Assembly: GCA_946414095.1 (NCBI GenBank)
Contig: CAMKNB010000007.1
Coordinates: 1-49,420, forward strand
Origin: an uncultured Mycoplasmatota bacterium
Lineage (GTDB): Bacteria > Bacillota_I > Bacilli_A > RF39 > UBA660
Length of the DNA stretch: 49,420 nt
Direction of reading: 5' to 3'
Position 1 is the first letter of the stretch. The number at the start of each line of letters is the position of its first letter. Below the pieces are notes generated by a model, which saw only the letters and a program-made list of their open reading frames with translations, was not told the DNA's origin and did no database searches. Shown here piece after piece: positions 1-49,420 of this stretch. The position numbers and the translations under genes were made by a program.

Positions 1-237
1 ATTGATATGAACAAAATAATAATGGGTAAATATAAAGAAAGTGATTTTCCAAGTATAGATGATAAACTTTATGCTCTTGGAATGATAATTGCTAATTATA
101 ATGGAGATGAAATTGCAATTGAATCATTTATATTAGATTGTTTAGGTGATGAGTATTTATCAATTTATCATAATATGAAAGATTCAAGAAATAGTGTACT
201 TGCTAGTATGAATAGAGAAGGTGCTAAGAAATTGTAG
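1..237 (+). CDS. C-terminal part of an unidentified protein, probably the end of an AAA+ ATPase
   Basis: The reading frame is open to the first base of the window, so the ATG at base 7 is probably internal and the gene starts outside. The visible 76-78 residues contain no catalytic motif. They look like an alpha-helical tail (a helix around LYALGMIIANY, then ESFILDCLGDEYLSIYH). The next two genes follow within 12-15 bases, and the second is a DUF2201 metallopeptidase/VWA protein. DUF2201 genes are usually preceded by a MoxR-type AAA+ ATPase, so this may be the lid or tail of that ATPase. That is inference from context; the fragment is too short to prove it. Confidence 0.5.
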   Translation: MDMNKIIMGKYKESDFPSIDDKLYALGMIIANYNGDEIAIESFILDCLGDEYLSIYHNMKDSRNSVLASMNREGAKKL

Positions 238-248
238 GTGATAATAAT

Positions 249-647
249 ATGAATGAAAAGAGAAAAGCATTAGAATTAATAAGAGAGTGTTTAGTTGATT
301 ATTCAACGCCACTTTATATTGTAGGTAATATTGATGAATTAAATTTAGCTACCAATAATGTAATATCAGTGTTGGCTCCTAAATCAAGTTTTGCAATAAT
401 AAATGAATCTTATCCTGATTGGGTAAATAGAGCATATGAAAATGCTAATAATATGTTTAATATTGTAGTTTTTAAGGATTTTGATAAATTAAGTTTGGAA
501 GAGCAAAATCTATTCACTGATATTATTTGTAATAATAGAATATCTAGTGAAGATTTACCAGAAGATTTAAAGATTATATTAAATTCTGAAAAACAATGTA
601 AATTAATACCTAAAATAAGTGATGTAGTACAACAAATAGAATTATAA
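249..647 (+). CDS. Small AAA-like protein without Walker A, upstream of a DUF2201 gene
   Basis: This 132-residue protein has no recognisable Walker A; the expected P-loop region reads YIVGNIDELNLATN. Residues about 75-115 (VVFKDFDKLSLEEQNLF, then SEDLPEDLKIILNSE) resemble the Walker B to sensor 1 stretch of MoxR-type ATPases, where a hydrophobic strand ends in DE and is followed by 'LP..vriI.t.N'. The acidic Walker B pair is weakened to KDF. It looks like a degenerate or truncated AAA module, perhaps a non-hydrolysing partner of the ATPase suspected just upstream. It lies 11 bases after the previous stop and 14 bases before the DUF2201 gene, so it is in the same operon. An unrelated small protein is possible. 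Confidence 0.55.
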   Translation: MNEKRKALELIRECLVDYSTPLYIVGNIDELNLATNNVISVLAPKSSFAIINESYPDWVNRAYENANNMFNIVVFKDFDKLSLEEQNLFTDIICNNRISSEDLPEDLKIILNSEKQCKLIPKISDVVQQIEL

Positions 648-661
648 AATAAGAAGGTTAT

Positions 662-2113
662 ATGACAGAGGAAGATTTATTAAAAGTTAAAAAAGAAGTT
701 TTAAGAAGATATCCTATATCAGCAGGTGTAGCTCTTGAAGGAATAGATATAGAATTTAATAAAAGTGTTTCAACTGCTGCAGTAGTTGCTAAAAAAAATG
801 ATAAGGGTATTTTAGAAGTAGAGAAGATTAAAGTTAATCCTGATTTTTTTGCAAGCCTAACATTTAGTCAAAGAGTTTTTGTAATTGCACATGAAGCATG
901 TCATATAACATTAAAGCATTTTGCAAGGTCTTTAAATAAACCAGTTAAAGATGCTAATAGAAAGTTTGAAGAATATTGTGAAAAAGAAAAAGATGAAACA
1001 AAAAGACAAGTAATGAAAGCCAAACTTCATCAAAAGTATTCTCAAATATGGAATATAGCTACTGATGCATGTATTAATGCATTCTTAAAAAAAGATGGTT
1101 TTAATTTTCCAGAAGATGCAATTGATCCACAAACTGGAGAAAAGATGCAGTTTGTTTTTATGGAAGATGGATATCATAAAAGTGCTGAAAAAATTTATGA
1201 TTATTTAGTTAAAAAGGATGAAGAAAAGGAAGAGAAGAAATCTAATCAAGAAAAATCAAACAATTCAAATCAAAGTGGTCGAAGTAGTGGAAATATAGAT
1301 GATATTGATGTTGATAATTATACTGGATTTGATTCACATGAAGAATGGACTGATGGAGAATCAGAAGAGATAGAAAATAGTGATGAAATATCTGAAGATG
1401 AAGTATTTAGTAAAGAAATAGAGTCTAGATCAAAAAAGAATAGTAAATTTAAAGATACTAAAGAATCATTTTCTAAGTTAAGACAAGGAGCTAATTTAGA
1501 TAAAATAATTAGAGTTGAACCAGTGATATCTTGGAAAGCTAATTTAGTTGGTTCTCTTGAAAAAACTGGGGAAGTTTGGGGTAATAGAAGATCATCAAGA
1601 TTTAATCCTAATGCTAGAATAGAAGAAAGAACATATGAAACGGCACCTCAAGTTGAAGTATTATTAGACACATCTGGGTCTATTTCTAGTTCACTATTAA
1701 AAGGATTTTTACTTCAATTGTATCCACTATTTGAAAGTTTATATGGTGAAGAAACAAAATTAAAAGTAGGTTGCTTTGGTACTATTTTTTCTGGTTTTAC
1801 TGAAATTAGAAGTAAAGAAGATATAATGAATTATGTGCCAGTTAGTGGTGGAGGTACTGATTTTGAACTTGCTGCTACATCTTTTACAAAAGATCCAGGT
1901 AGAAAAATAACAAAGATTGTGTTTACTGATGGTTATCTTGGTACGCCACAAGTGACAAGAGTTGACAATATTATTTGGCTTGTATTTGGAAAAAGTGCTA
2001 ACTTTAAGCCTGTTGGTGGAAGAATTATACAAATTAGTGATAAAGAATATGATAATATGATAAATGAAACTCAAAAATTTATAAGTGAAAAAGAAAGTAT
2101 TAAAAGAATGTAA
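662..2113 (+). CDS. DUF2201 family putative metallopeptidase with C-terminal VWA-like domain
   Basis: The protein has 483 residues in two parts. The N-terminal part carries a zinc-peptidase motif HEACH (residues 77-81) preceded by a hydrophobic strand (RVFVIA), as in the DUF2201 N-terminal metallopeptidase-like domain. An acidic, low-complexity linker (about 185-260) follows. The C-terminal part is a von Willebrand A-like domain whose MIDAS motif LLDTSGS begins near residue 334. A GGGTDF motif follows, as do KIVFTDGYLG and a later strand. Family members pair with MoxR-type ATPases and are thought to act as ATPase/VWA chaperone or protease pairs; the substrate is unknown. The hairpin terminator just after the stop makes this the last gene of its operon. 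Confidence 0.88.
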   Translation: MTEEDLLKVKKEVLRRYPISAGVALEGIDIEFNKSVSTAAVVAKKNDKGILEVEKIKVNPDFFASLTFSQRVFVIAHEACHITLKHFARSLNKPVKDANRKFEEYCEKEKDETKRQVMKAKLHQKYSQIWNIATDACINAFLKKDGFNFPEDAIDPQTGEKMQFVFMEDGYHKSAEKIYDYLVKKDEEKEEKKSNQEKSNNSNQSGRSSGNIDDIDVDNYTGFDSHEEWTDGESEEIENSDEISEDEVFSKEIESRSKKNSKFKDTKESFSKLRQGANLDKIIRVEPVISWKANLVGSLEKTGEVWGNRRSSRFNPNARIEERTYETAPQVEVLLDTSGSISSSLLKGFLLQLYPLFESLYGEETKLKVGCFGTIFSGFTEIRSKEDIMNYVPVSGGGTDFELAATSFTKDPGRKITKIVFTDGYLGTPQVTRVDNIIWLVFGKSANFKPVGGRIIQISDKEYDNMINETQKFISEKESIKRM

Positions 2114-2120
2114 TAATTAA

Positions 2121-2144
2121 AGTAATCATTGATTACTTTTTTTT
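2121..2144 (+). terminator. Rho-independent terminator after the DUF2201 gene
   Basis: A perfect 7-bp stem, AGTAATC (2121-2127) with GATTACT (2131-2137), has a 3-base loop and runs straight into a T tract ending at 2144. It lies 7 bases after the stop codon. Confidence 0.85.
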
Positions 2145-2152
2145 GTTTATAA

Positions 2153-2181
2153 TTTACTATAAAAATTATAAATGGTATAAT
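2153..2181 (+). promoter_or_regulatory. Candidate promoter of the glucosaminidase gene
   Basis: TTTACT (2153-2158), a 17-base spacer and a perfect TATAAT (2176-2181) lie between the terminator and the next start codon. The predicted transcript start is only about 10 bases before the ATG, so the 5' leader would be very short and no clear Shine-Dalgarno is visible. Confidence 0.55.
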
Positions 2182-2197
2182 TATATTGTGATGAATT

Positions 2198-3208
2198 ATG
2201 ATGTTAAATATATGTGCAGATCCTAGAATATTATCTATAATAAGACTTGTTAAAATAATAATAACCATAATAAAAATCGTTGTACCAATTATTTTAATTG
2301 TTACTGGAATGATTAGTTTTGTTAAAGCTACTATCAAAGGGGAAGTAAATGATACATTAAAGGGTTTAATTAATAAAGTAATAGCAGCTATTTTAGTTTT
2401 TCTAATTCCAACATTTGTTTCGCTTTTAGTTAATTTAGTATCTTCAGATAGTGAATATAAAGCATGTTTAAGCGATTCTACAACTGAGGGTATTAATGCA
2501 GCGTATGTAGCGCGTGCCAAACAAATGGTTTTAGATGCAAAAAACACTTTGAATACTGGTCTTTATACAGCTGCTAAGACTGAAGTTAGTGCATTAGAAG
2601 ATGATGCAGCAAAAAGTAGTCTAGAACAAGAACTAGTAGAAGTTAATAAAGAAATAGAAAAAGCAAAAGAAGAAAGAAAAGCTAAAGAAGAAGAAAGAAG
2701 AAGAGCGGGTGGTTCTGGCACTGGATCCATCAATGCTGATGGAAAATATACTAAAGCTGAGATAATAGATATGAGTGAACAACAAGTTAAAGATATGACA
2801 AATGAACAGTTTATAGAATTTATGGCATCAGCGGCAAGAATAGTTTATTCTGAATATGGAGGAGTATTACCAAGTATTACAATTGCACAAGCATGTTTAG
2901 AATCAGGATATGGAAATAGTTTTATTAATACTACACATAATGTTTTTGGACTTATTGGTTATCCTGGAAGTAAACCTAAAGTGGGCGTGCTTAGACAGTT
3001 TGATAATTTCTATGAAGCTACTTATTATCATTATGCATATTTTCAAAATTATATAAATGTTTATGGTAATTTTTTAGCAAAGTGTGAAAATCATGATGCT
3101 TTAGGTGCAGCATCACATTTAGGCGCTTATGCTAATGGATCTACAACATATGCTCCTAGTATCCAAGCACTAATAAATCAGTATGACTTAACAAAATATG
3201 ATTATTAA
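2198..3208 (+). CDS. Two-helix membrane protein fused to a glucosaminidase (peptidoglycan hydrolase) domain
   Basis: Residues 15-80 hold two long hydrophobic helices (about 15-42 and 60-82) separated by a short charged loop, a topology like TrbC/VirB2 pilins. Residues 100-170 form a charged helical, probably coiled-coil, stalk rich in K/E/R, ending in a Gly/Ser linker. Residues 200-336 match the glucosaminidase (PF01832) fold, with ITIAQACLESGYGNS containing the likely catalytic Glu235, and HNVFGLIGY downstream. The enzyme would cut the glycan strand of peptidoglycan outside the membrane. The start is ambiguous (ATG at 2198 or 2201). A gene of unknown role follows 14 bases later, probably co-transcribed. 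The glucosaminidase call is strong; the pilin likeness is topology only. Confidence 0.82.
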   Translation: MMLNICADPRILSIIRLVKIIITIIKIVVPIILIVTGMISFVKATIKGEVNDTLKGLINKVIAAILVFLIPTFVSLLVNLVSSDSEYKACLSDSTTEGINAAYVARAKQMVLDAKNTLNTGLYTAAKTEVSALEDDAAKSSLEQELVEVNKEIEKAKEERKAKEEERRRAGGSGTGSINADGKYTKAEIIDMSEQQVKDMTNEQFIEFMASAARIVYSEYGGVLPSITIAQACLESGYGNSFINTTHNVFGLIGYPGSKPKVGVLRQFDNFYEATYYHYAYFQNYINVYGNFLAKCENHDALGAASHLGAYANGSTTYAPSIQALINQYDLTKYDY

Positions 3209-3222
3209 TAATAGAGGTTAAA

Positions 3223-3633
3223 ATGAAAGAATTAAATGTAAAATATAATGATAGAAAAAATGAAATAATTACTTTTTATAGTCACTTTGATAAAGTAAAT
3301 GTAGATAACATAGAGGAAGTAAATGATCATATAATTGATATAGACTTAAAAAAAGAACATTTTGATGATCCTTTGGAAGAATTTTATAATATAGTAGCGA
3401 TGTGTTTATTTATGAGTAGTAAAGATTTATATGATGAATACTTTTTTGAAACATATAAAGAGATATTAGATGATTATAATAATGGTGCTTTTTCAGATTA
3501 TAATTGGGATTCAAATGATAAAGAAATATTCAAAAAAGATTTAGAAGAGATAAATGAACATTTAAAAAAAGATCAAGTTAAATCTAATTATTATGATAAT
3601 TTATCAAAAATATATGATGATAAAAAGGAGTAG
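3223..3633 (+). CDS. Hypothetical acidic cytosolic protein
   Basis: A 136-residue protein rich in Asp, Glu, Asn and Tyr, without signal peptide or membrane segment and predicted to be mostly helical. No family is recognised. It has a clear Shine-Dalgarno (GAGGT, about 8 bases before the ATG). It sits 14 bases after the glucosaminidase gene and 5 bases before the next membrane-anchored protein, so it belongs to that operon. Helical acidic proteins beside peptidoglycan hydrolases are sometimes immunity proteins, but nothing in the sequence demonstrates that here. Confidence 0.75.
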   Translation: MKELNVKYNDRKNEIITFYSHFDKVNVDNIEEVNDHIIDIDLKKEHFDDPLEEFYNIVAMCLFMSSKDLYDEYFFETYKEILDDYNNGAFSDYNWDSNDKEIFKKDLEEINEHLKKDQVKSNYYDNLSKIYDDKKE

Positions 3634-3638
3634 ATTTT

Positions 3639-4697
3639 ATGAAAAGAAAGTATTTATATTTAATATGCTTAATTGTATTCATTGTTATGGTGACTATTAT
3701 TTTAGTTTTAACTAAAGATAAAGAAGAACCAAAACCAATAGTTACAGATTATGCCATTCATAAAGATTTTATATTAGTAGATCATGGTGTAGATGGTATG
3801 AGTGAGGATAACTTAGAAGAAAAATCAAAAATGCATGTTATTACTAGCTATGAAGAATATGCACAATTATTTTCTAGCGATGTAATTAAAGAAGATGACT
3901 TTAAAGATAATAACTATTTTCTATTACATCTTCAGTATTCTGGATGCAATGAATATGATGTTTTTCCAACTGATTATGAAATAAAAGATGATACTGTTAA
4001 TATAACTATAAAATATAAAAGAAAGTGTGGCCTTTGTGCACCAGAACATGATTTTTACCTATTAAAAGTAGATAAAAAAATTACAAATTTAAAATCAAAT
4101 CTTGATTATATTTTAGTTAGCTCAGAAGAATGTGATAATGATGTTGTATACAAACCATTAGTTTACTTATATCCAGAAAAAGAAATTGATGTATATATAA
4201 AATTAGCAAATGCAGATAAAATTACAACAAGTTATCCAAAATACATAAATGGATGGAATGTAAAAGCGTATCCAGATGGAAGATTAATTGATACTAATAC
4301 AAATAGAGAATTATATGGTTTATATTGGGAAGGTAAAAATTATCATTCAAAGGTTACTAATGAAGGATTTATTGTTAAAGGAGAAGATACAATTAGTTTT
4401 CTAGAAGAAAAACTAAGTATTTTAGGGTTAACTGAAAGAGAAAGTAATGAATTTATAATATATTGGTTACCAAAACTAGAAAATAATAAATATAATTATA
4501 TAAGATTTGAAAGTATTGAAGAAATTAATAAATATATGCCACTTGAGATTACTCCAAGACCAGATACTCTTATAAGAGTATATATGGTGTATAAGCCTCT
4601 TGATGAATATATAGATGTAAAAGAACCAAAATTAAATACATTAGTTAGAACAGGATTTACTGTTGTTGAATGGGGTGGAGCTAAAATCACAAATTAA
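3639..4697 (+). CDS. Membrane-anchored extracellular protein with conserved LYLYP/YWLP/VEWGG domain, function unknown
   Basis: An N-terminal signal anchor (residues 5-25) is followed by about 325 extracellular residues. The first half (35-165) is a small domain with four cysteines (YSGCNE, KCGLCAPEH). The second half has a recognisable set of short motifs: PLVYLYPEKE, TTSYPKYINGW, AYPDGRL, YWEG, GLTERESNEFIIYWLP, PRPDTLIRVYMV and GFTVVEWGG. This pattern recurs in secreted proteins of many bacteria, but I know of no assigned biochemical role. The Shine-Dalgarno AAGGAG lies about 10 bases before the ATG. The terminator overlaps the stop codon, so this is the last gene of the operon that starts at 2198. 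Confidence 0.78.
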   Translation: MKRKYLYLICLIVFIVMVTIILVLTKDKEEPKPIVTDYAIHKDFILVDHGVDGMSEDNLEEKSKMHVITSYEEYAQLFSSDVIKEDDFKDNNYFLLHLQYSGCNEYDVFPTDYEIKDDTVNITIKYKRKCGLCAPEHDFYLLKVDKKITNLKSNLDYILVSSEECDNDVVYKPLVYLYPEKEIDVYIKLANADKITTSYPKYINGWNVKAYPDGRLIDTNTNRELYGLYWEGKNYHSKVTNEGFIVKGEDTISFLEEKLSILGLTERESNEFIIYWLPKLENNKYNYIRFESIEEINKYMPLEITPRPDTLIRVYMVYKPLDEYIDVKEPKLNTLVRTGFTVVEWGGAKITN

Positions 4698-4710
4698 TGT
4701 GATTTTTCTT
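4683..4710 (+). terminator. Rho-independent terminator overlapping the stop codon at 4697
   Basis: A 9-bp stem, AAAATCACA (4683-4691) with TGTGATTTT (4698-4706), and a 6-base loop that contains the TAA stop of the preceding gene, followed by T-rich sequence. Confidence 0.82.
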
Positions 4711-4714
4711 TTGA

Positions 4715-4744
4715 TTTACATTTGTCTTTTTTTCATGTTATAAT
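4715..4744 (+). promoter_or_regulatory. Promoter, TTTACA-18-TATAAT with extended -10
   Basis: TTTACA (4715-4720), an 18-base spacer and TGTTATAAT, in which TATAAT occupies 4739-4744. It is placed directly between the terminator and the lipoprotein gene, 24 bases before its GTG start. Confidence 0.72.
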
Positions 4745-4767
4745 TTATATATAATAGAGGTGTAGAA

Positions 4768-5466
4768 GTGGAAAGACTATTTAAAATATTAACAATTTTT
4801 TTAGTTGTTGTATTTCTTTGCTCATGTTCGGTAAAGAATGATAATAGTATAACTATTTCTAAAGATGGTAAAGTTAGCTATACAATACTAATTGGTATAG
4901 ATAAACAATTAATAGCAAGTCTAAAAAATAATAATGTTTTAGATGATGATACAAATGTTAATATTTCTGATTATGTAAGTGCTAATATAAAAGATGGTTA
5001 CTTAGATGGATTTAAGAAAGAAAAGTATTCAGACAATGAGTTCATAGGCAATAAGTATACATACATTTATGACAATATTGACAACATTACATCGTCAATA
5101 GAAAGTAAAGTTTACATAAATGATAATGAAAATACTGAATTGTTAGGTAAAGATTTATTTAGTAAGAATGATGATGTTTATAGTGCAAATTTAGTTTATA
5201 GTTTACTTGATAAAGATGATTACAATGAAGTTAGTTTTTTAAATACATTTAGTGTTAATTTACCAAGAAGAAATATCTCAAATAATGCAGATAAAGTAAT
5301 TAATAATGGAAAGACATTAATATGGAATATTAGAAATGGTGAAGAAAGAAATATTAAATTTTCCTTCAAACTTAACGATAATAGAGGATATTTAGTTATC
5401 GCTAGTTTAATATTTGACATTGACATAATTTTGGCAATTATTATATTACGTAAGAAAGTGAATTAA
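4768..5466 (+). CDS. LppM-like lipoprotein with C-terminal membrane anchor
   Basis: The start is GTG with an AGAGGTG Shine-Dalgarno 5 bases upstream. Residues 5-18 are a hydrophobic signal followed by a lipobox-like LCSC, so the mature protein is probably lipidated at a cysteine near residue 20. The mature part begins with ITISKDGKVSYTILIGI, a short beta hairpin reminiscent of LppM-type domains. It ends with a transmembrane helix (about 208-228) and the basic tail LRKKVN, so the protein would be held at both ends. The following CHAP protein starts 1 base after the stop, so the two are probably translated together. Family assignment is tentative; export is well supported. Confidence 0.72.
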   Translation: MERLFKILTIFLVVVFLCSCSVKNDNSITISKDGKVSYTILIGIDKQLIASLKNNNVLDDDTNVNISDYVSANIKDGYLDGFKKEKYSDNEFIGNKYTYIYDNIDNITSSIESKVYINDNENTELLGKDLFSKNDDVYSANLVYSLLDKDDYNEVSFLNTFSVNLPRRNISNNADKVINNGKTLIWNIRNGEERNIKFSFKLNDNRGYLVIASLIFDIDIILAIIILRKKVN

Positions 5467-5467
5467 T

Positions 5468-6340
5468 ATGAATAAGTGGGTTAAATATTTAAGTTTTATT
5501 GTTCTTATATTATTTGTTATTGCTATCATTTTAGGTAGGAATCTTTTTACTGTATCTAAGGATAATGAAAAAGATGAAGAAAATAATATTATATGGTATA
5601 AAGACAATTATATTTATGTTAATTTTAATAAATTAGATTCTTTTTTAAATGATTTAAATGATTATATTGAATATAATGATGAATTAAAAAATATTTATGA
5701 AATTATAATAGATAAGTATTACAATGATGATATGGTAAAAATGTATAATGAAAAATCTTATAAAGTTTTAGAAATTGATTTTGATAATGATGAAATAAAA
5801 AAAGTATTTAATGATTCAAAAGACTATAATGTAGTAAAAGTTATATTTGAAAACGATAGTAAATTAGATAATTTAGATGTTGATAAATTAAATTATAAAA
5901 TAAATAGGCAACAAGTTATAAGGGAAAACTTAGTAAAAACTGCTCAACTTCAAGTTGGAAATACTGGTGAAACTTATTGGGAATGGTATGGGTTTAATCA
6001 TAGAGTAGAGTGGTGTTGCGTTTTTGTTAGTTGGCTTGCCCATGAAAATGGGGTGTTAAATAAAGCTATTCCAAAATTTATTTGGGTAAAAAAAGGCGTT
6101 GATTTTTATAGAGAAAAAGGTTGGTTAAAATTTCCAAGAGAATATACTCCAATTCCTGGTGACATAATATTTTATAATTGGAATAACAATTTAGTAATTG
6201 ATCATGTTGGTATTGTTGAAAAGGTTGAGAATGGATATGTATATGCAATTGAAGGAAATGTTAATTATAAAAATGTGGCAAGAAGAAAGTCAAAACTAAA
6301 TAGTTCGTATATATATGCTTATGGTGTACCTGAATACTAG
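5468..6340 (+). CDS. Membrane-anchored CHAP-domain amidase/peptidase
   Basis: A signal anchor (residues 5-23) precedes an N-terminal region of unknown fold (40-145) and a C-terminal CHAP domain (about 150-290). The catalytic residues of CHAP are visible: the cysteine in VEWCCVFVSW (Cys183, with Cys184 beside it), the histidine in IDHVGIV (His246) and a polar residue in EGNVN (Asn264 region). CHAP enzymes cleave peptide or amide bonds in peptidoglycan. Located outside the membrane, it would trim or remodel the cell wall, possibly with the LppM-like lipoprotein encoded 1 base upstream. No clear hairpin terminator follows; the next gene has its own promoter. Confidence 0.87.
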   Translation: MNKWVKYLSFIVLILFVIAIILGRNLFTVSKDNEKDEENNIIWYKDNYIYVNFNKLDSFLNDLNDYIEYNDELKNIYEIIIDKYYNDDMVKMYNEKSYKVLEIDFDNDEIKKVFNDSKDYNVVKVIFENDSKLDNLDVDKLNYKINRQQVIRENLVKTAQLQVGNTGETYWEWYGFNHRVEWCCVFVSWLAHENGVLNKAIPKFIWVKKGVDFYREKGWLKFPREYTPIPGDIIFYNWNNNLVIDHVGIVEKVENGYVYAIEGNVNYKNVARRKSKLNSSYIYAYGVPEY

Positions 6341-6382
6341 AAAAGATATTGTATTATTTAGTTTATACATTTAAAGTTTTTA

Positions 6383-6410
6383 TTGTTTTTAAAAATATAT
6401 ATGTTATAAT
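6383..6410 (+). promoter_or_regulatory. Promoter with extended -10
   Basis: TTGTTT (6383-6388), a 16-base spacer and TGTTATAAT (TATAAT at 6405-6410), upstream of the zinc-ribbon membrane protein gene. Confidence 0.68.
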
Positions 6411-6439
6411 TATTGTTAGAATAGGAAGGAATGATTAGA

Positions 6440-7444
6440 ATGTTATGTAGTAATTGTGGTAATCCATTAGACCCAAATGATAAATTTTGTAAATCTTGTG
6501 GAACACCAATAAATGATAGTCCAATGAATCAAAATGGACAAATGAATGGAGGAAATCCAATTAATCAAAATAATCAATTTAATCCAATGGGAAATTCTAA
6601 TGATGGGAATTTTCAAGGACAAGGAACAATGATGAATAATAATTTTCAACAAAATGGTTCATTTAATCAAGGACCAGTTGGACCTGCACCAATGGGTAAT
6701 GGTTATAATACACCAGAACCAAAGAAAAACAATTCTACATTTATAATTATAGTAGCGGTTTTGTTGGTTATTATAATTGGATTAGTGGTATATTTTGTAT
6801 TTATTAAAAAGGATGATAAAGAAACACCACCTACACCAGTTCCAGAAGTTGTTAATCAAGGCGGTGGAAATGAAAACGGTGGAGGTGATAGCAATGGTGG
6901 AGATAATACTGGAAATAATGGTGGTCAAACAACTCAAGTACAATATAATAATGTTGTAAAAGTTGATGATTTTGATGTACCATTGCCTGATGGATATTCA
7001 TCATTTGAGAATGCAAATAGAACATTCTATGCTAATGCTTCACAAACTATGATAGCAGAATTCCATATGCATAAATCTAATACATATAATATGTTTATTA
7101 ATAGTAAAGATTCATTAAAATCACAATTAGAAGGTATGAATATTAATGTTGTAAACATAGAAGAAAAAACATTTGATGGTGCTAGAGCCTTAGTGTTTGA
7201 GACAAATGAAACTGGTGGAAATTCATTCTATTCATTTGTTGAAGTAAATAGTTTTAATATTTTAGAAATCGATGCATTTAGTAAAATACTTAGTTGGGAT
7301 GCAATGGAAAATGAAATAATACCAGTAGCTAAAAATGCAAGAAGTTCTGGTAGTTCAAACTTTGCACCAGGTGAAAAAGTTGATGAAACACAAAGTGTTA
7401 GTTCAAATGCAATTAAAATGGATCGTTCAAAGATTAGCAAATAA
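6440..7444 (+). CDS. Zinc-ribbon single-pass membrane protein
   Basis: I place the start at the ATG at 6440, because AGGAAGG (6423-6429) touches the in-frame ATG at 6431 but is well spaced for 6440. The protein then opens directly with a four-cysteine zinc ribbon (CSNCGNP..., FCKSCGTP, cysteines about 3, 6, 17, 20). An Asn/Gln/Met/Gly-rich flexible cytosolic linker follows to about residue 92, then a transmembrane helix (about 97-118), a Pro/Gly/Asn-rich extracellular stalk and a folded extracellular domain of about 150 residues (FDVPLPDGYSSFENANRTFY...). This architecture (cytosolic ribbon, membrane pass, sensor-like outer domain) is common in Bacillota, but the ligand is unknown. A terminator follows directly. 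Confidence 0.8.
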   Translation: MLCSNCGNPLDPNDKFCKSCGTPINDSPMNQNGQMNGGNPINQNNQFNPMGNSNDGNFQGQGTMMNNNFQQNGSFNQGPVGPAPMGNGYNTPEPKKNNSTFIIIVAVLLVIIIGLVVYFVFIKKDDKETPPTPVPEVVNQGGGNENGGGDSNGGDNTGNNGGQTTQVQYNNVVKVDDFDVPLPDGYSSFENANRTFYANASQTMIAEFHMHKSNTYNMFINSKDSLKSQLEGMNINVVNIEEKTFDGARALVFETNETGGNSFYSFVEVNSFNILEIDAFSKILSWDAMENEIIPVAKNARSSGSSNFAPGEKVDETQSVSSNAIKMDRSKISK

Positions 7445-7449
7445 AATAG

Positions 7450-7476
7450 AAAGTGATAATTAATCACTTTTTTTTA
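7450..7476 (+). terminator. Rho-independent terminator
   Basis: An 8-bp stem, AAAGTGAT (7450-7457) with ATCACTTT (7463-7470), a 5-base loop and a T run, 6 bases after the stop of the zinc-ribbon gene. Confidence 0.85.
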
Positions 7477-7487
7477 TTGTTTTAAAA

Positions 7488-7496
7488 TGTTATAAT
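7488..7496 (+). promoter_or_regulatory. Extended -10 promoter of the clostripain-family gene
   Basis: TGTTATAAT, with TATAAT at 7491-7496. No good -35 is visible at 17 bases because the terminator T run is there, so the TG extension probably matters. GAGGTG and the ATG follow. Confidence 0.6.
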
Positions 7497-7521
7497 TCTA
7501 ATAGAGTAAAGAGGTGTAGTA

Positions 7522-9456
7522 ATGAATAGTTTGACAAAAATACAAAAAGCAATAATTTTGTCTTTGCTTCTTATAATTATAGGTATTTTATTATTTTTGA
7601 TATTTACTAGCAATAATAAAAGTAACAGTAAAGGAAATAATAATAGTATTAATAATGGTAATAATAACTCAAAAACTGTTATGATATACATTGCAGGAAA
7701 TGACTTAGAAAGTCAAAACTATATTGCTACTGGTGACTTCAGTGTAATCAAACCTTCAAATATAGATTTAACTAAAATAAATGTTGTTATGTATACTGGA
7801 GGTACTAAAAAATGGCATAATTTTATTTCTAATGGAGAAAATGGTATTTATGAATTAAAACAAGAAGGATTTAAAAAAGTAAAAAGCTTTGATCAAAAAA
7901 ATATGGGGGATGCTAATACTTTATCTGAGTTTTTAAACTATACATATGAAAATTATCCTGCAGATAGTTATGATATGATATTTTATGGTCATGGAAGTGG
8001 AATAAAGGGTTCAACATTAGATGAATTTACACAAGACGATTTAAGTTTAGAAGATTTTTCAATTGGATTTGGTAACAGCCCATTTAAAAACAAAAAGCTA
8101 GATGTTGTAATATTTAGGTCCTGTTTAAATGGTACATTAGAATTTGCAACAGTGTTTAAAGACTATGCAAAATATATGGTAGCATCTGAAGAAGTTTCAT
8201 TAGGACATCCATATTTTTCTGTATTTAACTTTATGAATAATATTGATGTTAATGATGAAGGTTTTGAATTTGGTAAAAAATTTGTTGATGGATATCAAGA
8301 TTTTTTATCTAATCTTCTAATTGATAACACTTCTGCGGTTACATATTCAATAGTAGACTTATCTAAGGTTCAAGGTATAATTGATAGTTTAAATGAATTT
8401 ATATCAAAAATAGATTTAAATACATATTATAGTTCTATAGCTAATGCTAGAAGTAATTTATTCCAATATGGTACTGATACTAAAGATTTTGATACTGTAG
8501 ATTTGTATACAATGGTAAAAAATATTTCAGATATAACTAAAGTTGATGGAAGTAAAGTTCTAAAAAGTATAGATAATGCTATTGTTTATAATAAAACAAA
8601 TGAGGAATCTTCTAAAGGACTTTCTATTTATTTTCCATATAATGGAAGTGAATATGGAATAGCATTACAATTAGATGGTATATATCCTAAAATTACTAGT
8701 TTAAAAGACTATGGAAATTTTATTGCAAAGTTTAACAATATGAAGAGTTCACAAAAATCATTTGCATTTAGCTTTTCTAAAAAAGATATGACAGCTTCTG
8801 AGTCAACAAATGAAGCAACATTAAAATTAACTGATGAGCAAAAATCTGTTTTTAGTAGTGCTAGTTTCTTATTATTTAGAAGAGTTAAAGACCATCCTAA
8901 TTATTACACACCATTATTATCTTCAAATAATGTTACGTTAAATGATAATGTATTAACTTCAAATATTAGTAATAATTTAATAAAATGGTATGATGTAGAT
9001 GATGGAATTGAGAAGTCTGAATATATAACTATTGTTGAGGACGTTAGAGGAAATATAAGATCAAGAAGTGTTGCTGGATTAATATCTGGTATTATTGAAA
9101 CAGATGAAATATTAAATCAAGTTAATATAGAAATAGGTGAAGAAAATGGAAATCTTTTCTTTAAAAATGCAAAACTAAGAAGTAGAAATGAAAGAGTAAA
9201 TGGAATCTATGTAGATATTGACTCTGCTGAGTATATATCAATTCTTACAGGAAGATATAAAATATTAGATTCAAAAGGAAAATATACTAAGGATTGGGAA
9301 TCATCACCAACAATAATTGGTTTTGAAATGAAGCCTAAAAATGTAAGACTAATAAAATCAGGTCTTGATAAAAATGAGGAATACTATTGTTTATTTTCAA
9401 TAAGAGATATTAATAATAATGTTTATTATTCTGATTTAATAAAGGTAGGTGAGTAA
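7522..9456 (+). CDS. Clostripain-family (peptidase C11) cysteine protease, membrane-anchored
   Basis: Residues 9-28 form an N-terminal signal anchor, followed by a Ser/Asn/Gly linker to about residue 50. The C11 catalytic domain (51-400) begins with KTVMIYIAGNDLES. It contains the catalytic histidine in FYGHGSG (His157) and cysteine in FRSCLNG (Cys201), the caspase-like dyad of clostripain relatives. A beta-rich C-terminal region of about 240 residues follows. C11 enzymes are usually Ca-dependent, self-activating and specific for basic residues; specificity here cannot be read. Anchored outside the cell, it could process surface proteins. The next gene starts 1 base after the stop, so the two are co-transcribed. 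Confidence 0.88.
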   Translation: MNSLTKIQKAIILSLLLIIIGILLFLIFTSNNKSNSKGNNNSINNGNNNSKTVMIYIAGNDLESQNYIATGDFSVIKPSNIDLTKINVVMYTGGTKKWHNFISNGENGIYELKQEGFKKVKSFDQKNMGDANTLSEFLNYTYENYPADSYDMIFYGHGSGIKGSTLDEFTQDDLSLEDFSIGFGNSPFKNKKLDVVIFRSCLNGTLEFATVFKDYAKYMVASEEVSLGHPYFSVFNFMNNIDVNDEGFEFGKKFVDGYQDFLSNLLIDNTSAVTYSIVDLSKVQGIIDSLNEFISKIDLNTYYSSIANARSNLFQYGTDTKDFDTVDLYTMVKNISDITKVDGSKVLKSIDNAIVYNKTNEESSKGLSIYFPYNGSEYGIALQLDGIYPKITSLKDYGNFIAKFNNMKSSQKSFAFSFSKKDMTASESTNEATLKLTDEQKSVFSSASFLLFRRVKDHPNYYTPLLSSNNVTLNDNVLTSNISNNLIKWYDVDDGIEKSEYITIVEDVRGNIRSRSVAGLISGIIETDEILNQVNIEIGEENGNLFFKNAKLRSRNERVNGIYVDIDSAEYISILTGRYKILDSKGKYTKDWESSPTIIGFEMKPKNVRLIKSGLDKNEEYYCLFSIRDINNNVYYSDLIKVGE

Positions 9457-9457
9457 A

Positions 9458-10297
9458 ATGGAAACTGAAACAAAAAAGAGTTCAAATATAATTGTATATA
9501 TAATTATTGGATTAGTATTTTTGATATGTGGATTTGTTGTTGGGTATTTTGTATTACAAAAACCATGTAATTGTGATTGTAAGAAAGCTGAAGAATTAAG
9601 CAAACCAACTGATAATTGTGATTGTAATAATGATAAAGATAAAGAAGATGATATTTTAAATCTAACTGATGTTTATACAAAATTAGAAGCTGAAAAAACA
9701 GAGATTATTGCCGATAGTACAAATGATTATACTAAGAATATAGAAATAATTAATAAATATGTTTCAAAAGATAATCATAGTTTAATAATACATGCTAAGA
9801 ATAACAATAAAGAGGCAATTGAAGTTTCTTTTGATATTAATTTCTATGATTCAGAAGGATATAACATTAATTATTCTAATACTAAATTATATGGAATTTC
9901 ACCTGAACACGATTTTATAATAGTAATTAGTTCATATAATAGAAAGAATGCTGATACTGTTAGATATGATATTAAATATACTGCTAATAAATTGGTGTCA
10001 TATTATTCTATTAGAAATGACATTAGTGAAAAAGATTTTGATGTAGTAGATATTAATGGTAATATTCAAGTAACATATAAAAATAATACTAAGAGTGATG
10101 TTAGTATGATATCTGCAGCTTGTATATATTATAAAGACAATAAGGAAGTATTTGCTACTAATGCTTATATAGGAAAAGTTGCAAAAGGAGCAACAGGTCA
10201 AGGAACTTGTTTTAAGCATATAGTAGGAGATATCAGCTATGATAAATATAAAGTTATACTAATTAATGCTTATGATTATATAGATGAAGGATGGTAA
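9458..10297 (+). CDS. Single-pass membrane protein with Cys-rich juxtamembrane segment, function unknown
   Basis: The ATG at 9458 is preferred over the GTG at 9449, which overlaps the protease gene, because the GGTGAG site lies 5 bases before it. Residues 13-34 are a transmembrane helix. Immediately after it comes a cysteine-rich stretch (CNCDCKK, then DNCDCNND), which could bind metal or form disulfides. The remaining 200 residues are extracellular, with two similar-looking beta domains (NNKEAIEVSFDINFY and NNTKSDVSMISAACIYY) typical of Ig-like or FxLYD-type folds. It is probably translated with the C11 protease and may be its partner or substrate. A bidirectional terminator follows. Confidence 0.72.
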   Translation: METETKKSSNIIVYIIIGLVFLICGFVVGYFVLQKPCNCDCKKAEELSKPTDNCDCNNDKDKEDDILNLTDVYTKLEAEKTEIIADSTNDYTKNIEIINKYVSKDNHSLIIHAKNNNKEAIEVSFDINFYDSEGYNINYSNTKLYGISPEHDFIIVISSYNRKNADTVRYDIKYTANKLVSYYSIRNDISEKDFDVVDINGNIQVTYKNNTKSDVSMISAACIYYKDNKEVFATNAYIGKVAKGATGQGTCFKHIVGDISYDKYKVILINAYDYIDEGW

Positions 10298-10301
10298 TAA
10301 A

Positions 10302-10330
10302 AAAAGATATTAGAATTTCTAATATCTTTT
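10302..10330. terminator. Bidirectional terminator between convergent genes
   Basis: A long AT-rich stem, AAAAGATATTAGA (10302-10314) with its complement (10318-10330) and a 3-base loop, is flanked by A and T runs on the two sides. It serves the + gene ending at 10297 and the - gene ending at 10329. Confidence 0.85.
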
Positions 10331-11681
10331 ATATTGCCATCATAATATATTTGATAATAAATAAAATTGAGAATATATATATAATTGGGGACACTTCTTT
10401 TGCTTTTCCATTATACAAGTTTACAAGAGCATAGAATATAAAGCCAAATTCTATTCCAGTTGTAATTGAATAAGATAAAGGCATCATAACAATTATAAAG
10501 AACGATGGGATAGCAATCATCAAATCTTTCCAATCTATTGAACCTATGTTTTCAAGCATAGATACACCAATTAGTATTAATATAGGTGCAACTGCTGCCA
10601 TAGGTACACATTTAATTATTGGATATAAGAACAAAGAAAGAAGAAACAATATAGCAACAAATATAGAAGTTAAACCGGTTCTACCACCTGCTTCTATTCC
10701 AGCACTACTTTCTAAATATGTTGTTGCATTGCTAGTACCAAGTAATGATCCTATGATTGTTCCACTTGAATCAGCAATCATTGCTCTTTCTAAATTCTTT
10801 GGCATATTTCCATCTTTATCAATTTTAAATATTCCTGCTTTTTTACCTGTTCCAATAAATATACCAATTGTGTCAAATAAATCAGAAATACATAAAGTAA
10901 ATATTGTCATTAATACTACTAATGCTCCGGATTTAATACTAAATAGTCCGCTAAAATCTAGTTTAAATAAAGTTGGAGTAATACTAGGAAGAATAGTATA
11001 ATTGCTAAAGTCTGGTAATTTAGTTACTCCTAATGGTATTCCAAGTAGTGTAGTAAAAATTATTCCTTTCAAATAAGCACCTTTTACTTTTTTAATTAGT
11101 AAAATTGAAGTAAAAGCAAGTCCAATTATAGATAAGAGAACACTTGGATTTAAAATGTTTGATAGTCTTGGAACAACATTAATTGCTATTCCATTATTAA
11201 CACTATCTGCTCCAAATTCTATTATACCGGCATTAATTAATCCAACATAAGTAATAAATAGTCCTATACCTACTGTGATTGCTTCTTGAAGAAAAGTTGG
11301 TATAGACTTTATTATTTTTTTTCTAATACTGGTTAAAGTGATAATTAAATTAATTACTCCACAAATAAATACTATTGCAAGTCCTTGCTGCCAAGAGTAT
11401 CCTAAACTTTTACAAATTGTATAAGTAAATAAACTTCCAAGTCCAATTCCTGCACTAGATGCATAAGGTACATTTGCATATAGTCCAATTATTAAAGTTG
11501 CAAGAACTGTTGTAAGTATAGTGGCAACATATACAGAACCGTAATCCATTCCTGTTTGACTAAGAACTGAAGGATTTACAAATATAATATATGACATAGC
11601 CATAAATGTAGTAATTCCAGCAATAAGTTCAGTAGTAATAGTTGTTTTATTTTGTTTTAGTTTAAAAAAATTATCTAACAT
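10329..11681 (-). CDS. AzgA/NCS2-family purine (adenine/guanine/hypoxanthine) permease
   Basis: A 450-residue polytopic protein with about 12-14 hydrophobic segments. The N-terminus TELIAGITTFMAMSYIIFVNP, the ASSAGIGLGSLFTYTICK region and LCISDLFDTIGIFIGTGKKAG are hallmark motifs of AzgA-type purine:proton symporters such as PbuG/PbuO. It imports purine bases for salvage. The ATG at 11681 is chosen: GGAG (11693-11690 on the - strand) lies 8 bases upstream, whereas the longer GTG start at 11690 would overlap that site. The gene is alone on this strand and diverges from the MutT-like gene. Which purine it prefers cannot be told. Confidence 0.9.
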   Translation of the reverse strand: MLDNFFKLKQNKTTITTELIAGITTFMAMSYIIFVNPSVLSQTGMDYGSVYVATILTTVLATLIIGLYANVPYASSAGIGLGSLFTYTICKSLGYSWQQGLAIVFICGVINLIITLTSIRKKIIKSIPTFLQEAITVGIGLFITYVGLINAGIIEFGADSVNNGIAINVVPRLSNILNPSVLLSIIGLAFTSILLIKKVKGAYLKGIIFTTLLGIPLGVTKLPDFSNYTILPSITPTLFKLDFSGLFSIKSGALVVLMTIFTLCISDLFDTIGIFIGTGKKAGIFKIDKDGNMPKNLERAMIADSSGTIIGSLLGTSNATTYLESSAGIEAGGRTGLTSIFVAILFLLSLFLYPIIKCVPMAAVAPILILIGVSMLENIGSIDWKDLMIAIPSFFIIVMMPLSYSITTGIEFGFIFYALVNLYNGKAKEVSPIIYIFSILFIIKYIMMAI

Positions 11682-11716
11682 ATTATTCACTCCAATTATA
11701 AGTATATCATTTTTTA

Positions 11717-11725
11717 TGATATAAT
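11717..11725 (+). promoter_or_regulatory. Extended -10 promoter of the MutT-like gene
   Basis: TGATATAAT, with TATAAT at 11720-11725, 15 bases before the ATG, in the divergent spacer with the purine permease gene. No strong -35 is seen. Confidence 0.6.
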
Positions 11726-11740
11726 CAAAGTGGTGATATC

Positions 11741-12127
11741 ATGATTAATGTTGTTGCAGCTTTAATAGAAAAGGATAATAAATATCTTATTGCTAGGAGA
11801 AGTACAGGAGATGAGAAAGTACTTGGCAAGTGGGAATTTCCAGGTGGAAAAGTTAAAGAAAATGAAGATGAAATGTTAGCAATTGAAAGAGAAATACTAG
11901 AAGAATTTGAACTTAATATTAAAGCAATAAAGTATTTGACTAATAATATTTATGAATATCCAAATAAGGTAGTTAATTTAAAATTGTATGAATGTAAGTA
12001 TATAAGTGGTACATTTAATTTGCATGATCATAGTGAATATAAGTTTGTGAATAAAAATGAATTATTAAATTATGATTTATGCGAGGCGGATATTAAGTTA
12101 GCAGAATATATAATTGAAAATAAATAG
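11741..12127 (+). CDS. MutT-type Nudix hydrolase
   Basis: A 128-residue single-domain protein. The Nudix box spans residues about 37-59 (GKVKENE then seven residues to REILEEFEL) and matches G-x5-E-x7-REUxEExGU, except that the penultimate Gly is Glu. LGKWEFPGG before the box is typical of the MutT/CTP-pyrophosphohydrolase branch that removes 8-oxo-dGTP or non-canonical pyrimidine nucleotides. It is a stand-alone gene with its own promoter. The divergent purine permease could suggest a shared nucleotide theme, but this is only adjacency. Substrate is not assignable from sequence. Confidence 0.87.
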   Translation: MINVVAALIEKDNKYLIARRSTGDEKVLGKWEFPGGKVKENEDEMLAIEREILEEFELNIKAIKYLTNNIYEYPNKVVNLKLYECKYISGTFNLHDHSEYKFVNKNELLNYDLCEADIKLAEYIIENK

Positions 12128-12167
12128 TCTTTTTTTTGATTTTTTTATTTCATTATGTTTAAAAATA

Positions 12168-12176
12168 TGTTATTAT
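12168..12176 (+). promoter_or_regulatory. Extended -10 promoter (TGTTATTAT)
   Basis: TATTAT at 12171-12176 with the upstream TG of an extended -10, 25 bases before the ATG at 12201. The preceding 40 bases are T-rich without a convincing hairpin. Confidence 0.5.
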
Positions 12177-12200
12177 GGTGATAGTAAGGTAGTGTGATAT

Positions 12201-13775
12201 ATGAATAATGAAGAAAATTTAAATAATCAAAGCATTGAAAATAATGCAAATATGGGAGGAGTTAATCCACCATTACAAGAAATTACTGTTGAAACTAGTG
12301 TGCCAGAAGAACCATATCCACAGACAGATGTTAGTTCAAGCGTGGATAATATGATGAGCACTCCACAACCAACAGTAGCGGAACCAATGACACCAACTCC
12401 TGGTTTTGTTGACAACAATCCTGGAGTAGTTCCTGAAACAGTTAGTCCTGTTGACAATACTCAAATTCCACAAGCTACTGCAGTTAATTCACCAAATACT
12501 ACAGGATTTGAGGATGTGCAAAAGAAATCAAAATTAGGAATAATAATTGCTGTAATTCTAGTATTATTATTGGGAGTAGGAGGATATTTTGGATATAAAA
12601 TGTTCTTTGCTACTTCTCCTTATGAAAATGCTATTACTAGTGCATTTAAGTTACTTAAAGATAATAAATTAGATTCAAGTATAAAAGTAGATACTAGTAT
12701 TAAATTTGATGGTAAGACAGAAGATGTTAAATTCTTAAATGATTATGCACTTAATTATTCTGTTTTTGCAGATGCTAAGGGTAGTTCATCATTAATTAAA
12801 CTTGATTTATTAGAAAAGGGTGCCTCTTTAATTGATGCTACATTATATTTGAAAGATAATAAAGCATATATTCAATCTAAAAAATTAACAGATAAAACAT
12901 ATTATTTAGATGATTTTATGCCTAGTGATGCAACAATAAATATGGATGATATTTATTATTTAGCAGATACGTTTGAAAGAGCATTAAAAGATGCATTAAA
13001 AGATGAAAAAGCTACAAAGAGTGATACAACATTAAGTATTAATGGAAATTCAATTGATGTTAAAGAACATTTATATACTATTAATGATAGTAATATAAAA
13101 AGAGTTAAAACAAATATAATCAATACAGTAGTTAAAGATCAGAAAGCATTAGATATTCTCGCTAAAATGGGTGATAGAGAAGTAAATGATGTTAAGAAAA
13201 GTTTAGAAGACTCTAAAAATGAAGATGAAGCTTCTGAAACAATTAAAGTATCTGTTTATACTAAGGGATTATTAAATACTTTTGCTGGATTTAATCTTGA
13301 AGATGAAGATGGAACAACAATTAAATATGTTGTAAATGGTGATGATGAATCACTAGTAATATCTCTTGATAAAGATAACAGATTTTCTATAGTAGGTAAT
13401 AAAGAATCTGCTGACATTAAACTTGTTACAAGTGGTCAAGAATTTATTACAGGAAAAGTAACTGTTAAAGATGATGTTACTGCTATTGTAATAAACATGC
13501 AAGATAGTTTAACTATTACAATTACTATGAAAGTTGAAAAAAATGCATCAGTTGAAGCGCCAAATACAGCAAATGCAATTAAATTTGAAGAAATGACAGA
13601 AGAAGATATGTCTGCAATTAGTACAAAAGCTAGTGAAACATTTGAAAATTCACAACTATATACAATTTTAGGATCATTATTTGGTTCAGATGACACTATA
13701 GATACTGACTATAATTATGACTATAGTACTGACACTGGAAATTATACAATTGATGATAGTTCATTAGAAGGCTAG
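12201..13775 (+). CDS. Large single-pass membrane protein, Pro/Thr/Asn-rich cytosolic part and extracellular domain
   Basis: The 524-residue protein begins with a disordered cytosolic region (1-108, rich in Asn, Pro, Thr, Val), followed by a transmembrane helix (about 112-132) and about 390 extracellular residues. The outer part contains repeated amphipathic strands and 'LKDNKAYIQSK'-like pieces that resemble lipoprotein-type beta sandwiches. The C-terminus is Asp/Tyr/Thr-rich. No enzyme motif is visible. The overall plan (disordered inside, helix, outer domain) repeats that of the zinc-ribbon protein at 6440, hinting at a set of envelope sensors or scaffolds. A strong terminator overlaps the stop codon. 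Confidence 0.75.
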   Translation: MNNEENLNNQSIENNANMGGVNPPLQEITVETSVPEEPYPQTDVSSSVDNMMSTPQPTVAEPMTPTPGFVDNNPGVVPETVSPVDNTQIPQATAVNSPNTTGFEDVQKKSKLGIIIAVILVLLLGVGGYFGYKMFFATSPYENAITSAFKLLKDNKLDSSIKVDTSIKFDGKTEDVKFLNDYALNYSVFADAKGSSSLIKLDLLEKGASLIDATLYLKDNKAYIQSKKLTDKTYYLDDFMPSDATINMDDIYYLADTFERALKDALKDEKATKSDTTLSINGNSIDVKEHLYTINDSNIKRVKTNIINTVVKDQKALDILAKMGDREVNDVKKSLEDSKNEDEASETIKVSVYTKGLLNTFAGFNLEDEDGTTIKYVVNGDDESLVISLDKDNRFSIVGNKESADIKLVTSGQEFITGKVTVKDDVTAIVINMQDSLTITITMKVEKNASVEAPNTANAIKFEEMTEEDMSAISTKASETFENSQLYTILGSLFGSDDTIDTDYNYDYSTDTGNYTIDDSSLEG

Positions 13776-13789
13776 AAATAGCCTTTTTT
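13768..13789 (+). terminator. Rho-independent terminator
   Basis: Stem AAGGCTA (13768-13774) and TAGCCTT (13779-13785) with a GAAA tetraloop and a T tract. The stem overlaps the TAG stop. Confidence 0.9.
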
Positions 13790-13828
13790 ATTTTAATAAT
13801 TTTTTATTAAAATTATTGTCGATTTTTA

Positions 13829-13857
13829 TTGCAATTTTAAAAATGATTTATTATAAT
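13829..13857 (+). promoter_or_regulatory. Promoter of the surface-fibre locus
   Basis: TTGCAA (13829-13834), a 17-base spacer and TATAAT (13852-13857), giving an unusually long leader (about 58 bases) for this window. Confidence 0.75.
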
Positions 13858-13860
13858 TAA

Positions 13861-13892
13861 TATATACCATAGGGTAACGACTTTGGTATGTA
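13861..13892 (+). promoter_or_regulatory. Leader hairpin upstream of the first TasA-like gene
   Basis: Bases 13861-13872 pair with 13881-13892 over 12 positions (one mismatch, one G-U) around the 8-base loop GGTAACGA. The hairpin lies at the start of the predicted transcript and there is no T tract, so it is not a terminator. It could stabilise the mRNA or be a binding site. I do not recognise a known riboswitch. Confidence 0.5.
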
Positions 13893-13922
13893 TTTATAAC
13901 TACTAGTCATTGGAGGAGTATT

Positions 13923-14696
13923 ATGGCAAAAAAAGATGTAGTAGTTAAAGCTAATAAAGTAAGAAATTGGCATAAGCTTGGTAAATTCATTAGGCTAGCC
14001 TTATTAATACTTCTATTATTGCTTATAATTATTTATATTGTATTGAAAGTGCTTTTTAATGATGGTAGTTTTATAGTCACTCTTGATAGAAATGATATGC
14101 TGTATAGTGGGCTGGCTATGTATGAGACATTAAATGATCCAACACCAAAGCGAAGGCTTAAGGCAGAAGAGTTACAATTTATGGATAATATATCGATAAC
14201 TTGGCTGCCTGAAAATATTACTGAAGGTGAAGGTTCACACAATGGTAAAAACTATATTGCATACTCGTTTTATATGGAAAATCAAGGAGATGCCGTACTT
14301 AATTATTGGTACAATGTCTTTATGGATGATGTTATTAAGAATGCAGATGAAGCGCTGAGAATCATGATTATTATTAATGATGAGGCTACTGTGTATGCTA
14401 AAGGAAATAGCTTAAATGGTGAAGCTGAACCTGTATATTATGTTAATAACAAAATTAAAAAGAAATCTATTGAAAAAGACGAATATACAACAAAATTTAG
14501 AAACGACAAAGATGGGACTATTATTTTAGGGCAAAGAAAGGATATGAAAGCTGGAGATTTAGATAAGATAACTGTTGTTATTTGGATTGAAGGTGATGAT
14601 CCTGAATGCACAAACGCTCTTATTGGTGGTCATGTGAGATTACATATGAAACTTATAGAAGAGCATACAGAAGATACTATTAAAGAATTGGAGTGA
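13923..14696 (+). CDS. Signal-anchored TasA/camelysin-like surface protein with WIEG-x-DPEC motif
   Basis: A 257-residue protein with a strong Shine-Dalgarno (TGGAGGAG). Residues 1-23 are basic and 24-44 form a long Leu/Ile-rich signal anchor. The outer domain has alternating strands and ends with VVIWIEGDDPECTNALIGG followed by LHMKL. The next gene has the counterpart MWVEGQDVDCENSASGA at the same relative position, so the two are distant paralogues. Similar C-termini occur in TasA/camelysin-like exported proteins of Bacillota. It is the first gene of the 22-kb surface locus. The following gene starts 5 bases after the stop and its Shine-Dalgarno lies inside this gene's end. The exact role, subunit or fibre base, is unknown. 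Confidence 0.72.
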   Translation: MAKKDVVVKANKVRNWHKLGKFIRLALLILLLLLIIIYIVLKVLFNDGSFIVTLDRNDMLYSGLAMYETLNDPTPKRRLKAEELQFMDNISITWLPENITEGEGSHNGKNYIAYSFYMENQGDAVLNYWYNVFMDDVIKNADEALRIMIIINDEATVYAKGNSLNGEAEPVYYVNNKIKKKSIEKDEYTTKFRNDKDGTIILGQRKDMKAGDLDKITVVIWIEGDDPECTNALIGGHVRLHMKLIEEHTEDTIKELE

Positions 14697-14701
14697 GTTT
14701 T

Positions 14702-15820
14702 ATGACAAAGAAAAAAAGAAATGAAAGAAAGAAAAAATTAAAATCATTGATTTTGTTATTGTTCTTAACAATCGTATTGTTAACAACATCAACATATGCA
14801 TGGTTTACTTCTAATAGAAGTGTTACAATTGATCCAATCGATGTTTATATTGCAGCAAGTAGTGGTTTATTGATTTCTACTGATGCAGCTGATTGGAAAA
14901 CAGTTATCTCAAATGAGGATATTACAAATCCAGGAGGGTATACTACTCATAAAAATATGCTTCCTTGGGATTTAACACCAGTTTCTACAGCTGGTAATGT
15001 TACAGGCGGATATATGGATTTCTTTAAAGGAACAGTTGAAGCTAATGTAAACGATGGTAATGCAATGTCACTAACTGCTGAGGCAACTCCTGCTGAAGCA
15101 GCATATGTATATACATTAAATGGTACTACAAGAACATATCCAACATTGGCAGATGGTGAAAAGGCTCCTTTGTTCGTAGCATTTGATATATTCTTAAGAA
15201 ATGATGATACAAATAATGCTGTTGTTTATTTAACAAATGGTTCAGGTGTTTTATCTTCTGCTAATAAAGATGATAAAGGGCTTCAAAATGCCGCTAGATA
15301 TGCATTTGTACAAGAAGGAAGTGGTAATTCTTCAACAACTGCTGCAACTGCAAGAACTTGGACTGGAGGTTCATCATCAATTATAGTTGAACCAAACTAT
15401 GATATGCATACAGCTACTGGTGCAAATGCTGCATTAAATACATATAACCAAACAACAGTTGCAAATACTGCTGATACTGCTGCTTTAGATTATTATGGTG
15501 TTCAAGCAGAAATAACTTCTCCAATTAGATTACTTAATACAAATGCTGGTGCTACACCTGCACCATCATCAACATATTTCAAAGTTCCTACAAACTTAAT
15601 TAGAACTAATAAAGCTTATTCAGATGGAACTTCTACTAGAAAATCTTATACTAATGGAACACTAGATACTACATTACATCAAATGTTTACATTAGTTCCA
15701 GGTATTACTAAATTTAGAGTATATATGTGGGTTGAAGGACAAGATGTTGACTGTGAAAACAGTGCTTCTGGTGCTTACTTAACATTTAAACTTGGATTTA
15801 AATTAGATAATGAAGGTTAA
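14702..15820 (+). CDS. SipW-type exported protein, TasA-like, candidate major surface subunit
   Basis: The ATG at 14702 is chosen because GGAG at 14690-14693 is correctly spaced; the GTG at 14693 overlaps it. A basic N-terminus (KKKRNERKKK) and hydrophobic core end in STYAWFTSNRSV, the YAWF form of a SipW-dependent signal peptide. The mature protein is very rich in Ala, Thr, Ser, Asn and Gly, low in charge and beta-rich, as expected of a polymerising surface subunit. The C-terminus carries MWVEGQDVDCEN and a final strand. Its richer, more GC-containing codons than the neighbours suggest high expression. A strong terminator follows, so this and the previous gene form a two-gene operon. Confidence 0.8.
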   Translation: MTKKKRNERKKKLKSLILLLFLTIVLLTTSTYAWFTSNRSVTIDPIDVYIAASSGLLISTDAADWKTVISNEDITNPGGYTTHKNMLPWDLTPVSTAGNVTGGYMDFFKGTVEANVNDGNAMSLTAEATPAEAAYVYTLNGTTRTYPTLADGEKAPLFVAFDIFLRNDDTNNAVVYLTNGSGVLSSANKDDKGLQNAARYAFVQEGSGNSSTTAATARTWTGGSSSIIVEPNYDMHTATGANAALNTYNQTTVANTADTAALDYYGVQAEITSPIRLLNTNAGATPAPSSTYFKVPTNLIRTNKAYSDGTSTRKSYTNGTLDTTLHQMFTLVPGITKFRVYMWVEGQDVDCENSASGAYLTFKLGFKLDNEG

Positions 15821-15826
15821 TAATTA

Positions 15827-15850
15827 AACAGCAATAAATTGCTGTTTTTT
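15827..15850 (+). terminator. Rho-independent terminator
   Basis: Stem AACAGCAA (15827-15834) with TTGCTGTT (15839-15846), a 4-base loop and a T run, just after the stop at 15820. Confidence 0.9.
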
Positions 15851-15864
15851 TATGTGTAAAATTA

Positions 15865-15893
15865 TTGTTTGCGACATTAATTTATGATATAAT
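15865..15893 (+). promoter_or_regulatory. Promoter of the giant surface protein gene
   Basis: TTGTTT (15865-15870), a 17-base spacer and TGATATAAT (TATAAT 15888-15893). The -10 lies in a short palindrome, GATATAA then TTATATC, at 15886-15902. Confidence 0.72.
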
Positions 15894-15923
15894 TTTTATA
15901 TCATGGGAAAGTAGGAAGTATAG

Positions 15924-18900
15924 ATGTTTCAAAAGATTTTAGACAACTTTAAAAAGAAGAAATTTCTAGTATTAGCAGTACTTCTGTTTTTTGTTGTGAA
16001 TATATTCGTTTTATACACTACTTTTAGTGAAAAAACTACATCTATTATATGGGATGGAACTATTGCTAAAAAGTTTAATAAAGGTACAGGTAGCTCTAGT
16101 GATCCATATATTATAAATAATGGTTCAGAATTAGCATTTTTTTTCACAGTGATTAATTCTGAAGACTCAAGTGAGTATTTTAATAAATTTTATGAATTAA
16201 ATAATAATATAGATTTAAATGGTTATGATTTTTCATTTGCTAATACAAAAACATTTAGTGGTAACTTTGATGGAAAAGGATACTCTATATTCAATTTTAA
16301 ATTATCAAAATATTATTTAGATGAAGAGGGTAAAGTTGCCTCAATATCTTTATTTGATTCACTATATAGTGCTAGAATACAAAATATTAATATTCATGAT
16401 GTTACTATAGTTGTAAATGAAAAAGACGTATTAAATAAAAATTTAACTAAGGCAACTATTTCTGATGAAGAAGGAACTAATGTTGAAACTCTTGAAACTA
16501 CAAATCAAGATGATAGTATAACAGAAAAAAATACTCAAGAAGAAACAAAAAATGAAGATGAATCAAATACTAATAATGAAACAAAAGAAAATGATCCAAT
16601 TATAAAAGATGATAATAATTCTTCAAAAGAAGAAATTATTACTGATTCTAAAACTGATGATAATAATAAAATTACTTCAGAAGAAGATCCTATTTTGAAT
16701 GATAAAATTACAGAAGAAGAAAAAAATGCTGAAGATGGAACTCAATCTGAAGAAAAATCTAATTTAGAAGAAGAAAATTCCACTTCAGAAGAAAATAATA
16801 CTTTAGAAGAGAATACTGAAGAAGAAACTCAAAGTGGAGAAGATATCGTTGTTGAAAATAAAGTTGAAAAGATTGAAGTTTCTTTTCTTGCAAAAAAAGT
16901 AGAACAAAGTGTTATTCAAAACTTGAACTTAAATAATATTAAAATTGATTTTACTGGCAAAGAAGAAAATTTAACATCATCATTATTTATTTTAAATGAT
17001 ATATCTAATAATGACTTTAATAATATAAATATTAATGGTAGTAGTAGTGCTAATAATACTGCTGTTTTAATTAGAAATTATAGTGATGCTAATTATAAAA
17101 ACATTATCTACATGAGTAATGGTTTAGATTTGATATTTAATCAAAAAATTAATAAAGATAATGCATTTGAGTATTCTATTAATGAAAATAAACTTAAATT
17201 TGAAAATGATATTCCAGTAAAAGCTATTATAGAATTATTAAATAGTAAATCTAATTTAAATTGGAAATTTGAAAACAATACATTTAGAATTCAAAATGAA
17301 GGTATAGATGAAACTACACCTAAGAAGAAAGTGGCTGCTAAAAAATCAGTTAGAAGTGCACCTAGTGCTCATAAAAGTGGTACTGAAGGTTCTATAGTTT
17401 ATGTAAATGATTATGAAAGCGATGCTAACTATTATGAAGGATTAAATTATACACATTCGACTAATGGAGCAATGCCAACAACAACTAAAAAAGATATATA
17501 TAATGATTCAAATTTAGTTTATACAGAACTTCATTATTATGCTAGAAATTATGATAATACTCTAGTTGGAGCTATATCAAACAGTACAGATGAATCTGAA
17601 AATCAAATTGTTTATTATAAAATATATGAAGTAAACGATAATGGAACATCTAGTAATAAAAATGATGATTACGTTGAAATTGAATTAATTGATAATCCAT
17701 TTCAAAAGAAACCTACTGGAAAAACATTTAATGGATGGGTAACAGATTATGTTGGAGCAGAAATAACATTAGATAGAAGTATTTATACAAGGTATATAAA
17801 AATACCAATTACTTATACAGGAACTACTCCAGATAATATTAATGCTAATATTTATGCTAGTTGGACAAATGGAATTCATATAACTACAACTAATATAACT
17901 AACTTATCAAATACAAACTTAAGGGCATATGGATATACAGCCGTAACTGATATTGAAACTGTTTATGATACTGTTAGTGTTAATGGTTTATACACAAGGC
18001 GTACGGTTAACTTTTGGAGTGATTATCCAGATAATGCTGTTGACTCTACTGGAGATCCTTTAACAGGTGGATGTTATGATTGGGGAGGATGTACATGTTA
18101 TGTGCCTGCTAGTGGAAATAGCGTAAATGGTACAACCTATTATCAATTGACAAATGGCTCTATGGTACAATACACAATACCAAGTCATCAAGAATTGACA
18201 GGTCAATTAAGCGTTGGAGATAGTGCTGCTGGATATTATAGAAGAGTAAATCTTCCTAGTGGAACTCCACTTAAAGGTTATTATGATACAACTGGTAACA
18301 TGTATACTAGTGGTACTGCAAGTAGTGGAACTACATATTATGATTTAATCCAATTTTATGATGAAAATGGTAATATGGAAGTTGCTTCTGCAGAAATCTA
18401 TTATTATTTGACTACAAGAGATACAAATATTGTAAGAATTAATAGTGATGTATCTGGTAGATGGGGCACAGGTGTTGTAAGACCATTTACGTTAACTGCT
18501 ATTGATAATGGAACTAACAATCTTAATAGATATACTTGGTCAATACAAAATACAATAGTAAATGCATATGGTGATTTAAGAATTGAAGATATAATGGTTT
18601 ATGGTGCTGTAATTAATACTACTGGAACTAGCCCAACAGGAAACACAAATAGTCAATTATATGGTAATTATCATAATGTTAAAGTTGGTCGTGGAGTTAT
18701 TCAAGATACTTCAACTAGAACAACATTTACAAATATTGCTGGTGGTAATAATAGTACTGGTACTCAAGGTAGTTCATCTTCACCACTAGAATATAGATTA
18801 ATAATAGAATCTGGTATGTTAAATACTGCAAGTAGTTCAACAATACCAGTAAGTGCGACTAGAACTTTATATTTGAATCCTGTGACAATATATGGTTGTG

Positions 18901-21900
18901 ACTATGATAGAGTAAAAGAAGATAACGAAAAATTAAAAGTTTCTTACACTGTTGCTTCAGTTTGGTCAGGAAGTAATTATAGCACGCATAATTATGATGT
19001 TGCGTTTAAAACAATAGTTAAAAGTGGTTCTTTTGGAACAAGCAAATATAACTTTGCTACAGGTATGTATGTATCTGGAAGAGGCTATGCATCTACTTAT
19101 GCAGCAAGTTCAGTTATTGTTGAAGGTGGATATATTTATAATCTTAATGGTGGTCCATCTCCAAAAGAAAATACTAAATCAATTAATACTATATACATCT
19201 ATATGAAAGGTGGAAGTGTAGATGTACTGGTTGGTGGAGCAGGACAAAGTCAAACTTATGGAAATAGAATTGTTCAAGTAACTGGAGGAATTGTTAATTA
19301 TTCAGTATTTGGGGGATCAAATGGTGTTACCGGATCAGATGGCAGTGATAACACAAATGGTAAACTTGATGGTGATTCATACGTTTATATTGGTGGTAAT
19401 GCTACAATTGGAAACACTAAACTAGATGCAAATGCTATAGAAACAGTTAGTCAAGTTGAAGCAGGAAGTGTATTTGGTAATGGAAATGGAAATACTTCTT
19501 CTAAAACAATAGGTACAGTTAATAATTCAAATATAATAATTGATGGTTCTGCTACTATTAATAAAAATGTTTATGGCGGTGGAAATTATGGTGCTGCAGG
19601 TCAAAATGGTACTGGTAAATCATATGATTTAAATATAATAATTCATGATGGTGAAATAAAAGGTTCAGTTTACGGTGGAGGAAACAATGCTGGAGCTGGA
19701 ACTATCACTTCAAATGATAGAAATAATAATACTGCTAATATTAATATTACTATGGATGGCGGAAAAGTTAGTGGTTCAGTTTATGGTGGTTCTTGTGCTA
19801 AAGGCGTAATTAATGGAAATACCAATGTAAATATTATTTCAGGAACTGTATATACCGATGTGTATGGCGGTGGTGAAGGTGGATATCAAGATAATAATAA
19901 TCCTGGAACATATGTTACAAAAAATGTAAATGTTACAATTGGAAATTCTAGCACAGGGCCTAATATAAATGGAAAAGTTTATGGCGGAAGTGCTTTTGGT
20001 ACTGTTAATGAGGGAGAAGTATCTTCTACTGCTAATTCATATGATGTTAATGTAACAGTTAATAAAGGTACTATTTTAGGTTCAGTCTTTGGTGGAGCCA
20101 AAGGTAGTAGTTCGTTTACGCCTAATGTAAATGGTAATGTAAACGTAACCATAAATGGTGGAACAATACCAAATGTATTTGGTGGTTGCGATGAAGCAGG
20201 TGAACCACTTGGAGACGTCGTTGTTACCATAAATGGTGGAACAGTTACTAATGCATATGGTGGAGGTAATAAAACTTCTGTTGGTAATACAAGTATATAT
20301 TTAGAAGGCGGAACAGTTACTACTTTATATGGAGGATCTAATCAGGCTGGTACAGTAGATGAAAGCCATGTTTATATTGATGGTGGAGTTGTTGGTACTG
20401 TGTTTGGTGGAAACAATGAAGGTGGTACTTGTACACAATCAAATGTAACTCTAAATGGTGGAACAATAAATGGTATAGTTTATGGTGGAGGAAATCTTGT
20501 TGATACTGGAAGTACAAATGTTAGTATTAATAATATAGGTAATACTCTTAGTGCTGTTTATGGTGGAGGAAACCAAGCTGGGGCTACAAGTACAAATATT
20601 ACACTAAATAGTAAATCTTCACCAAATAATATAAATATAACAAGTGTATATGGAGGATCTAACCAATTAGGTAATGTAGATAGTTCAACAATTGTTATGA
20701 ATAAAGGAACAGTTACAAACCTTTATGGTGGTAACAATGCTGGTGGTCAGACTTCAACAACAAATATAACAGTAAATAATGGAACTGTAACGACACTATA
20801 TGGTGGAGGAAATCAAGCTATATCTGGAACTTCAAATGTAACACAAACTGGTGGAACAATCTCAACAATGTTTGGTGGAGGAAACCAAGCAGCAATGAGT
20901 GGAGACACAAACATAACAGTAAATGGAGGAAGTGTTACAACTGCACTATACGGTGGAGGAAATGAAGGAGCAATAGCTGGAGATACAAATGTTTTAATAA
21001 CAAATATGTCTGGAACCTTACCATCATTATTTGGCGGAGGAAACCAAGCTGGGGCAACAAATACAAATATAACACTTGGTGATAATACAAGTGGAAATAT
21101 AAATATAACAAATGTATATGGAGGATCTAACCAATTAGGTGATGTTACTAAGTCAACAATAGAAATGAATAAAGGAACAGTTACAAACCTTTATGGTGGT
21201 AACAATGCTGGTGGTCAGACTTCAACAACAAATATAACAGTAAATAATGGAACTGTAACGACACTATATGGTGGAGGAAATCAAGCTATATCTGGAACTT
21301 CAAATGTAACACAAACTGGTGGAACAATCTCAACAATGTTTGGTGGAGGAAACCAAGCAGCAATGAGTGGAGACACAAACATAACAGTAAATGGAGGAAG
21401 TGTTACAACTGCACTATACGGTGGAGGAAATGAAGGAGCAATAGCTGGAGATACAAATGTTTTAATAACAAATATGTCTGGAACCTTACCATCATTATTT
21501 GGCGGAGGAAACCAAGCTGGGGCAACAAATACAAATATAACACTTGGTGATAATACAAGTGGAAATATAAATATAACAAATGTATATGGAGGATCTAACC
21601 AATTAGGTGATGTTACTAAGTCAACAATAGAAATGAATAAAGGAACAGTTACAAACCTTTATGGTGGTAACAATGCTGGTGGTACTACAAGTATCACTGA
21701 TGTTGATATTCTTGGTGGAAGCGTAGATAATGTGTATGGTGGAGGAAATCAAGCACATGTAGGATCTACAAATGTGGAAGTAACAAATGCTACAGCCGGC
21801 TCAATATATGGTGGAGGAAATGCTGCTAATGTTACTGGAAGTGTTGTTTTATCTGTAAATAATTCTACTGTATCTAATAATGTATATGGTGGAGGAAATC

Positions 21901-24900
21901 AAGGAACAGTTGGTGGCAATACAACAGTAACTATTAATGATACAACAGTAAGTGGTAATGTATTTGCTGCAGGAAATGGTGCAACAGCAGCTGTTACCGG
22001 TAATTCAACTATTACAGTAGATGGTTCAACAATATCATCTTCATTATATGGTGGAGGAAATGAAGGAACAGTTGGTGGAAACACAACAGTAACTATAAAT
22101 GATACAACAGTAAGTGGTAATGTATTTGCTGCAGGAAATGGTGCAGCTGCAACTGTGACAGGTAATTCAATTGCTACAGTAAAAGGTTCAACAATATCAT
22201 CTTCTATATATGGAGGAGGAAATGAAGGAACAGTTGGCGGCAATACAGATGTAATTATAAATAATACAAATGTAAACGGTAGTGCTTATGCTGGAGGAAA
22301 TGGTGCAACAGCAACAGTTAGTGGAAATACGAGCATAACAGTTGGTGGAACTAGTATTATTGGTACTCCTTCTTGTACAGTACTTAGTCAATGTTCAGTA
22401 TTTGGAGGAGGAAATGCTGCAATAACTGGTTCAGAACTTGTAAACAATTCTTTAGCAAGTGTTAAGATAGCTGGAGCAACAGTTTATGGAAATGTATACG
22501 GAGGAGCTAATACTTCTAAAGTATATGGGCGAACAGATGTTAATATTGGAGCTGAAGTAGCAGTAAATGAAACGGTAACAAGAGGTAATGTTTCAATAAA
22601 AGGAACTGTATTCGGTGGAGGTGAAGCAAATGCTTCTGGATCTGATGAATACGACTGGACATTTGTAAGTGTTACTAATGGAATAGATGTTAATATTAAT
22701 GGAGCTAATTATACAACATTTGAAATATTAGGATCTATATTTGGTAGTGGTAATGCATCTACAACAACTGGTGTAAGTGAAGTTACAATAAAGAATTATG
22801 GTACATTTACTGCTCCAAAGAGAAATGTATCAATTCAAAGAACTGATTATTTAAAACTAGACAATTCTGCAATTGTATTAGAGGGGGCAACCGATAGAGA
22901 AAATGAATATTCTGATGTATTATTTACTTTATCAAGAATAAATAAATTAGATTTAACTAATAATTCAACATTATTCCTAGAAACAGGAGCTAACTTATTA
23001 GAAGAGTTTAATAGTCTTACTTCAACTGGAGCAAAAGCTCAAGTATCAATTAATGAAAATACTAAGACTGTTACTAAAAATGTTGATAATAGAGTTTATA
23101 TGTTCATTGATAAAAAGTTAAATATTGCCAAAGACCAAAGTATAACTGATTATGGTGAAGTAAATGGAATGACATTCTTTGGAATGTATAAATATAATTC
23201 TAATGGAGATATAAATGTAGGAATTTATAATGATTATGCATATGATGCTACTCTTAATTGGGGAGATGTTTTTGATAATGTTAGTTCATATGTGCTTGGT
23301 CTTCATAAACCAAATCATGACATTGAAGTTGATGGTTTCTATACTAACTATATAGTTGAAGAAACCGGCAAAAACAAAATAGACTATATTACTCCAACAC
23401 CTCCAACTGGACCATTATATATGTGGACAATTGGTGAAGGAGTAATTGAATATGAAATAGACTTATCAGCATCAAAATATTCAACATTAGGTACAGCTGA
23501 ATTATCTTTAATTGACTTTACACATCCAAATACAACATTTGAAATATTAGGATTTGATTATAGTGAACTTGATAGTAGTGTTCATTTAGTTCCAAAAACA
23601 AGTATTAAAAAAATTGCTGATACAGAAACTGAAGCTGATACAATTATGGGACTTACAATGGAAACTAGTAATATTGGTTGGTTAGTTAATGGTAATACTA
23701 CTTTCTTAACTCATGTTGCTAATCCAGAAGATGCTGTAGTTGGTACTGAGAGTTATGTAGGTGGTAATAATGCATCATCACCAACATTGTTATTCAATTT
23801 ACACCATTCTAAAAATATAAGTTCAACTGGTAATTTAGGTAAAGTAAGGATACAATTAACATCAATTAGACAAATAGATGCTTTAACAAAAGAAACAAAG
23901 AGATTAATTATAACAGTAAATTTAAGTAAAGCGTTGATTAGTACAGTTAATTATGAAGGAGCAATGACAGCAGGACGTAAATATGAATTATTTGCATCAA
24001 CTGCAACAAATATAACATCTTCTTCATCAATCAGTGTATATTACTCATTATTCAATAGTGGTGAAAGCATTTATAGAACAGGTTATCATAGAGCACTTTT
24101 CTCTAATTATGTATTTCCATTAAATACAAAGATAACTATGATTGATTATAGTGCAGATAACCCAGAATACTATTATCATGTAATTAATCAAAATGATGTT
24201 AATACAGCAACTGCGCAAATGCAAAGTGATAATGAAGCATCATATAATATATCGATGTTTGAAGTAATGGGTGCTGAAAATAGTGGGGTATATTATGATG
24301 ATGTGGTTAAAAATACAGCATATTATAATAGCACTGCTGAATATTGTAATGAAGAATTTATATTTATAATTGATTTTGGAGATACAAATATAACAGCTGA
24401 CTCAATTGGAAATCAATTGTTATTTGGTATAAGAGATACAAATGAAGAAACAATATATGGAGTACTTGGAAATCAATATTCGGTATTAACATATAACATT
24501 TATGCTAATAAAGATGCTATAATAGATATGGATGGTACATTAAGTAGTAACAAAATATATAATGGTGAATCAGTAATTGCAGACTTGACAATAGATTATA
24601 CTCAAGAAATGGTTGGTTCTACTGTTATATATGATACACACTATTTTGATTCAAAATTGGGTATTAAAATATCTCTTATTAATTCAGAAGGTGAAGTTGT
24701 TACAGGTACTACATTGTTAGGTTTATATTATACAATTGATGGTGTTAGATATGACCCTAGTATAGATGGAACAACAAGAATTAAGATTGCAGACAAAGTG
24801 GATAGTGCAGAAAAATGGGTAATTATTAATACTGGTACATCTACTATTGCATCTGGTAACTATACTTTAAGATTTGAATCATTTGGTTCTCCTGATGGAA

Positions 24901-25355
24901 TATATTATGGTTTAGAATCTAGTGATACAAAAGATTTTGCAATAGAAATTGTTAATGAAATATATGGACTTGATGTTAATACTTCAGCTGAGGAAATGAT
25001 TATTGATTCATTAACTGGTAATAATGCAAACAATCAAAATACAATTGTATACAACATTGATTACAACTCTGGACTTACAAATCCAAATATAAGATTTAAA
25101 ATGTATAGAAGAAGTTATGAAAATATTGATGATACTAATTATATTTTAGTAGATGCTCAAGATTATTTTGATAATGCATTCTTACCTAGTCCAAATGCAA
25201 AAGAATATAGAATTGTAACAAATCCAGTTGAACATAATGAATATACATTTACATTAAATGAAAATTTAGTAACTGGAACATATAAAATGGAATTTATACT
25301 TTATGATGATATGGCTCCAATAGGAAGCGTAGAAAAATATATAATTATTAAATAG
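15924..25355 (+). CDS. Giant (3143 aa) beta-solenoid surface protein
   Basis: A signal anchor (about residues 14-33) leads to GSSSDPYIINNGSELAFFFTVIN and DGKGYSIFNFKLS, a GLUG/parallel-beta-helix type start. Residues about 165-315 are an acidic Glu/Asn/Thr-rich spacer. Around 596-650 a segment (GKTFNGWVTD..., NIYASWTNG) resembles the InlB/Listeria-Bacteroides repeat. From about 1090 to 2290 there are roughly three dozen (V/L)(Y/F)GGGN-type turns spaced 20-30 residues apart, i.e. a Gly/Asn/Thr beta-solenoid. Residues 1592-1903 are two identical 156-residue units, and three 54-residue near-repeats follow. The last 850 residues are non-repetitive beta domains. There is no LPxTG or C-terminal anchor, so attachment would be by the N-terminal helix or by association. 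It is likely an adhesin or fibre scaffold, co-transcribed with the next two genes. Confidence 0.82.
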   Translation: MFQKILDNFKKKKFLVLAVLLFFVVNIFVLYTTFSEKTTSIIWDGTIAKKFNKGTGSSSDPYIINNGSELAFFFTVINSEDSSEYFNKFYELNNNIDLNGYDFSFANTKTFSGNFDGKGYSIFNFKLSKYYLDEEGKVASISLFDSLYSARIQNINIHDVTIVVNEKDVLNKNLTKATISDEEGTNVETLETTNQDDSITEKNTQEETKNEDESNTNNETKENDPIIKDDNNSSKEEIITDSKTDDNNKITSEEDPILNDKITEEEKNAEDGTQSEEKSNLEEENSTSEENNTLEENTEEETQSGEDIVVENKVEKIEVSFLAKKVEQSVIQNLNLNNIKIDFTGKEENLTSSLFILNDISNNDFNNININGSSSANNTAVLIRNYSDANYKNIIYMSNGLDLIFNQKINKDNAFEYSINENKLKFENDIPVKAIIELLNSKSNLNWKFENNTFRIQNEGIDETTPKKKVAAKKSVRSAPSAHKSGTEGSIVYVNDYESDANYYEGLNYTHSTNGAMPTTTKKDIYNDSNLVYTELHYYARNYDNTLVGAISNSTDESENQIVYYKIYEVNDNGTSSNKNDDYVEIELIDNPFQKKPTGKTFNGWVTDYVGAEITLDRSIYTRYIKIPITYTGTTPDNINANIYASWTNGIHITTTNITNLSNTNLRAYGYTAVTDIETVYDTVSVNGLYTRRTVNFWSDYPDNAVDSTGDPLTGGCYDWGGCTCYVPASGNSVNGTTYYQLTNGSMVQYTIPSHQELTGQLSVGDSAAGYYRRVNLPSGTPLKGYYDTTGNMYTSGTASSGTTYYDLIQFYDENGNMEVASAEIYYYLTTRDTNIVRINSDVSGRWGTGVVRPFTLTAIDNGTNNLNRYTWSIQNTIVNAYGDLRIEDIMVYGAVINTTGTSPTGNTNSQLYGNYHNVKVGRGVIQDTSTRTTFTNIAGGNNSTGTQGSSSSPLEYRLIIESGMLNTASSSTIPVSATRTLYLNPVTIYGCDYDRVKEDNEKLKVSYTVASVWSGSNYSTHNYDVAFKTIVKSGSFGTSKYNFATGMYVSGRGYASTYAASSVIVEGGYIYNLNGGPSPKENTKSINTIYIYMKGGSVDVLVGGAGQSQTYGNRIVQVTGGIVNYSVFGGSNGVTGSDGSDNTNGKLDGDSYVYIGGNATIGNTKLDANAIETVSQVEAGSVFGNGNGNTSSKTIGTVNNSNIIIDGSATINKNVYGGGNYGAAGQNGTGKSYDLNIIIHDGEIKGSVYGGGNNAGAGTITSNDRNNNTANINITMDGGKVSGSVYGGSCAKGVINGNTNVNIISGTVYTDVYGGGEGGYQDNNNPGTYVTKNVNVTIGNSSTGPNINGKVYGGSAFGTVNEGEVSSTANSYDVNVTVNKGTILGSVFGGAKGSSSFTPNVNGNVNVTINGGTIPNVFGGCDEAGEPLGDVVVTINGGTVTNAYGGGNKTSVGNTSIYLEGGTVTTLYGGSNQAGTVDESHVYIDGGVVGTVFGGNNEGGTCTQSNVTLNGGTINGIVYGGGNLVDTGSTNVSINNIGNTLSAVYGGGNQAGATSTNITLNSKSSPNNINITSVYGGSNQLGNVDSSTIVMNKGTVTNLYGGNNAGGQTSTTNITVNNGTVTTLYGGGNQAISGTSNVTQTGGTISTMFGGGNQAAMSGDTNITVNGGSVTTALYGGGNEGAIAGDTNVLITNMSGTLPSLFGGGNQAGATNTNITLGDNTSGNINITNVYGGSNQLGDVTKSTIEMNKGTVTNLYGGNNAGGQTSTTNITVNNGTVTTLYGGGNQAISGTSNVTQTGGTISTMFGGGNQAAMSGDTNITVNGGSVTTALYGGGNEGAIAGDTNVLITNMSGTLPSLFGGGNQAGATNTNITLGDNTSGNINITNVYGGSNQLGDVTKSTIEMNKGTVTNLYGGNNAGGTTSITDVDILGGSVDNVYGGGNQAHVGSTNVEVTNATAGSIYGGGNAANVTGSVVLSVNNSTVSNNVYGGGNQGTVGGNTTVTINDTTVSGNVFAAGNGATAAVTGNSTITVDGSTISSSLYGGGNEGTVGGNTTVTINDTTVSGNVFAAGNGAAATVTGNSIATVKGSTISSSIYGGGNEGTVGGNTDVIINNTNVNGSAYAGGNGATATVSGNTSITVGGTSIIGTPSCTVLSQCSVFGGGNAAITGSELVNNSLASVKIAGATVYGNVYGGANTSKVYGRTDVNIGAEVAVNETVTRGNVSIKGTVFGGGEANASGSDEYDWTFVSVTNGIDVNINGANYTTFEILGSIFGSGNASTTTGVSEVTIKNYGTFTAPKRNVSIQRTDYLKLDNSAIVLEGATDRENEYSDVLFTLSRINKLDLTNNSTLFLETGANLLEEFNSLTSTGAKAQVSINENTKTVTKNVDNRVYMFIDKKLNIAKDQSITDYGEVNGMTFFGMYKYNSNGDINVGIYNDYAYDATLNWGDVFDNVSSYVLGLHKPNHDIEVDGFYTNYIVEETGKNKIDYITPTPPTGPLYMWTIGEGVIEYEIDLSASKYSTLGTAELSLIDFTHPNTTFEILGFDYSELDSSVHLVPKTSIKKIADTETEADTIMGLTMETSNIGWLVNGNTTFLTHVANPEDAVVGTESYVGGNNASSPTLLFNLHHSKNISSTGNLGKVRIQLTSIRQIDALTKETKRLIITVNLSKALISTVNYEGAMTAGRKYELFASTATNITSSSSISVYYSLFNSGESIYRTGYHRALFSNYVFPLNTKITMIDYSADNPEYYYHVINQNDVNTATAQMQSDNEASYNISMFEVMGAENSGVYYDDVVKNTAYYNSTAEYCNEEFIFIIDFGDTNITADSIGNQLLFGIRDTNEETIYGVLGNQYSVLTYNIYANKDAIIDMDGTLSSNKIYNGESVIADLTIDYTQEMVGSTVIYDTHYFDSKLGIKISLINSEGEVVTGTTLLGLYYTIDGVRYDPSIDGTTRIKIADKVDSAEKWVIINTGTSTIASGNYTLRFESFGSPDGIYYGLESSDTKDFAIEIVNEIYGLDVNTSAEEMIIDSLTGNNANNQNTIVYNIDYNSGLTNPNIRFKMYRRSYENIDDTNYILVDAQDYFDNAFLPSPNAKEYRIVTNPVEHNEYTFTLNENLVTGTYKMEFILYDDMAPIGSVEKYIIIK
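20697..21683 (+). repeat. Exact 468-bp tandem duplication inside the giant surface gene
   Basis: Bases 20697-21164 and 21165-21632 are identical as far as I can compare by eye, and identity continues into a third partial copy to 21683. Each unit is 156 codons, so the frame is kept. Identity includes synonymous positions, whereas neighbouring solenoid turns differ, pointing to a recent duplication or gene conversion. Confidence 0.9.
21891..22340 (+). repeat. Imperfect 162-bp tandem repeats inside the giant surface gene
   Basis: Three units begin at 21891, 22053 and 22215, each encoding about 54 residues opening with GGGN(Q/E)GTVGGNT. The first two are very alike; the third is more diverged and fades after about 22340. 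They differ at synonymous sites, so they are older than the 468-bp duplication. Confidence 0.85.
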
Positions 25356-25368
25356 GAGGGATGATAAA

Positions 25369-25470
25369 ATGATAGGATTAAGTAATAAAGATTTATTAGA
25401 AATATATGATATTCTTAAGAAATTTGTTAAGTCTTTAGAAAGCAGAAAAGAGGAAGAAAATAATGATTGA
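25369..25470 (+). CDS. Small 33-residue protein between the giant gene and the next gene
   Basis: The ATG at 25369 is 9 bases after a strong AGGAGGG (25353-25359) that overlaps the stop of the giant gene. The predicted peptide, MIGLSNKDLLEIYDILKKF and a charged tail, is one amphipathic helix with no signal. Its TGA lies 5 bases past the ATG of the next gene (8-base overlap), the classic arrangement for translational coupling. The strong ribosome site belongs to this frame; the next gene has no comparable site of its own. It may be a real small protein that binds the adjacent 501-residue protein, or only a leader that feeds ribosomes to it. Confidence 0.6.
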   Translation: MIGLSNKDLLEIYDILKKFVKSLESRKEEENND

Positions 25471-26968
25471 AAAATTAAATTCTGAAATAGAAAAGGTTAA
25501 TGCTAATTTGGACATCCTTCCTACTAATAATCAAAAGAACAGAAAAAAGTTTAATGATTATTTAGATGAATGCATAGGTAAATATAAACCTATGCTTGAA
25601 GAAGCTGAAAGCATTATTAAATCTAGATATGGTGAAGTATTAAGTAAGTTTAAAAATTTAACATATCAATTAAATAATGTAGAAGTTGATTATAATACAT
25701 TAAAATTAACAGATAGTAGAGCATTTTGTAGTGAAAAGATGAATTTGGATTATTTATTTTATAAATTAAATAATTCTAATGATAATAATTTAGCAGAAGT
25801 AAATAACATTATTAGTGAAATAATAAATTCATTTAAAGCAGCAGGTATTATCTTAACTCCTAATGATTTTAAGCATTCTGAAGCAGTAAATACATATATG
25901 AAGGCTTTATTTAATAATAGTGATAATATTCAAGATGTTTTTAATGAAATTTACTGGAAAAATTCTGATTTAATAATCCAAATAGAACTAAATATTAAAT
26001 ATTTATATTATAAACATGTAAATAAATTGATAGAGTTCTTTAATGCTAAATATTCAGCATTTGACTTTGATAAATTTATAACATCTCATAGAGCTCTAGT
26101 TTATAATAATGAATTGATAAAACATAAAAGTGTAAAATATATATATGATTTATTTATGGACAAAACATTAGATGTTGATGATTTTATTATTGAAAGTAGG
26201 GTTCAAGATTTAATATCTAGCTTACTTCTTGATCCATCATCAAACAGAAACTATGAGAACTTGCTTAAATTAAAAGCATCATTAAATGAATATAAAGGTT
26301 ATGTTAAGTATGAATATATTTTTAATAGTTTCAAAGAATTATTTGCTCATAAAGAAGAATATAAAGATTTGTTTTCAAATAAATTAAAGGAAATATCAAA
26401 GAAAGAAAAGAACTTATTTGCTATTAATAAAAAGATTAATAAGACAGGATTATTTAAACTTAATAAAGTTAAGTTAGCTGATGCAAAAGCTGAAAGAAAT
26501 AAAGTTATTAGTGAATTAGTTAATGATTATCAAGAACTAGATGATTTAAAAATTAAAGAAACAATAAGCAAATATGTAACTAATGATACAAATTATTATG
26601 ATATATTAGTTTTTACTAGTTATAATTTCTTATATTTTGTTCAATTATTAAAAAGTGATAATGAAGAATTGACATTAGAAAATATTAATGAAAAATTAGG
26701 TGAATTAAAAGAATTTATATATAGGAGTAAACCTGAAATATTAAAAAGTATGCCTATAGGTGAGGAAAAAGATGTACCTAAGGTTATTAGTGAAAAATAC
26801 ATAATGAATAGTATAATAGTCGATGAAGAAAAAATAAGGAATAATCAAGTTGATCAAATTTTAGAAAGTGTTGATAAATTGTTAATCTATTTTGATGTTT
26901 ATACACTTATGATTAATTTAAAAGATATTAAATTTCTATTAGAAGTTCCAAGTGAGCTTAAGAAATGA
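25463..26968 (+). CDS. Cytosolic helical protein of the surface locus, unknown family
   Basis: A 501-residue protein without signal peptide or membrane helix. It is Lys/Glu/Asn-rich and overwhelmingly helical, with coiled-coil stretches near the N-terminus (EKLNSEIEKVNANL) and in the middle (KLKEISKKEKNLFAINKKINK, LADAKAERNKVISELVNDYQEL). I recognise no catalytic motif. It overlaps the 33-residue gene by 8 bases and is in the giant-gene operon, so it probably acts inside the cell on production or localisation of the surface protein, or links it to other cytosolic members of this locus. A new promoter follows, so it closes the operon. Confidence 0.75.
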   Translation: MIEKLNSEIEKVNANLDILPTNNQKNRKKFNDYLDECIGKYKPMLEEAESIIKSRYGEVLSKFKNLTYQLNNVEVDYNTLKLTDSRAFCSEKMNLDYLFYKLNNSNDNNLAEVNNIISEIINSFKAAGIILTPNDFKHSEAVNTYMKALFNNSDNIQDVFNEIYWKNSDLIIQIELNIKYLYYKHVNKLIEFFNAKYSAFDFDKFITSHRALVYNNELIKHKSVKYIYDLFMDKTLDVDDFIIESRVQDLISSLLLDPSSNRNYENLLKLKASLNEYKGYVKYEYIFNSFKELFAHKEEYKDLFSNKLKEISKKEKNLFAINKKINKTGLFKLNKVKLADAKAERNKVISELVNDYQELDDLKIKETISKYVTNDTNYYDILVFTSYNFLYFVQLLKSDNEELTLENINEKLGELKEFIYRSKPEILKSMPIGEEKDVPKVISEKYIMNSIIVDEEKIRNNQVDQILESVDKLLIYFDVYTLMINLKDIKFLLEVPSELKK

Positions 26969-26976
26969 TGTAATAA

Positions 26977-27005
26977 TTGACTAATAATTATTAAAATATT
27001 ATAAT
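26977..27005 (+). promoter_or_regulatory. Promoter of the SipW/TasA/AAA+ operon
   Basis: TTGACT (26977-26982), a 17-base spacer and TATAAT (27000-27005), one of the best promoters in the window. It overlaps an AT-only inverted repeat without a T tract. Confidence 0.8.
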
Positions 27006-27031
27006 TAAAATGATAGTAGAGTGAGGTTTTA

Positions 27032-27568
27032 ATGAAAAAGATAGTAAATATTTTTAAAGATATACTAATATCTGTATGGGTTCTAGCAGCAATAATAGCT
27101 ACGATATGTTTAATATCATATAATGATTATAGTGTTAGTGAAATAGGTAACTATTCAATTATAATTGTTGATAGTGATAGATTAGAACCAGATTTTAAAG
27201 AAAATGATTTGGTTATTACTAAAAAAGTATCAGAAAACAAATATAATGTAGGGGATAAAGTATTCTTTTATATATCTAATCCATCTGATTATGTTTTTAT
27301 TAATTATGGTGAAATAACTGATAAAAATGAAGCAGAATATGCTGAAGATTCATATTATTTTGGAGAAAGCGTAGTTGTACCATATTCAAAGATGATAGGA
27401 CATGCTAATGGAAGTATTGTTTATCATCATTGGGGATTAGTATTATCTATATTTGAAAGTAGATGGGGATTTATGTTCTTAGTAATATTCCCAACAATCT
27501 TTGCAATTGTATATGAAATATATTCAATTGTTGAAGAAGCAAAAAGAGAAAAAAATGAAGAACAATAA
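27032..27568 (+). CDS. SipW-type signal peptidase-like protein lacking the catalytic serine and histidine
   Basis: A 178-residue protein with an N-terminal membrane helix (12-31), an outer S26-type fold and a C-terminal helix (about 148-168). The segment IIIVDSDRLEPDFKENDLVI aligns with the usual SxSMxP-x6-GD box of archaeal/ER-type signal peptidases, but the catalytic Ser-Met is Arg50-Leu51. The TH(R/K) box carrying the catalytic histidine is also missing: the equivalent strand reads YVFINYGEIT. The 'GDKVFFY' strand and the conserved 'ESRWGF' before the last helix are kept. It is therefore probably a pseudo-enzyme, such as a chaperone or docking factor for TasA-like preproteins. The TasA-like gene downstream overlaps it by 14 bases. 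Confidence 0.78.
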   Translation: MKKIVNIFKDILISVWVLAAIIATICLISYNDYSVSEIGNYSIIIVDSDRLEPDFKENDLVITKKVSENKYNVGDKVFFYISNPSDYVFINYGEITDKNEAEYAEDSYYFGESVVVPYSKMIGHANGSIVYHHWGLVLSIFESRWGFMFLVIFPTIFAIVYEIYSIVEEAKREKNEEQ

Positions 27569-28175
27569 GCTTAGAATTATTCTTTGGTTAATTGTTATAA
27601 TACTAATATTAATTACATATACTATTTTCTCAAAAACATTAGCTTTATTTGAAAGTAATGCCACTGGAGAAGCTAATAATGATATAGGTAAGTGGATTAT
27701 CAAAATTAATAATAATCTAATAAGTAGTGGACAAACAGAAGATATTGTAATTAATAATTTTGTCTATGATACTGTTTCCACTGTTGAAAGTGGTTACATT
27801 GCGCCTGGAAGTAGTGCATACTTTGATTTAGTTTTTGATGCAACTGATTGCGATGTTGCAGTTAGATATGATATTACATTTAATTTTGATTCAATGAGTT
27901 ACTCAGATAATATTTCAATGAGTGTTGAAGAACTTGGAAGTAATGATACTGTTCTCACTGATGAAAGTACTTATTCTGGTATAATTGATTTAAGTTCAAT
28001 AGAATCAGGTACATTAGTAACTATTAGAGTTCATGTTACATGGAATGATATAGAAGATTATGATGAAGATGATACAGCACTTGGAACAGAATATGGAAGT
28101 AAATTAACAGTACCAATTAGTGTTCATGCTGAGCAATATTTAGGTGAAACTTTGGTACCATATGTAGGGGAATAA
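27555..28175 (+). CDS. TasA-like exported protein 1
   Basis: The ATG at 27555 overlaps the upstream gene by 14 bases; an earlier in-frame start would overlap far more and add non-signal residues. Residues 1-28 form a signal segment whose end SKTLALFESNATG has the SipW-type look. The mature domain begins with DIGKWIIKINN and includes a strand YIAPGSSAYFDLVFDA, then RVHVTWND, and ends in a strand VPISVHAEQ. The same order is seen in the - strand gene at 35471 (ARWNILVN, FHVRWND, VNVIQ), so the two are paralogues. It is a likely extracellular subunit processed by the peptidase encoded 16 bases downstream. Confidence 0.78.
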   Translation: MKNNKLRIILWLIVIILILITYTIFSKTLALFESNATGEANNDIGKWIIKINNNLISSGQTEDIVINNFVYDTVSTVESGYIAPGSSAYFDLVFDATDCDVAVRYDITFNFDSMSYSDNISMSVEELGSNDTVLTDESTYSGIIDLSSIESGTLVTIRVHVTWNDIEDYDEDDTALGTEYGSKLTVPISVHAEQYLGETLVPYVGE

Positions 28176-28191
28176 AAGAGGATGGTTTAGT

Positions 28192-28929
28192 GTGAAAGGG
28201 CTTAAAAAAGTATTAAAAGTAATAATTGATATTTTAACAACACTTGTATTATTGGTACTTTTAATAATCATTTTTGCTAGAGTTAAGACTATGTTTAGTG
28301 ATAAAGATTATTTTGAAGTATTTGGATACTCTGTTTTTAGTGTAGCTACTGGAAGTATGGAACCAGTTATAAAACAAAATGATGTAATACTAGTTAAATC
28401 TCAGAGTGAGTACGATGTTGAAGATATAGTTACATTTAAGAGTGATAATGCTTATATAACACATAGAATCATTAATAAAATTGGTGACTCTATTGTTACT
28501 AAAGGGGATGCCAATAATGCTAAAGATGTTGCTATTACAAAAAATGATATAGTAGGAAAAGTAATACATATATATTCTAACTTAGGCGTTTGGCAAAAAG
28601 TATTTACTACACCTAAAATAATAATAATGATATTTGTTACCTTAATACTATTTGATTTTGCTTTTTCATATAAAGGCATTAAAAATAAACAAAACATTAA
28701 GATGGTAGAGAAAATAAAAGATATTTCTTTAAAACAAGTTAATGAAGTTTCTGAAGATCAAAAACTTACGGATTTAGAAATAGTAGAATTATGCAAAAAA
28801 ACCGATGCTGTTAAAAATGGAGAAGAAGTTAAATTTGATAAAAAAGAAAAAGAGTTTTTAAATTATACTATAAGGTTAGATTTAAATGAATTACAAAAGC
28901 AAATAGATAGTAAAATGAATGGGGAGTAA
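28192..28929 (+). CDS. SipW-type signal peptidase, intact, with extra cytosolic tail
   Basis: GTG start with GAGGA 9 bases upstream. A membrane helix (10-29) is followed by the S26B catalytic domain. Box B ATGSMEP gives the catalytic Ser55, YITHRI gives His91, and KGDANNAKD supplies the acidic residue near Asp106. A second helix spans about 139-158. The residues match the ER/archaeal-type Ser-His peptidases to which SipW belongs. It should cleave the signals of neighbouring TasA-like proteins. Unlike typical SipW, it has about 85 further charged residues predicted inside the cell (DLEIVELCKKTDAV...). The next gene starts 1 base after its stop. Confidence 0.87.
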   Translation: MKGLKKVLKVIIDILTTLVLLVLLIIIFARVKTMFSDKDYFEVFGYSVFSVATGSMEPVIKQNDVILVKSQSEYDVEDIVTFKSDNAYITHRIINKIGDSIVTKGDANNAKDVAITKNDIVGKVIHIYSNLGVWQKVFTTPKIIIMIFVTLILFDFAFSYKGIKNKQNIKMVEKIKDISLKQVNEVSEDQKLTDLEIVELCKKTDAVKNGEEVKFDKKEKEFLNYTIRLDLNELQKQIDSKMNGE

Positions 28930-28930
28930 A

Positions 28931-29533
28931 ATGAAAGAAAGTTTATTTAAAACTTTTGATAAAAAGAGATTAATGAGTGTTATGAAATTAACATTTATCT
29001 TTGTTGCACTAGTAATTATTACAAATATTGCTAATAATACAAGTGCGAGATATGAATCTCAAGCTAACGTTAGTGCAGAAGCTAATGTTGCTTTTTTCGT
29101 AGTTGATCAGGGAACATATGAAAATACTATTTCTTTAAGTGGACTTACTCCTAGTTTACAGCCAACTTATTATACATTTTATGTTAAAAATTATGATGAT
29201 GATAATCATAGAGCTAATGTAGATCTTGAATATCAAATAAAATTTGAAACTACAACAAATTTACCATTAACTTATGAAATAGTGAGAAATGAAACATTTG
29301 ATACTGGTTATACAAATATAATTGAAAGTACAGATGTAAGGCAAGATGAATATGATGTTTTCTATAAAGTATTTAGTAATGATGATACATATAGTTTTAG
29401 TCATAATAGAAATGAAATTGATGAATATACTTTAAAAGTAATATTTCCAGAAAGTTATAAAGATTATCCTGATTTGTATCAAGGTGGAGTTGAATTATTC
29501 TCTGTAATTATTGATGCTCATCAAGTTGCATAA
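28931..29533 (+). CDS. TasA-like exported protein 2
   Basis: The ATG at 28931 has GGGGAG 5 bases upstream. A signal segment ends in NNTSARYESQANVSAEANVAFFVVDQ, the ARY variant of the SipW-type signal. The mature domain is a 170-residue beta protein with FYVKNYDDDNHRANVDLEYQI, then TTTNLPLTYEIV, YTLKVIFPESYKD and a final strand IIDAHQ. This arrangement recurs in exported proteins beside SipW genes in Bacillota. It has a close partner in the signal peptidase gene ending 1 base upstream. A promoter for the next gene overlaps its 3' end. Confidence 0.78.
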   Translation: MKESLFKTFDKKRLMSVMKLTFIFVALVIITNIANNTSARYESQANVSAEANVAFFVVDQGTYENTISLSGLTPSLQPTYYTFYVKNYDDDNHRANVDLEYQIKFETTTNLPLTYEIVRNETFDTGYTNIIESTDVRQDEYDVFYKVFSNDDTYSFSHNRNEIDEYTLKVIFPESYKDYPDLYQGGVELFSVIIDAHQVA

Positions 29534-29554
29534 TCTTTTTTATTATGCTATAAT
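29526..29554 (+). promoter_or_regulatory. Internal promoter of the AAA+/DUF2357 part of the operon
   Basis: TTGCAT (29526-29531), a 17-base spacer and TGCTATAAT (TATAAT 29549-29554). The spacer contains an inverted repeat, GCATAAT (29528-29534) with ATTATGC (29542-29548), which could be an attenuator stem or an operator between the boxes. Confidence 0.68.
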
Positions 29555-29575
29555 TTTTATGATTGGAGAATAGCG

Positions 29576-30505
29576 ATGAAGAGAAGAAAGCTAATCATAA
29601 TTATAGCTGCTATACTACTATTAATGCCTCTTGGTGTAACATTTAGTAGGTATGTAATTAAAAGTATTAGAAATTATATTATGGAAGCAAATAATTTCTT
29701 CTTTAATAGCGACAAATTGGTCGATGGAGGAATTACCTATGGTATTAATAACTGGGGTGGTGCTAGTAACATCGATATTCAATTTGAACTTAACAATCAT
29801 AAAAACAATTTGTTAACTAGTGCTTCTGATATTACTTATACTTTAACTGCAACACCATCTGATCCTTCAAGTATTAGATGTAACTTAGATTATAATAGTG
29901 GAGTAATATATAAAGCAGAAAAAACAGATAGTTTATCTTTAACAGTTGTCCCACTTAGAGTTTTTAATGATAATGAGTCAGTTAGTGTAACTGTGGAAGC
30001 TGTATCAAGCAGTCCTTATGTAAAAACTTTGAGCGCAACGTTTGTAATTACTGTTGGTAGGAGAGGTATAGATTATGCCATTACTGATAGTGTAGGTTCA
30101 CCATACTTTATATTCTCTATAACTAATGCATTAGACACATATAAAGTTACAAGTGGATTTACTGCAACTGTCAATGGGCAATCTCACACATATTCAGTAA
30201 ATGATACTCTTACAACAGAAGAATACTTACAATTAAGTAGTGAAAATAAATCAAAATGTGCATCAGCAATAATAACTTTGACTTTTAATCCATCACAGGT
30301 TGTTATGGATACAACAAGTGATATATTAAAGCGTGCTACTTATCAAACTACTACATATAATGGGGTTGCATATATTAGTTCTATTACGTTTAACATAGAT
30401 GTTTTAACTAGTGAAGAGATAAGGTTCTATAAGAGAAATGTTTCTAACAATTATACTTATCCTATAACAAATAATACATCTATTGTTACGTTTAGTGCTT
30501 CATAG
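29576..30505 (+). CDS. Exported beta-sandwich protein with SipW-like signal
   Basis: A 309-residue protein. Residues 1-22 are a signal segment ending in GVTFSRYVIKSIRNY, resembling the other signals of the locus. The remainder is beta-rich, with Ig-like pieces such as TLTATPSDPSSIRC followed by SVTVEAVSSSPYVKTLSATFVI, a 'Ca-domain plus cadherin-like linker' pattern often seen in pilus or adhesin accessory proteins. There is no anchor at the C-terminus. It has its own promoter and is followed by a strong ribosome site 11 bases before the next gene. It may be a minor or tip component of the fibre; role inferred only from context. Confidence 0.72.
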   Translation: MKRRKLIIIIAAILLLMPLGVTFSRYVIKSIRNYIMEANNFFFNSDKLVDGGITYGINNWGGASNIDIQFELNNHKNNLLTSASDITYTLTATPSDPSSIRCNLDYNSGVIYKAEKTDSLSLTVVPLRVFNDNESVSVTVEAVSSSPYVKTLSATFVITVGRRGIDYAITDSVGSPYFIFSITNALDTYKVTSGFTATVNGQSHTYSVNDTLTTEEYLQLSSENKSKCASAIITLTFNPSQVVMDTTSDILKRATYQTTTYNGVAYISSITFNIDVLTSEEIRFYKRNVSNNYTYPITNNTSIVTFSAS

Positions 30506-30515
30506 GAGGAGAGGT

Positions 30516-31493
30516 ATGGATTGTATATTTAGTGAATATGTTAAATTCGTTGAAAATTTTTTAATTAATTACTATAAACTATTATTATCTACCAAATATG
30601 AAAAAGGATTAGTAAAACCATTTATAGATAAATATATTGATGTAAGATATTATAACGAATCTGTTGTAAAAGAAAATAATTTTACAGATAGGCTTAATAA
30701 AGAACTTAATAATATAGCAAAAGAATTATTAGAAGAAAATGAAGGTAAAGAAGATAAAATCAAAAATATATTTGCATTATTTAGTTATGTTTTATTTATT
30801 GATGGTTGTATTCATTATTCAGATTTAAATCTATTATTAAAAACTTTATTTTCTGATAAAAATATTACTTTAGAATATTCAGATGCAACTAAAAAAGAAC
30901 TTAATAGTATTATAAGAGAATATATAAATAAAAAAGTATCATTTTTTAAGCTGTTTTCTGCGGAAGAGTTCTATTTGAAAGGAAGAAAATATACAAATAA
31001 TATATATCATATTGATTTGGGCCAAAATTGTAATATATCAAAATTATATAGTGATTATGCAGTTGAAAAAGCTTATAATTCTGATGTTGTTTTTGAAAAT
31101 AGAACATATTTAACAATTCTATTATGTTCAGCTAAAATATTGTCAGAAGTTATTTCTTTAGATTTTAGTAAAACATATATAGTAGATTTTCCAGTTTCAT
31201 TATTAGATAAGCCTAAAAAGATTATTAGATTTTTAAAGGCATTAGATGATGATATGTTAAGAACAAAGATATGTTTAAAGTTTATGTATAAAGATTATAA
31301 AAAAAATAAAAATGAAATTAAAAGTCTAATTAATCAAGATTATAGTATATGTTTAGAATTAGATAAAACTTATGATGTTGATTTTGATGATTTATTTTTA
31401 TTCTCATATGTTATTGTAAATAAAAAGTATAAGTATTATGATATTATTATTAATAATAAGGAAGATGTTAATACTAATATTTTAGTAGAGTGA
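30516..31493 (+). CDS. Cytosolic protein of the surface locus, unknown family
   Basis: The start at 30516 is set by AGGAGG about 6 bases upstream; upstream in-frame codons overlap the previous gene. The 325-residue product has no signal or membrane helix. It is Lys/Asn/Tyr-rich, with a helical N-terminal half and an alternating strand/helix C-terminal half (KICLKFMYKDY, YSICLELDKTYDVDF, LFLFSYVIVNKKYKYYDII). No catalytic motif is recognised. It lies 8 bases before the McrB-like ATPase gene and is surely co-transcribed with it, so it is a candidate regulatory or adaptor subunit of that ATPase. Confidence 0.75.
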   Translation: MDCIFSEYVKFVENFLINYYKLLLSTKYEKGLVKPFIDKYIDVRYYNESVVKENNFTDRLNKELNNIAKELLEENEGKEDKIKNIFALFSYVLFIDGCIHYSDLNLLLKTLFSDKNITLEYSDATKKELNSIIREYINKKVSFFKLFSAEEFYLKGRKYTNNIYHIDLGQNCNISKLYSDYAVEKAYNSDVVFENRTYLTILLCSAKILSEVISLDFSKTYIVDFPVSLLDKPKKIIRFLKALDDDMLRTKICLKFMYKDYKKNKNEIKSLINQDYSICLELDKTYDVDFDDLFLFSYVIVNKKYKYYDIIINNKEDVNTNILVE

Positions 31494-31501
31494 GGTGTAC
31501 C

Positions 31502-33040
31502 ATGAATACGTTCTTAAAATATTTTTATGAAGTATTAAGCCAATTTTTTTCTGGTTTTATTACTATTTTTAAAGGATTTATAGAAGGATTCAAACAAATA
31601 TTTAATTTTAAGGCATATATAGCACTTGCAAAATCATATAAAGGAGAATTTAATGTAGGAGAATGGGTGCTTTTTGGTGTATCTGTATTTTTTATGTTAG
31701 CATTTATAGCATTAATCGTATTCTTAGTATTATTTATTGTTAGAAAATATGTTAGATTTAGAAAAACAATTGTAGAACAAGAATCAATGCTAGAAGAAAT
31801 ATCTGAATTAAATGGTAGAGTAGCAACTCTATTAAAAGAAAAAGAAGACATTCTTGCTATGAAAGTGTCACAACTTGGACTAAGACCTGATGAATCAGCT
31901 GTTGTTGAAGGTGTTACTAATGCTGATGGAAGTCCTGAAGAAGAACTTGACACTAACACTGCAATTAGATTTGCTAAATTGCATGATGTTGATTTAAAAT
32001 ATGCAGATTATAAGAAACTAGATTACGGCAATAATTTTAGTTTATCTGATTTGGTTGAAATGTTTAGAAACTTTGCTGCTAGTCAGTTAAGACTTTATTA
32101 TAAGACTGAAATGATTAGATTATTTATTGCAGCACTTGCTAGTACAAAACTTGTAATTCTACAAGGTATCTCTGGTACAGGTAAAACTTCTCTTGCTTAT
32201 GCTTGGGGAAAATTTTTAAAGCACGACTCATGTGTAGCATCTGTTCAACCATCATGGCGTGATAGATCAGAGTTATTTGGATATTTTAACGAATTTACAA
32301 AGAAATTTAATGAAACTGATATTTTAAAAGAACTATATGAAGCAGGATATACTGATGATATTCATACAGTAATCCTAGATGAAATGAATATATCTCGTGT
32401 CGAATATTATTTTGCAGAGATGTTATCTATTCTAGAAATGCCTAACCAAGACGAATGGATAGTTGAAGTTGTTTCATCTGGTTGGCCAAGCGATCCAAAG
32501 CATTTAAAAAATGGTAAATTAATAATTCCACCTAACTGTTGGTATATTGGTACAATCAATAATGATGACTCAACATTTATGGTAACAGATAAAGTTTACG
32601 ACCGTGCTATGCCAATAGATATTAATGATAAAGGACAAGTTTTTGAACCAACGTCTGTTCAAGCACAAGATATTAATTACTCTTATGTTAATAACTTATT
32701 CCAAGAAGCAATAGCAAATAATCCTATGAGTGAAGAAGTGCTTGCTAAGATTGAAGAAATGGATGATTATGTAATACAACATTTCAGAATTGCTTTTGGT
32801 AACAGAATTGTTGCTCACATGAAAAAATTTGTTCCAGTTTATATCGCATGTGGTGGAGATGAAGTCGATGGAGTAGATTACTTTATTGCAAAGAAAATAC
32901 TTCGTAAATTTGAACAATTAAATATCTCATTTATTAGAGATGAAATAGATGGATTTGTAGATTTCCTAAATAAAACATTTGGGGAAAATAAAATGAAAGA
33001 ATGTATAGAATACGTACTTAGATTGAAGAAGATATCATAA
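31502..33040 (+). CDS. Membrane-tethered McrB-type AAA+ ATPase
   Basis: The ATG at 31502 follows GAGGTG by 4 bases; the GTG at 31490 would overlap the previous gene. Residues 1-57 are amphipathic, 58-80 form a transmembrane helix and 85-125 a coiled coil. From about 185 to 500 lies an AAA+ domain with Walker A GISGTGKTS (222-230), Walker B VILDEMN (290-296) and WYIGTINNDDSTF then VTDKVYDRA (348-369). This sensor and arginine-finger signature is characteristic of the McrB branch (MoxR/McrB AAA+). McrB is normally a soluble GTPase paired with an McrC nuclease; here the family module is anchored in the membrane and partnered with a DUF2357 protein 19 bases downstream. The substrate is unknown. 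Confidence 0.87.
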   Translation: MNTFLKYFYEVLSQFFSGFITIFKGFIEGFKQIFNFKAYIALAKSYKGEFNVGEWVLFGVSVFFMLAFIALIVFLVLFIVRKYVRFRKTIVEQESMLEEISELNGRVATLLKEKEDILAMKVSQLGLRPDESAVVEGVTNADGSPEEELDTNTAIRFAKLHDVDLKYADYKKLDYGNNFSLSDLVEMFRNFAASQLRLYYKTEMIRLFIAALASTKLVILQGISGTGKTSLAYAWGKFLKHDSCVASVQPSWRDRSELFGYFNEFTKKFNETDILKELYEAGYTDDIHTVILDEMNISRVEYYFAEMLSILEMPNQDEWIVEVVSSGWPSDPKHLKNGKLIIPPNCWYIGTINNDDSTFMVTDKVYDRAMPIDINDKGQVFEPTSVQAQDINYSYVNNLFQEAIANNPMSEEVLAKIEEMDDYVIQHFRIAFGNRIVAHMKKFVPVYIACGGDEVDGVDYFIAKKILRKFEQLNISFIRDEIDGFVDFLNKTFGENKMKECIEYVLRLKKIS

Positions 33041-33059
33041 GAATAGAAAGGGAGCTAGT

Positions 33060-34187
33060 ATGCAAGATCAATTAAAGATTTTTGAATTATATAATAATAC
33101 ACGTAAAAAACAAATTACTAAATTTAATTCATCATTAAAATCAAAATATACACTTACTACTAATTATCAAAAAGTAGAAGCTGATTTTGCATGGTTAGAT
33201 ATGATGGAAGATACTATAATGTATCTAGATAATATTCTTAGAAATCCTAATCGATTCATTATAAATGAAGAAGAAATTGTTAAAGTTGAACAGGCCAAAA
33301 GAATAACCGTTGATAGTATTAAACATTTAGCAAAACATACAAGTTTTATTCAAGAAATCGATGAAAATGGAGATGTTAAACCATCTAAAGTGTTAAATAT
33401 TAATAAAGATGAAAGTTATAATACATATGAAAATAGATTTATTTATACCTTAATAAATAATATGAGAACTTTTATTGAAATAAAGGAAAAACAGTACATT
33501 GGATCATCATTTTTAAAAGATGATAAAAAATGTGAATATCAAGCTGTTACTAAATTAGGAGCTCAAAAAGTTAATATTAATATGGTGATTACTGCAAATG
33601 TTGACTTTTCAAAAGAAGATGGTGTTAGAAATGGAATGAGTGTTACCCAAAGAATGGAAAAACTAAAACTTAGAATTTCTGATTTAACTAATACACCTGT
33701 ATATGTATCTCTTGCTAAAGAACATGTTGCCAAAGTAATACCACCAATTAAAAAAACAAACTTAATACTTAAGAATACTAACTTTCAATATGCTATGAAA
33801 TTATGGGATTTTTTACAGTCTTATATAGCTGATGACAATAAAATGGTTAAAGATAAAAAAACATTAGAGGAAGACTTAAATATTAAGCAAATGTTAGATG
33901 ATACATTTTTACTTGATTATTTAGCAATAAATACAGTTAATCAAGATTATTCTGAAATTGATGATGATTCTAAAGCAGAATTAGTAGAAGATTTAACTAA
34001 TAAAATGATAGATAAGATTGTAGAATTGAATGCCGATTTACCACTTGAAAAAATTAGTGAGGTAATTGGAGATAAGATTGCAATTATTAAGAATAAGAAA
34101 GAAGCCTCTCTTGCTGAACTAGAGCGTAAGTTCAATGAAAGACTTCAAGCATTTACAGAAAGAATTACAGAATTTAGTTTTAGGTGA
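33060..34187 (+). CDS. DUF2357-like partner of the McrB-type ATPase, no nuclease domain seen
   Basis: A 375-residue soluble protein. Its middle carries YNTYENRFIYTLINNM (about 120-135), the 'N(T)xENRF' motif that marks DUF2357 proteins. An N-terminal helical part precedes it and a charged helical tail (about 310-375, LAELERKFNERLQAF) ends it. DUF2357 proteins usually sit next to McrB-type ATPases and often carry a C-terminal PD-(D/E)xK nuclease. Here I see neither the PD...(D/E)xK pattern nor room for it. It should act as the adaptor that couples the ATPase to its target. It is 19 bases after the ATPase gene and 4 bases before a signal peptidase gene. Confidence 0.75.
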   Translation: MQDQLKIFELYNNTRKKQITKFNSSLKSKYTLTTNYQKVEADFAWLDMMEDTIMYLDNILRNPNRFIINEEEIVKVEQAKRITVDSIKHLAKHTSFIQEIDENGDVKPSKVLNINKDESYNTYENRFIYTLINNMRTFIEIKEKQYIGSSFLKDDKKCEYQAVTKLGAQKVNINMVITANVDFSKEDGVRNGMSVTQRMEKLKLRISDLTNTPVYVSLAKEHVAKVIPPIKKTNLILKNTNFQYAMKLWDFLQSYIADDNKMVKDKKTLEEDLNIKQMLDDTFLLDYLAINTVNQDYSEIDDDSKAELVEDLTNKMIDKIVELNADLPLEKISEVIGDKIAIIKNKKEASLAELERKFNERLQAFTERITEFSFR

Positions 34188-34191
34188 CATT

Positions 34192-34776
34192 ATGAAGAAA
34201 TTAAAAAAGTTAAAAGAAAAAATTGAAAATAATATAATATTTAGAATAATTAAGTGGATACTATATATAGTTTTGGTACTTATACTAATTGTTATTATAG
34301 TACAGAAGGTTTCAAACAATAATATATCTATTGGTGGATTTAGAATGTTTATGATTGTTTCTGAATCTATGAAGGGTGAGTATGACATAGGAGATATATT
34401 AATATCAAAGAGTGTTCCAGCCAATGAGATTAATGTTGGTGATAATATTACTTATTTGGGAGAAAAAGATTCTTTGAAGGGTTTAATAATAACGCATAAA
34501 GTAGTAGAAAAAGATGAAAGAGATAATGAAGTATTTTTTACTACTAAAGGTAATGCAAATTTAGTTAAAGATCCTGAAATAAGTTATAGTCAAGTATATG
34601 GTAAAGTTGTTTATAAATTCGTACTATTAAGTATGCTTGCAAAATTAATGAATAATCAATTAGCTTATTTCATTATATTTATAATAGTTGCTATGATTAT
34701 TTCTATAGAAGTTATGTCTACTATGTTCCACACCGAAGAAGATGAAGAAGAGGGTGATGGTGATAGAGGAGACTAA
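34192..34776 (+). CDS. SipW-type signal peptidase with variant catalytic boxes
   Basis: The ATG at 34192 with TAGGTGA upstream is preferred; an in-frame ATG 57 bases earlier would lie inside the DUF2357 gene. It has a basic N-terminus, a membrane helix (about 18-38), an outer domain and a second helix (about 160-180). Box B reads VSESMKGEYDIGD, keeping catalytic Ser59 but replacing the usual Pro. Box D ITHKV supplies His102. Box E is KGNANLVKD, where the usual Asp is Asn121, with Asp127 nearby. It is probably active but of altered specificity. It overlaps the next TasA-like gene, its likely substrate, by about 17 bases. Confidence 0.8.
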   Translation: MKKLKKLKEKIENNIIFRIIKWILYIVLVLILIVIIVQKVSNNNISIGGFRMFMIVSESMKGEYDIGDILISKSVPANEINVGDNITYLGEKDSLKGLIITHKVVEKDERDNEVFFTTKGNANLVKDPEISYSQVYGKVVYKFVLLSMLAKLMNNQLAYFIIFIIVAMIISIEVMSTMFHTEEDEEEGDGDRGD

Positions 34777-35416
34777 GAAAAAAAAGAAAAGCTTATGTTT
34801 ATTAATATTAAAGAAGATTAAAATAAGTCATATTCTTATTTTAATAATATTACTTGCTGGAAATAGTTATGCATGGTTTATATATATTAATAATGTAAGT
34901 AATAGTGTAGATGTTCATGTAAGAGCATGGAAAATAGATTTTGATGATGGAACTACTCCTGTAACAGAAGTTGTGGACGTTGTAGCAGATAATGTTTATC
35001 CTGGAATGGTAACTTTTGAAAAACCAATTAATGCCCATAATTATAGTGAAGTTTCTGCAAATGTTAGTTTTTCAATATTAGAAGCTACAATTATGGGAAC
35101 TACTTATGTTACGCAAGAAGGAAGAACAGATGCTGGCCAAGCAGTTCAATCCGGTGATTTAACAAGTGCAGCACTACAACAACAATTAGAAAATGATTAT
35201 CCATTTACGATAAGTTTTGATCTGTCGAGTAGTACAATTCAAGCTGAAAATGGAGTAGCAACTTATACTGTTAGTATAAGTTGGCCATATGAGTCTGGAG
35301 ATGATGATGCTGATACCCTTTGGGGAACACGTGCATACGAGTTTAAGCAAGCACATCCAACTGAGTCATGTATAAGTTTAAAAGTAAAAATTTATATTAC
35401 ACAAGCTAGTTCTTAA
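34760..35416 (+). CDS. TasA-like exported protein 3
   Basis: Start choice is uncertain. GTG at 34760 has AGAGGG 5 bases upstream and overlaps the peptidase gene by 17 bases; ATG at 34742 or 34757 are alternatives in the same frame. The signal segment is very basic, then hydrophobic, ending in GNSYAWFIYINNVSN, the YAWF SipW-type signal. The mature part starts VHVRAWKIDFDDG and includes VSISWPYESGDDDADTLWG and a final strand KVKIYITQ, a recurrent TasA-like layout. It is probably matured by the adjacent peptidase. It closes the + strand operon with a hairpin terminator overlapping its stop. Confidence 0.77.
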   Translation: MIEETKKKKKSLCLLILKKIKISHILILIILLAGNSYAWFIYINNVSNSVDVHVRAWKIDFDDGTTPVTEVVDVVADNVYPGMVTFEKPINAHNYSEVSANVSFSILEATIMGTTYVTQEGRTDAGQAVQSGDLTSAALQQQLENDYPFTISFDLSSSTIQAENGVATYTVSISWPYESGDDDADTLWGTRAYEFKQAHPTESCISLKVKIYITQASS

Positions 35417-35426
35417 ACTAGCTTTT
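35403..35426 (+). terminator. Rho-independent terminator
   Basis: A 9-bp stem, AAGCTAGTT (35403-35411) with AACTAGCTT (35416-35424), and a CTTA loop. Only a short T run follows. Confidence 0.78.
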
Positions 35427-35435
35427 ATAATGCAT

Positions 35436-35472
35436 AAAAAAACTAACTTATTCATTTATTAGTTAGTTTTTT
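35436..35472. terminator. Bidirectional terminator between convergent TasA-like genes
   Basis: AAAAAACTAACT (35437-35448) pairs perfectly with AGTTAGTTTTTT (35461-35472) around a 12-base loop. The A and T runs serve both directions. Confidence 0.85.
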
Positions 35473-36046
35473 ATTGAATTTGAATTACATTAACATTAAC
35501 ATCTAATGCAGCAACACCACTATTTGCAGCTTCTGTATCGTCAGCATTATTCATTGTTTGAGTTGAAGCATTATCATTCCATCTAACATGAAATCTTATT
35601 GTTTTAGTTTTAACTTCATCATTTAATAATATATTGCCAGTTATTGAGCTATCATATGTATAATCAACTCCATCAATTGTATATTTATAAATTACTAAAT
35701 CAGATACTGTGTTATCATCACTTTTATCAAGAGAAATCGTATATGAGAAAGATACATCAGTATTTTGTCCATTTAATGTGATGTCAAAATAACCTTCAGC
35801 AGTAGGAGCAATTACGCCACTTCTTATATTAGTTGTTCCTTCGAATGTTGGGACAATAGTTTGTGAGAAATTAGAATTTTCTATTATATCTTGACTATTT
35901 ACAAGAATATTCCATCTTGCAATTGTTAAATCTGTATTAGCAGTAGCGCTACTTACATATTTAGCATATGTATCTTGCATAAAAGTAATACAATAAAATA
36001 GGGACATTAAAGCTATGAAAAATATTATTTTTCTTTTAATTTTCAT
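35471..36046 (-). CDS. TasA-like exported protein 4, on the opposite strand
   Basis: A 191-residue protein with a signal segment ending in MQDTYAKYVSSATANTD, the YAKY form of a SipW-type signal. The mature domain (IARWNILVN, then GVIAPTAEGYFDITL, IRFHVRWND, and a last strand VNVNVIQ) is a paralogue of the protein at 27555-28175. It has a good AGGAGG site 9 bases before the ATG and its own promoter. Convergent transcription with the + operon suggests separate regulation, perhaps an alternative subunit. No peptidase is encoded on this strand, so it must rely on the ones encoded nearby. Confidence 0.8.
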   Translation of the reverse strand: MKIKRKIIFFIALMSLFYCITFMQDTYAKYVSSATANTDLTIARWNILVNSQDIIENSNFSQTIVPTFEGTTNIRSGVIAPTAEGYFDITLNGQNTDVSFSYTISLDKSDDNTVSDLVIYKYTIDGVDYTYDSSITGNILLNDEVKTKTIRFHVRWNDNASTQTMNNADDTEAANSGVAALDVNVNVIQIQ

Positions 36047-36078
36047 ATCACATTCGCCTCCTATCTTATCTTGATTTT

Positions 36079-36107
36079 ATTATACTATATGTACATCAAG
36101 TTAACAA
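36079..36107 (-). promoter_or_regulatory. Promoter of the - strand TasA-like gene
   Basis: On the - strand: TTGTTA (36107-36102), a 17-base spacer and TATAAT (36084-36079), followed by an AGGAGG site. Confidence 0.72.
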
Positions 36108-36113
36108 TACAAA

Positions 36114-36141
36114 ACGTAAACATTATGTGTCAAGTTTACGT
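36114..36141. promoter_or_regulatory. Perfect 8-bp inverted repeat, possible operator
   Basis: ACGTAAAC (36114-36121) and GTTTACGT (36134-36141) are separated by 12 bases. The repeat lies just upstream of the - strand promoter in the divergent spacer. There is no T tract, so a dimeric regulator site is more likely than a terminator. Confidence 0.5.
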
Positions 36142-36227
36142 ATAAAATTTACATTTTTATTGTATAATTGTATGAAAAGTATTATTTTATTAAAATATTA
36201 ATAGTACTATTACTTTTTAAATAAATA

Positions 36228-36236
36228 TGGTATAAT
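36228..36236 (+). promoter_or_regulatory. Extended -10 promoter of the DUF4272 gene
   Basis: TGGTATAAT, with TATAAT at 36231-36236, 27 bases before the ATG; the -35 is weak. Confidence 0.6.
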
Positions 36237-36262
36237 ACATTTAGAATAGGAAGAGGAAAGTT

Positions 36263-37882
36263 ATGTTAAAAAGGGAAATAAGCATTATATCAGAAAGTGT
36301 TTCAAATGGAAATGTACATTTATCTCCAAGTGATACAAAGAGAGTTAATAGAAATATAGAACTATTAAAAAATAGAAATATACCTTTTTTTGATTGCAAA
36401 ATAACTATTCCTACTGAAGAAAATACTAATATTAAAAGTAAAGAAGAAATAGTAAATAAAATGCTTACTTGCTATGTTTTATCTATGAGTGCTACATATG
36501 CTCTAGATAATGCAAGTGATCTTATTAATGCGGCTTATATAAAATTAGATGAAAAATTTAATATTAAGGATATTCTTACGCTAGAAGAAAAGAGTACAAT
36601 TTTGAGTATAATAAAAAATGATTATAATATAAGAGAACTTGAAGATATTAGTTGGCAGCTTGAAGATGTTGGCGTTTATTTATGGGTTCTAGGATTTCTT
36701 GATTTACCAAATGTTGATAAAGAGTGTAATGTTAAAAAAATAAATAAAGTATTATTTAATACTGATTATAATGAACTAATAAATAATTCTAAAGTGAGAA
36801 GCAAAGACGAGATACTCTTATATTTTGATTTACTATTGAGATTTGAGGAAATATCAAAAAATATGTCTAATAATAACAGAGTAATTAAAGGCATAAATGA
36901 TATTGTTGTTCATGAACAAACAAGTGCATTGACTTGGCTTACGTCATTTGTTCCTGATAATAAAATATTGCAAGTTAGATTTGAAAGAGATAGTTTAAAA
37001 TTTGATTTTTCTATTCCTGTAAATATTGAATTTAAAGATATTGAATATAAATCTAGTGAATTATTTGCTTTATCAAGTAAAGATAATAAAACTAAAATGA
37101 TTATGTTTGATATGGGAAAATGTAAATTAAGTAGTTTTGATAATAATGTAGAAGCAAATATAGAATCATTTATAAAAAATGGATTTAATTTTGTTAATAA
37201 ATATACATTAAGTTCTCATAATCTTAAGAGTAAAATATATCAAGTAGTAATTGAAAAAAATAATATTGCTCTAAATAGCTATTTGTTTATAGTATCAAAT
37301 CATTTAATTAGATTAGATTCACTAATTGAAAATGACATTGAATACTCAGATTATAATAGCCTAATAAATTCAAATAATTCAAATATTAATTTAGATTTAT
37401 TATTTTCAATAACTGAAGTAGAAAATGATGAAGAAGAAAATATTTTACATGAATTTGATTACTCAAATGTTTTGCCAACTACAAACAGTGTTGGAGAAAT
37501 AATAAAATATGTTGAGCAAATATATATTAATTATAAGAAAATGATAAGCAAAGATAATAATGAATACAATATTAATTATGAAATAAATATTAAAGGATTA
37601 TTTTCAGATAATATTGAATGTAAAAATTATGAAGATTACGTTTCTAATGTGGAATCTGGATATATCAATAAAATAGATAGTTTAGAAATTAAATTAATAT
37701 TAAATTATATTGAAGATTCAGAAGAATATAATAATGAATTTACTGTTTCAATAAAACCATATGATATTAAATTTAATAGAATTTCTAACCACAATGAAGA
37801 AAATATGAATGAAATTGAAAAATCTATAAACAATTTGTTTAAAAGATTACCAGTTGCCAATACAATTTTTTATACAAAATAA
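36263..37882 (+). CDS. DUF4272 domain protein with C-terminal extension
   Basis: A 539-residue soluble protein. Residues about 30-165 show the DUF4272 pattern: a short NRNIPFF segment, 'SKEEIVNKMLTCYVLSM', 'LTLEEKSTILSII' and 'WQLEDVGVYLWVLGFLDLP'. The biochemical role of DUF4272 is unknown. The remaining two thirds are an alternating strand/helix region of unknown family (a central beta part with YQVVIEKNN, and a C-terminal part ending in LPVANTIFYTK). It has a strong AGGAAGAGG site. It stands alone between the surface locus and the ABC exporter, each with its own promoter, so no functional tie to either is implied. Confidence 0.72.
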   Translation: MLKREISIISESVSNGNVHLSPSDTKRVNRNIELLKNRNIPFFDCKITIPTEENTNIKSKEEIVNKMLTCYVLSMSATYALDNASDLINAAYIKLDEKFNIKDILTLEEKSTILSIIKNDYNIRELEDISWQLEDVGVYLWVLGFLDLPNVDKECNVKKINKVLFNTDYNELINNSKVRSKDEILLYFDLLLRFEEISKNMSNNNRVIKGINDIVVHEQTSALTWLTSFVPDNKILQVRFERDSLKFDFSIPVNIEFKDIEYKSSELFALSSKDNKTKMIMFDMGKCKLSSFDNNVEANIESFIKNGFNFVNKYTLSSHNLKSKIYQVVIEKNNIALNSYLFIVSNHLIRLDSLIENDIEYSDYNSLINSNNSNINLDLLFSITEVENDEEENILHEFDYSNVLPTTNSVGEIIKYVEQIYINYKKMISKDNNEYNINYEINIKGLFSDNIECKNYEDYVSNVESGYINKIDSLEIKLILNYIEDSEEYNNEFTVSIKPYDIKFNRISNHNEENMNEIEKSINNLFKRLPVANTIFYTK

Positions 37883-37891
37883 AAAATACTA

Positions 37892-37920
37892 TTTACAATT
37901 AAAAAATGCTTTGATATAAT
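37892..37920 (+). promoter_or_regulatory. Promoter of the ABC-2 exporter operon
   Basis: TTTACA (37892-37897), a 17-base spacer and TGATATAAT (TATAAT 37915-37920), giving an approximately 85-base leader. Confidence 0.78.
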
Positions 37921-37942
37921 TATCTTTAACAAGCCGAAAATT

Positions 37943-37992
37943 GACACATTATTTTATATTTGATTATTCATATGTAATTGATGTGTTTTTTT
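37943..37992 (+). promoter_or_regulatory. Terminator-like element in the ABC operon leader
   Basis: ACACAT (37944-37949) can pair with ATGTGT (37981-37986), which is followed directly by a T tract to 37992, 21 bases before the ATG. The loop is long (31 bases) and the stem short, so termination would need help. It may be part of an attenuator or riboswitch; no known class is recognised. Confidence 0.35.
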
Positions 37993-38013
37993 GTTTGTTA
38001 GAAAGGAGTGAAA

Positions 38014-38997
38014 ATGTCGTACATCATTGTTGATGGCATAAGTAAAACCTTTAAAGTGACTAAAAGAAATAGTGGGCTTAAGTCAGCTTTAAAGTCATTT
38101 TTCAAAAGAGAATATGTGTTGGTTGATGCAGTCAAAAACATATCATTCGAAATTGAAAAAGGTGAAATTGTTGGTTATATTGGTCCAAATGGTGCTGGGA
38201 AGAGTACTACAATCAAAATGCTAAGTGGAATATTATTACCAACCGCTGGAAACATAAAAGTAAATGGAATGAATCCATTTGCTGACAGACGTAAATATGT
38301 TTCTAATATAGGTGTTGTTTTCGGGCAAAGAAGTCAATTAGCTTGGGATATACCTGCGGAGGATACATTTGATTTACTGAAGGATATTTATAAGCTAAGT
38401 GATGAAAAATATCTAAAAAATAAAAATGAACTTGTTAATCTTCTAGATATTCATGAGGTTATAAAAAAACCAGTTAGAACTCTTAGTTTAGGTGAACGTA
38501 TGAGATGCGAAATAGCTGCCTCTTTATTACATGATCCTAAAATATTATTCTTAGATGAACCAACAATAGGTTTAGATGCAAAAAGTAAAAAAATAGTTAG
38601 AGACTTTATTTTAAAAATTAATAAAGAAAGAAAAGTAACTGTTATTTTAACTACTCATGATATGATGGATATTGACAAACTTGCTAAAAGAATAATATTA
38701 ATAGGTAAGGGTCAAATTTTATACGATGGTTCACTTGAAAAACTAAAAACAAAATATGGAAGCTATAAGAAAATTACTATTAATACTAAAGAAAAAATTA
38801 AAGATATTAGACTTAAGGGAATTATAAGTAAAGATAAAACAGATAATGGATATAGTTTTATTATTGATTCTAATATAATTACAGTATCTAAATTTATTAA
38901 TTATTTAACAGATAGATATTCAATTAGTGATATGGATGTTGATAATGAAGGAATAGATGATGTAATATTAAAACTATACCAAGATTATGAAATATGA
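38014..38997 (+). CDS. ABC-2 type exporter ATP-binding protein
   Basis: The ATG at 38014 follows AAAGGAG by 5 bases; the GTG at 38008 overlaps that site. It has Walker A GPNGAGKST (57-65), Q-loop region GVVFGQRSQLAWDIP (about 100-114), signature LSLGE (157-161), Walker B ILFLDEP (177-183) and H-loop TTHDM (His215), followed by a C-terminal extension typical of the DrrA/NatA-like branch. It powers the two membrane proteins encoded next, with which it overlaps or is spaced by 1 base. The substrate is unknown; family members export drugs, viologens or small lipids. Confidence 0.92.
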   Translation: MSYIIVDGISKTFKVTKRNSGLKSALKSFFKREYVLVDAVKNISFEIEKGEIVGYIGPNGAGKSTTIKMLSGILLPTAGNIKVNGMNPFADRRKYVSNIGVVFGQRSQLAWDIPAEDTFDLLKDIYKLSDEKYLKNKNELVNLLDIHEVIKKPVRTLSLGERMRCEIAASLLHDPKILFLDEPTIGLDAKSKKIVRDFILKINKERKVTVILTTHDMMDIDKLAKRIILIGKGQILYDGSLEKLKTKYGSYKKITINTKEKIKDIRLKGIISKDKTDNGYSFIIDSNIITVSKFINYLTDRYSISDMDVDNEGIDDVILKLYQDYEI

Positions 38998-39800
38998 AAG
39001 CTTACTTTAATTATTTTAAACTTAGGGTAATAACTAATTTACAATATAGGGCAGCTGCATTAGCAGGAGTTTCAACACAATTGTTTTTTGGAATAACATA
39101 TATAATGTTATATTTGGCATTATATGAATCAAATACAAATGTTAATACTCCTATGGATTTACAAAGTTTAATTACTTATCTTTGGCTACAACAATCATTT
39201 TTTGCTGTTATATATCCATTTTTAAAAGACCAAGATTTATTAAATATGATTAAGAATGGTAATCTTGCTTATGAATTAATAAGGCCACAGAGTTTTTATT
39301 TAAAATTTTATATTAAAATGATAAGTGAAAGATTAGTGGCTGCTGCACTTAGATGCCCTCCAATAATTATAATTAGTTTGTTACTTCCAAGTCCATATAA
39401 GCTTGGTGCTCCGGCATCTTTAGAAAACTTTTTATTATTTATAATTTCATTATGTTTATCTTGCTTACTTGTTTCAGCATTATCAATGATAATACATATA
39501 ATTACACTATTTACAGTTGACTCAAGAGGAGTTATTAGTGCATATAGTGTAGTAGCAGAAGTGTTTATGGGAGGCGTAATTCCACTTCCGTTTTTCCCCA
39601 ATTTCTTGCTTCGAATTAGTTCATATTTACCGTTTAGATTTATTGGAGATTTTCCATATAGAGTCTATTCTGGAAGTATCAGTGTAATTGAAGGAAGAAG
39701 TTTGTTAATTGGAAGTATATCTTGGTTAATTGTTGCAATTATTGTTGGCCATTTAATATCTAAACTAGCTTTAAAGAAAGCGGTGATTCAAGGTGGCTAA
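38994..39800 (+). CDS. ABC-2 type exporter permease (ABC2_membrane_6/DUF990-like), subunit 1
   Basis: A 268-residue protein with six hydrophobic segments. It overlaps the ATPase gene by 4 bases (ATGA), so translation is coupled. Motifs LAYELIRPQSFYLKFY, and GGVIPLPFFPNFLLRISSYLPFRFIGDFPYRVYSG near the fifth segment, are typical of the ABC2_membrane_6 (DUF990) family, where two such permeases pair with one ATPase. It is one half of the membrane channel. Confidence 0.87.
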   Translation: MKAYFNYFKLRVITNLQYRAAALAGVSTQLFFGITYIMLYLALYESNTNVNTPMDLQSLITYLWLQQSFFAVIYPFLKDQDLLNMIKNGNLAYELIRPQSFYLKFYIKMISERLVAAALRCPPIIIISLLLPSPYKLGAPASLENFLLFIISLCLSCLLVSALSMIIHIITLFTVDSRGVISAYSVVAEVFMGGVIPLPFFPNFLLRISSYLPFRFIGDFPYRVYSGSISVIEGRSLLIGSISWLIVAIIVGHLISKLALKKAVIQGG

Positions 39801-39801
39801 A

Positions 39802-40572
39802 ATGTTTTTTGAAAGTGTAAAACTAAATATTAAGAGTCAACTTGAATATAAAAGTTCATTTATAATTAATTCGATAAGTCAATTCTTTATATTTTTTACA
39901 TTTTACTTTATGATTATTGCATTATTTCAAAAATTTAATAATATTAGAGGATTTACAGTATATGAAGTATTGCTATGTTTTTCTATTATTCAATTTGGTT
40001 TTGCGTTTACTGAAACTTTTTTTAGAGGAATAGATAGATTTGAAGATTTAATTATAGGTGGAAGATTAGATAGATATTTAGTAAGACCTAGAGGAATATT
40101 GTTTCAAGCACTATGTAGTGAAATAGATTTGGTTAAAATTTTTAGGATTATGCAAGCGCTAATAATAATGGTAATCGCACTAGTTAAATTAGATATATCA
40201 TGGAATGCATTAAAAGTATTAGTATTAATTTTTATGATGATAGCTTCAATACTTATATTTTTTGGATTATTTGTACTAACTGCGTCATATTGCTTTATAA
40301 CAGTTCAAGGCTTAGAAGTTAAGAATTTATTAACAGATGGAGGAAAAAATTTAGCCCAATATCCAATATCTATTTATAGAAAAGGGATTGTATTTGTTTT
40401 TACATTTATAATTCCATATGGATTTATAAACTATTATCCACTTTTATATTTTTTAGGAAAAACAAACAACATCTTATATATGTTTTCACCACTAATGGTA
40501 TTTATATTTTTAATACCTTGCTTATTGTCATTTAAAATAGGATTAAAACACTATAATAGCGTAGGTTCTTAA
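39802..40572 (+). CDS. ABC-2 type exporter permease (ABC2_membrane_6/DUF990-like), subunit 2
   Basis: The ATG at 39802 is set by AAGGTGG about 5 bases upstream; the GTG at 39793 lies inside that site. It is a 256-residue six-helix protein with GGRLDRYLVRPRGILFQALCSE, matching the 'RPxxxxFQ' loop of the partner, and PISIYRKG and IPYGFINYYP near the C-terminus, as usual for the second DUF990 subunit. It completes the exporter. A long hairpin without T tract follows before the next small gene. Confidence 0.87.
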   Translation: MFFESVKLNIKSQLEYKSSFIINSISQFFIFFTFYFMIIALFQKFNNIRGFTVYEVLLCFSIIQFGFAFTETFFRGIDRFEDLIIGGRLDRYLVRPRGILFQALCSEIDLVKIFRIMQALIIMVIALVKLDISWNALKVLVLIFMMIASILIFFGLFVLTASYCFITVQGLEVKNLLTDGGKNLAQYPISIYRKGIVFVFTFIIPYGFINYYPLLYFLGKTNNILYMFSPLMVFIFLIPCLLSFKIGLKHYNSVGS

Positions 40573-40595
40573 GAAGAGAATTATTTCTCTTCTTA
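40570..40595 (+). promoter_or_regulatory. Intercistronic hairpin after the exporter
   Basis: An 11-bp perfect stem, TAAGAAGAGAA (40570-40580) with TTCTCTTCTTA (40585-40595), and a TTAT loop, overlapping the stop codon. No T run follows; instead TGGAGGT and the next ATG come after 10 bases. It could stabilise the upstream mRNA end or lower read-through. Confidence 0.65.
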
Positions 40596-40614
40596 GGAAT
40601 AAAATGGAGGTAAA

Positions 40615-40812
40615 ATGAAATTAGATAATTTTAGATGTATAGAGAAAAATGAAATTAATTTAAGTGATTATTTGTCATTTACAAACTATGTAAAAGCTAA
40701 TATGGAGCATCCAGAATGGTTAGGAATTTTTACAAAAGATGAATTTGAATTGTTAAATACAAAGGAATTTAAGAGGGGAAAAAGAAATATTTATTTAAAG
40801 AAGTTAATATAA
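40615..40812 (+). CDS. Small hypothetical protein (65 aa)
   Basis: Strong ribosome site (TGGAGGT, 7 bases before ATG). The 65-residue product is soluble and charged, with MKLDNFRCIEKNEINLSDYLSF, then MEHPEWLGIFTKDEF and a basic end (FKRGKRNIYLKKLI). No family is recognised. It may be a distal member of the exporter operon, separated from it by an 11-bp hairpin. A terminator overlaps its stop. Confidence 0.7.
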   Translation: MKLDNFRCIEKNEINLSDYLSFTNYVKANMEHPEWLGIFTKDEFELLNTKEFKRGKRNIYLKKLI

Positions 40813-40826
40813 CTTCTTTATTTTTG
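40797..40826 (+). terminator. Rho-independent terminator
   Basis: A 9-bp stem, AAAGAAGTT (40797-40805) with AACTTCTTT (40811-40819), a 5-base loop and a T-rich tail. It overlaps the stop of the small gene. Confidence 0.85.
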
Positions 40827-40846
40827 TATAAAATAATAAATGTAAG

Positions 40847-40855
40847 TGTTATAAT
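40847..40855 (+). promoter_or_regulatory. Extended -10 promoter of the metal transporter
   Basis: TGTTATAAT, with TATAAT at 40850-40855, 19 bases before the ATG at 40875. Confidence 0.62.
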
Positions 40856-40874
40856 TATCAAATAGGAGAAAGAA

Positions 40875-42020
40875 ATGATAAAAAAGCTATTCATAAAAAA
40901 CTATAAAAATACTAATGATAAGAATGTTAGAAATAACTACGGAAAAGTTTCTGGTGTTTTTGGAATTATTACTAATGCAATACTTGGAATAATTAAATTA
41001 TTAATTGGTATACTCTCTAATAGTATTAGCATAATTGTTGATGCAGTTAATAGTTTATCTGATATGGTTACCTCAATACTAACAATAATTGGTTTTAAAT
41101 TATCAAGTAAAAAGCCAAATCATAAACATCCTTATGGATATGCTAGATATGAATATGTTTTTGGCTTGTTTATTTCTATTTTTATGCTAGCTGTAGGAAT
41201 AATTTTTATTAAAGAATCAATAACTAAAATATTAAAACCGGAAAGTCTTGAAATTAATACATTAACATTTGTTATTTTAATTATCTCAATTATTTTAAAA
41301 ATTATTCAAATGATAGTATATTTTGATTTTGCTAATTCTATTAAATCAAAAACATTAAAGGCTAATGCAGTAGATACAAGAAATGATATATTAACAACCA
41401 CCTCAATACTAATATCAATGATTATTATGAAAATATTTAATGTAAATATTGATGGATATGTTGGACTACTGGTATCATTGTTTGTAGTTTACAGCAGTTA
41501 TAAAATGATTAGGGAAGTATTAGAGCCTATAATAGGAATAATACCAAGTAAAGATCAGGTAAACAAGATAAAAAGTAAGATAATGTCTTATGATTGTGTT
41601 CTTGGAATACATGATTTAGTGATTCATAATTATGGAGTAGGTAATGACTTTGTAATAGTACATATAGAAGTTGATTCAAATCTAACTATGATAAAAGCAC
41701 ATGATTTAATCGATGAAATAGAAAACGACTTTAAAAAAGAAGGAATAGATTTAACTATACATATGGATCCAGTAATAATCGGTGATAAAAAATTAGATAA
41801 AATTAAGAAAATGATAGATATATCACTAAAAAAACTAGATAAGAAAATAAGTATTCACGACTTTAGAATTATAGAAGGAAAATATCAAACAAAAGTGTTA
41901 TTTGATTGTGTAATACCATATGAAAAAGAATACACCAAAAAACAGTTGATTAAACATTTGATAAATGATATTCCAGAAAAATATATATATGATATTGAAA
42001 TTGATAGACCATTTTGTTAA
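40875..42020 (+). CDS. Cation diffusion facilitator (CDF) metal exporter, DxxxD type
   Basis: A 381-residue protein with six membrane helices and a cytosolic C-terminal domain. CDF signatures are seen: SNSISIIVDAVNSLSDMV (about 48-65), the loop KPNHKHPYGYARYEY, and AVDTRNDILTTTSIL (165-180). In the fifth helix the metal site is Asp167-x3-Asp171 rather than the His-x3-Asp of zinc exporters; DxxxD is the pattern of the manganese (or iron) exporting branch such as MntE. It would export excess Mn/Fe using the proton gradient. No metal regulator is nearby. A bidirectional terminator follows. Confidence 0.9.
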   Translation: MIKKLFIKNYKNTNDKNVRNNYGKVSGVFGIITNAILGIIKLLIGILSNSISIIVDAVNSLSDMVTSILTIIGFKLSSKKPNHKHPYGYARYEYVFGLFISIFMLAVGIIFIKESITKILKPESLEINTLTFVILIISIILKIIQMIVYFDFANSIKSKTLKANAVDTRNDILTTTSILISMIIMKIFNVNIDGYVGLLVSLFVVYSSYKMIREVLEPIIGIIPSKDQVNKIKSKIMSYDCVLGIHDLVIHNYGVGNDFVIVHIEVDSNLTMIKAHDLIDEIENDFKKEGIDLTIHMDPVIIGDKKLDKIKKMIDISLKKLDKKISIHDFRIIEGKYQTKVLFDCVIPYEKEYTKKQLIKHLINDIPEKYIYDIEIDRPFC

Positions 42021-42023
42021 GAA

Positions 42024-42047
42024 AAAAAGAGTAGTGATACTCTTTTT
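42024..42047. terminator. Bidirectional terminator
   Basis: A 10-bp stem, AAAAAGAGTA (42024-42033) with TACTCTTTTT (42038-42047), and a GTGA loop between convergent genes. Confidence 0.88.
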
Positions 42048-43389
42048 AAATTGCTAAACCTGATTCAACTTGTTGTTCTTTTTTCTCTGTTTGTTTTTGT
42101 ACTTTTCTTTCGATTGTATTTCTTTCTAAAGAATTAATTGTTTTTAAAACTGTTTCAACAGATAAATCTTGATTTAATTCTAAATTTATATTAGGTTTAA
42201 AAATTCCTGTATTAACTAAACCATTAATACTTAAAACTATTGATTTTAAAAAGTCGGCAAAATAGCTGTTTTCTAATCTTTCTCTATCAATAAAATCTTT
42301 ATTTTCTAATACTTCCATTAAATAAATAAATGATACATTTCTAATTGCTTCTCTTTGCATTTTAAATGAATAATCATCTTTTATTTTAAGAAACAATTCA
42401 ACTATATTATCTATATCATCTAATGTTATATTTGTTTTATTTTTATTACCAGATAATAAATTATTAATATATTCAAGTCTTAATTCTTTAAAATAGTCAA
42501 ATATATTTGTTTTACTATTTTTATTATATTTAAGTTCAAATTCTATTTTTGCTTCTAAACTTTTAAGTGAATTTAATGAAAAAGGAGTTAGAGTCATAGA
42601 TTTTTTATCTTCTGATTCTAATATAGTTTCATATTCTTTTTCATATTTTTTTGCTATTTCCTTATTTTTGTTTTTTAATTTACTAAGTAAAAATTCAATA
42701 TTTTCCATAACAAAAGTAACATCATTTTGTTTTTCTCTAACTCTTATTTCTTGTACTTTTTCTTCGGGTAATCTATTGAATTTGTTTTTATTCGCTAAAG
42801 TTGATAGTCTTTCTATCAATTTCTTTTTATTTCTTTCACGCATTTGATTATATTTTTCTAAATATTCATTATATTCTTCTTCTGTAATAGCATTAATATA
42901 ATCTACAAGAGTATTAATATCACCTGTTAATGATAGATTATGAAGAGGGGATACTACTAATATGCCATTTCTGTCACCTTTATATTCAATTTTAAAATTA
43001 TTTGAAGAAAGCGGGAAATATTTTTTACTAATTGGTTCATATCCATATAGTTCACCATTTTTATCAACAATTAATTCAAAACAAATTTTTTCAATTTTTT
43101 CTGGTGTAAAATCATTACTATATACAGTAGTTAAAAAATTTACTATATCATCATCAAGTAATTGTGTACCATCAACTATTGCTCTAAATAATTTTTTTCT
43201 AAATATACCTCGTTTTGAGTCTGGGACTTTATAATGGTTCATAATTTCATAAAATTCATTACTAAATGGTATAGTGGTATCTAATTCTCGAGATAAGTTT
43301 TCATGTATAAAAAAATTAGATGCATATAAGTATCTTTTATAACCAATACTTTTTGAATTAACAATATATCCTTCAAAATATTTTTTCAT
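42046..43389 (-). CDS. Hypothetical cytosolic protein (447 aa)
   Basis: No membrane segment or signal. The N-terminal 150 residues are mixed, including a strand-rich piece (FELIVDKNGELYGYEPISKKYFPLS). Residues 170-260 are strongly charged and probably coiled-coil (NQMRERNKKKLIERL, LLSKLKNKNKEIAKKYEKEYE), and the C-terminal part is helical, ending in a Gln/Glu/Lys tail. No catalytic motif or family is recognised. It is a single-gene unit on the - strand with an excellent promoter and a shared terminator. Confidence 0.73.
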   Translation of the reverse strand: MKKYFEGYIVNSKSIGYKRYLYASNFFIHENLSRELDTTIPFSNEFYEIMNHYKVPDSKRGIFRKKLFRAIVDGTQLLDDDIVNFLTTVYSNDFTPEKIEKICFELIVDKNGELYGYEPISKKYFPLSSNNFKIEYKGDRNGILVVSPLHNLSLTGDINTLVDYINAITEEEYNEYLEKYNQMRERNKKKLIERLSTLANKNKFNRLPEEKVQEIRVREKQNDVTFVMENIEFLLSKLKNKNKEIAKKYEKEYETILESEDKKSMTLTPFSLNSLKSLEAKIEFELKYNKNSKTNIFDYFKELRLEYINNLLSGNKNKTNITLDDIDNIVELFLKIKDDYSFKMQREAIRNVSFIYLMEVLENKDFIDRERLENSYFADFLKSIVLSINGLVNTGIFKPNINLELNQDLSVETVLKTINSLERNTIERKVQKQTEKKEQQVESGLAI

Positions 43390-43406
43390 ATTATTTCACC
43401 ATAATA

Positions 43407-43435
43407 ATTATATAATTTTTAGTAAATATAGTCAA
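43407..43435 (-). promoter_or_regulatory. Promoter of the - strand 447-aa gene
   Basis: On the - strand: TTGACT (43435-43430), a 17-base spacer and TATAAT (43412-43407), a near-consensus site. Confidence 0.82.
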
Positions 43436-43470
43436 TTACAATAACTTTGTAACAAAATGATAAAAAGTTA

Positions 43471-43499
43471 TTGACAATTAAAGTACTTTGTATTAAAAT
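43471..43499 (+). promoter_or_regulatory. Promoter of the zinc-ribbon/NrtR-like operon
   Basis: Consensus TTGACA (43471-43476), a 17-base spacer and TAAAAT (43494-43499), followed by GGGGAGGG and an ATG at 43525. Confidence 0.75.
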
Positions 43500-43524
43500 G
43501 TAACTATGTGGGGAGGGATTTGAG

Positions 43525-43920
43525 ATGTATGTTAAGTTAAGCGAAGATGAGATAGCTTCAATTGTTAAGGATTATTTGTTTGAAGATGAAACTATAAGAA
43601 ATAGTGAAGGGTTTTTCTTGAAACTAAAAATTGAATACCATAAAGGTACATATGATATTGATAGTTATCATAGTCTTAATGCTGGATATGTTTATTTAGA
43701 AAGAAATAATGTATTTGGAAAAGAAATAATTAATAAAAAGTATGTAAAAATTAATTATGAGCAGTTAGAAGAAATACTTAATGCTGTACTTGAAAGAGAA
43801 GGAAAAAGAATTAAATCTAGTTATTATTATCATAATGCAATAGGATTTGATATCGAAAAACTTGATCAAATTAAATTAACAAAGGAAATGAAAAATGAAA
43901 ATAATAGAAATGAAAAATGA
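43525..43920 (+). CDS. Small hypothetical protein, first gene of the zinc-ribbon operon
   Basis: The GGGGAGGG site lies 7 bases before the ATG. The 131-residue soluble product has an N-terminal helix (KLSEDEIASIVKDYLF), a beta section (FFLKLKIEYHKGTYDID) and a helical C-terminal half ending in KEMKNENNRNEK. No known domain is seen. Its 3' end overlaps the first zinc-ribbon gene by 26 bases, so it is in one transcription unit with the four genes downstream. Confidence 0.73.
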   Translation: MYVKLSEDEIASIVKDYLFEDETIRNSEGFFLKLKIEYHKGTYDIDSYHSLNAGYVYLERNNVFGKEIINKKYVKINYEQLEEILNAVLEREGKRIKSSYYYHNAIGFDIEKLDQIKLTKEMKNENNRNEK

Positions 43921-44122
43921 AAAGATAATGTGTCCTAATTGTAAATCTTTATTACTAATAGAACCTGTTGATATTGAATGTGAAAGTAGTTATCTTGGAA
44001 AGTACACTGGAATGGCATATTATATTTGTCCTGCATGTAAAGCAAAAAATTATAATGTACCAGAAAGTTTTAAAAAAGGAAAAGAACAAGAATATGAAAG
44101 AAGAATGAGTAAAACTTATTAA
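43895..44122 (+). CDS. Small zinc-ribbon protein
   Basis: AAAGGA lies 8 bases before the ATG at 43895, inside the previous gene's end. The 75-residue product carries CPNCKSLL (CxxC) and YYICPACKAKN (CxxC) about 30 residues apart, a four-cysteine zinc knuckle, and a charged C-terminal helix. It could bind nucleic acid or a protein partner. It resembles the protein at 44435 (CKNCDSILLVEE ... YYVCPICLIKN), so the two are probably paralogues. Confidence 0.73.
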   Translation: MKIIEMKNEKIMCPNCKSLLLIEPVDIECESSYLGKYTGMAYYICPACKAKNYNVPESFKKGKEQEYERRMSKTY

Positions 44123-44135
44123 AGGAGGAGTAAAA

Positions 44136-44423
44136 ATGAAAGTACTAAAAAGAGGAGAAGGATGGAAGTTAAAGGTTACTTGCACAGGAAATGGAAATGG
44201 TGGTGGTGGATGTGGTAGTTTATTGGAAGTAAGAGAAGAAGATATTTATTATACACATCACTATGACTATGCAGGTGGTCATGACACATATTACACAATT
44301 ATATGTCCTGTTTGTGGAAGGGAAACAGATATACCTGATAATTTAGTTCCAAGTGGAATTTCGGTTGAAAATAATAGTAAGGAAAATGCTTTATCAAGAT
44401 ATTTAAAAAGCAATTTTAACTAA
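44136..44423 (+). CDS. Small Cys/Gly-rich zinc-binding-like protein
   Basis: Excellent ribosome site (AAAGGAGGAG). The 95-residue product has an unusual Gly-rich cysteine knuckle VTCTGNGNGGGGCGSLLEV followed by histidines and aromatic residues (YYTHHYDYAGGHDTYYTI) and CPVCGRETDIP. It is probably a zinc ribbon with a long Gly insertion. It belongs to the same operon as the two flanking small Cys proteins and the NrtR-like regulator. Function unknown. Confidence 0.75.
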   Translation: MKVLKRGEGWKLKVTCTGNGNGGGGCGSLLEVREEDIYYTHHYDYAGGHDTYYTIICPVCGRETDIPDNLVPSGISVENNSKENALSRYLKSNFN

Positions 44424-44434
44424 TGGTGTTAAAA

Positions 44435-44641
44435 ATGGTTGAAAGATGTAAAAATTGTGATTCTATTTTATTGGTAGAAGAAAGCGATTTAAATATTAAT
44501 ATCAATTATGATATATATTATGTTTGTCCGATATGTTTAATAAAAAATCTATTGTCTAATAAAAAGATGTTAATAAATAAACTTAAAAAAATTAAAGTGA
44601 GAATGAATTCAATATATGATAAAATATATTTGGTGAATTAA
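44435..44641 (+). CDS. Small zinc-ribbon protein
   Basis: The ATG at 44435 is preferred (GGTG about 6 bases upstream); an in-frame ATG at 44423 overlaps the previous stop and adds MVLK. The product has CKNCDSILLVEE and YYVCPICLIKN, a two-CxxC ribbon like that of the gene at 43895, then a basic helix (NKLKKIKVRMNSIYDKIY). It ends 2 bases before the NrtR-like gene. Confidence 0.68.
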   Translation: MVERCKNCDSILLVEESDLNININYDIYYVCPICLIKNLLSNKKMLINKLKKIKVRMNSIYDKIYLVN

Positions 44642-44643
44642 TT

Positions 44644-45411
44644 ATGAAAGAGTTTAAATTTGGTGTGACTACAGATACAATAATATTCTATATAGACAGT
44701 AGAAAAAATAATAATGTAAGAGGTTTACCTGAAAAGTATTTTGGTGTTTTGCTTGTAAAAATGAATAATGATGTATACAAAGATAAGTGGGTGCTTCCTG
44801 GAGGATTTGTTAATATGGATGAAACACTTGAAGAAGCTAATAGTAGAATACTAAAAAAAGAAACAAATTTGACAGATGTTTATACTGAACAAATTGGTGC
44901 ATTTTCTAAAGTTAATAGAGATTCAAGAGGAAGAGTTATTTCAATAGCTTTTATGTCATTAATTGATAAAACTAAACTTAAAAATAGTATTGGCGAAAAT
45001 GCATCATGGTTTGACATTTATTTTAATGAAGATGATAAAAAATGTAATATTAAATTAATTTGTGGAGAAGAAGAATTAAATTTAAAATATAAAAAGAAAT
45101 TAATAGATAAAACTACTAATGAATATGAATATATTAGTGAAACGAATAATCTGGGATTTGATCATGAAGATATATTAATTAGGGGAATTGTTAATCTAAG
45201 AAAAAAAGTTAATTCTAGTGATATTGCATTTAATTTAATGCCTGAAGAATTTACAATTGGAGAATTAAAACAAGTTTATGAATTAATACTTGGAAAGAAA
45301 TTAATTAACTCTGCTTTTAGAAGAGTAATTAAAGATAAAATTATTTCAACTAATAATTATGTTAAAACTGGTGGACATAGGCCTTCTTGTTTATTTAAAT
45401 ATAAAAAATAA
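44644..45411 (+). CDS. NrtR-like Nudix/winged-helix transcriptional regulator
   Basis: A 255-residue protein with an N-terminal Nudix domain (about 1-165) and a C-terminal winged helix (about 195-255, FNLMPEEFTIGELKQVYELILGK ... FRRVIKDKII ... GGHRPSCLFKYK), the layout of the NrtR family that controls NAD or sugar genes. In the Nudix box (residues 53-76) the catalytic REUxEE is changed to RILKKE, so hydrolysis is probably lost and the domain senses a ligand such as ADP-ribose. No NAD gene is present in the window, so its target may be its own operon. A terminator follows. Confidence 0.85.
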   Translation: MKEFKFGVTTDTIIFYIDSRKNNNVRGLPEKYFGVLLVKMNNDVYKDKWVLPGGFVNMDETLEEANSRILKKETNLTDVYTEQIGAFSKVNRDSRGRVISIAFMSLIDKTKLKNSIGENASWFDIYFNEDDKKCNIKLICGEEELNLKYKKKLIDKTTNEYEYISETNNLGFDHEDILIRGIVNLRKKVNSSDIAFNLMPEEFTIGELKQVYELILGKKLINSAFRRVIKDKIISTNNYVKTGGHRPSCLFKYKK

Positions 45412-45434
45412 CTCCTTGATAGGAGTGTTTTTTT
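45411..45434 (+). terminator. Rho-independent terminator
   Basis: Stem ACTCCT (45411-45416) with AGGAGT (45421-45426), a TGAT loop and a T run after one G. It begins at the stop of the NrtR-like gene. Confidence 0.85.
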
Positions 45435-45435
45435 A

Positions 45436-45444
45436 TGATAAAAT
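45436..45444 (+). promoter_or_regulatory. Extended -10-like promoter (TGATAAAAT)
   Basis: TAAAAT at 45439-45444 with the TG extension, 27 bases before the ATG at 45472 and directly after a terminator; the -35 is not clear. Confidence 0.45.
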
Positions 45445-45471
45445 ATGTAACTTGTACATGAGGAGAATAAA

Positions 45472-46230
45472 ATGGAAATAGAAGAGTATGTTAAAGGCAA
45501 TGATACTTTAGAAAAGAAAGAAAAGTATATATCTAGAGTTGTTGATATGCTTGATAAAGAATCATTTGAATTATTTAAAGAAATAATTGATTTAAGTGAT
45601 GAATCTATTTATAAAATAATTCCATTATACGAAAGAGCACATTATCTTACAGATGTATATAACGATGTTATGGATGCGATTAATTATATTAATAAAATAG
45701 AAGCATCTAATTTTGAGTATGCTTTCAAAAGATATCAATTAAAAAAATTATTAATTTCTATGACCACTTTAAGTACATTTTTATTAAATGCATTACTAGG
45801 AATACTTTCATTTGTTATTTTGTCTAAAAGAGCGAATAAAGATTTTGCTGATGAATGTATTGAAATATATGATGCAATGGAGTTTATAAGTGAAGAGCAA
45901 TTAAGAGTAATATTTGCTACTTTAGGGAATTGTTCTAGATTATTAAATGGTAAAAAGAATAGAATATTTGATCATTTAAGAAAAATACAACCTGATATAA
46001 ATGAATCTTTATGTATTATGATTTGCAATGATGCTATAAAAGAATATATAAGTGGTAATGCAAGTATTGAACAAATTGAGTATCTCGATCCATATTATAA
46101 ATCAACAATAGTTAACATTTTAAAACAAGATTTAAATAGTGATAGTGATGATTTGATAGAATTATTAAATCTTGCTAAAGAAAAAAGTGATAAGAGTAAA
46201 ATATTATTATTAGAAAATAAAAATGACTAG
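45472..46230 (+). CDS. Hypothetical protein with one membrane-type segment
   Basis: The GAGGAG site lies 6 bases before the ATG. The 252-residue product is largely helical, with one hydrophobic stretch (LLISMTTLSTFLLNALLGIL, about 100-120), then helices with CSRLLNGKKNRIFDHLRKI. No known domain is recognised. It is a single-gene unit bounded by terminators on both sides. It may be a membrane-associated helical protein of unknown role. Confidence 0.7.
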   Translation: MEIEEYVKGNDTLEKKEKYISRVVDMLDKESFELFKEIIDLSDESIYKIIPLYERAHYLTDVYNDVMDAINYINKIEASNFEYAFKRYQLKKLLISMTTLSTFLLNALLGILSFVILSKRANKDFADECIEIYDAMEFISEEQLRVIFATLGNCSRLLNGKKNRIFDHLRKIQPDINESLCIMICNDAIKEYISGNASIEQIEYLDPYYKSTIVNILKQDLNSDSDDLIELLNLAKEKSDKSKILLLENKND

Positions 46231-46250
46231 ATAATTTATCTAGTTTTTTA
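46226..46250 (+). terminator. Rho-independent terminator
   Basis: ACTAGATA (46226-46233) pairs with TATCTAGT (46237-46244) around a 3-base loop, then a T run. It overlaps the TAG stop. Confidence 0.86.
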
Positions 46251-46260
46251 TTACTTAAAT

Positions 46261-46269
46261 TGTTATAAT
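46261..46269 (+). promoter_or_regulatory. Extended -10 promoter of the IscU-like operon
   Basis: TGTTATAAT, with TATAAT at 46264-46269, upstream of AAGGAGGT and the ATG at 46309. Confidence 0.65.
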
Positions 46270-46308
46270 ATTTTTAGTGGATAATAGTTGTATATGAAGG
46301 AGGTAAAT

Positions 46309-46998
46309 ATGATATACACAAAAGAAGTAGAAAATATGTGTCCAGTTAATAAAGTATCTCATGGTTGTGCTCCAATACCTGAAGAAGGTAAATGGGTACA
46401 AGCAAAAGAAATTAAAGATATTTCTGGACTTACACATGGAGTTGGATGGTGTGCTCCACAACAAGGTGCATGTAAATTAACTCTAAATATTAAAGAAGGA
46501 ATTATTGAAGAAGCACTAGTAGAAACAATAGGATGTTCTGGTATGACACATAGTGCAGCAATGGCAGGAGAAATATTAGTTGGTAAAACTATACTAGAAG
46601 CATTAAATACTGATTTGGTATGTGATGCTATTAATACTGCTATGAGAGAACTATTCTTACAAATAGTATATGGTAGGAGTCAATCTGCATTTTCAGAAGG
46701 TGGCCTTGCAATTGGAGCTGGACTTGAAGATCTTGGAAAAGGAACTAGAAGTCAAGTAGGAACAATTTATGCTACTAATAAAAAAGGTCCAAGGTATTTA
46801 GATTTAGCAGAAGGATATATTGTAGAAATGGGGCTTGATAAAAATAATGAAATATGTGGTTATAAGTATGTAAATCTTGGTAAAATGATGGAAAACATTA
46901 AAAAAGGAATTGAACCTATGGAAGCAATTGAAAAAGCAAGTGGAACATATGGTAGATTCGATGAAGCGGTCAAGAAAATTGATCCAAGAGCAGAGTAG
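46309..46998 (+). CDS. Iron-sulfur cluster scaffold-like protein (IscU/NifU N-terminal family)
   Basis: The AAGGAGGT site ends 4 bases before the ATG at 46309, which I take as the start. The 229-residue product has cysteines at 11, 20, 48, 55 and 76. VETIGCSGMTHSAAMAGEILVGK (about 71-93) is the IscU-like G-C-S-G motif and helix, and WCAPQQGACKL adds ligand-like cysteines. The C-terminal half goes beyond a standard IscU. It is 9 bases upstream of the GGGtGRT gene, a pairing known in anaerobic Bacillota. No cysteine desulfurase is visible nearby. It probably holds Fe-S clusters or carries out an IscU-derived function. Confidence 0.85.
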   Translation: MIYTKEVENMCPVNKVSHGCAPIPEEGKWVQAKEIKDISGLTHGVGWCAPQQGACKLTLNIKEGIIEEALVETIGCSGMTHSAAMAGEILVGKTILEALNTDLVCDAINTAMRELFLQIVYGRSQSAFSEGGLAIGAGLEDLGKGTRSQVGTIYATNKKGPRYLDLAEGYIVEMGLDKNNEICGYKYVNLGKMMENIKKGIEPMEAIEKASGTYGRFDEAVKKIDPRAE

Positions 46999-47007
46999 GA
47001 GGTTTGT

Positions 47008-48009
47008 ATGGCATTATTTGAAAGTTATGAAAGAAGAATTAATCAAATCAAACCAGTTATGGAAAAATATGGTATTAAAGATTTTGACGATGCAAGAAAA
47101 ATATGTACAGATGCAGGTTTTGATCCATATGAAATAGTAAAAGGAATTCAACCAATTTGTTTTGAAAACGCTTGTTGGGCATATACATTGGGTGCTGCAA
47201 TTGCAATTAAATCTGGTCGTACAAAAGCTAGTGAAGCAGCAAAAGCTATTGGAGAAGGATTACAAGCATTTTGCATTCCAGGAAGTGTAGCTGATGATAG
47301 AAAAGTTGGACTTGGGCATGGAAATTTAGCTTCAATGTTATTAAATGAAGATACTAAATGTTTTGCATTCTTAGCTGGACATGAATCTTTTGCAGCAGCA
47401 GAAGGAGCTATTGGAATTGCTAAAAGTGCTAACAAAGTTAGAAAAAATCCATTAAAAGTTATATTAAATGGACTTGGAAAAGATGCAGCTCAAATTATAT
47501 CACGTGTAAATGGATTTACATATGTTAAAACTGACTTTGATTTCTTTACAGGAAAAATTAAAATTGTTGAAGAAATTAAATATTCAGATGGCGAGAGGGG
47601 AAAAGTTAGATGCTATGGAGCAAATGATGTTAGAGAAGGCGTTGCTATTATGCATCTTGAAGATGTTGATGTTTCTATTACTGGAAATTCAACAAATCCA
47701 ACACGTTTTCAACATCCAGTTGCAGGAACATATAAGAAAGAATGCATTGAAAAAGGTAAAAAATATTTTTCAGTTGCATCTGGTGGTGGAACAGGTAGAA
47801 CACTTCATCCAGACAATATGGCTGCAGGCCCTGCTTCTTATGGTATGACTGATACAATGGGAAGAATGCATAGTGATGCACAATTTGCAGGTTCTTCATC
47901 AGTACCAGCACATGTAGAAATGATGGGACTAATTGGAATGGGTAATAATCCAATGGTAGGTGCTACAGTTTCAGTAGCGGTAGCTGTTGAAGAAAATTGT
48001 AATAAATAA
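47008..48009 (+). CDS. GGGtGRT family protein
   Basis: A 333-residue soluble protein with AGGAGGT 5 bases before the ATG. The family motif GGGTGRTLHPD is at about 259-269, followed by MTDTMGRMHSDAQFAGSSSVPAHVEMMGLIGMGNNPMVG. Cysteines occur near 33, 51, 55 and 88. The family is named for this motif and its function is not established. It regularly sits next to an IscU-like scaffold, as here (9-base spacing, same operon), so a role in Fe-S or metal-cofactor handling is likely. A terminator follows. Confidence 0.9.
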   Translation: MALFESYERRINQIKPVMEKYGIKDFDDARKICTDAGFDPYEIVKGIQPICFENACWAYTLGAAIAIKSGRTKASEAAKAIGEGLQAFCIPGSVADDRKVGLGHGNLASMLLNEDTKCFAFLAGHESFAAAEGAIGIAKSANKVRKNPLKVILNGLGKDAAQIISRVNGFTYVKTDFDFFTGKIKIVEEIKYSDGERGKVRCYGANDVREGVAIMHLEDVDVSITGNSTNPTRFQHPVAGTYKKECIEKGKKYFSVASGGGTGRTLHPDNMAAGPASYGMTDTMGRMHSDAQFAGSSSVPAHVEMMGLIGMGNNPMVGATVSVAVAVEENCNK

Positions 48010-48013
48010 TTAG

Positions 48014-48038
48014 AGTGTTATTTTTTAACACTTTTTTT
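48014..48038 (+). terminator. Rho-independent terminator
   Basis: AGTGTTA (48014-48020) with TAACACT (48026-48032), a T-rich loop and a T run to 48038. Confidence 0.87.
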
Positions 48039-48060
48039 ATGTAAAAAAAACAATGTCAAG

Positions 48061-48089
48061 TTGTTAAAAACTACTATTTTTGATATCAT
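48061..48089 (+). promoter_or_regulatory. Promoter of the DUF3137-LemA operon
   Basis: TTGTTA (48061-48066), a 17-base spacer and TGATATCAT (TATCAT 48084-48089). Because this promoter lies here, the in-frame TTG at 48061 cannot be the start of the following gene. Confidence 0.7.
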
Positions 48090-48117
48090 AGTAAGTAGAG
48101 AGTTGAGAAGTGGTTTT

Positions 48118-49074
48118 ATGAATGATAATTTACAAAACACAGTTGAAAATAAATCACAGCAAAATATTGCTAGTGAAATATCTCTTTCATATTTAGAAAG
48201 TTTAAGAATTACTATTAAAAAACAAATTACTACAATTATAATTGTAATGTCAATTTTATTGGTAGCTCTTTTAGTTATTACTAAGGGTGAAGCTATTGGC
48301 TTTATTGTATTTGGTATTATACTTATAGTAATACTTATTGCTTTAATACCCAGAAAAAACAGAATTAAATTTAATGAAGCATATAAACAATATTTTGTTA
48401 AAAGATCTTTAGAAACTATTTTTACTGATTTGTATTATAGTCCAAACCAAGGTATTCCAAGAAGTGTAATAGGTAATACTGGGATGATGAATACAGGCGA
48501 TATTTTTAGTTCTAATGATTATATTCAAGGAAAATATAAAGGAATTTTATTTAGACAGTCTGATGTGCATATTCAAGAAGAAAGTACTGACTCAGAAGGA
48601 CATACTACTTATTACACTATATTTAAAGGTAGGTGGATGATATTTGACTTTAATAAACCTTTTAAAGCAAACATACAAGTTGTCCAAAAAGGATTTGGAG
48701 CAAATAGAGTACAATTTTCTTTTAAAAAAGAAGAGAAATTTAAAAAAGTTAAAATGGAATCAGAAGACTTTAATAAAAGATTTAAAGTTTATGCTCAAAA
48801 TGAATTAGAAGCATTTTATATTTTAACTCCACATATAATGGAAAAAATGATTAAATTAGATGAAGATAACAATGGAAGATTACTTTTATGTTTTGTTAAC
48901 AATGAATTGCATGTTGGTGTTAATGATGGAAAAGACTCATTTGAGTATAACAATTTCTTTAAACCGATTGATGAACAAAAAGAACTTGAAAAAACATCAA
49001 AAGATATCAAGCAAATTACCATGTTTATAGATGAATTGAACTTAGATAATGATTTATTTAGAAGGGAGGTGTAA
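48118..49074 (+). CDS. DUF3137 family membrane protein
   Basis: The ATG at 48118 is preferred because the promoter overlaps any earlier start; its ribosome site (AAGTGG) is weak. The protein has about 318 residues: a short cytosolic N-terminus, two membrane helices close together (about 40-62 and 65-84), and a large soluble domain typical of DUF3137, with FKGILFRQSDVHIQEE-like and YYTIFKGRWMIFDFNKPFKANIQVV segments. DUF3137 genes commonly sit beside lemA in Bacillota; function is unknown. LemA starts 1 base after the stop, with its Shine-Dalgarno inside this gene. Confidence 0.86.
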   Translation: MNDNLQNTVENKSQQNIASEISLSYLESLRITIKKQITTIIIVMSILLVALLVITKGEAIGFIVFGIILIVILIALIPRKNRIKFNEAYKQYFVKRSLETIFTDLYYSPNQGIPRSVIGNTGMMNTGDIFSSNDYIQGKYKGILFRQSDVHIQEESTDSEGHTTYYTIFKGRWMIFDFNKPFKANIQVVQKGFGANRVQFSFKKEEKFKKVKMESEDFNKRFKVYAQNELEAFYILTPHIMEKMIKLDEDNNGRLLLCFVNNELHVGVNDGKDSFEYNNFFKPIDEQKELEKTSKDIKQITMFIDELNLDNDLFRREV

Positions 49075-49075
49075 T

Positions 49076-49420
49076 ATGGAAATTGCATATGTTTTAATAG
49101 CTGTTTTAGTTTTATTATTGATTATATTTATTAGTATATCTAATAAAATAGCAAGAGCTACAGTTAAAATAGAAGAAGCATCTTCTGGAATTGATGTTGC
49201 TTTAACAAAAAGATATGATGTTTTAACAAAAGCAATTGACGTAGTAAAAGCATTTGCTAAACATGAAAAAGATGTTATTTTCTCAACAATTGAAATGAGA
49301 AAAGGAATGTCTATTCAAGAGAAGAATGAAACAAATAAAAAAATGGATGCTGAATTTGCAAAAATTAATGCACTAGCTGAAAATTATCCAGATTTAAGAT
49401 CTAGTGAAAATTTTGTTCAA
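49076..49420 (+). CDS. LemA family protein, 3' end outside the window
   Basis: The GGGAGGTG site lies 5 bases before the ATG. About 115 residues are visible: an N-terminal membrane helix (4-22), then IARATVKIEEASSGIDVALTKRYDVLTKAIDVVKAFAKHEK and AEFAKINALAENYPDLRSSENF. The 'vdv.L.rRyDllp.lv..vk....hE' and 'YPdLrs...F' patterns are LemA hallmarks (helical bundle projecting from the membrane). The rest is cut by the window end. Co-transcribed with the DUF3137 gene. LemA proteins are membrane-associated with an unsettled role. Confidence 0.92.
   Translation, partial: MEIAYVLIAVLVLLLIIFISISNKIARATVKIEEASSGIDVALTKRYDVLTKAIDVVKAFAKHEKDVIFSTIEMRKGMSIQEKNETNKKMDAEFAKINALAENYPDLRSSENFVQ

Follow-up and report, generated by a model that had tools for sequence, protein, structure and literature searches.

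A membrane-anchored McrB-type NTPase and its DUF2357 partner without a recognisable nuclease in a conserved surface-protein operon of uncultured Bacilli

Introduction

McrBC machines are known as DNA-restriction systems. Why, then, does an uncultured Mycoplasmatota bacterium carry a McrB-type protein with a membrane helix inside an operon for signal peptidases and secreted proteins? The question arises from a stretch of 49,420 nucleotides (contig CAMKNB010000007.1 of assembly GCA_946414095.1, positions 1 to 49,420), which we call the window, and in particular from three adjacent genes that an initial annotation, made from the sequence alone, had placed correctly: G (30516-31493), H (31502-33040) and I (33060-34187). 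The same annotation had considered two roles for the H-I pair, a machine working at the envelope or a defence system embedded in a surface operon. If the former is right, a broader question follows, namely why SipW-type operons of gut and rumen Bacilli carry an NTPase when TasA of Bacillus subtilis is reported to use donor-strand exchange.

We compared the window with 80 contigs of other genomes (uncultured Bacilli, many of them from rumen or gut) and with whole genomes. Counts for the window's own family refer to 81 loci, and loci cut by a contig end were left out of the count concerned. All features lie on the plus strand unless stated.

H is a membrane-anchored NTPase of the McrB type

PDB profile search, PADLOC and homologue alignment place H (31502..33040; 512 amino acids counted from the ATG at 31502) among the McrB-type AAA+ NTPases of the NxD class; the profile search retrieved Escherichia coli McrB with an E value of 1.1e-6. 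Walker A (GISGTGKTS, residues 222-230, 32165..32191), the Walker B stretch with LDEMN (residues 290-296, 32369..32389) and the arginine-finger stretch DKVYDR (residues 363-368) align in 36 homologues and are kept down to 35% identity. The sensor-1 motif, which carries the NxD(D) signature, reads NNDD (residues 353-356, 32558..32569) in 81/81 loci of the window's family, and NxD(D/E) is found in other groups of H as well. The nucleotide may be ATP or GTP, because the nearest solved relatives of H are McrB GTPases; the initial annotation was right about the McrB type, while its label ATPase is unproven, and we speak of an NTPase.

All 81 family loci encode an H with one membrane helix, starting at about residue 56-69 (criterion, a 19-residue Kyte-Doolittle mean of at least 2.9); in the window, hydropathy and charge bias place it at residues 58-80 (31673..31741). 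The 20 residues after the helix contain on average 5.2 lysines and arginines, compared with 1.8 before it, and by the positive-inside rule this points to an N-out/C-in topology, in which the NTPase would lie in the cytosol and some 55 residues, an amphipathic segment among them, outside. The coiled coil was judged from the alignment of the 36 homologues; an FtsL-type NCBIfam match on residues 68-120 is weak (E 0.07, below the cut-off) and suggestive only. The membrane helix, coiled coil and intact AAA+ core that the initial annotation described in H are thus all upheld.

I is a DUF2357 protein without a recognisable nuclease

I (33060..34187; 375 amino acids, start at 33060) is a DUF2357 protein of the McrC N-terminal type. 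Pfam PF09823 matches residues 28-145 (33141..33494), including the motif NTYENRF, with an E value of 1e-11 and a score of 45 against a cut-off of 23.3. This is the sole Pfam match in I, and no nuclease family, PD-(D/E)xK included, was matched. The AF2 model is of moderate confidence (pLDDT 77.5, pTM 0.52). It contains a long beta hairpin (residues 150-185, 33507..33614), a candidate for the stalk with which McrC enters the McrB-type ring (PMC11090510), and past residue 255 it shows one strand and long helices, of which those at residues 302-373 (33963..34178) occupy the position expected for a nuclease.

The conserved block of I ends near W249 in 52 homologues, and after residue 255 these have no acidic, Lys or Gln column above 80% identity. 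Longer DUF2357-type homologues of other families (506-861 amino acids) matched no nuclease family either. Fold searches with the moderate-confidence model led to nothing useful, and the chains listed did not include McrC; we regard these searches as uninformative rather than negative. With neither a family match nor a conserved motif, we rejected a hidden nuclease. Judged by family models, homologue alignment and the predicted structure, I is without a recognisable nuclease, as the initial annotation had proposed.

The surface operon and its conservation

Two of the three peptidase homologues in the operon match the SipW/ER-type signal peptidase model TIGR02228 above its cut-off: S3 (34192..34776; E 2.5e-21), which keeps the catalytic Ser and His, and S2 (28192..28929; E 6.7e-21), in which the active residues are also kept. 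The third, S1 (27032..27568), matches below the cut-off (E 6.2e-6) and has lost the catalytic Ser and His. The relatives resemble the window in this. S3 retains Ser and His in 79/79 loci; S2, in 43 loci, has Ser in 39 and His in 40; and S1, likewise in 43 loci, keeps His in only one (lost in 42) and has serine in the Ser column in 11. The residue patterns suggest that the operon encodes active peptidases together with one conserved inactive homologue.

The other products are secreted or surface proteins. F (29576..30505), a secreted or anchored protein of 309 amino acids, is encoded directly before G, a conserved position. Three small secreted proteins belong to a family called t here (27555..28175, with a SipW-type signal; 28919..29533; 34742..35416), and a fourth small secreted protein, on the minus strand (35471..36046), is conserved in most loci. 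The wider cluster includes the secreted proteins x (13923..14696) and y (14693..15820, with a STYAWFT signal), both of which belong to protein families that occur beside H in several other bacterial families. It also includes a repeat-rich surface protein of 3143 amino acids with YGGGN repeats (15924..25355), whose family, Z, was matched in 52/111 loci, and a 501-residue protein of no known family (25463..26968; 27 loci) that often adjoins the giant protein. Relatives of the giant protein, present in about half of the loci, are very different in length, and many are cut by contig ends. A DUF4272 gene downstream (36263-37882) was dropped as a part of the operon, as it recurs in 3/111 loci only.

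The initial annotation had called the surroundings a TasA/SipW operon. The signal peptidases bear out the second half of that description; the first half found no support. TasA and TapA models of Pfam and NCBIfam found nothing above cut-off among the secreted proteins (a weak TapA match, E 0.17, was seen for one protein), and PDB searches with profiles of the operon's secreted proteins retrieved no chain of TasA. The term TasA-like draws only on context and on what kind of signal sequence the proteins have, and family models do not support it.

The gene order around H is nearly invariant. H is directly followed by I in 81/81 loci and directly preceded by G in 80/80; a SipW/ER-type signal peptidase comes next after I in 79/79, and in 75 of the 76 loci that reach that far the second gene upstream of H, before G, is F. 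Median gaps in the series F-G-H-I-S3 are 2-13 bp over the 81 loci. Farther out, small secreted proteins and a second and third peptidase homologue are conserved, often with a giant repeat protein. The operon context is therefore conserved and not due to chance, and conservation in more than 100 loci led us to reject chance or misread open reading frames as an explanation. The co-occurrence of G, H and I with SipW genes, which the initial annotation had proposed to survey, is found in nearly every locus. H itself is patchy, present in 28/100 relatives, and many relatives have SipW without H, which indicates that SipW systems can work without it.

Relation to known systems

The initial annotation had missed a published name for such systems. 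Bell et al. (2024) introduced CoCoPALM for NxD McrB-like GTPases that are fused to an FtsB-like segment, consisting of a membrane part and a coiled coil, and are encoded near signal peptidases; the group takes up one paragraph of their main text, which defers the details to a later paper and contains no TasA, GGDEF, diguanylate cyclase or cyclic di-GMP (PMC11090510). We found no later paper on CoCoPALM in the open-licence literature. H and I share with CoCoPALM the NxD McrB-like NTPase, the membrane helix with coiled coil and the signal peptidase neighbours, and I has the DUF2357 domain and helical C-terminus of the CoCoPALM partner. By its sequence features the window system appears to fit CoCoPALM on every point tested, and its class is not new. 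Beyond the published description, the window adds the inactive signal-peptidase homologue, the giant repeat surface proteins and the fixed gene order; the window and its relatives further add a fixed degenerate EAL gene and, in other families, GGDEF-EAL genes. This link of CoCoPALM to EAL/GGDEF genes of the c-di-GMP type appears to be new.

Two relatives of the pair are restriction or defence systems. With the type IV restriction system of E. coli (McrB and McrC) it shares the AAA+ core and a DUF2357-type partner; unlike that system, it has a membrane helix, NxD instead of NxxD and no nuclease, and no methylcytosine-binding domain was recognised. CoCoNuT systems share the NxD class and the coiled coils, and some of their McrC homologues have lost the nuclease; however, those without it always have a separate one, according to the authors (PMC11090510). 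Unlike CoCoNuTs, the window has surface genes and not defence genes around the pair, and Pfam found no nuclease family above cut-off, HEPN included, in 19 proteins of the cluster and its neighbourhood.

These comparisons bear on the reading that H and I are a McrBC- or CoCoNuT-type defence against phages or plasmids which lies in a surface operon by chance. Its McrBC relatives are defence systems, H has the patchy distribution noted above, and H matches the PADLOC candidate model PDC-M26A with an E value of 2.3e-34. However, ten other proteins of the window had no PADLOC match, neither I nor the operon genes tested supply the nuclease that a CoCoNuT would have, and across eight bacterial families the neighbours are surface-protein genes rather than a changing set of defence genes. 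The gene context led us to reject a defence island, since SipW-type peptidases and secreted proteins accompany the pair nearly everywhere, and we consider a defence role distinctly unlikely. Of the two roles considered in the initial annotation, the one at the envelope is likely, an inference well supported by this recurring company of G, H and I.

G is predicted to fold like a degenerate EAL domain

What is the third protein of the trio? The initial annotation had left G (30516..31493) as a 325-residue protein, and its fold and what it resembles had gone unnoticed. G is predicted to be cytosolic, with a helical N-terminal domain (residues 1-147) and an EAL-like C-terminal domain (residues 148-325, 30957..31490); the AF2 model is of high confidence (pLDDT 94, pTM 0.90). 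A Foldseek search with the C-terminal 178 residues gave EAL domains in the top ranks (best E 2.9e-3, probability 1.00), and in VIA-align all 50 of the 50 matches listed were EAL domains, the best with a Z score of 13.4 over 171 residues at 3.3 A, clearly above the best Z of 7-8 that is usual for models without a clear match.

Sequence comparison did not give a direct link between G and EAL domains. G has no Pfam match above cut-off, EAL (PF00563) included; profile comparison with EAL by hhalign was not significant (P 0.07-0.18), although the best local alignment keeps the order of EAL strands and helices. In a tentative register, taken from hhalign and the AF2 strands, G lacks the EAL, NxS, EITE and DDFG residues (those for catalysis and ligand binding: EAL, N, E, DD and K), and for this reason binding of c-di-GMP by G is doubtful. 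We take the model to predict that G folds like a degenerate EAL domain, and a shared fold is no proof of function. Among 60 relatives, no genome that lacks H yielded a G.

GGDEF-EAL genes beside H in other families

Seven further families of the class have H and I of this type together with SipW-type peptidases and the x and y secreted proteins, but without G and F. GGDEF-EAL genes lie within the H clusters of each of these seven families, which the initial annotation had also missed. Over whole genomes, at least 33 of 52 H loci have an EAL gene within 12 kb, where 3.2 would be expected if genes were evenly spread. For this H type in the seven families, the 29 genomes with SipW positions contain 42 loci, at least 32 of which have an EAL gene within 12 kb and 31 a SipW-type peptidase within 6 kb; the expectations, computed for 41 of the loci on the same assumption of even spread, are 2.5 and 0.9. 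The EAL counts are lower bounds.

Does the link belong to SipW or to H? Among the EAL matches listed, an EAL gene lies near 1/22 SipW genes located over 25 kb away from every H, whereas for SipW genes near this H type the count is at least 37/52 (Fisher p 6.5e-8, a value that overstates independence, as loci within a family are related and do not count as independent events). Other NxD membrane types of H in the same genomes have an EAL gene nearby in 0/14 cases, again among the matches listed. The EAL link therefore belongs to H and not to SipW.

In the SipW-less loci L192-L199, a gene for a protein of 419-467 amino acids directly abuts H upstream in 8/8 cases examined, and all eight proteins fall into one GGDEF-EAL-related profile with E values of 1e-62 or better. 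Several of the abutting proteins have lost EAL signature residues. L157 and L158 show the same arrangement of a GGDEF-EAL-type gene abutting H, L028 has a GGDEF-EAL gene directly upstream of H, and L161 encodes a 346-residue protein with a degenerate EAL domain (Pfam E 8e-14) 3.5 kb upstream. In the window this slot is filled by G, in which only the EAL fold is left and which the degenerate GGDEF-EAL profile of the SipW-less loci does not match. Because of the shared slot, we read G as a remote member of the GGDEF-EAL regulatory class and not as a chance match of folds.

The GGDEF-EAL neighbours might instead do no more than set the expression of biofilm-type surface operons, with no contact to the motor. 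The SipW-bearing loci of other families are compatible with this, as their EAL genes are typically 4-6 kb from H with secreted-protein genes between. Regulation of surface operons in general would nevertheless not explain why EAL genes keep company with SipW near H and hardly elsewhere, nor why an EAL-type gene abuts H in the SipW-less loci and G abuts H in the window's family. We consider this explanation unlikely.

Cyclic di-GMP genes in the genome of the window

The window's own genome, an assembly about 86% complete, encodes one GGDEF protein (L188:1-2025), a sensor with an SBP_bac_3 solute-binding domain and the variant motif DGDEF, and no protein in this assembly matched the Pfam EAL or HD-GYP families. 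The idea that this GGDEF protein is a GdpP-type c-di-AMP enzyme was dropped, as its domains are SBP_bac_3 and GGDEF. Going by these genes, c-di-GMP may still be made in the organism; it is just as likely that G is an adaptor which has stopped binding it.

The second possibility leads to a different role for the machine, in which the ring pulls out or unfolds signal-peptidase substrates that have got stuck, or membrane proteins, as a form of envelope surveillance or quality control, G is a mere structural adaptor, and c-di-GMP plays no part in the window's family. An EAL-like protein can be an adaptor, as YdiV is. The loss of the EAL signature residues from G and the lack of a recognisable c-di-GMP phosphodiesterase in its genome would fit, and the inactive signal-peptidase homologue could also act as an adaptor. 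Against it stand the strong association that other families show with GGDEF-EAL genes and the presence of a GGDEF protein in 17/17 H-positive genomes searched within the window's family, although most H-negative ones have one too. We hold surveillance to be rather unlikely.

A proposed role in building the cell surface

We favour, with a probability of about 0.6, the reading that a nuclease-free, membrane-anchored McrBC derivative of the CoCoPALM type helps to build, hold or release a surface structure processed by SipW, under the control of a protein of the c-di-GMP family. By analogy with McrB, H would form an AAA+ ring at the cytosolic side of the membrane, its N-terminal 55 or so residues outside. 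I would dock onto this ring, its beta hairpin reaching into the pore in the manner of McrC; rather than to a nuclease, it could couple the turnover of NTP to motion of its C-terminal helices. G would bind H or I and gate the motor, in the way that FimX-like degenerate GGDEF-EAL proteins gate pilus ATPases. Outside, the active signal peptidases would process the secreted proteins of the same operon, which would form fibres, and the motor would drive or anchor their assembly.

Two systems illustrate how these parts might work together. In the FimX-PilZ-PilB system (PMC8389850), the degenerate GGDEF-EAL protein FimX gates the pilus ATPase PilB; there, too, surface filaments are built by a membrane-associated NTPase ring under the control of a degenerate EAL-type protein, but the ATPase is unrelated to H, the window has no pilin machinery, and complex formation in the window is our extrapolation. 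The B. subtilis operon for TapA, SipW and TasA shares with the window a SipW/ER-type signal peptidase and secreted proteins with SipW-type signals, but the window's secreted proteins match no TasA or TapA model above cut-off. Since TasA assembles into fibres by donor-strand exchange (PMC9674648), the NTPase would be an addition to a TasA-type mechanism, perhaps for nucleation, anchoring, release or substrate handling.

If the proposed role is correct, a defence motor has been reused for building or controlling the cell surface, a large branch of it having lost the nuclease, become membrane-bound and been tied to surface operons and second-messenger proteins. CoCoPALM, a group with little description so far, would gain a regulator and a function that can be tested. 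A bolder version, which we hold only tentatively and lean against, is a further way of powering extracellular fibres in Gram-positive gut bacteria: a membrane motor derived from McrBC, with coiled coils replacing the nuclease, would be gated by a receptor of c-di-GMP, or by what such a receptor has degenerated into, and drive the assembly, anchoring or release of SipW-processed fibres.

Variants of H

Three further arrangements of H were seen in other loci. L140-L146 have a tandem H-I-H, in which a single DUF2357 protein has a membrane NxD McrB-type protein on either side; the tandem adjoins large secreted repeat proteins and has no SipW or EAL neighbours. In L147-L150, a variant of H with 610-660 amino acids and several membrane helices occurs with SipW and ABC-transporter-like genes. 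L151-L154 encode a membrane variant of about 900 amino acids and a DUF2357-type partner of 515 amino acids with no surface genes nearby, which might be a defence-type branch.
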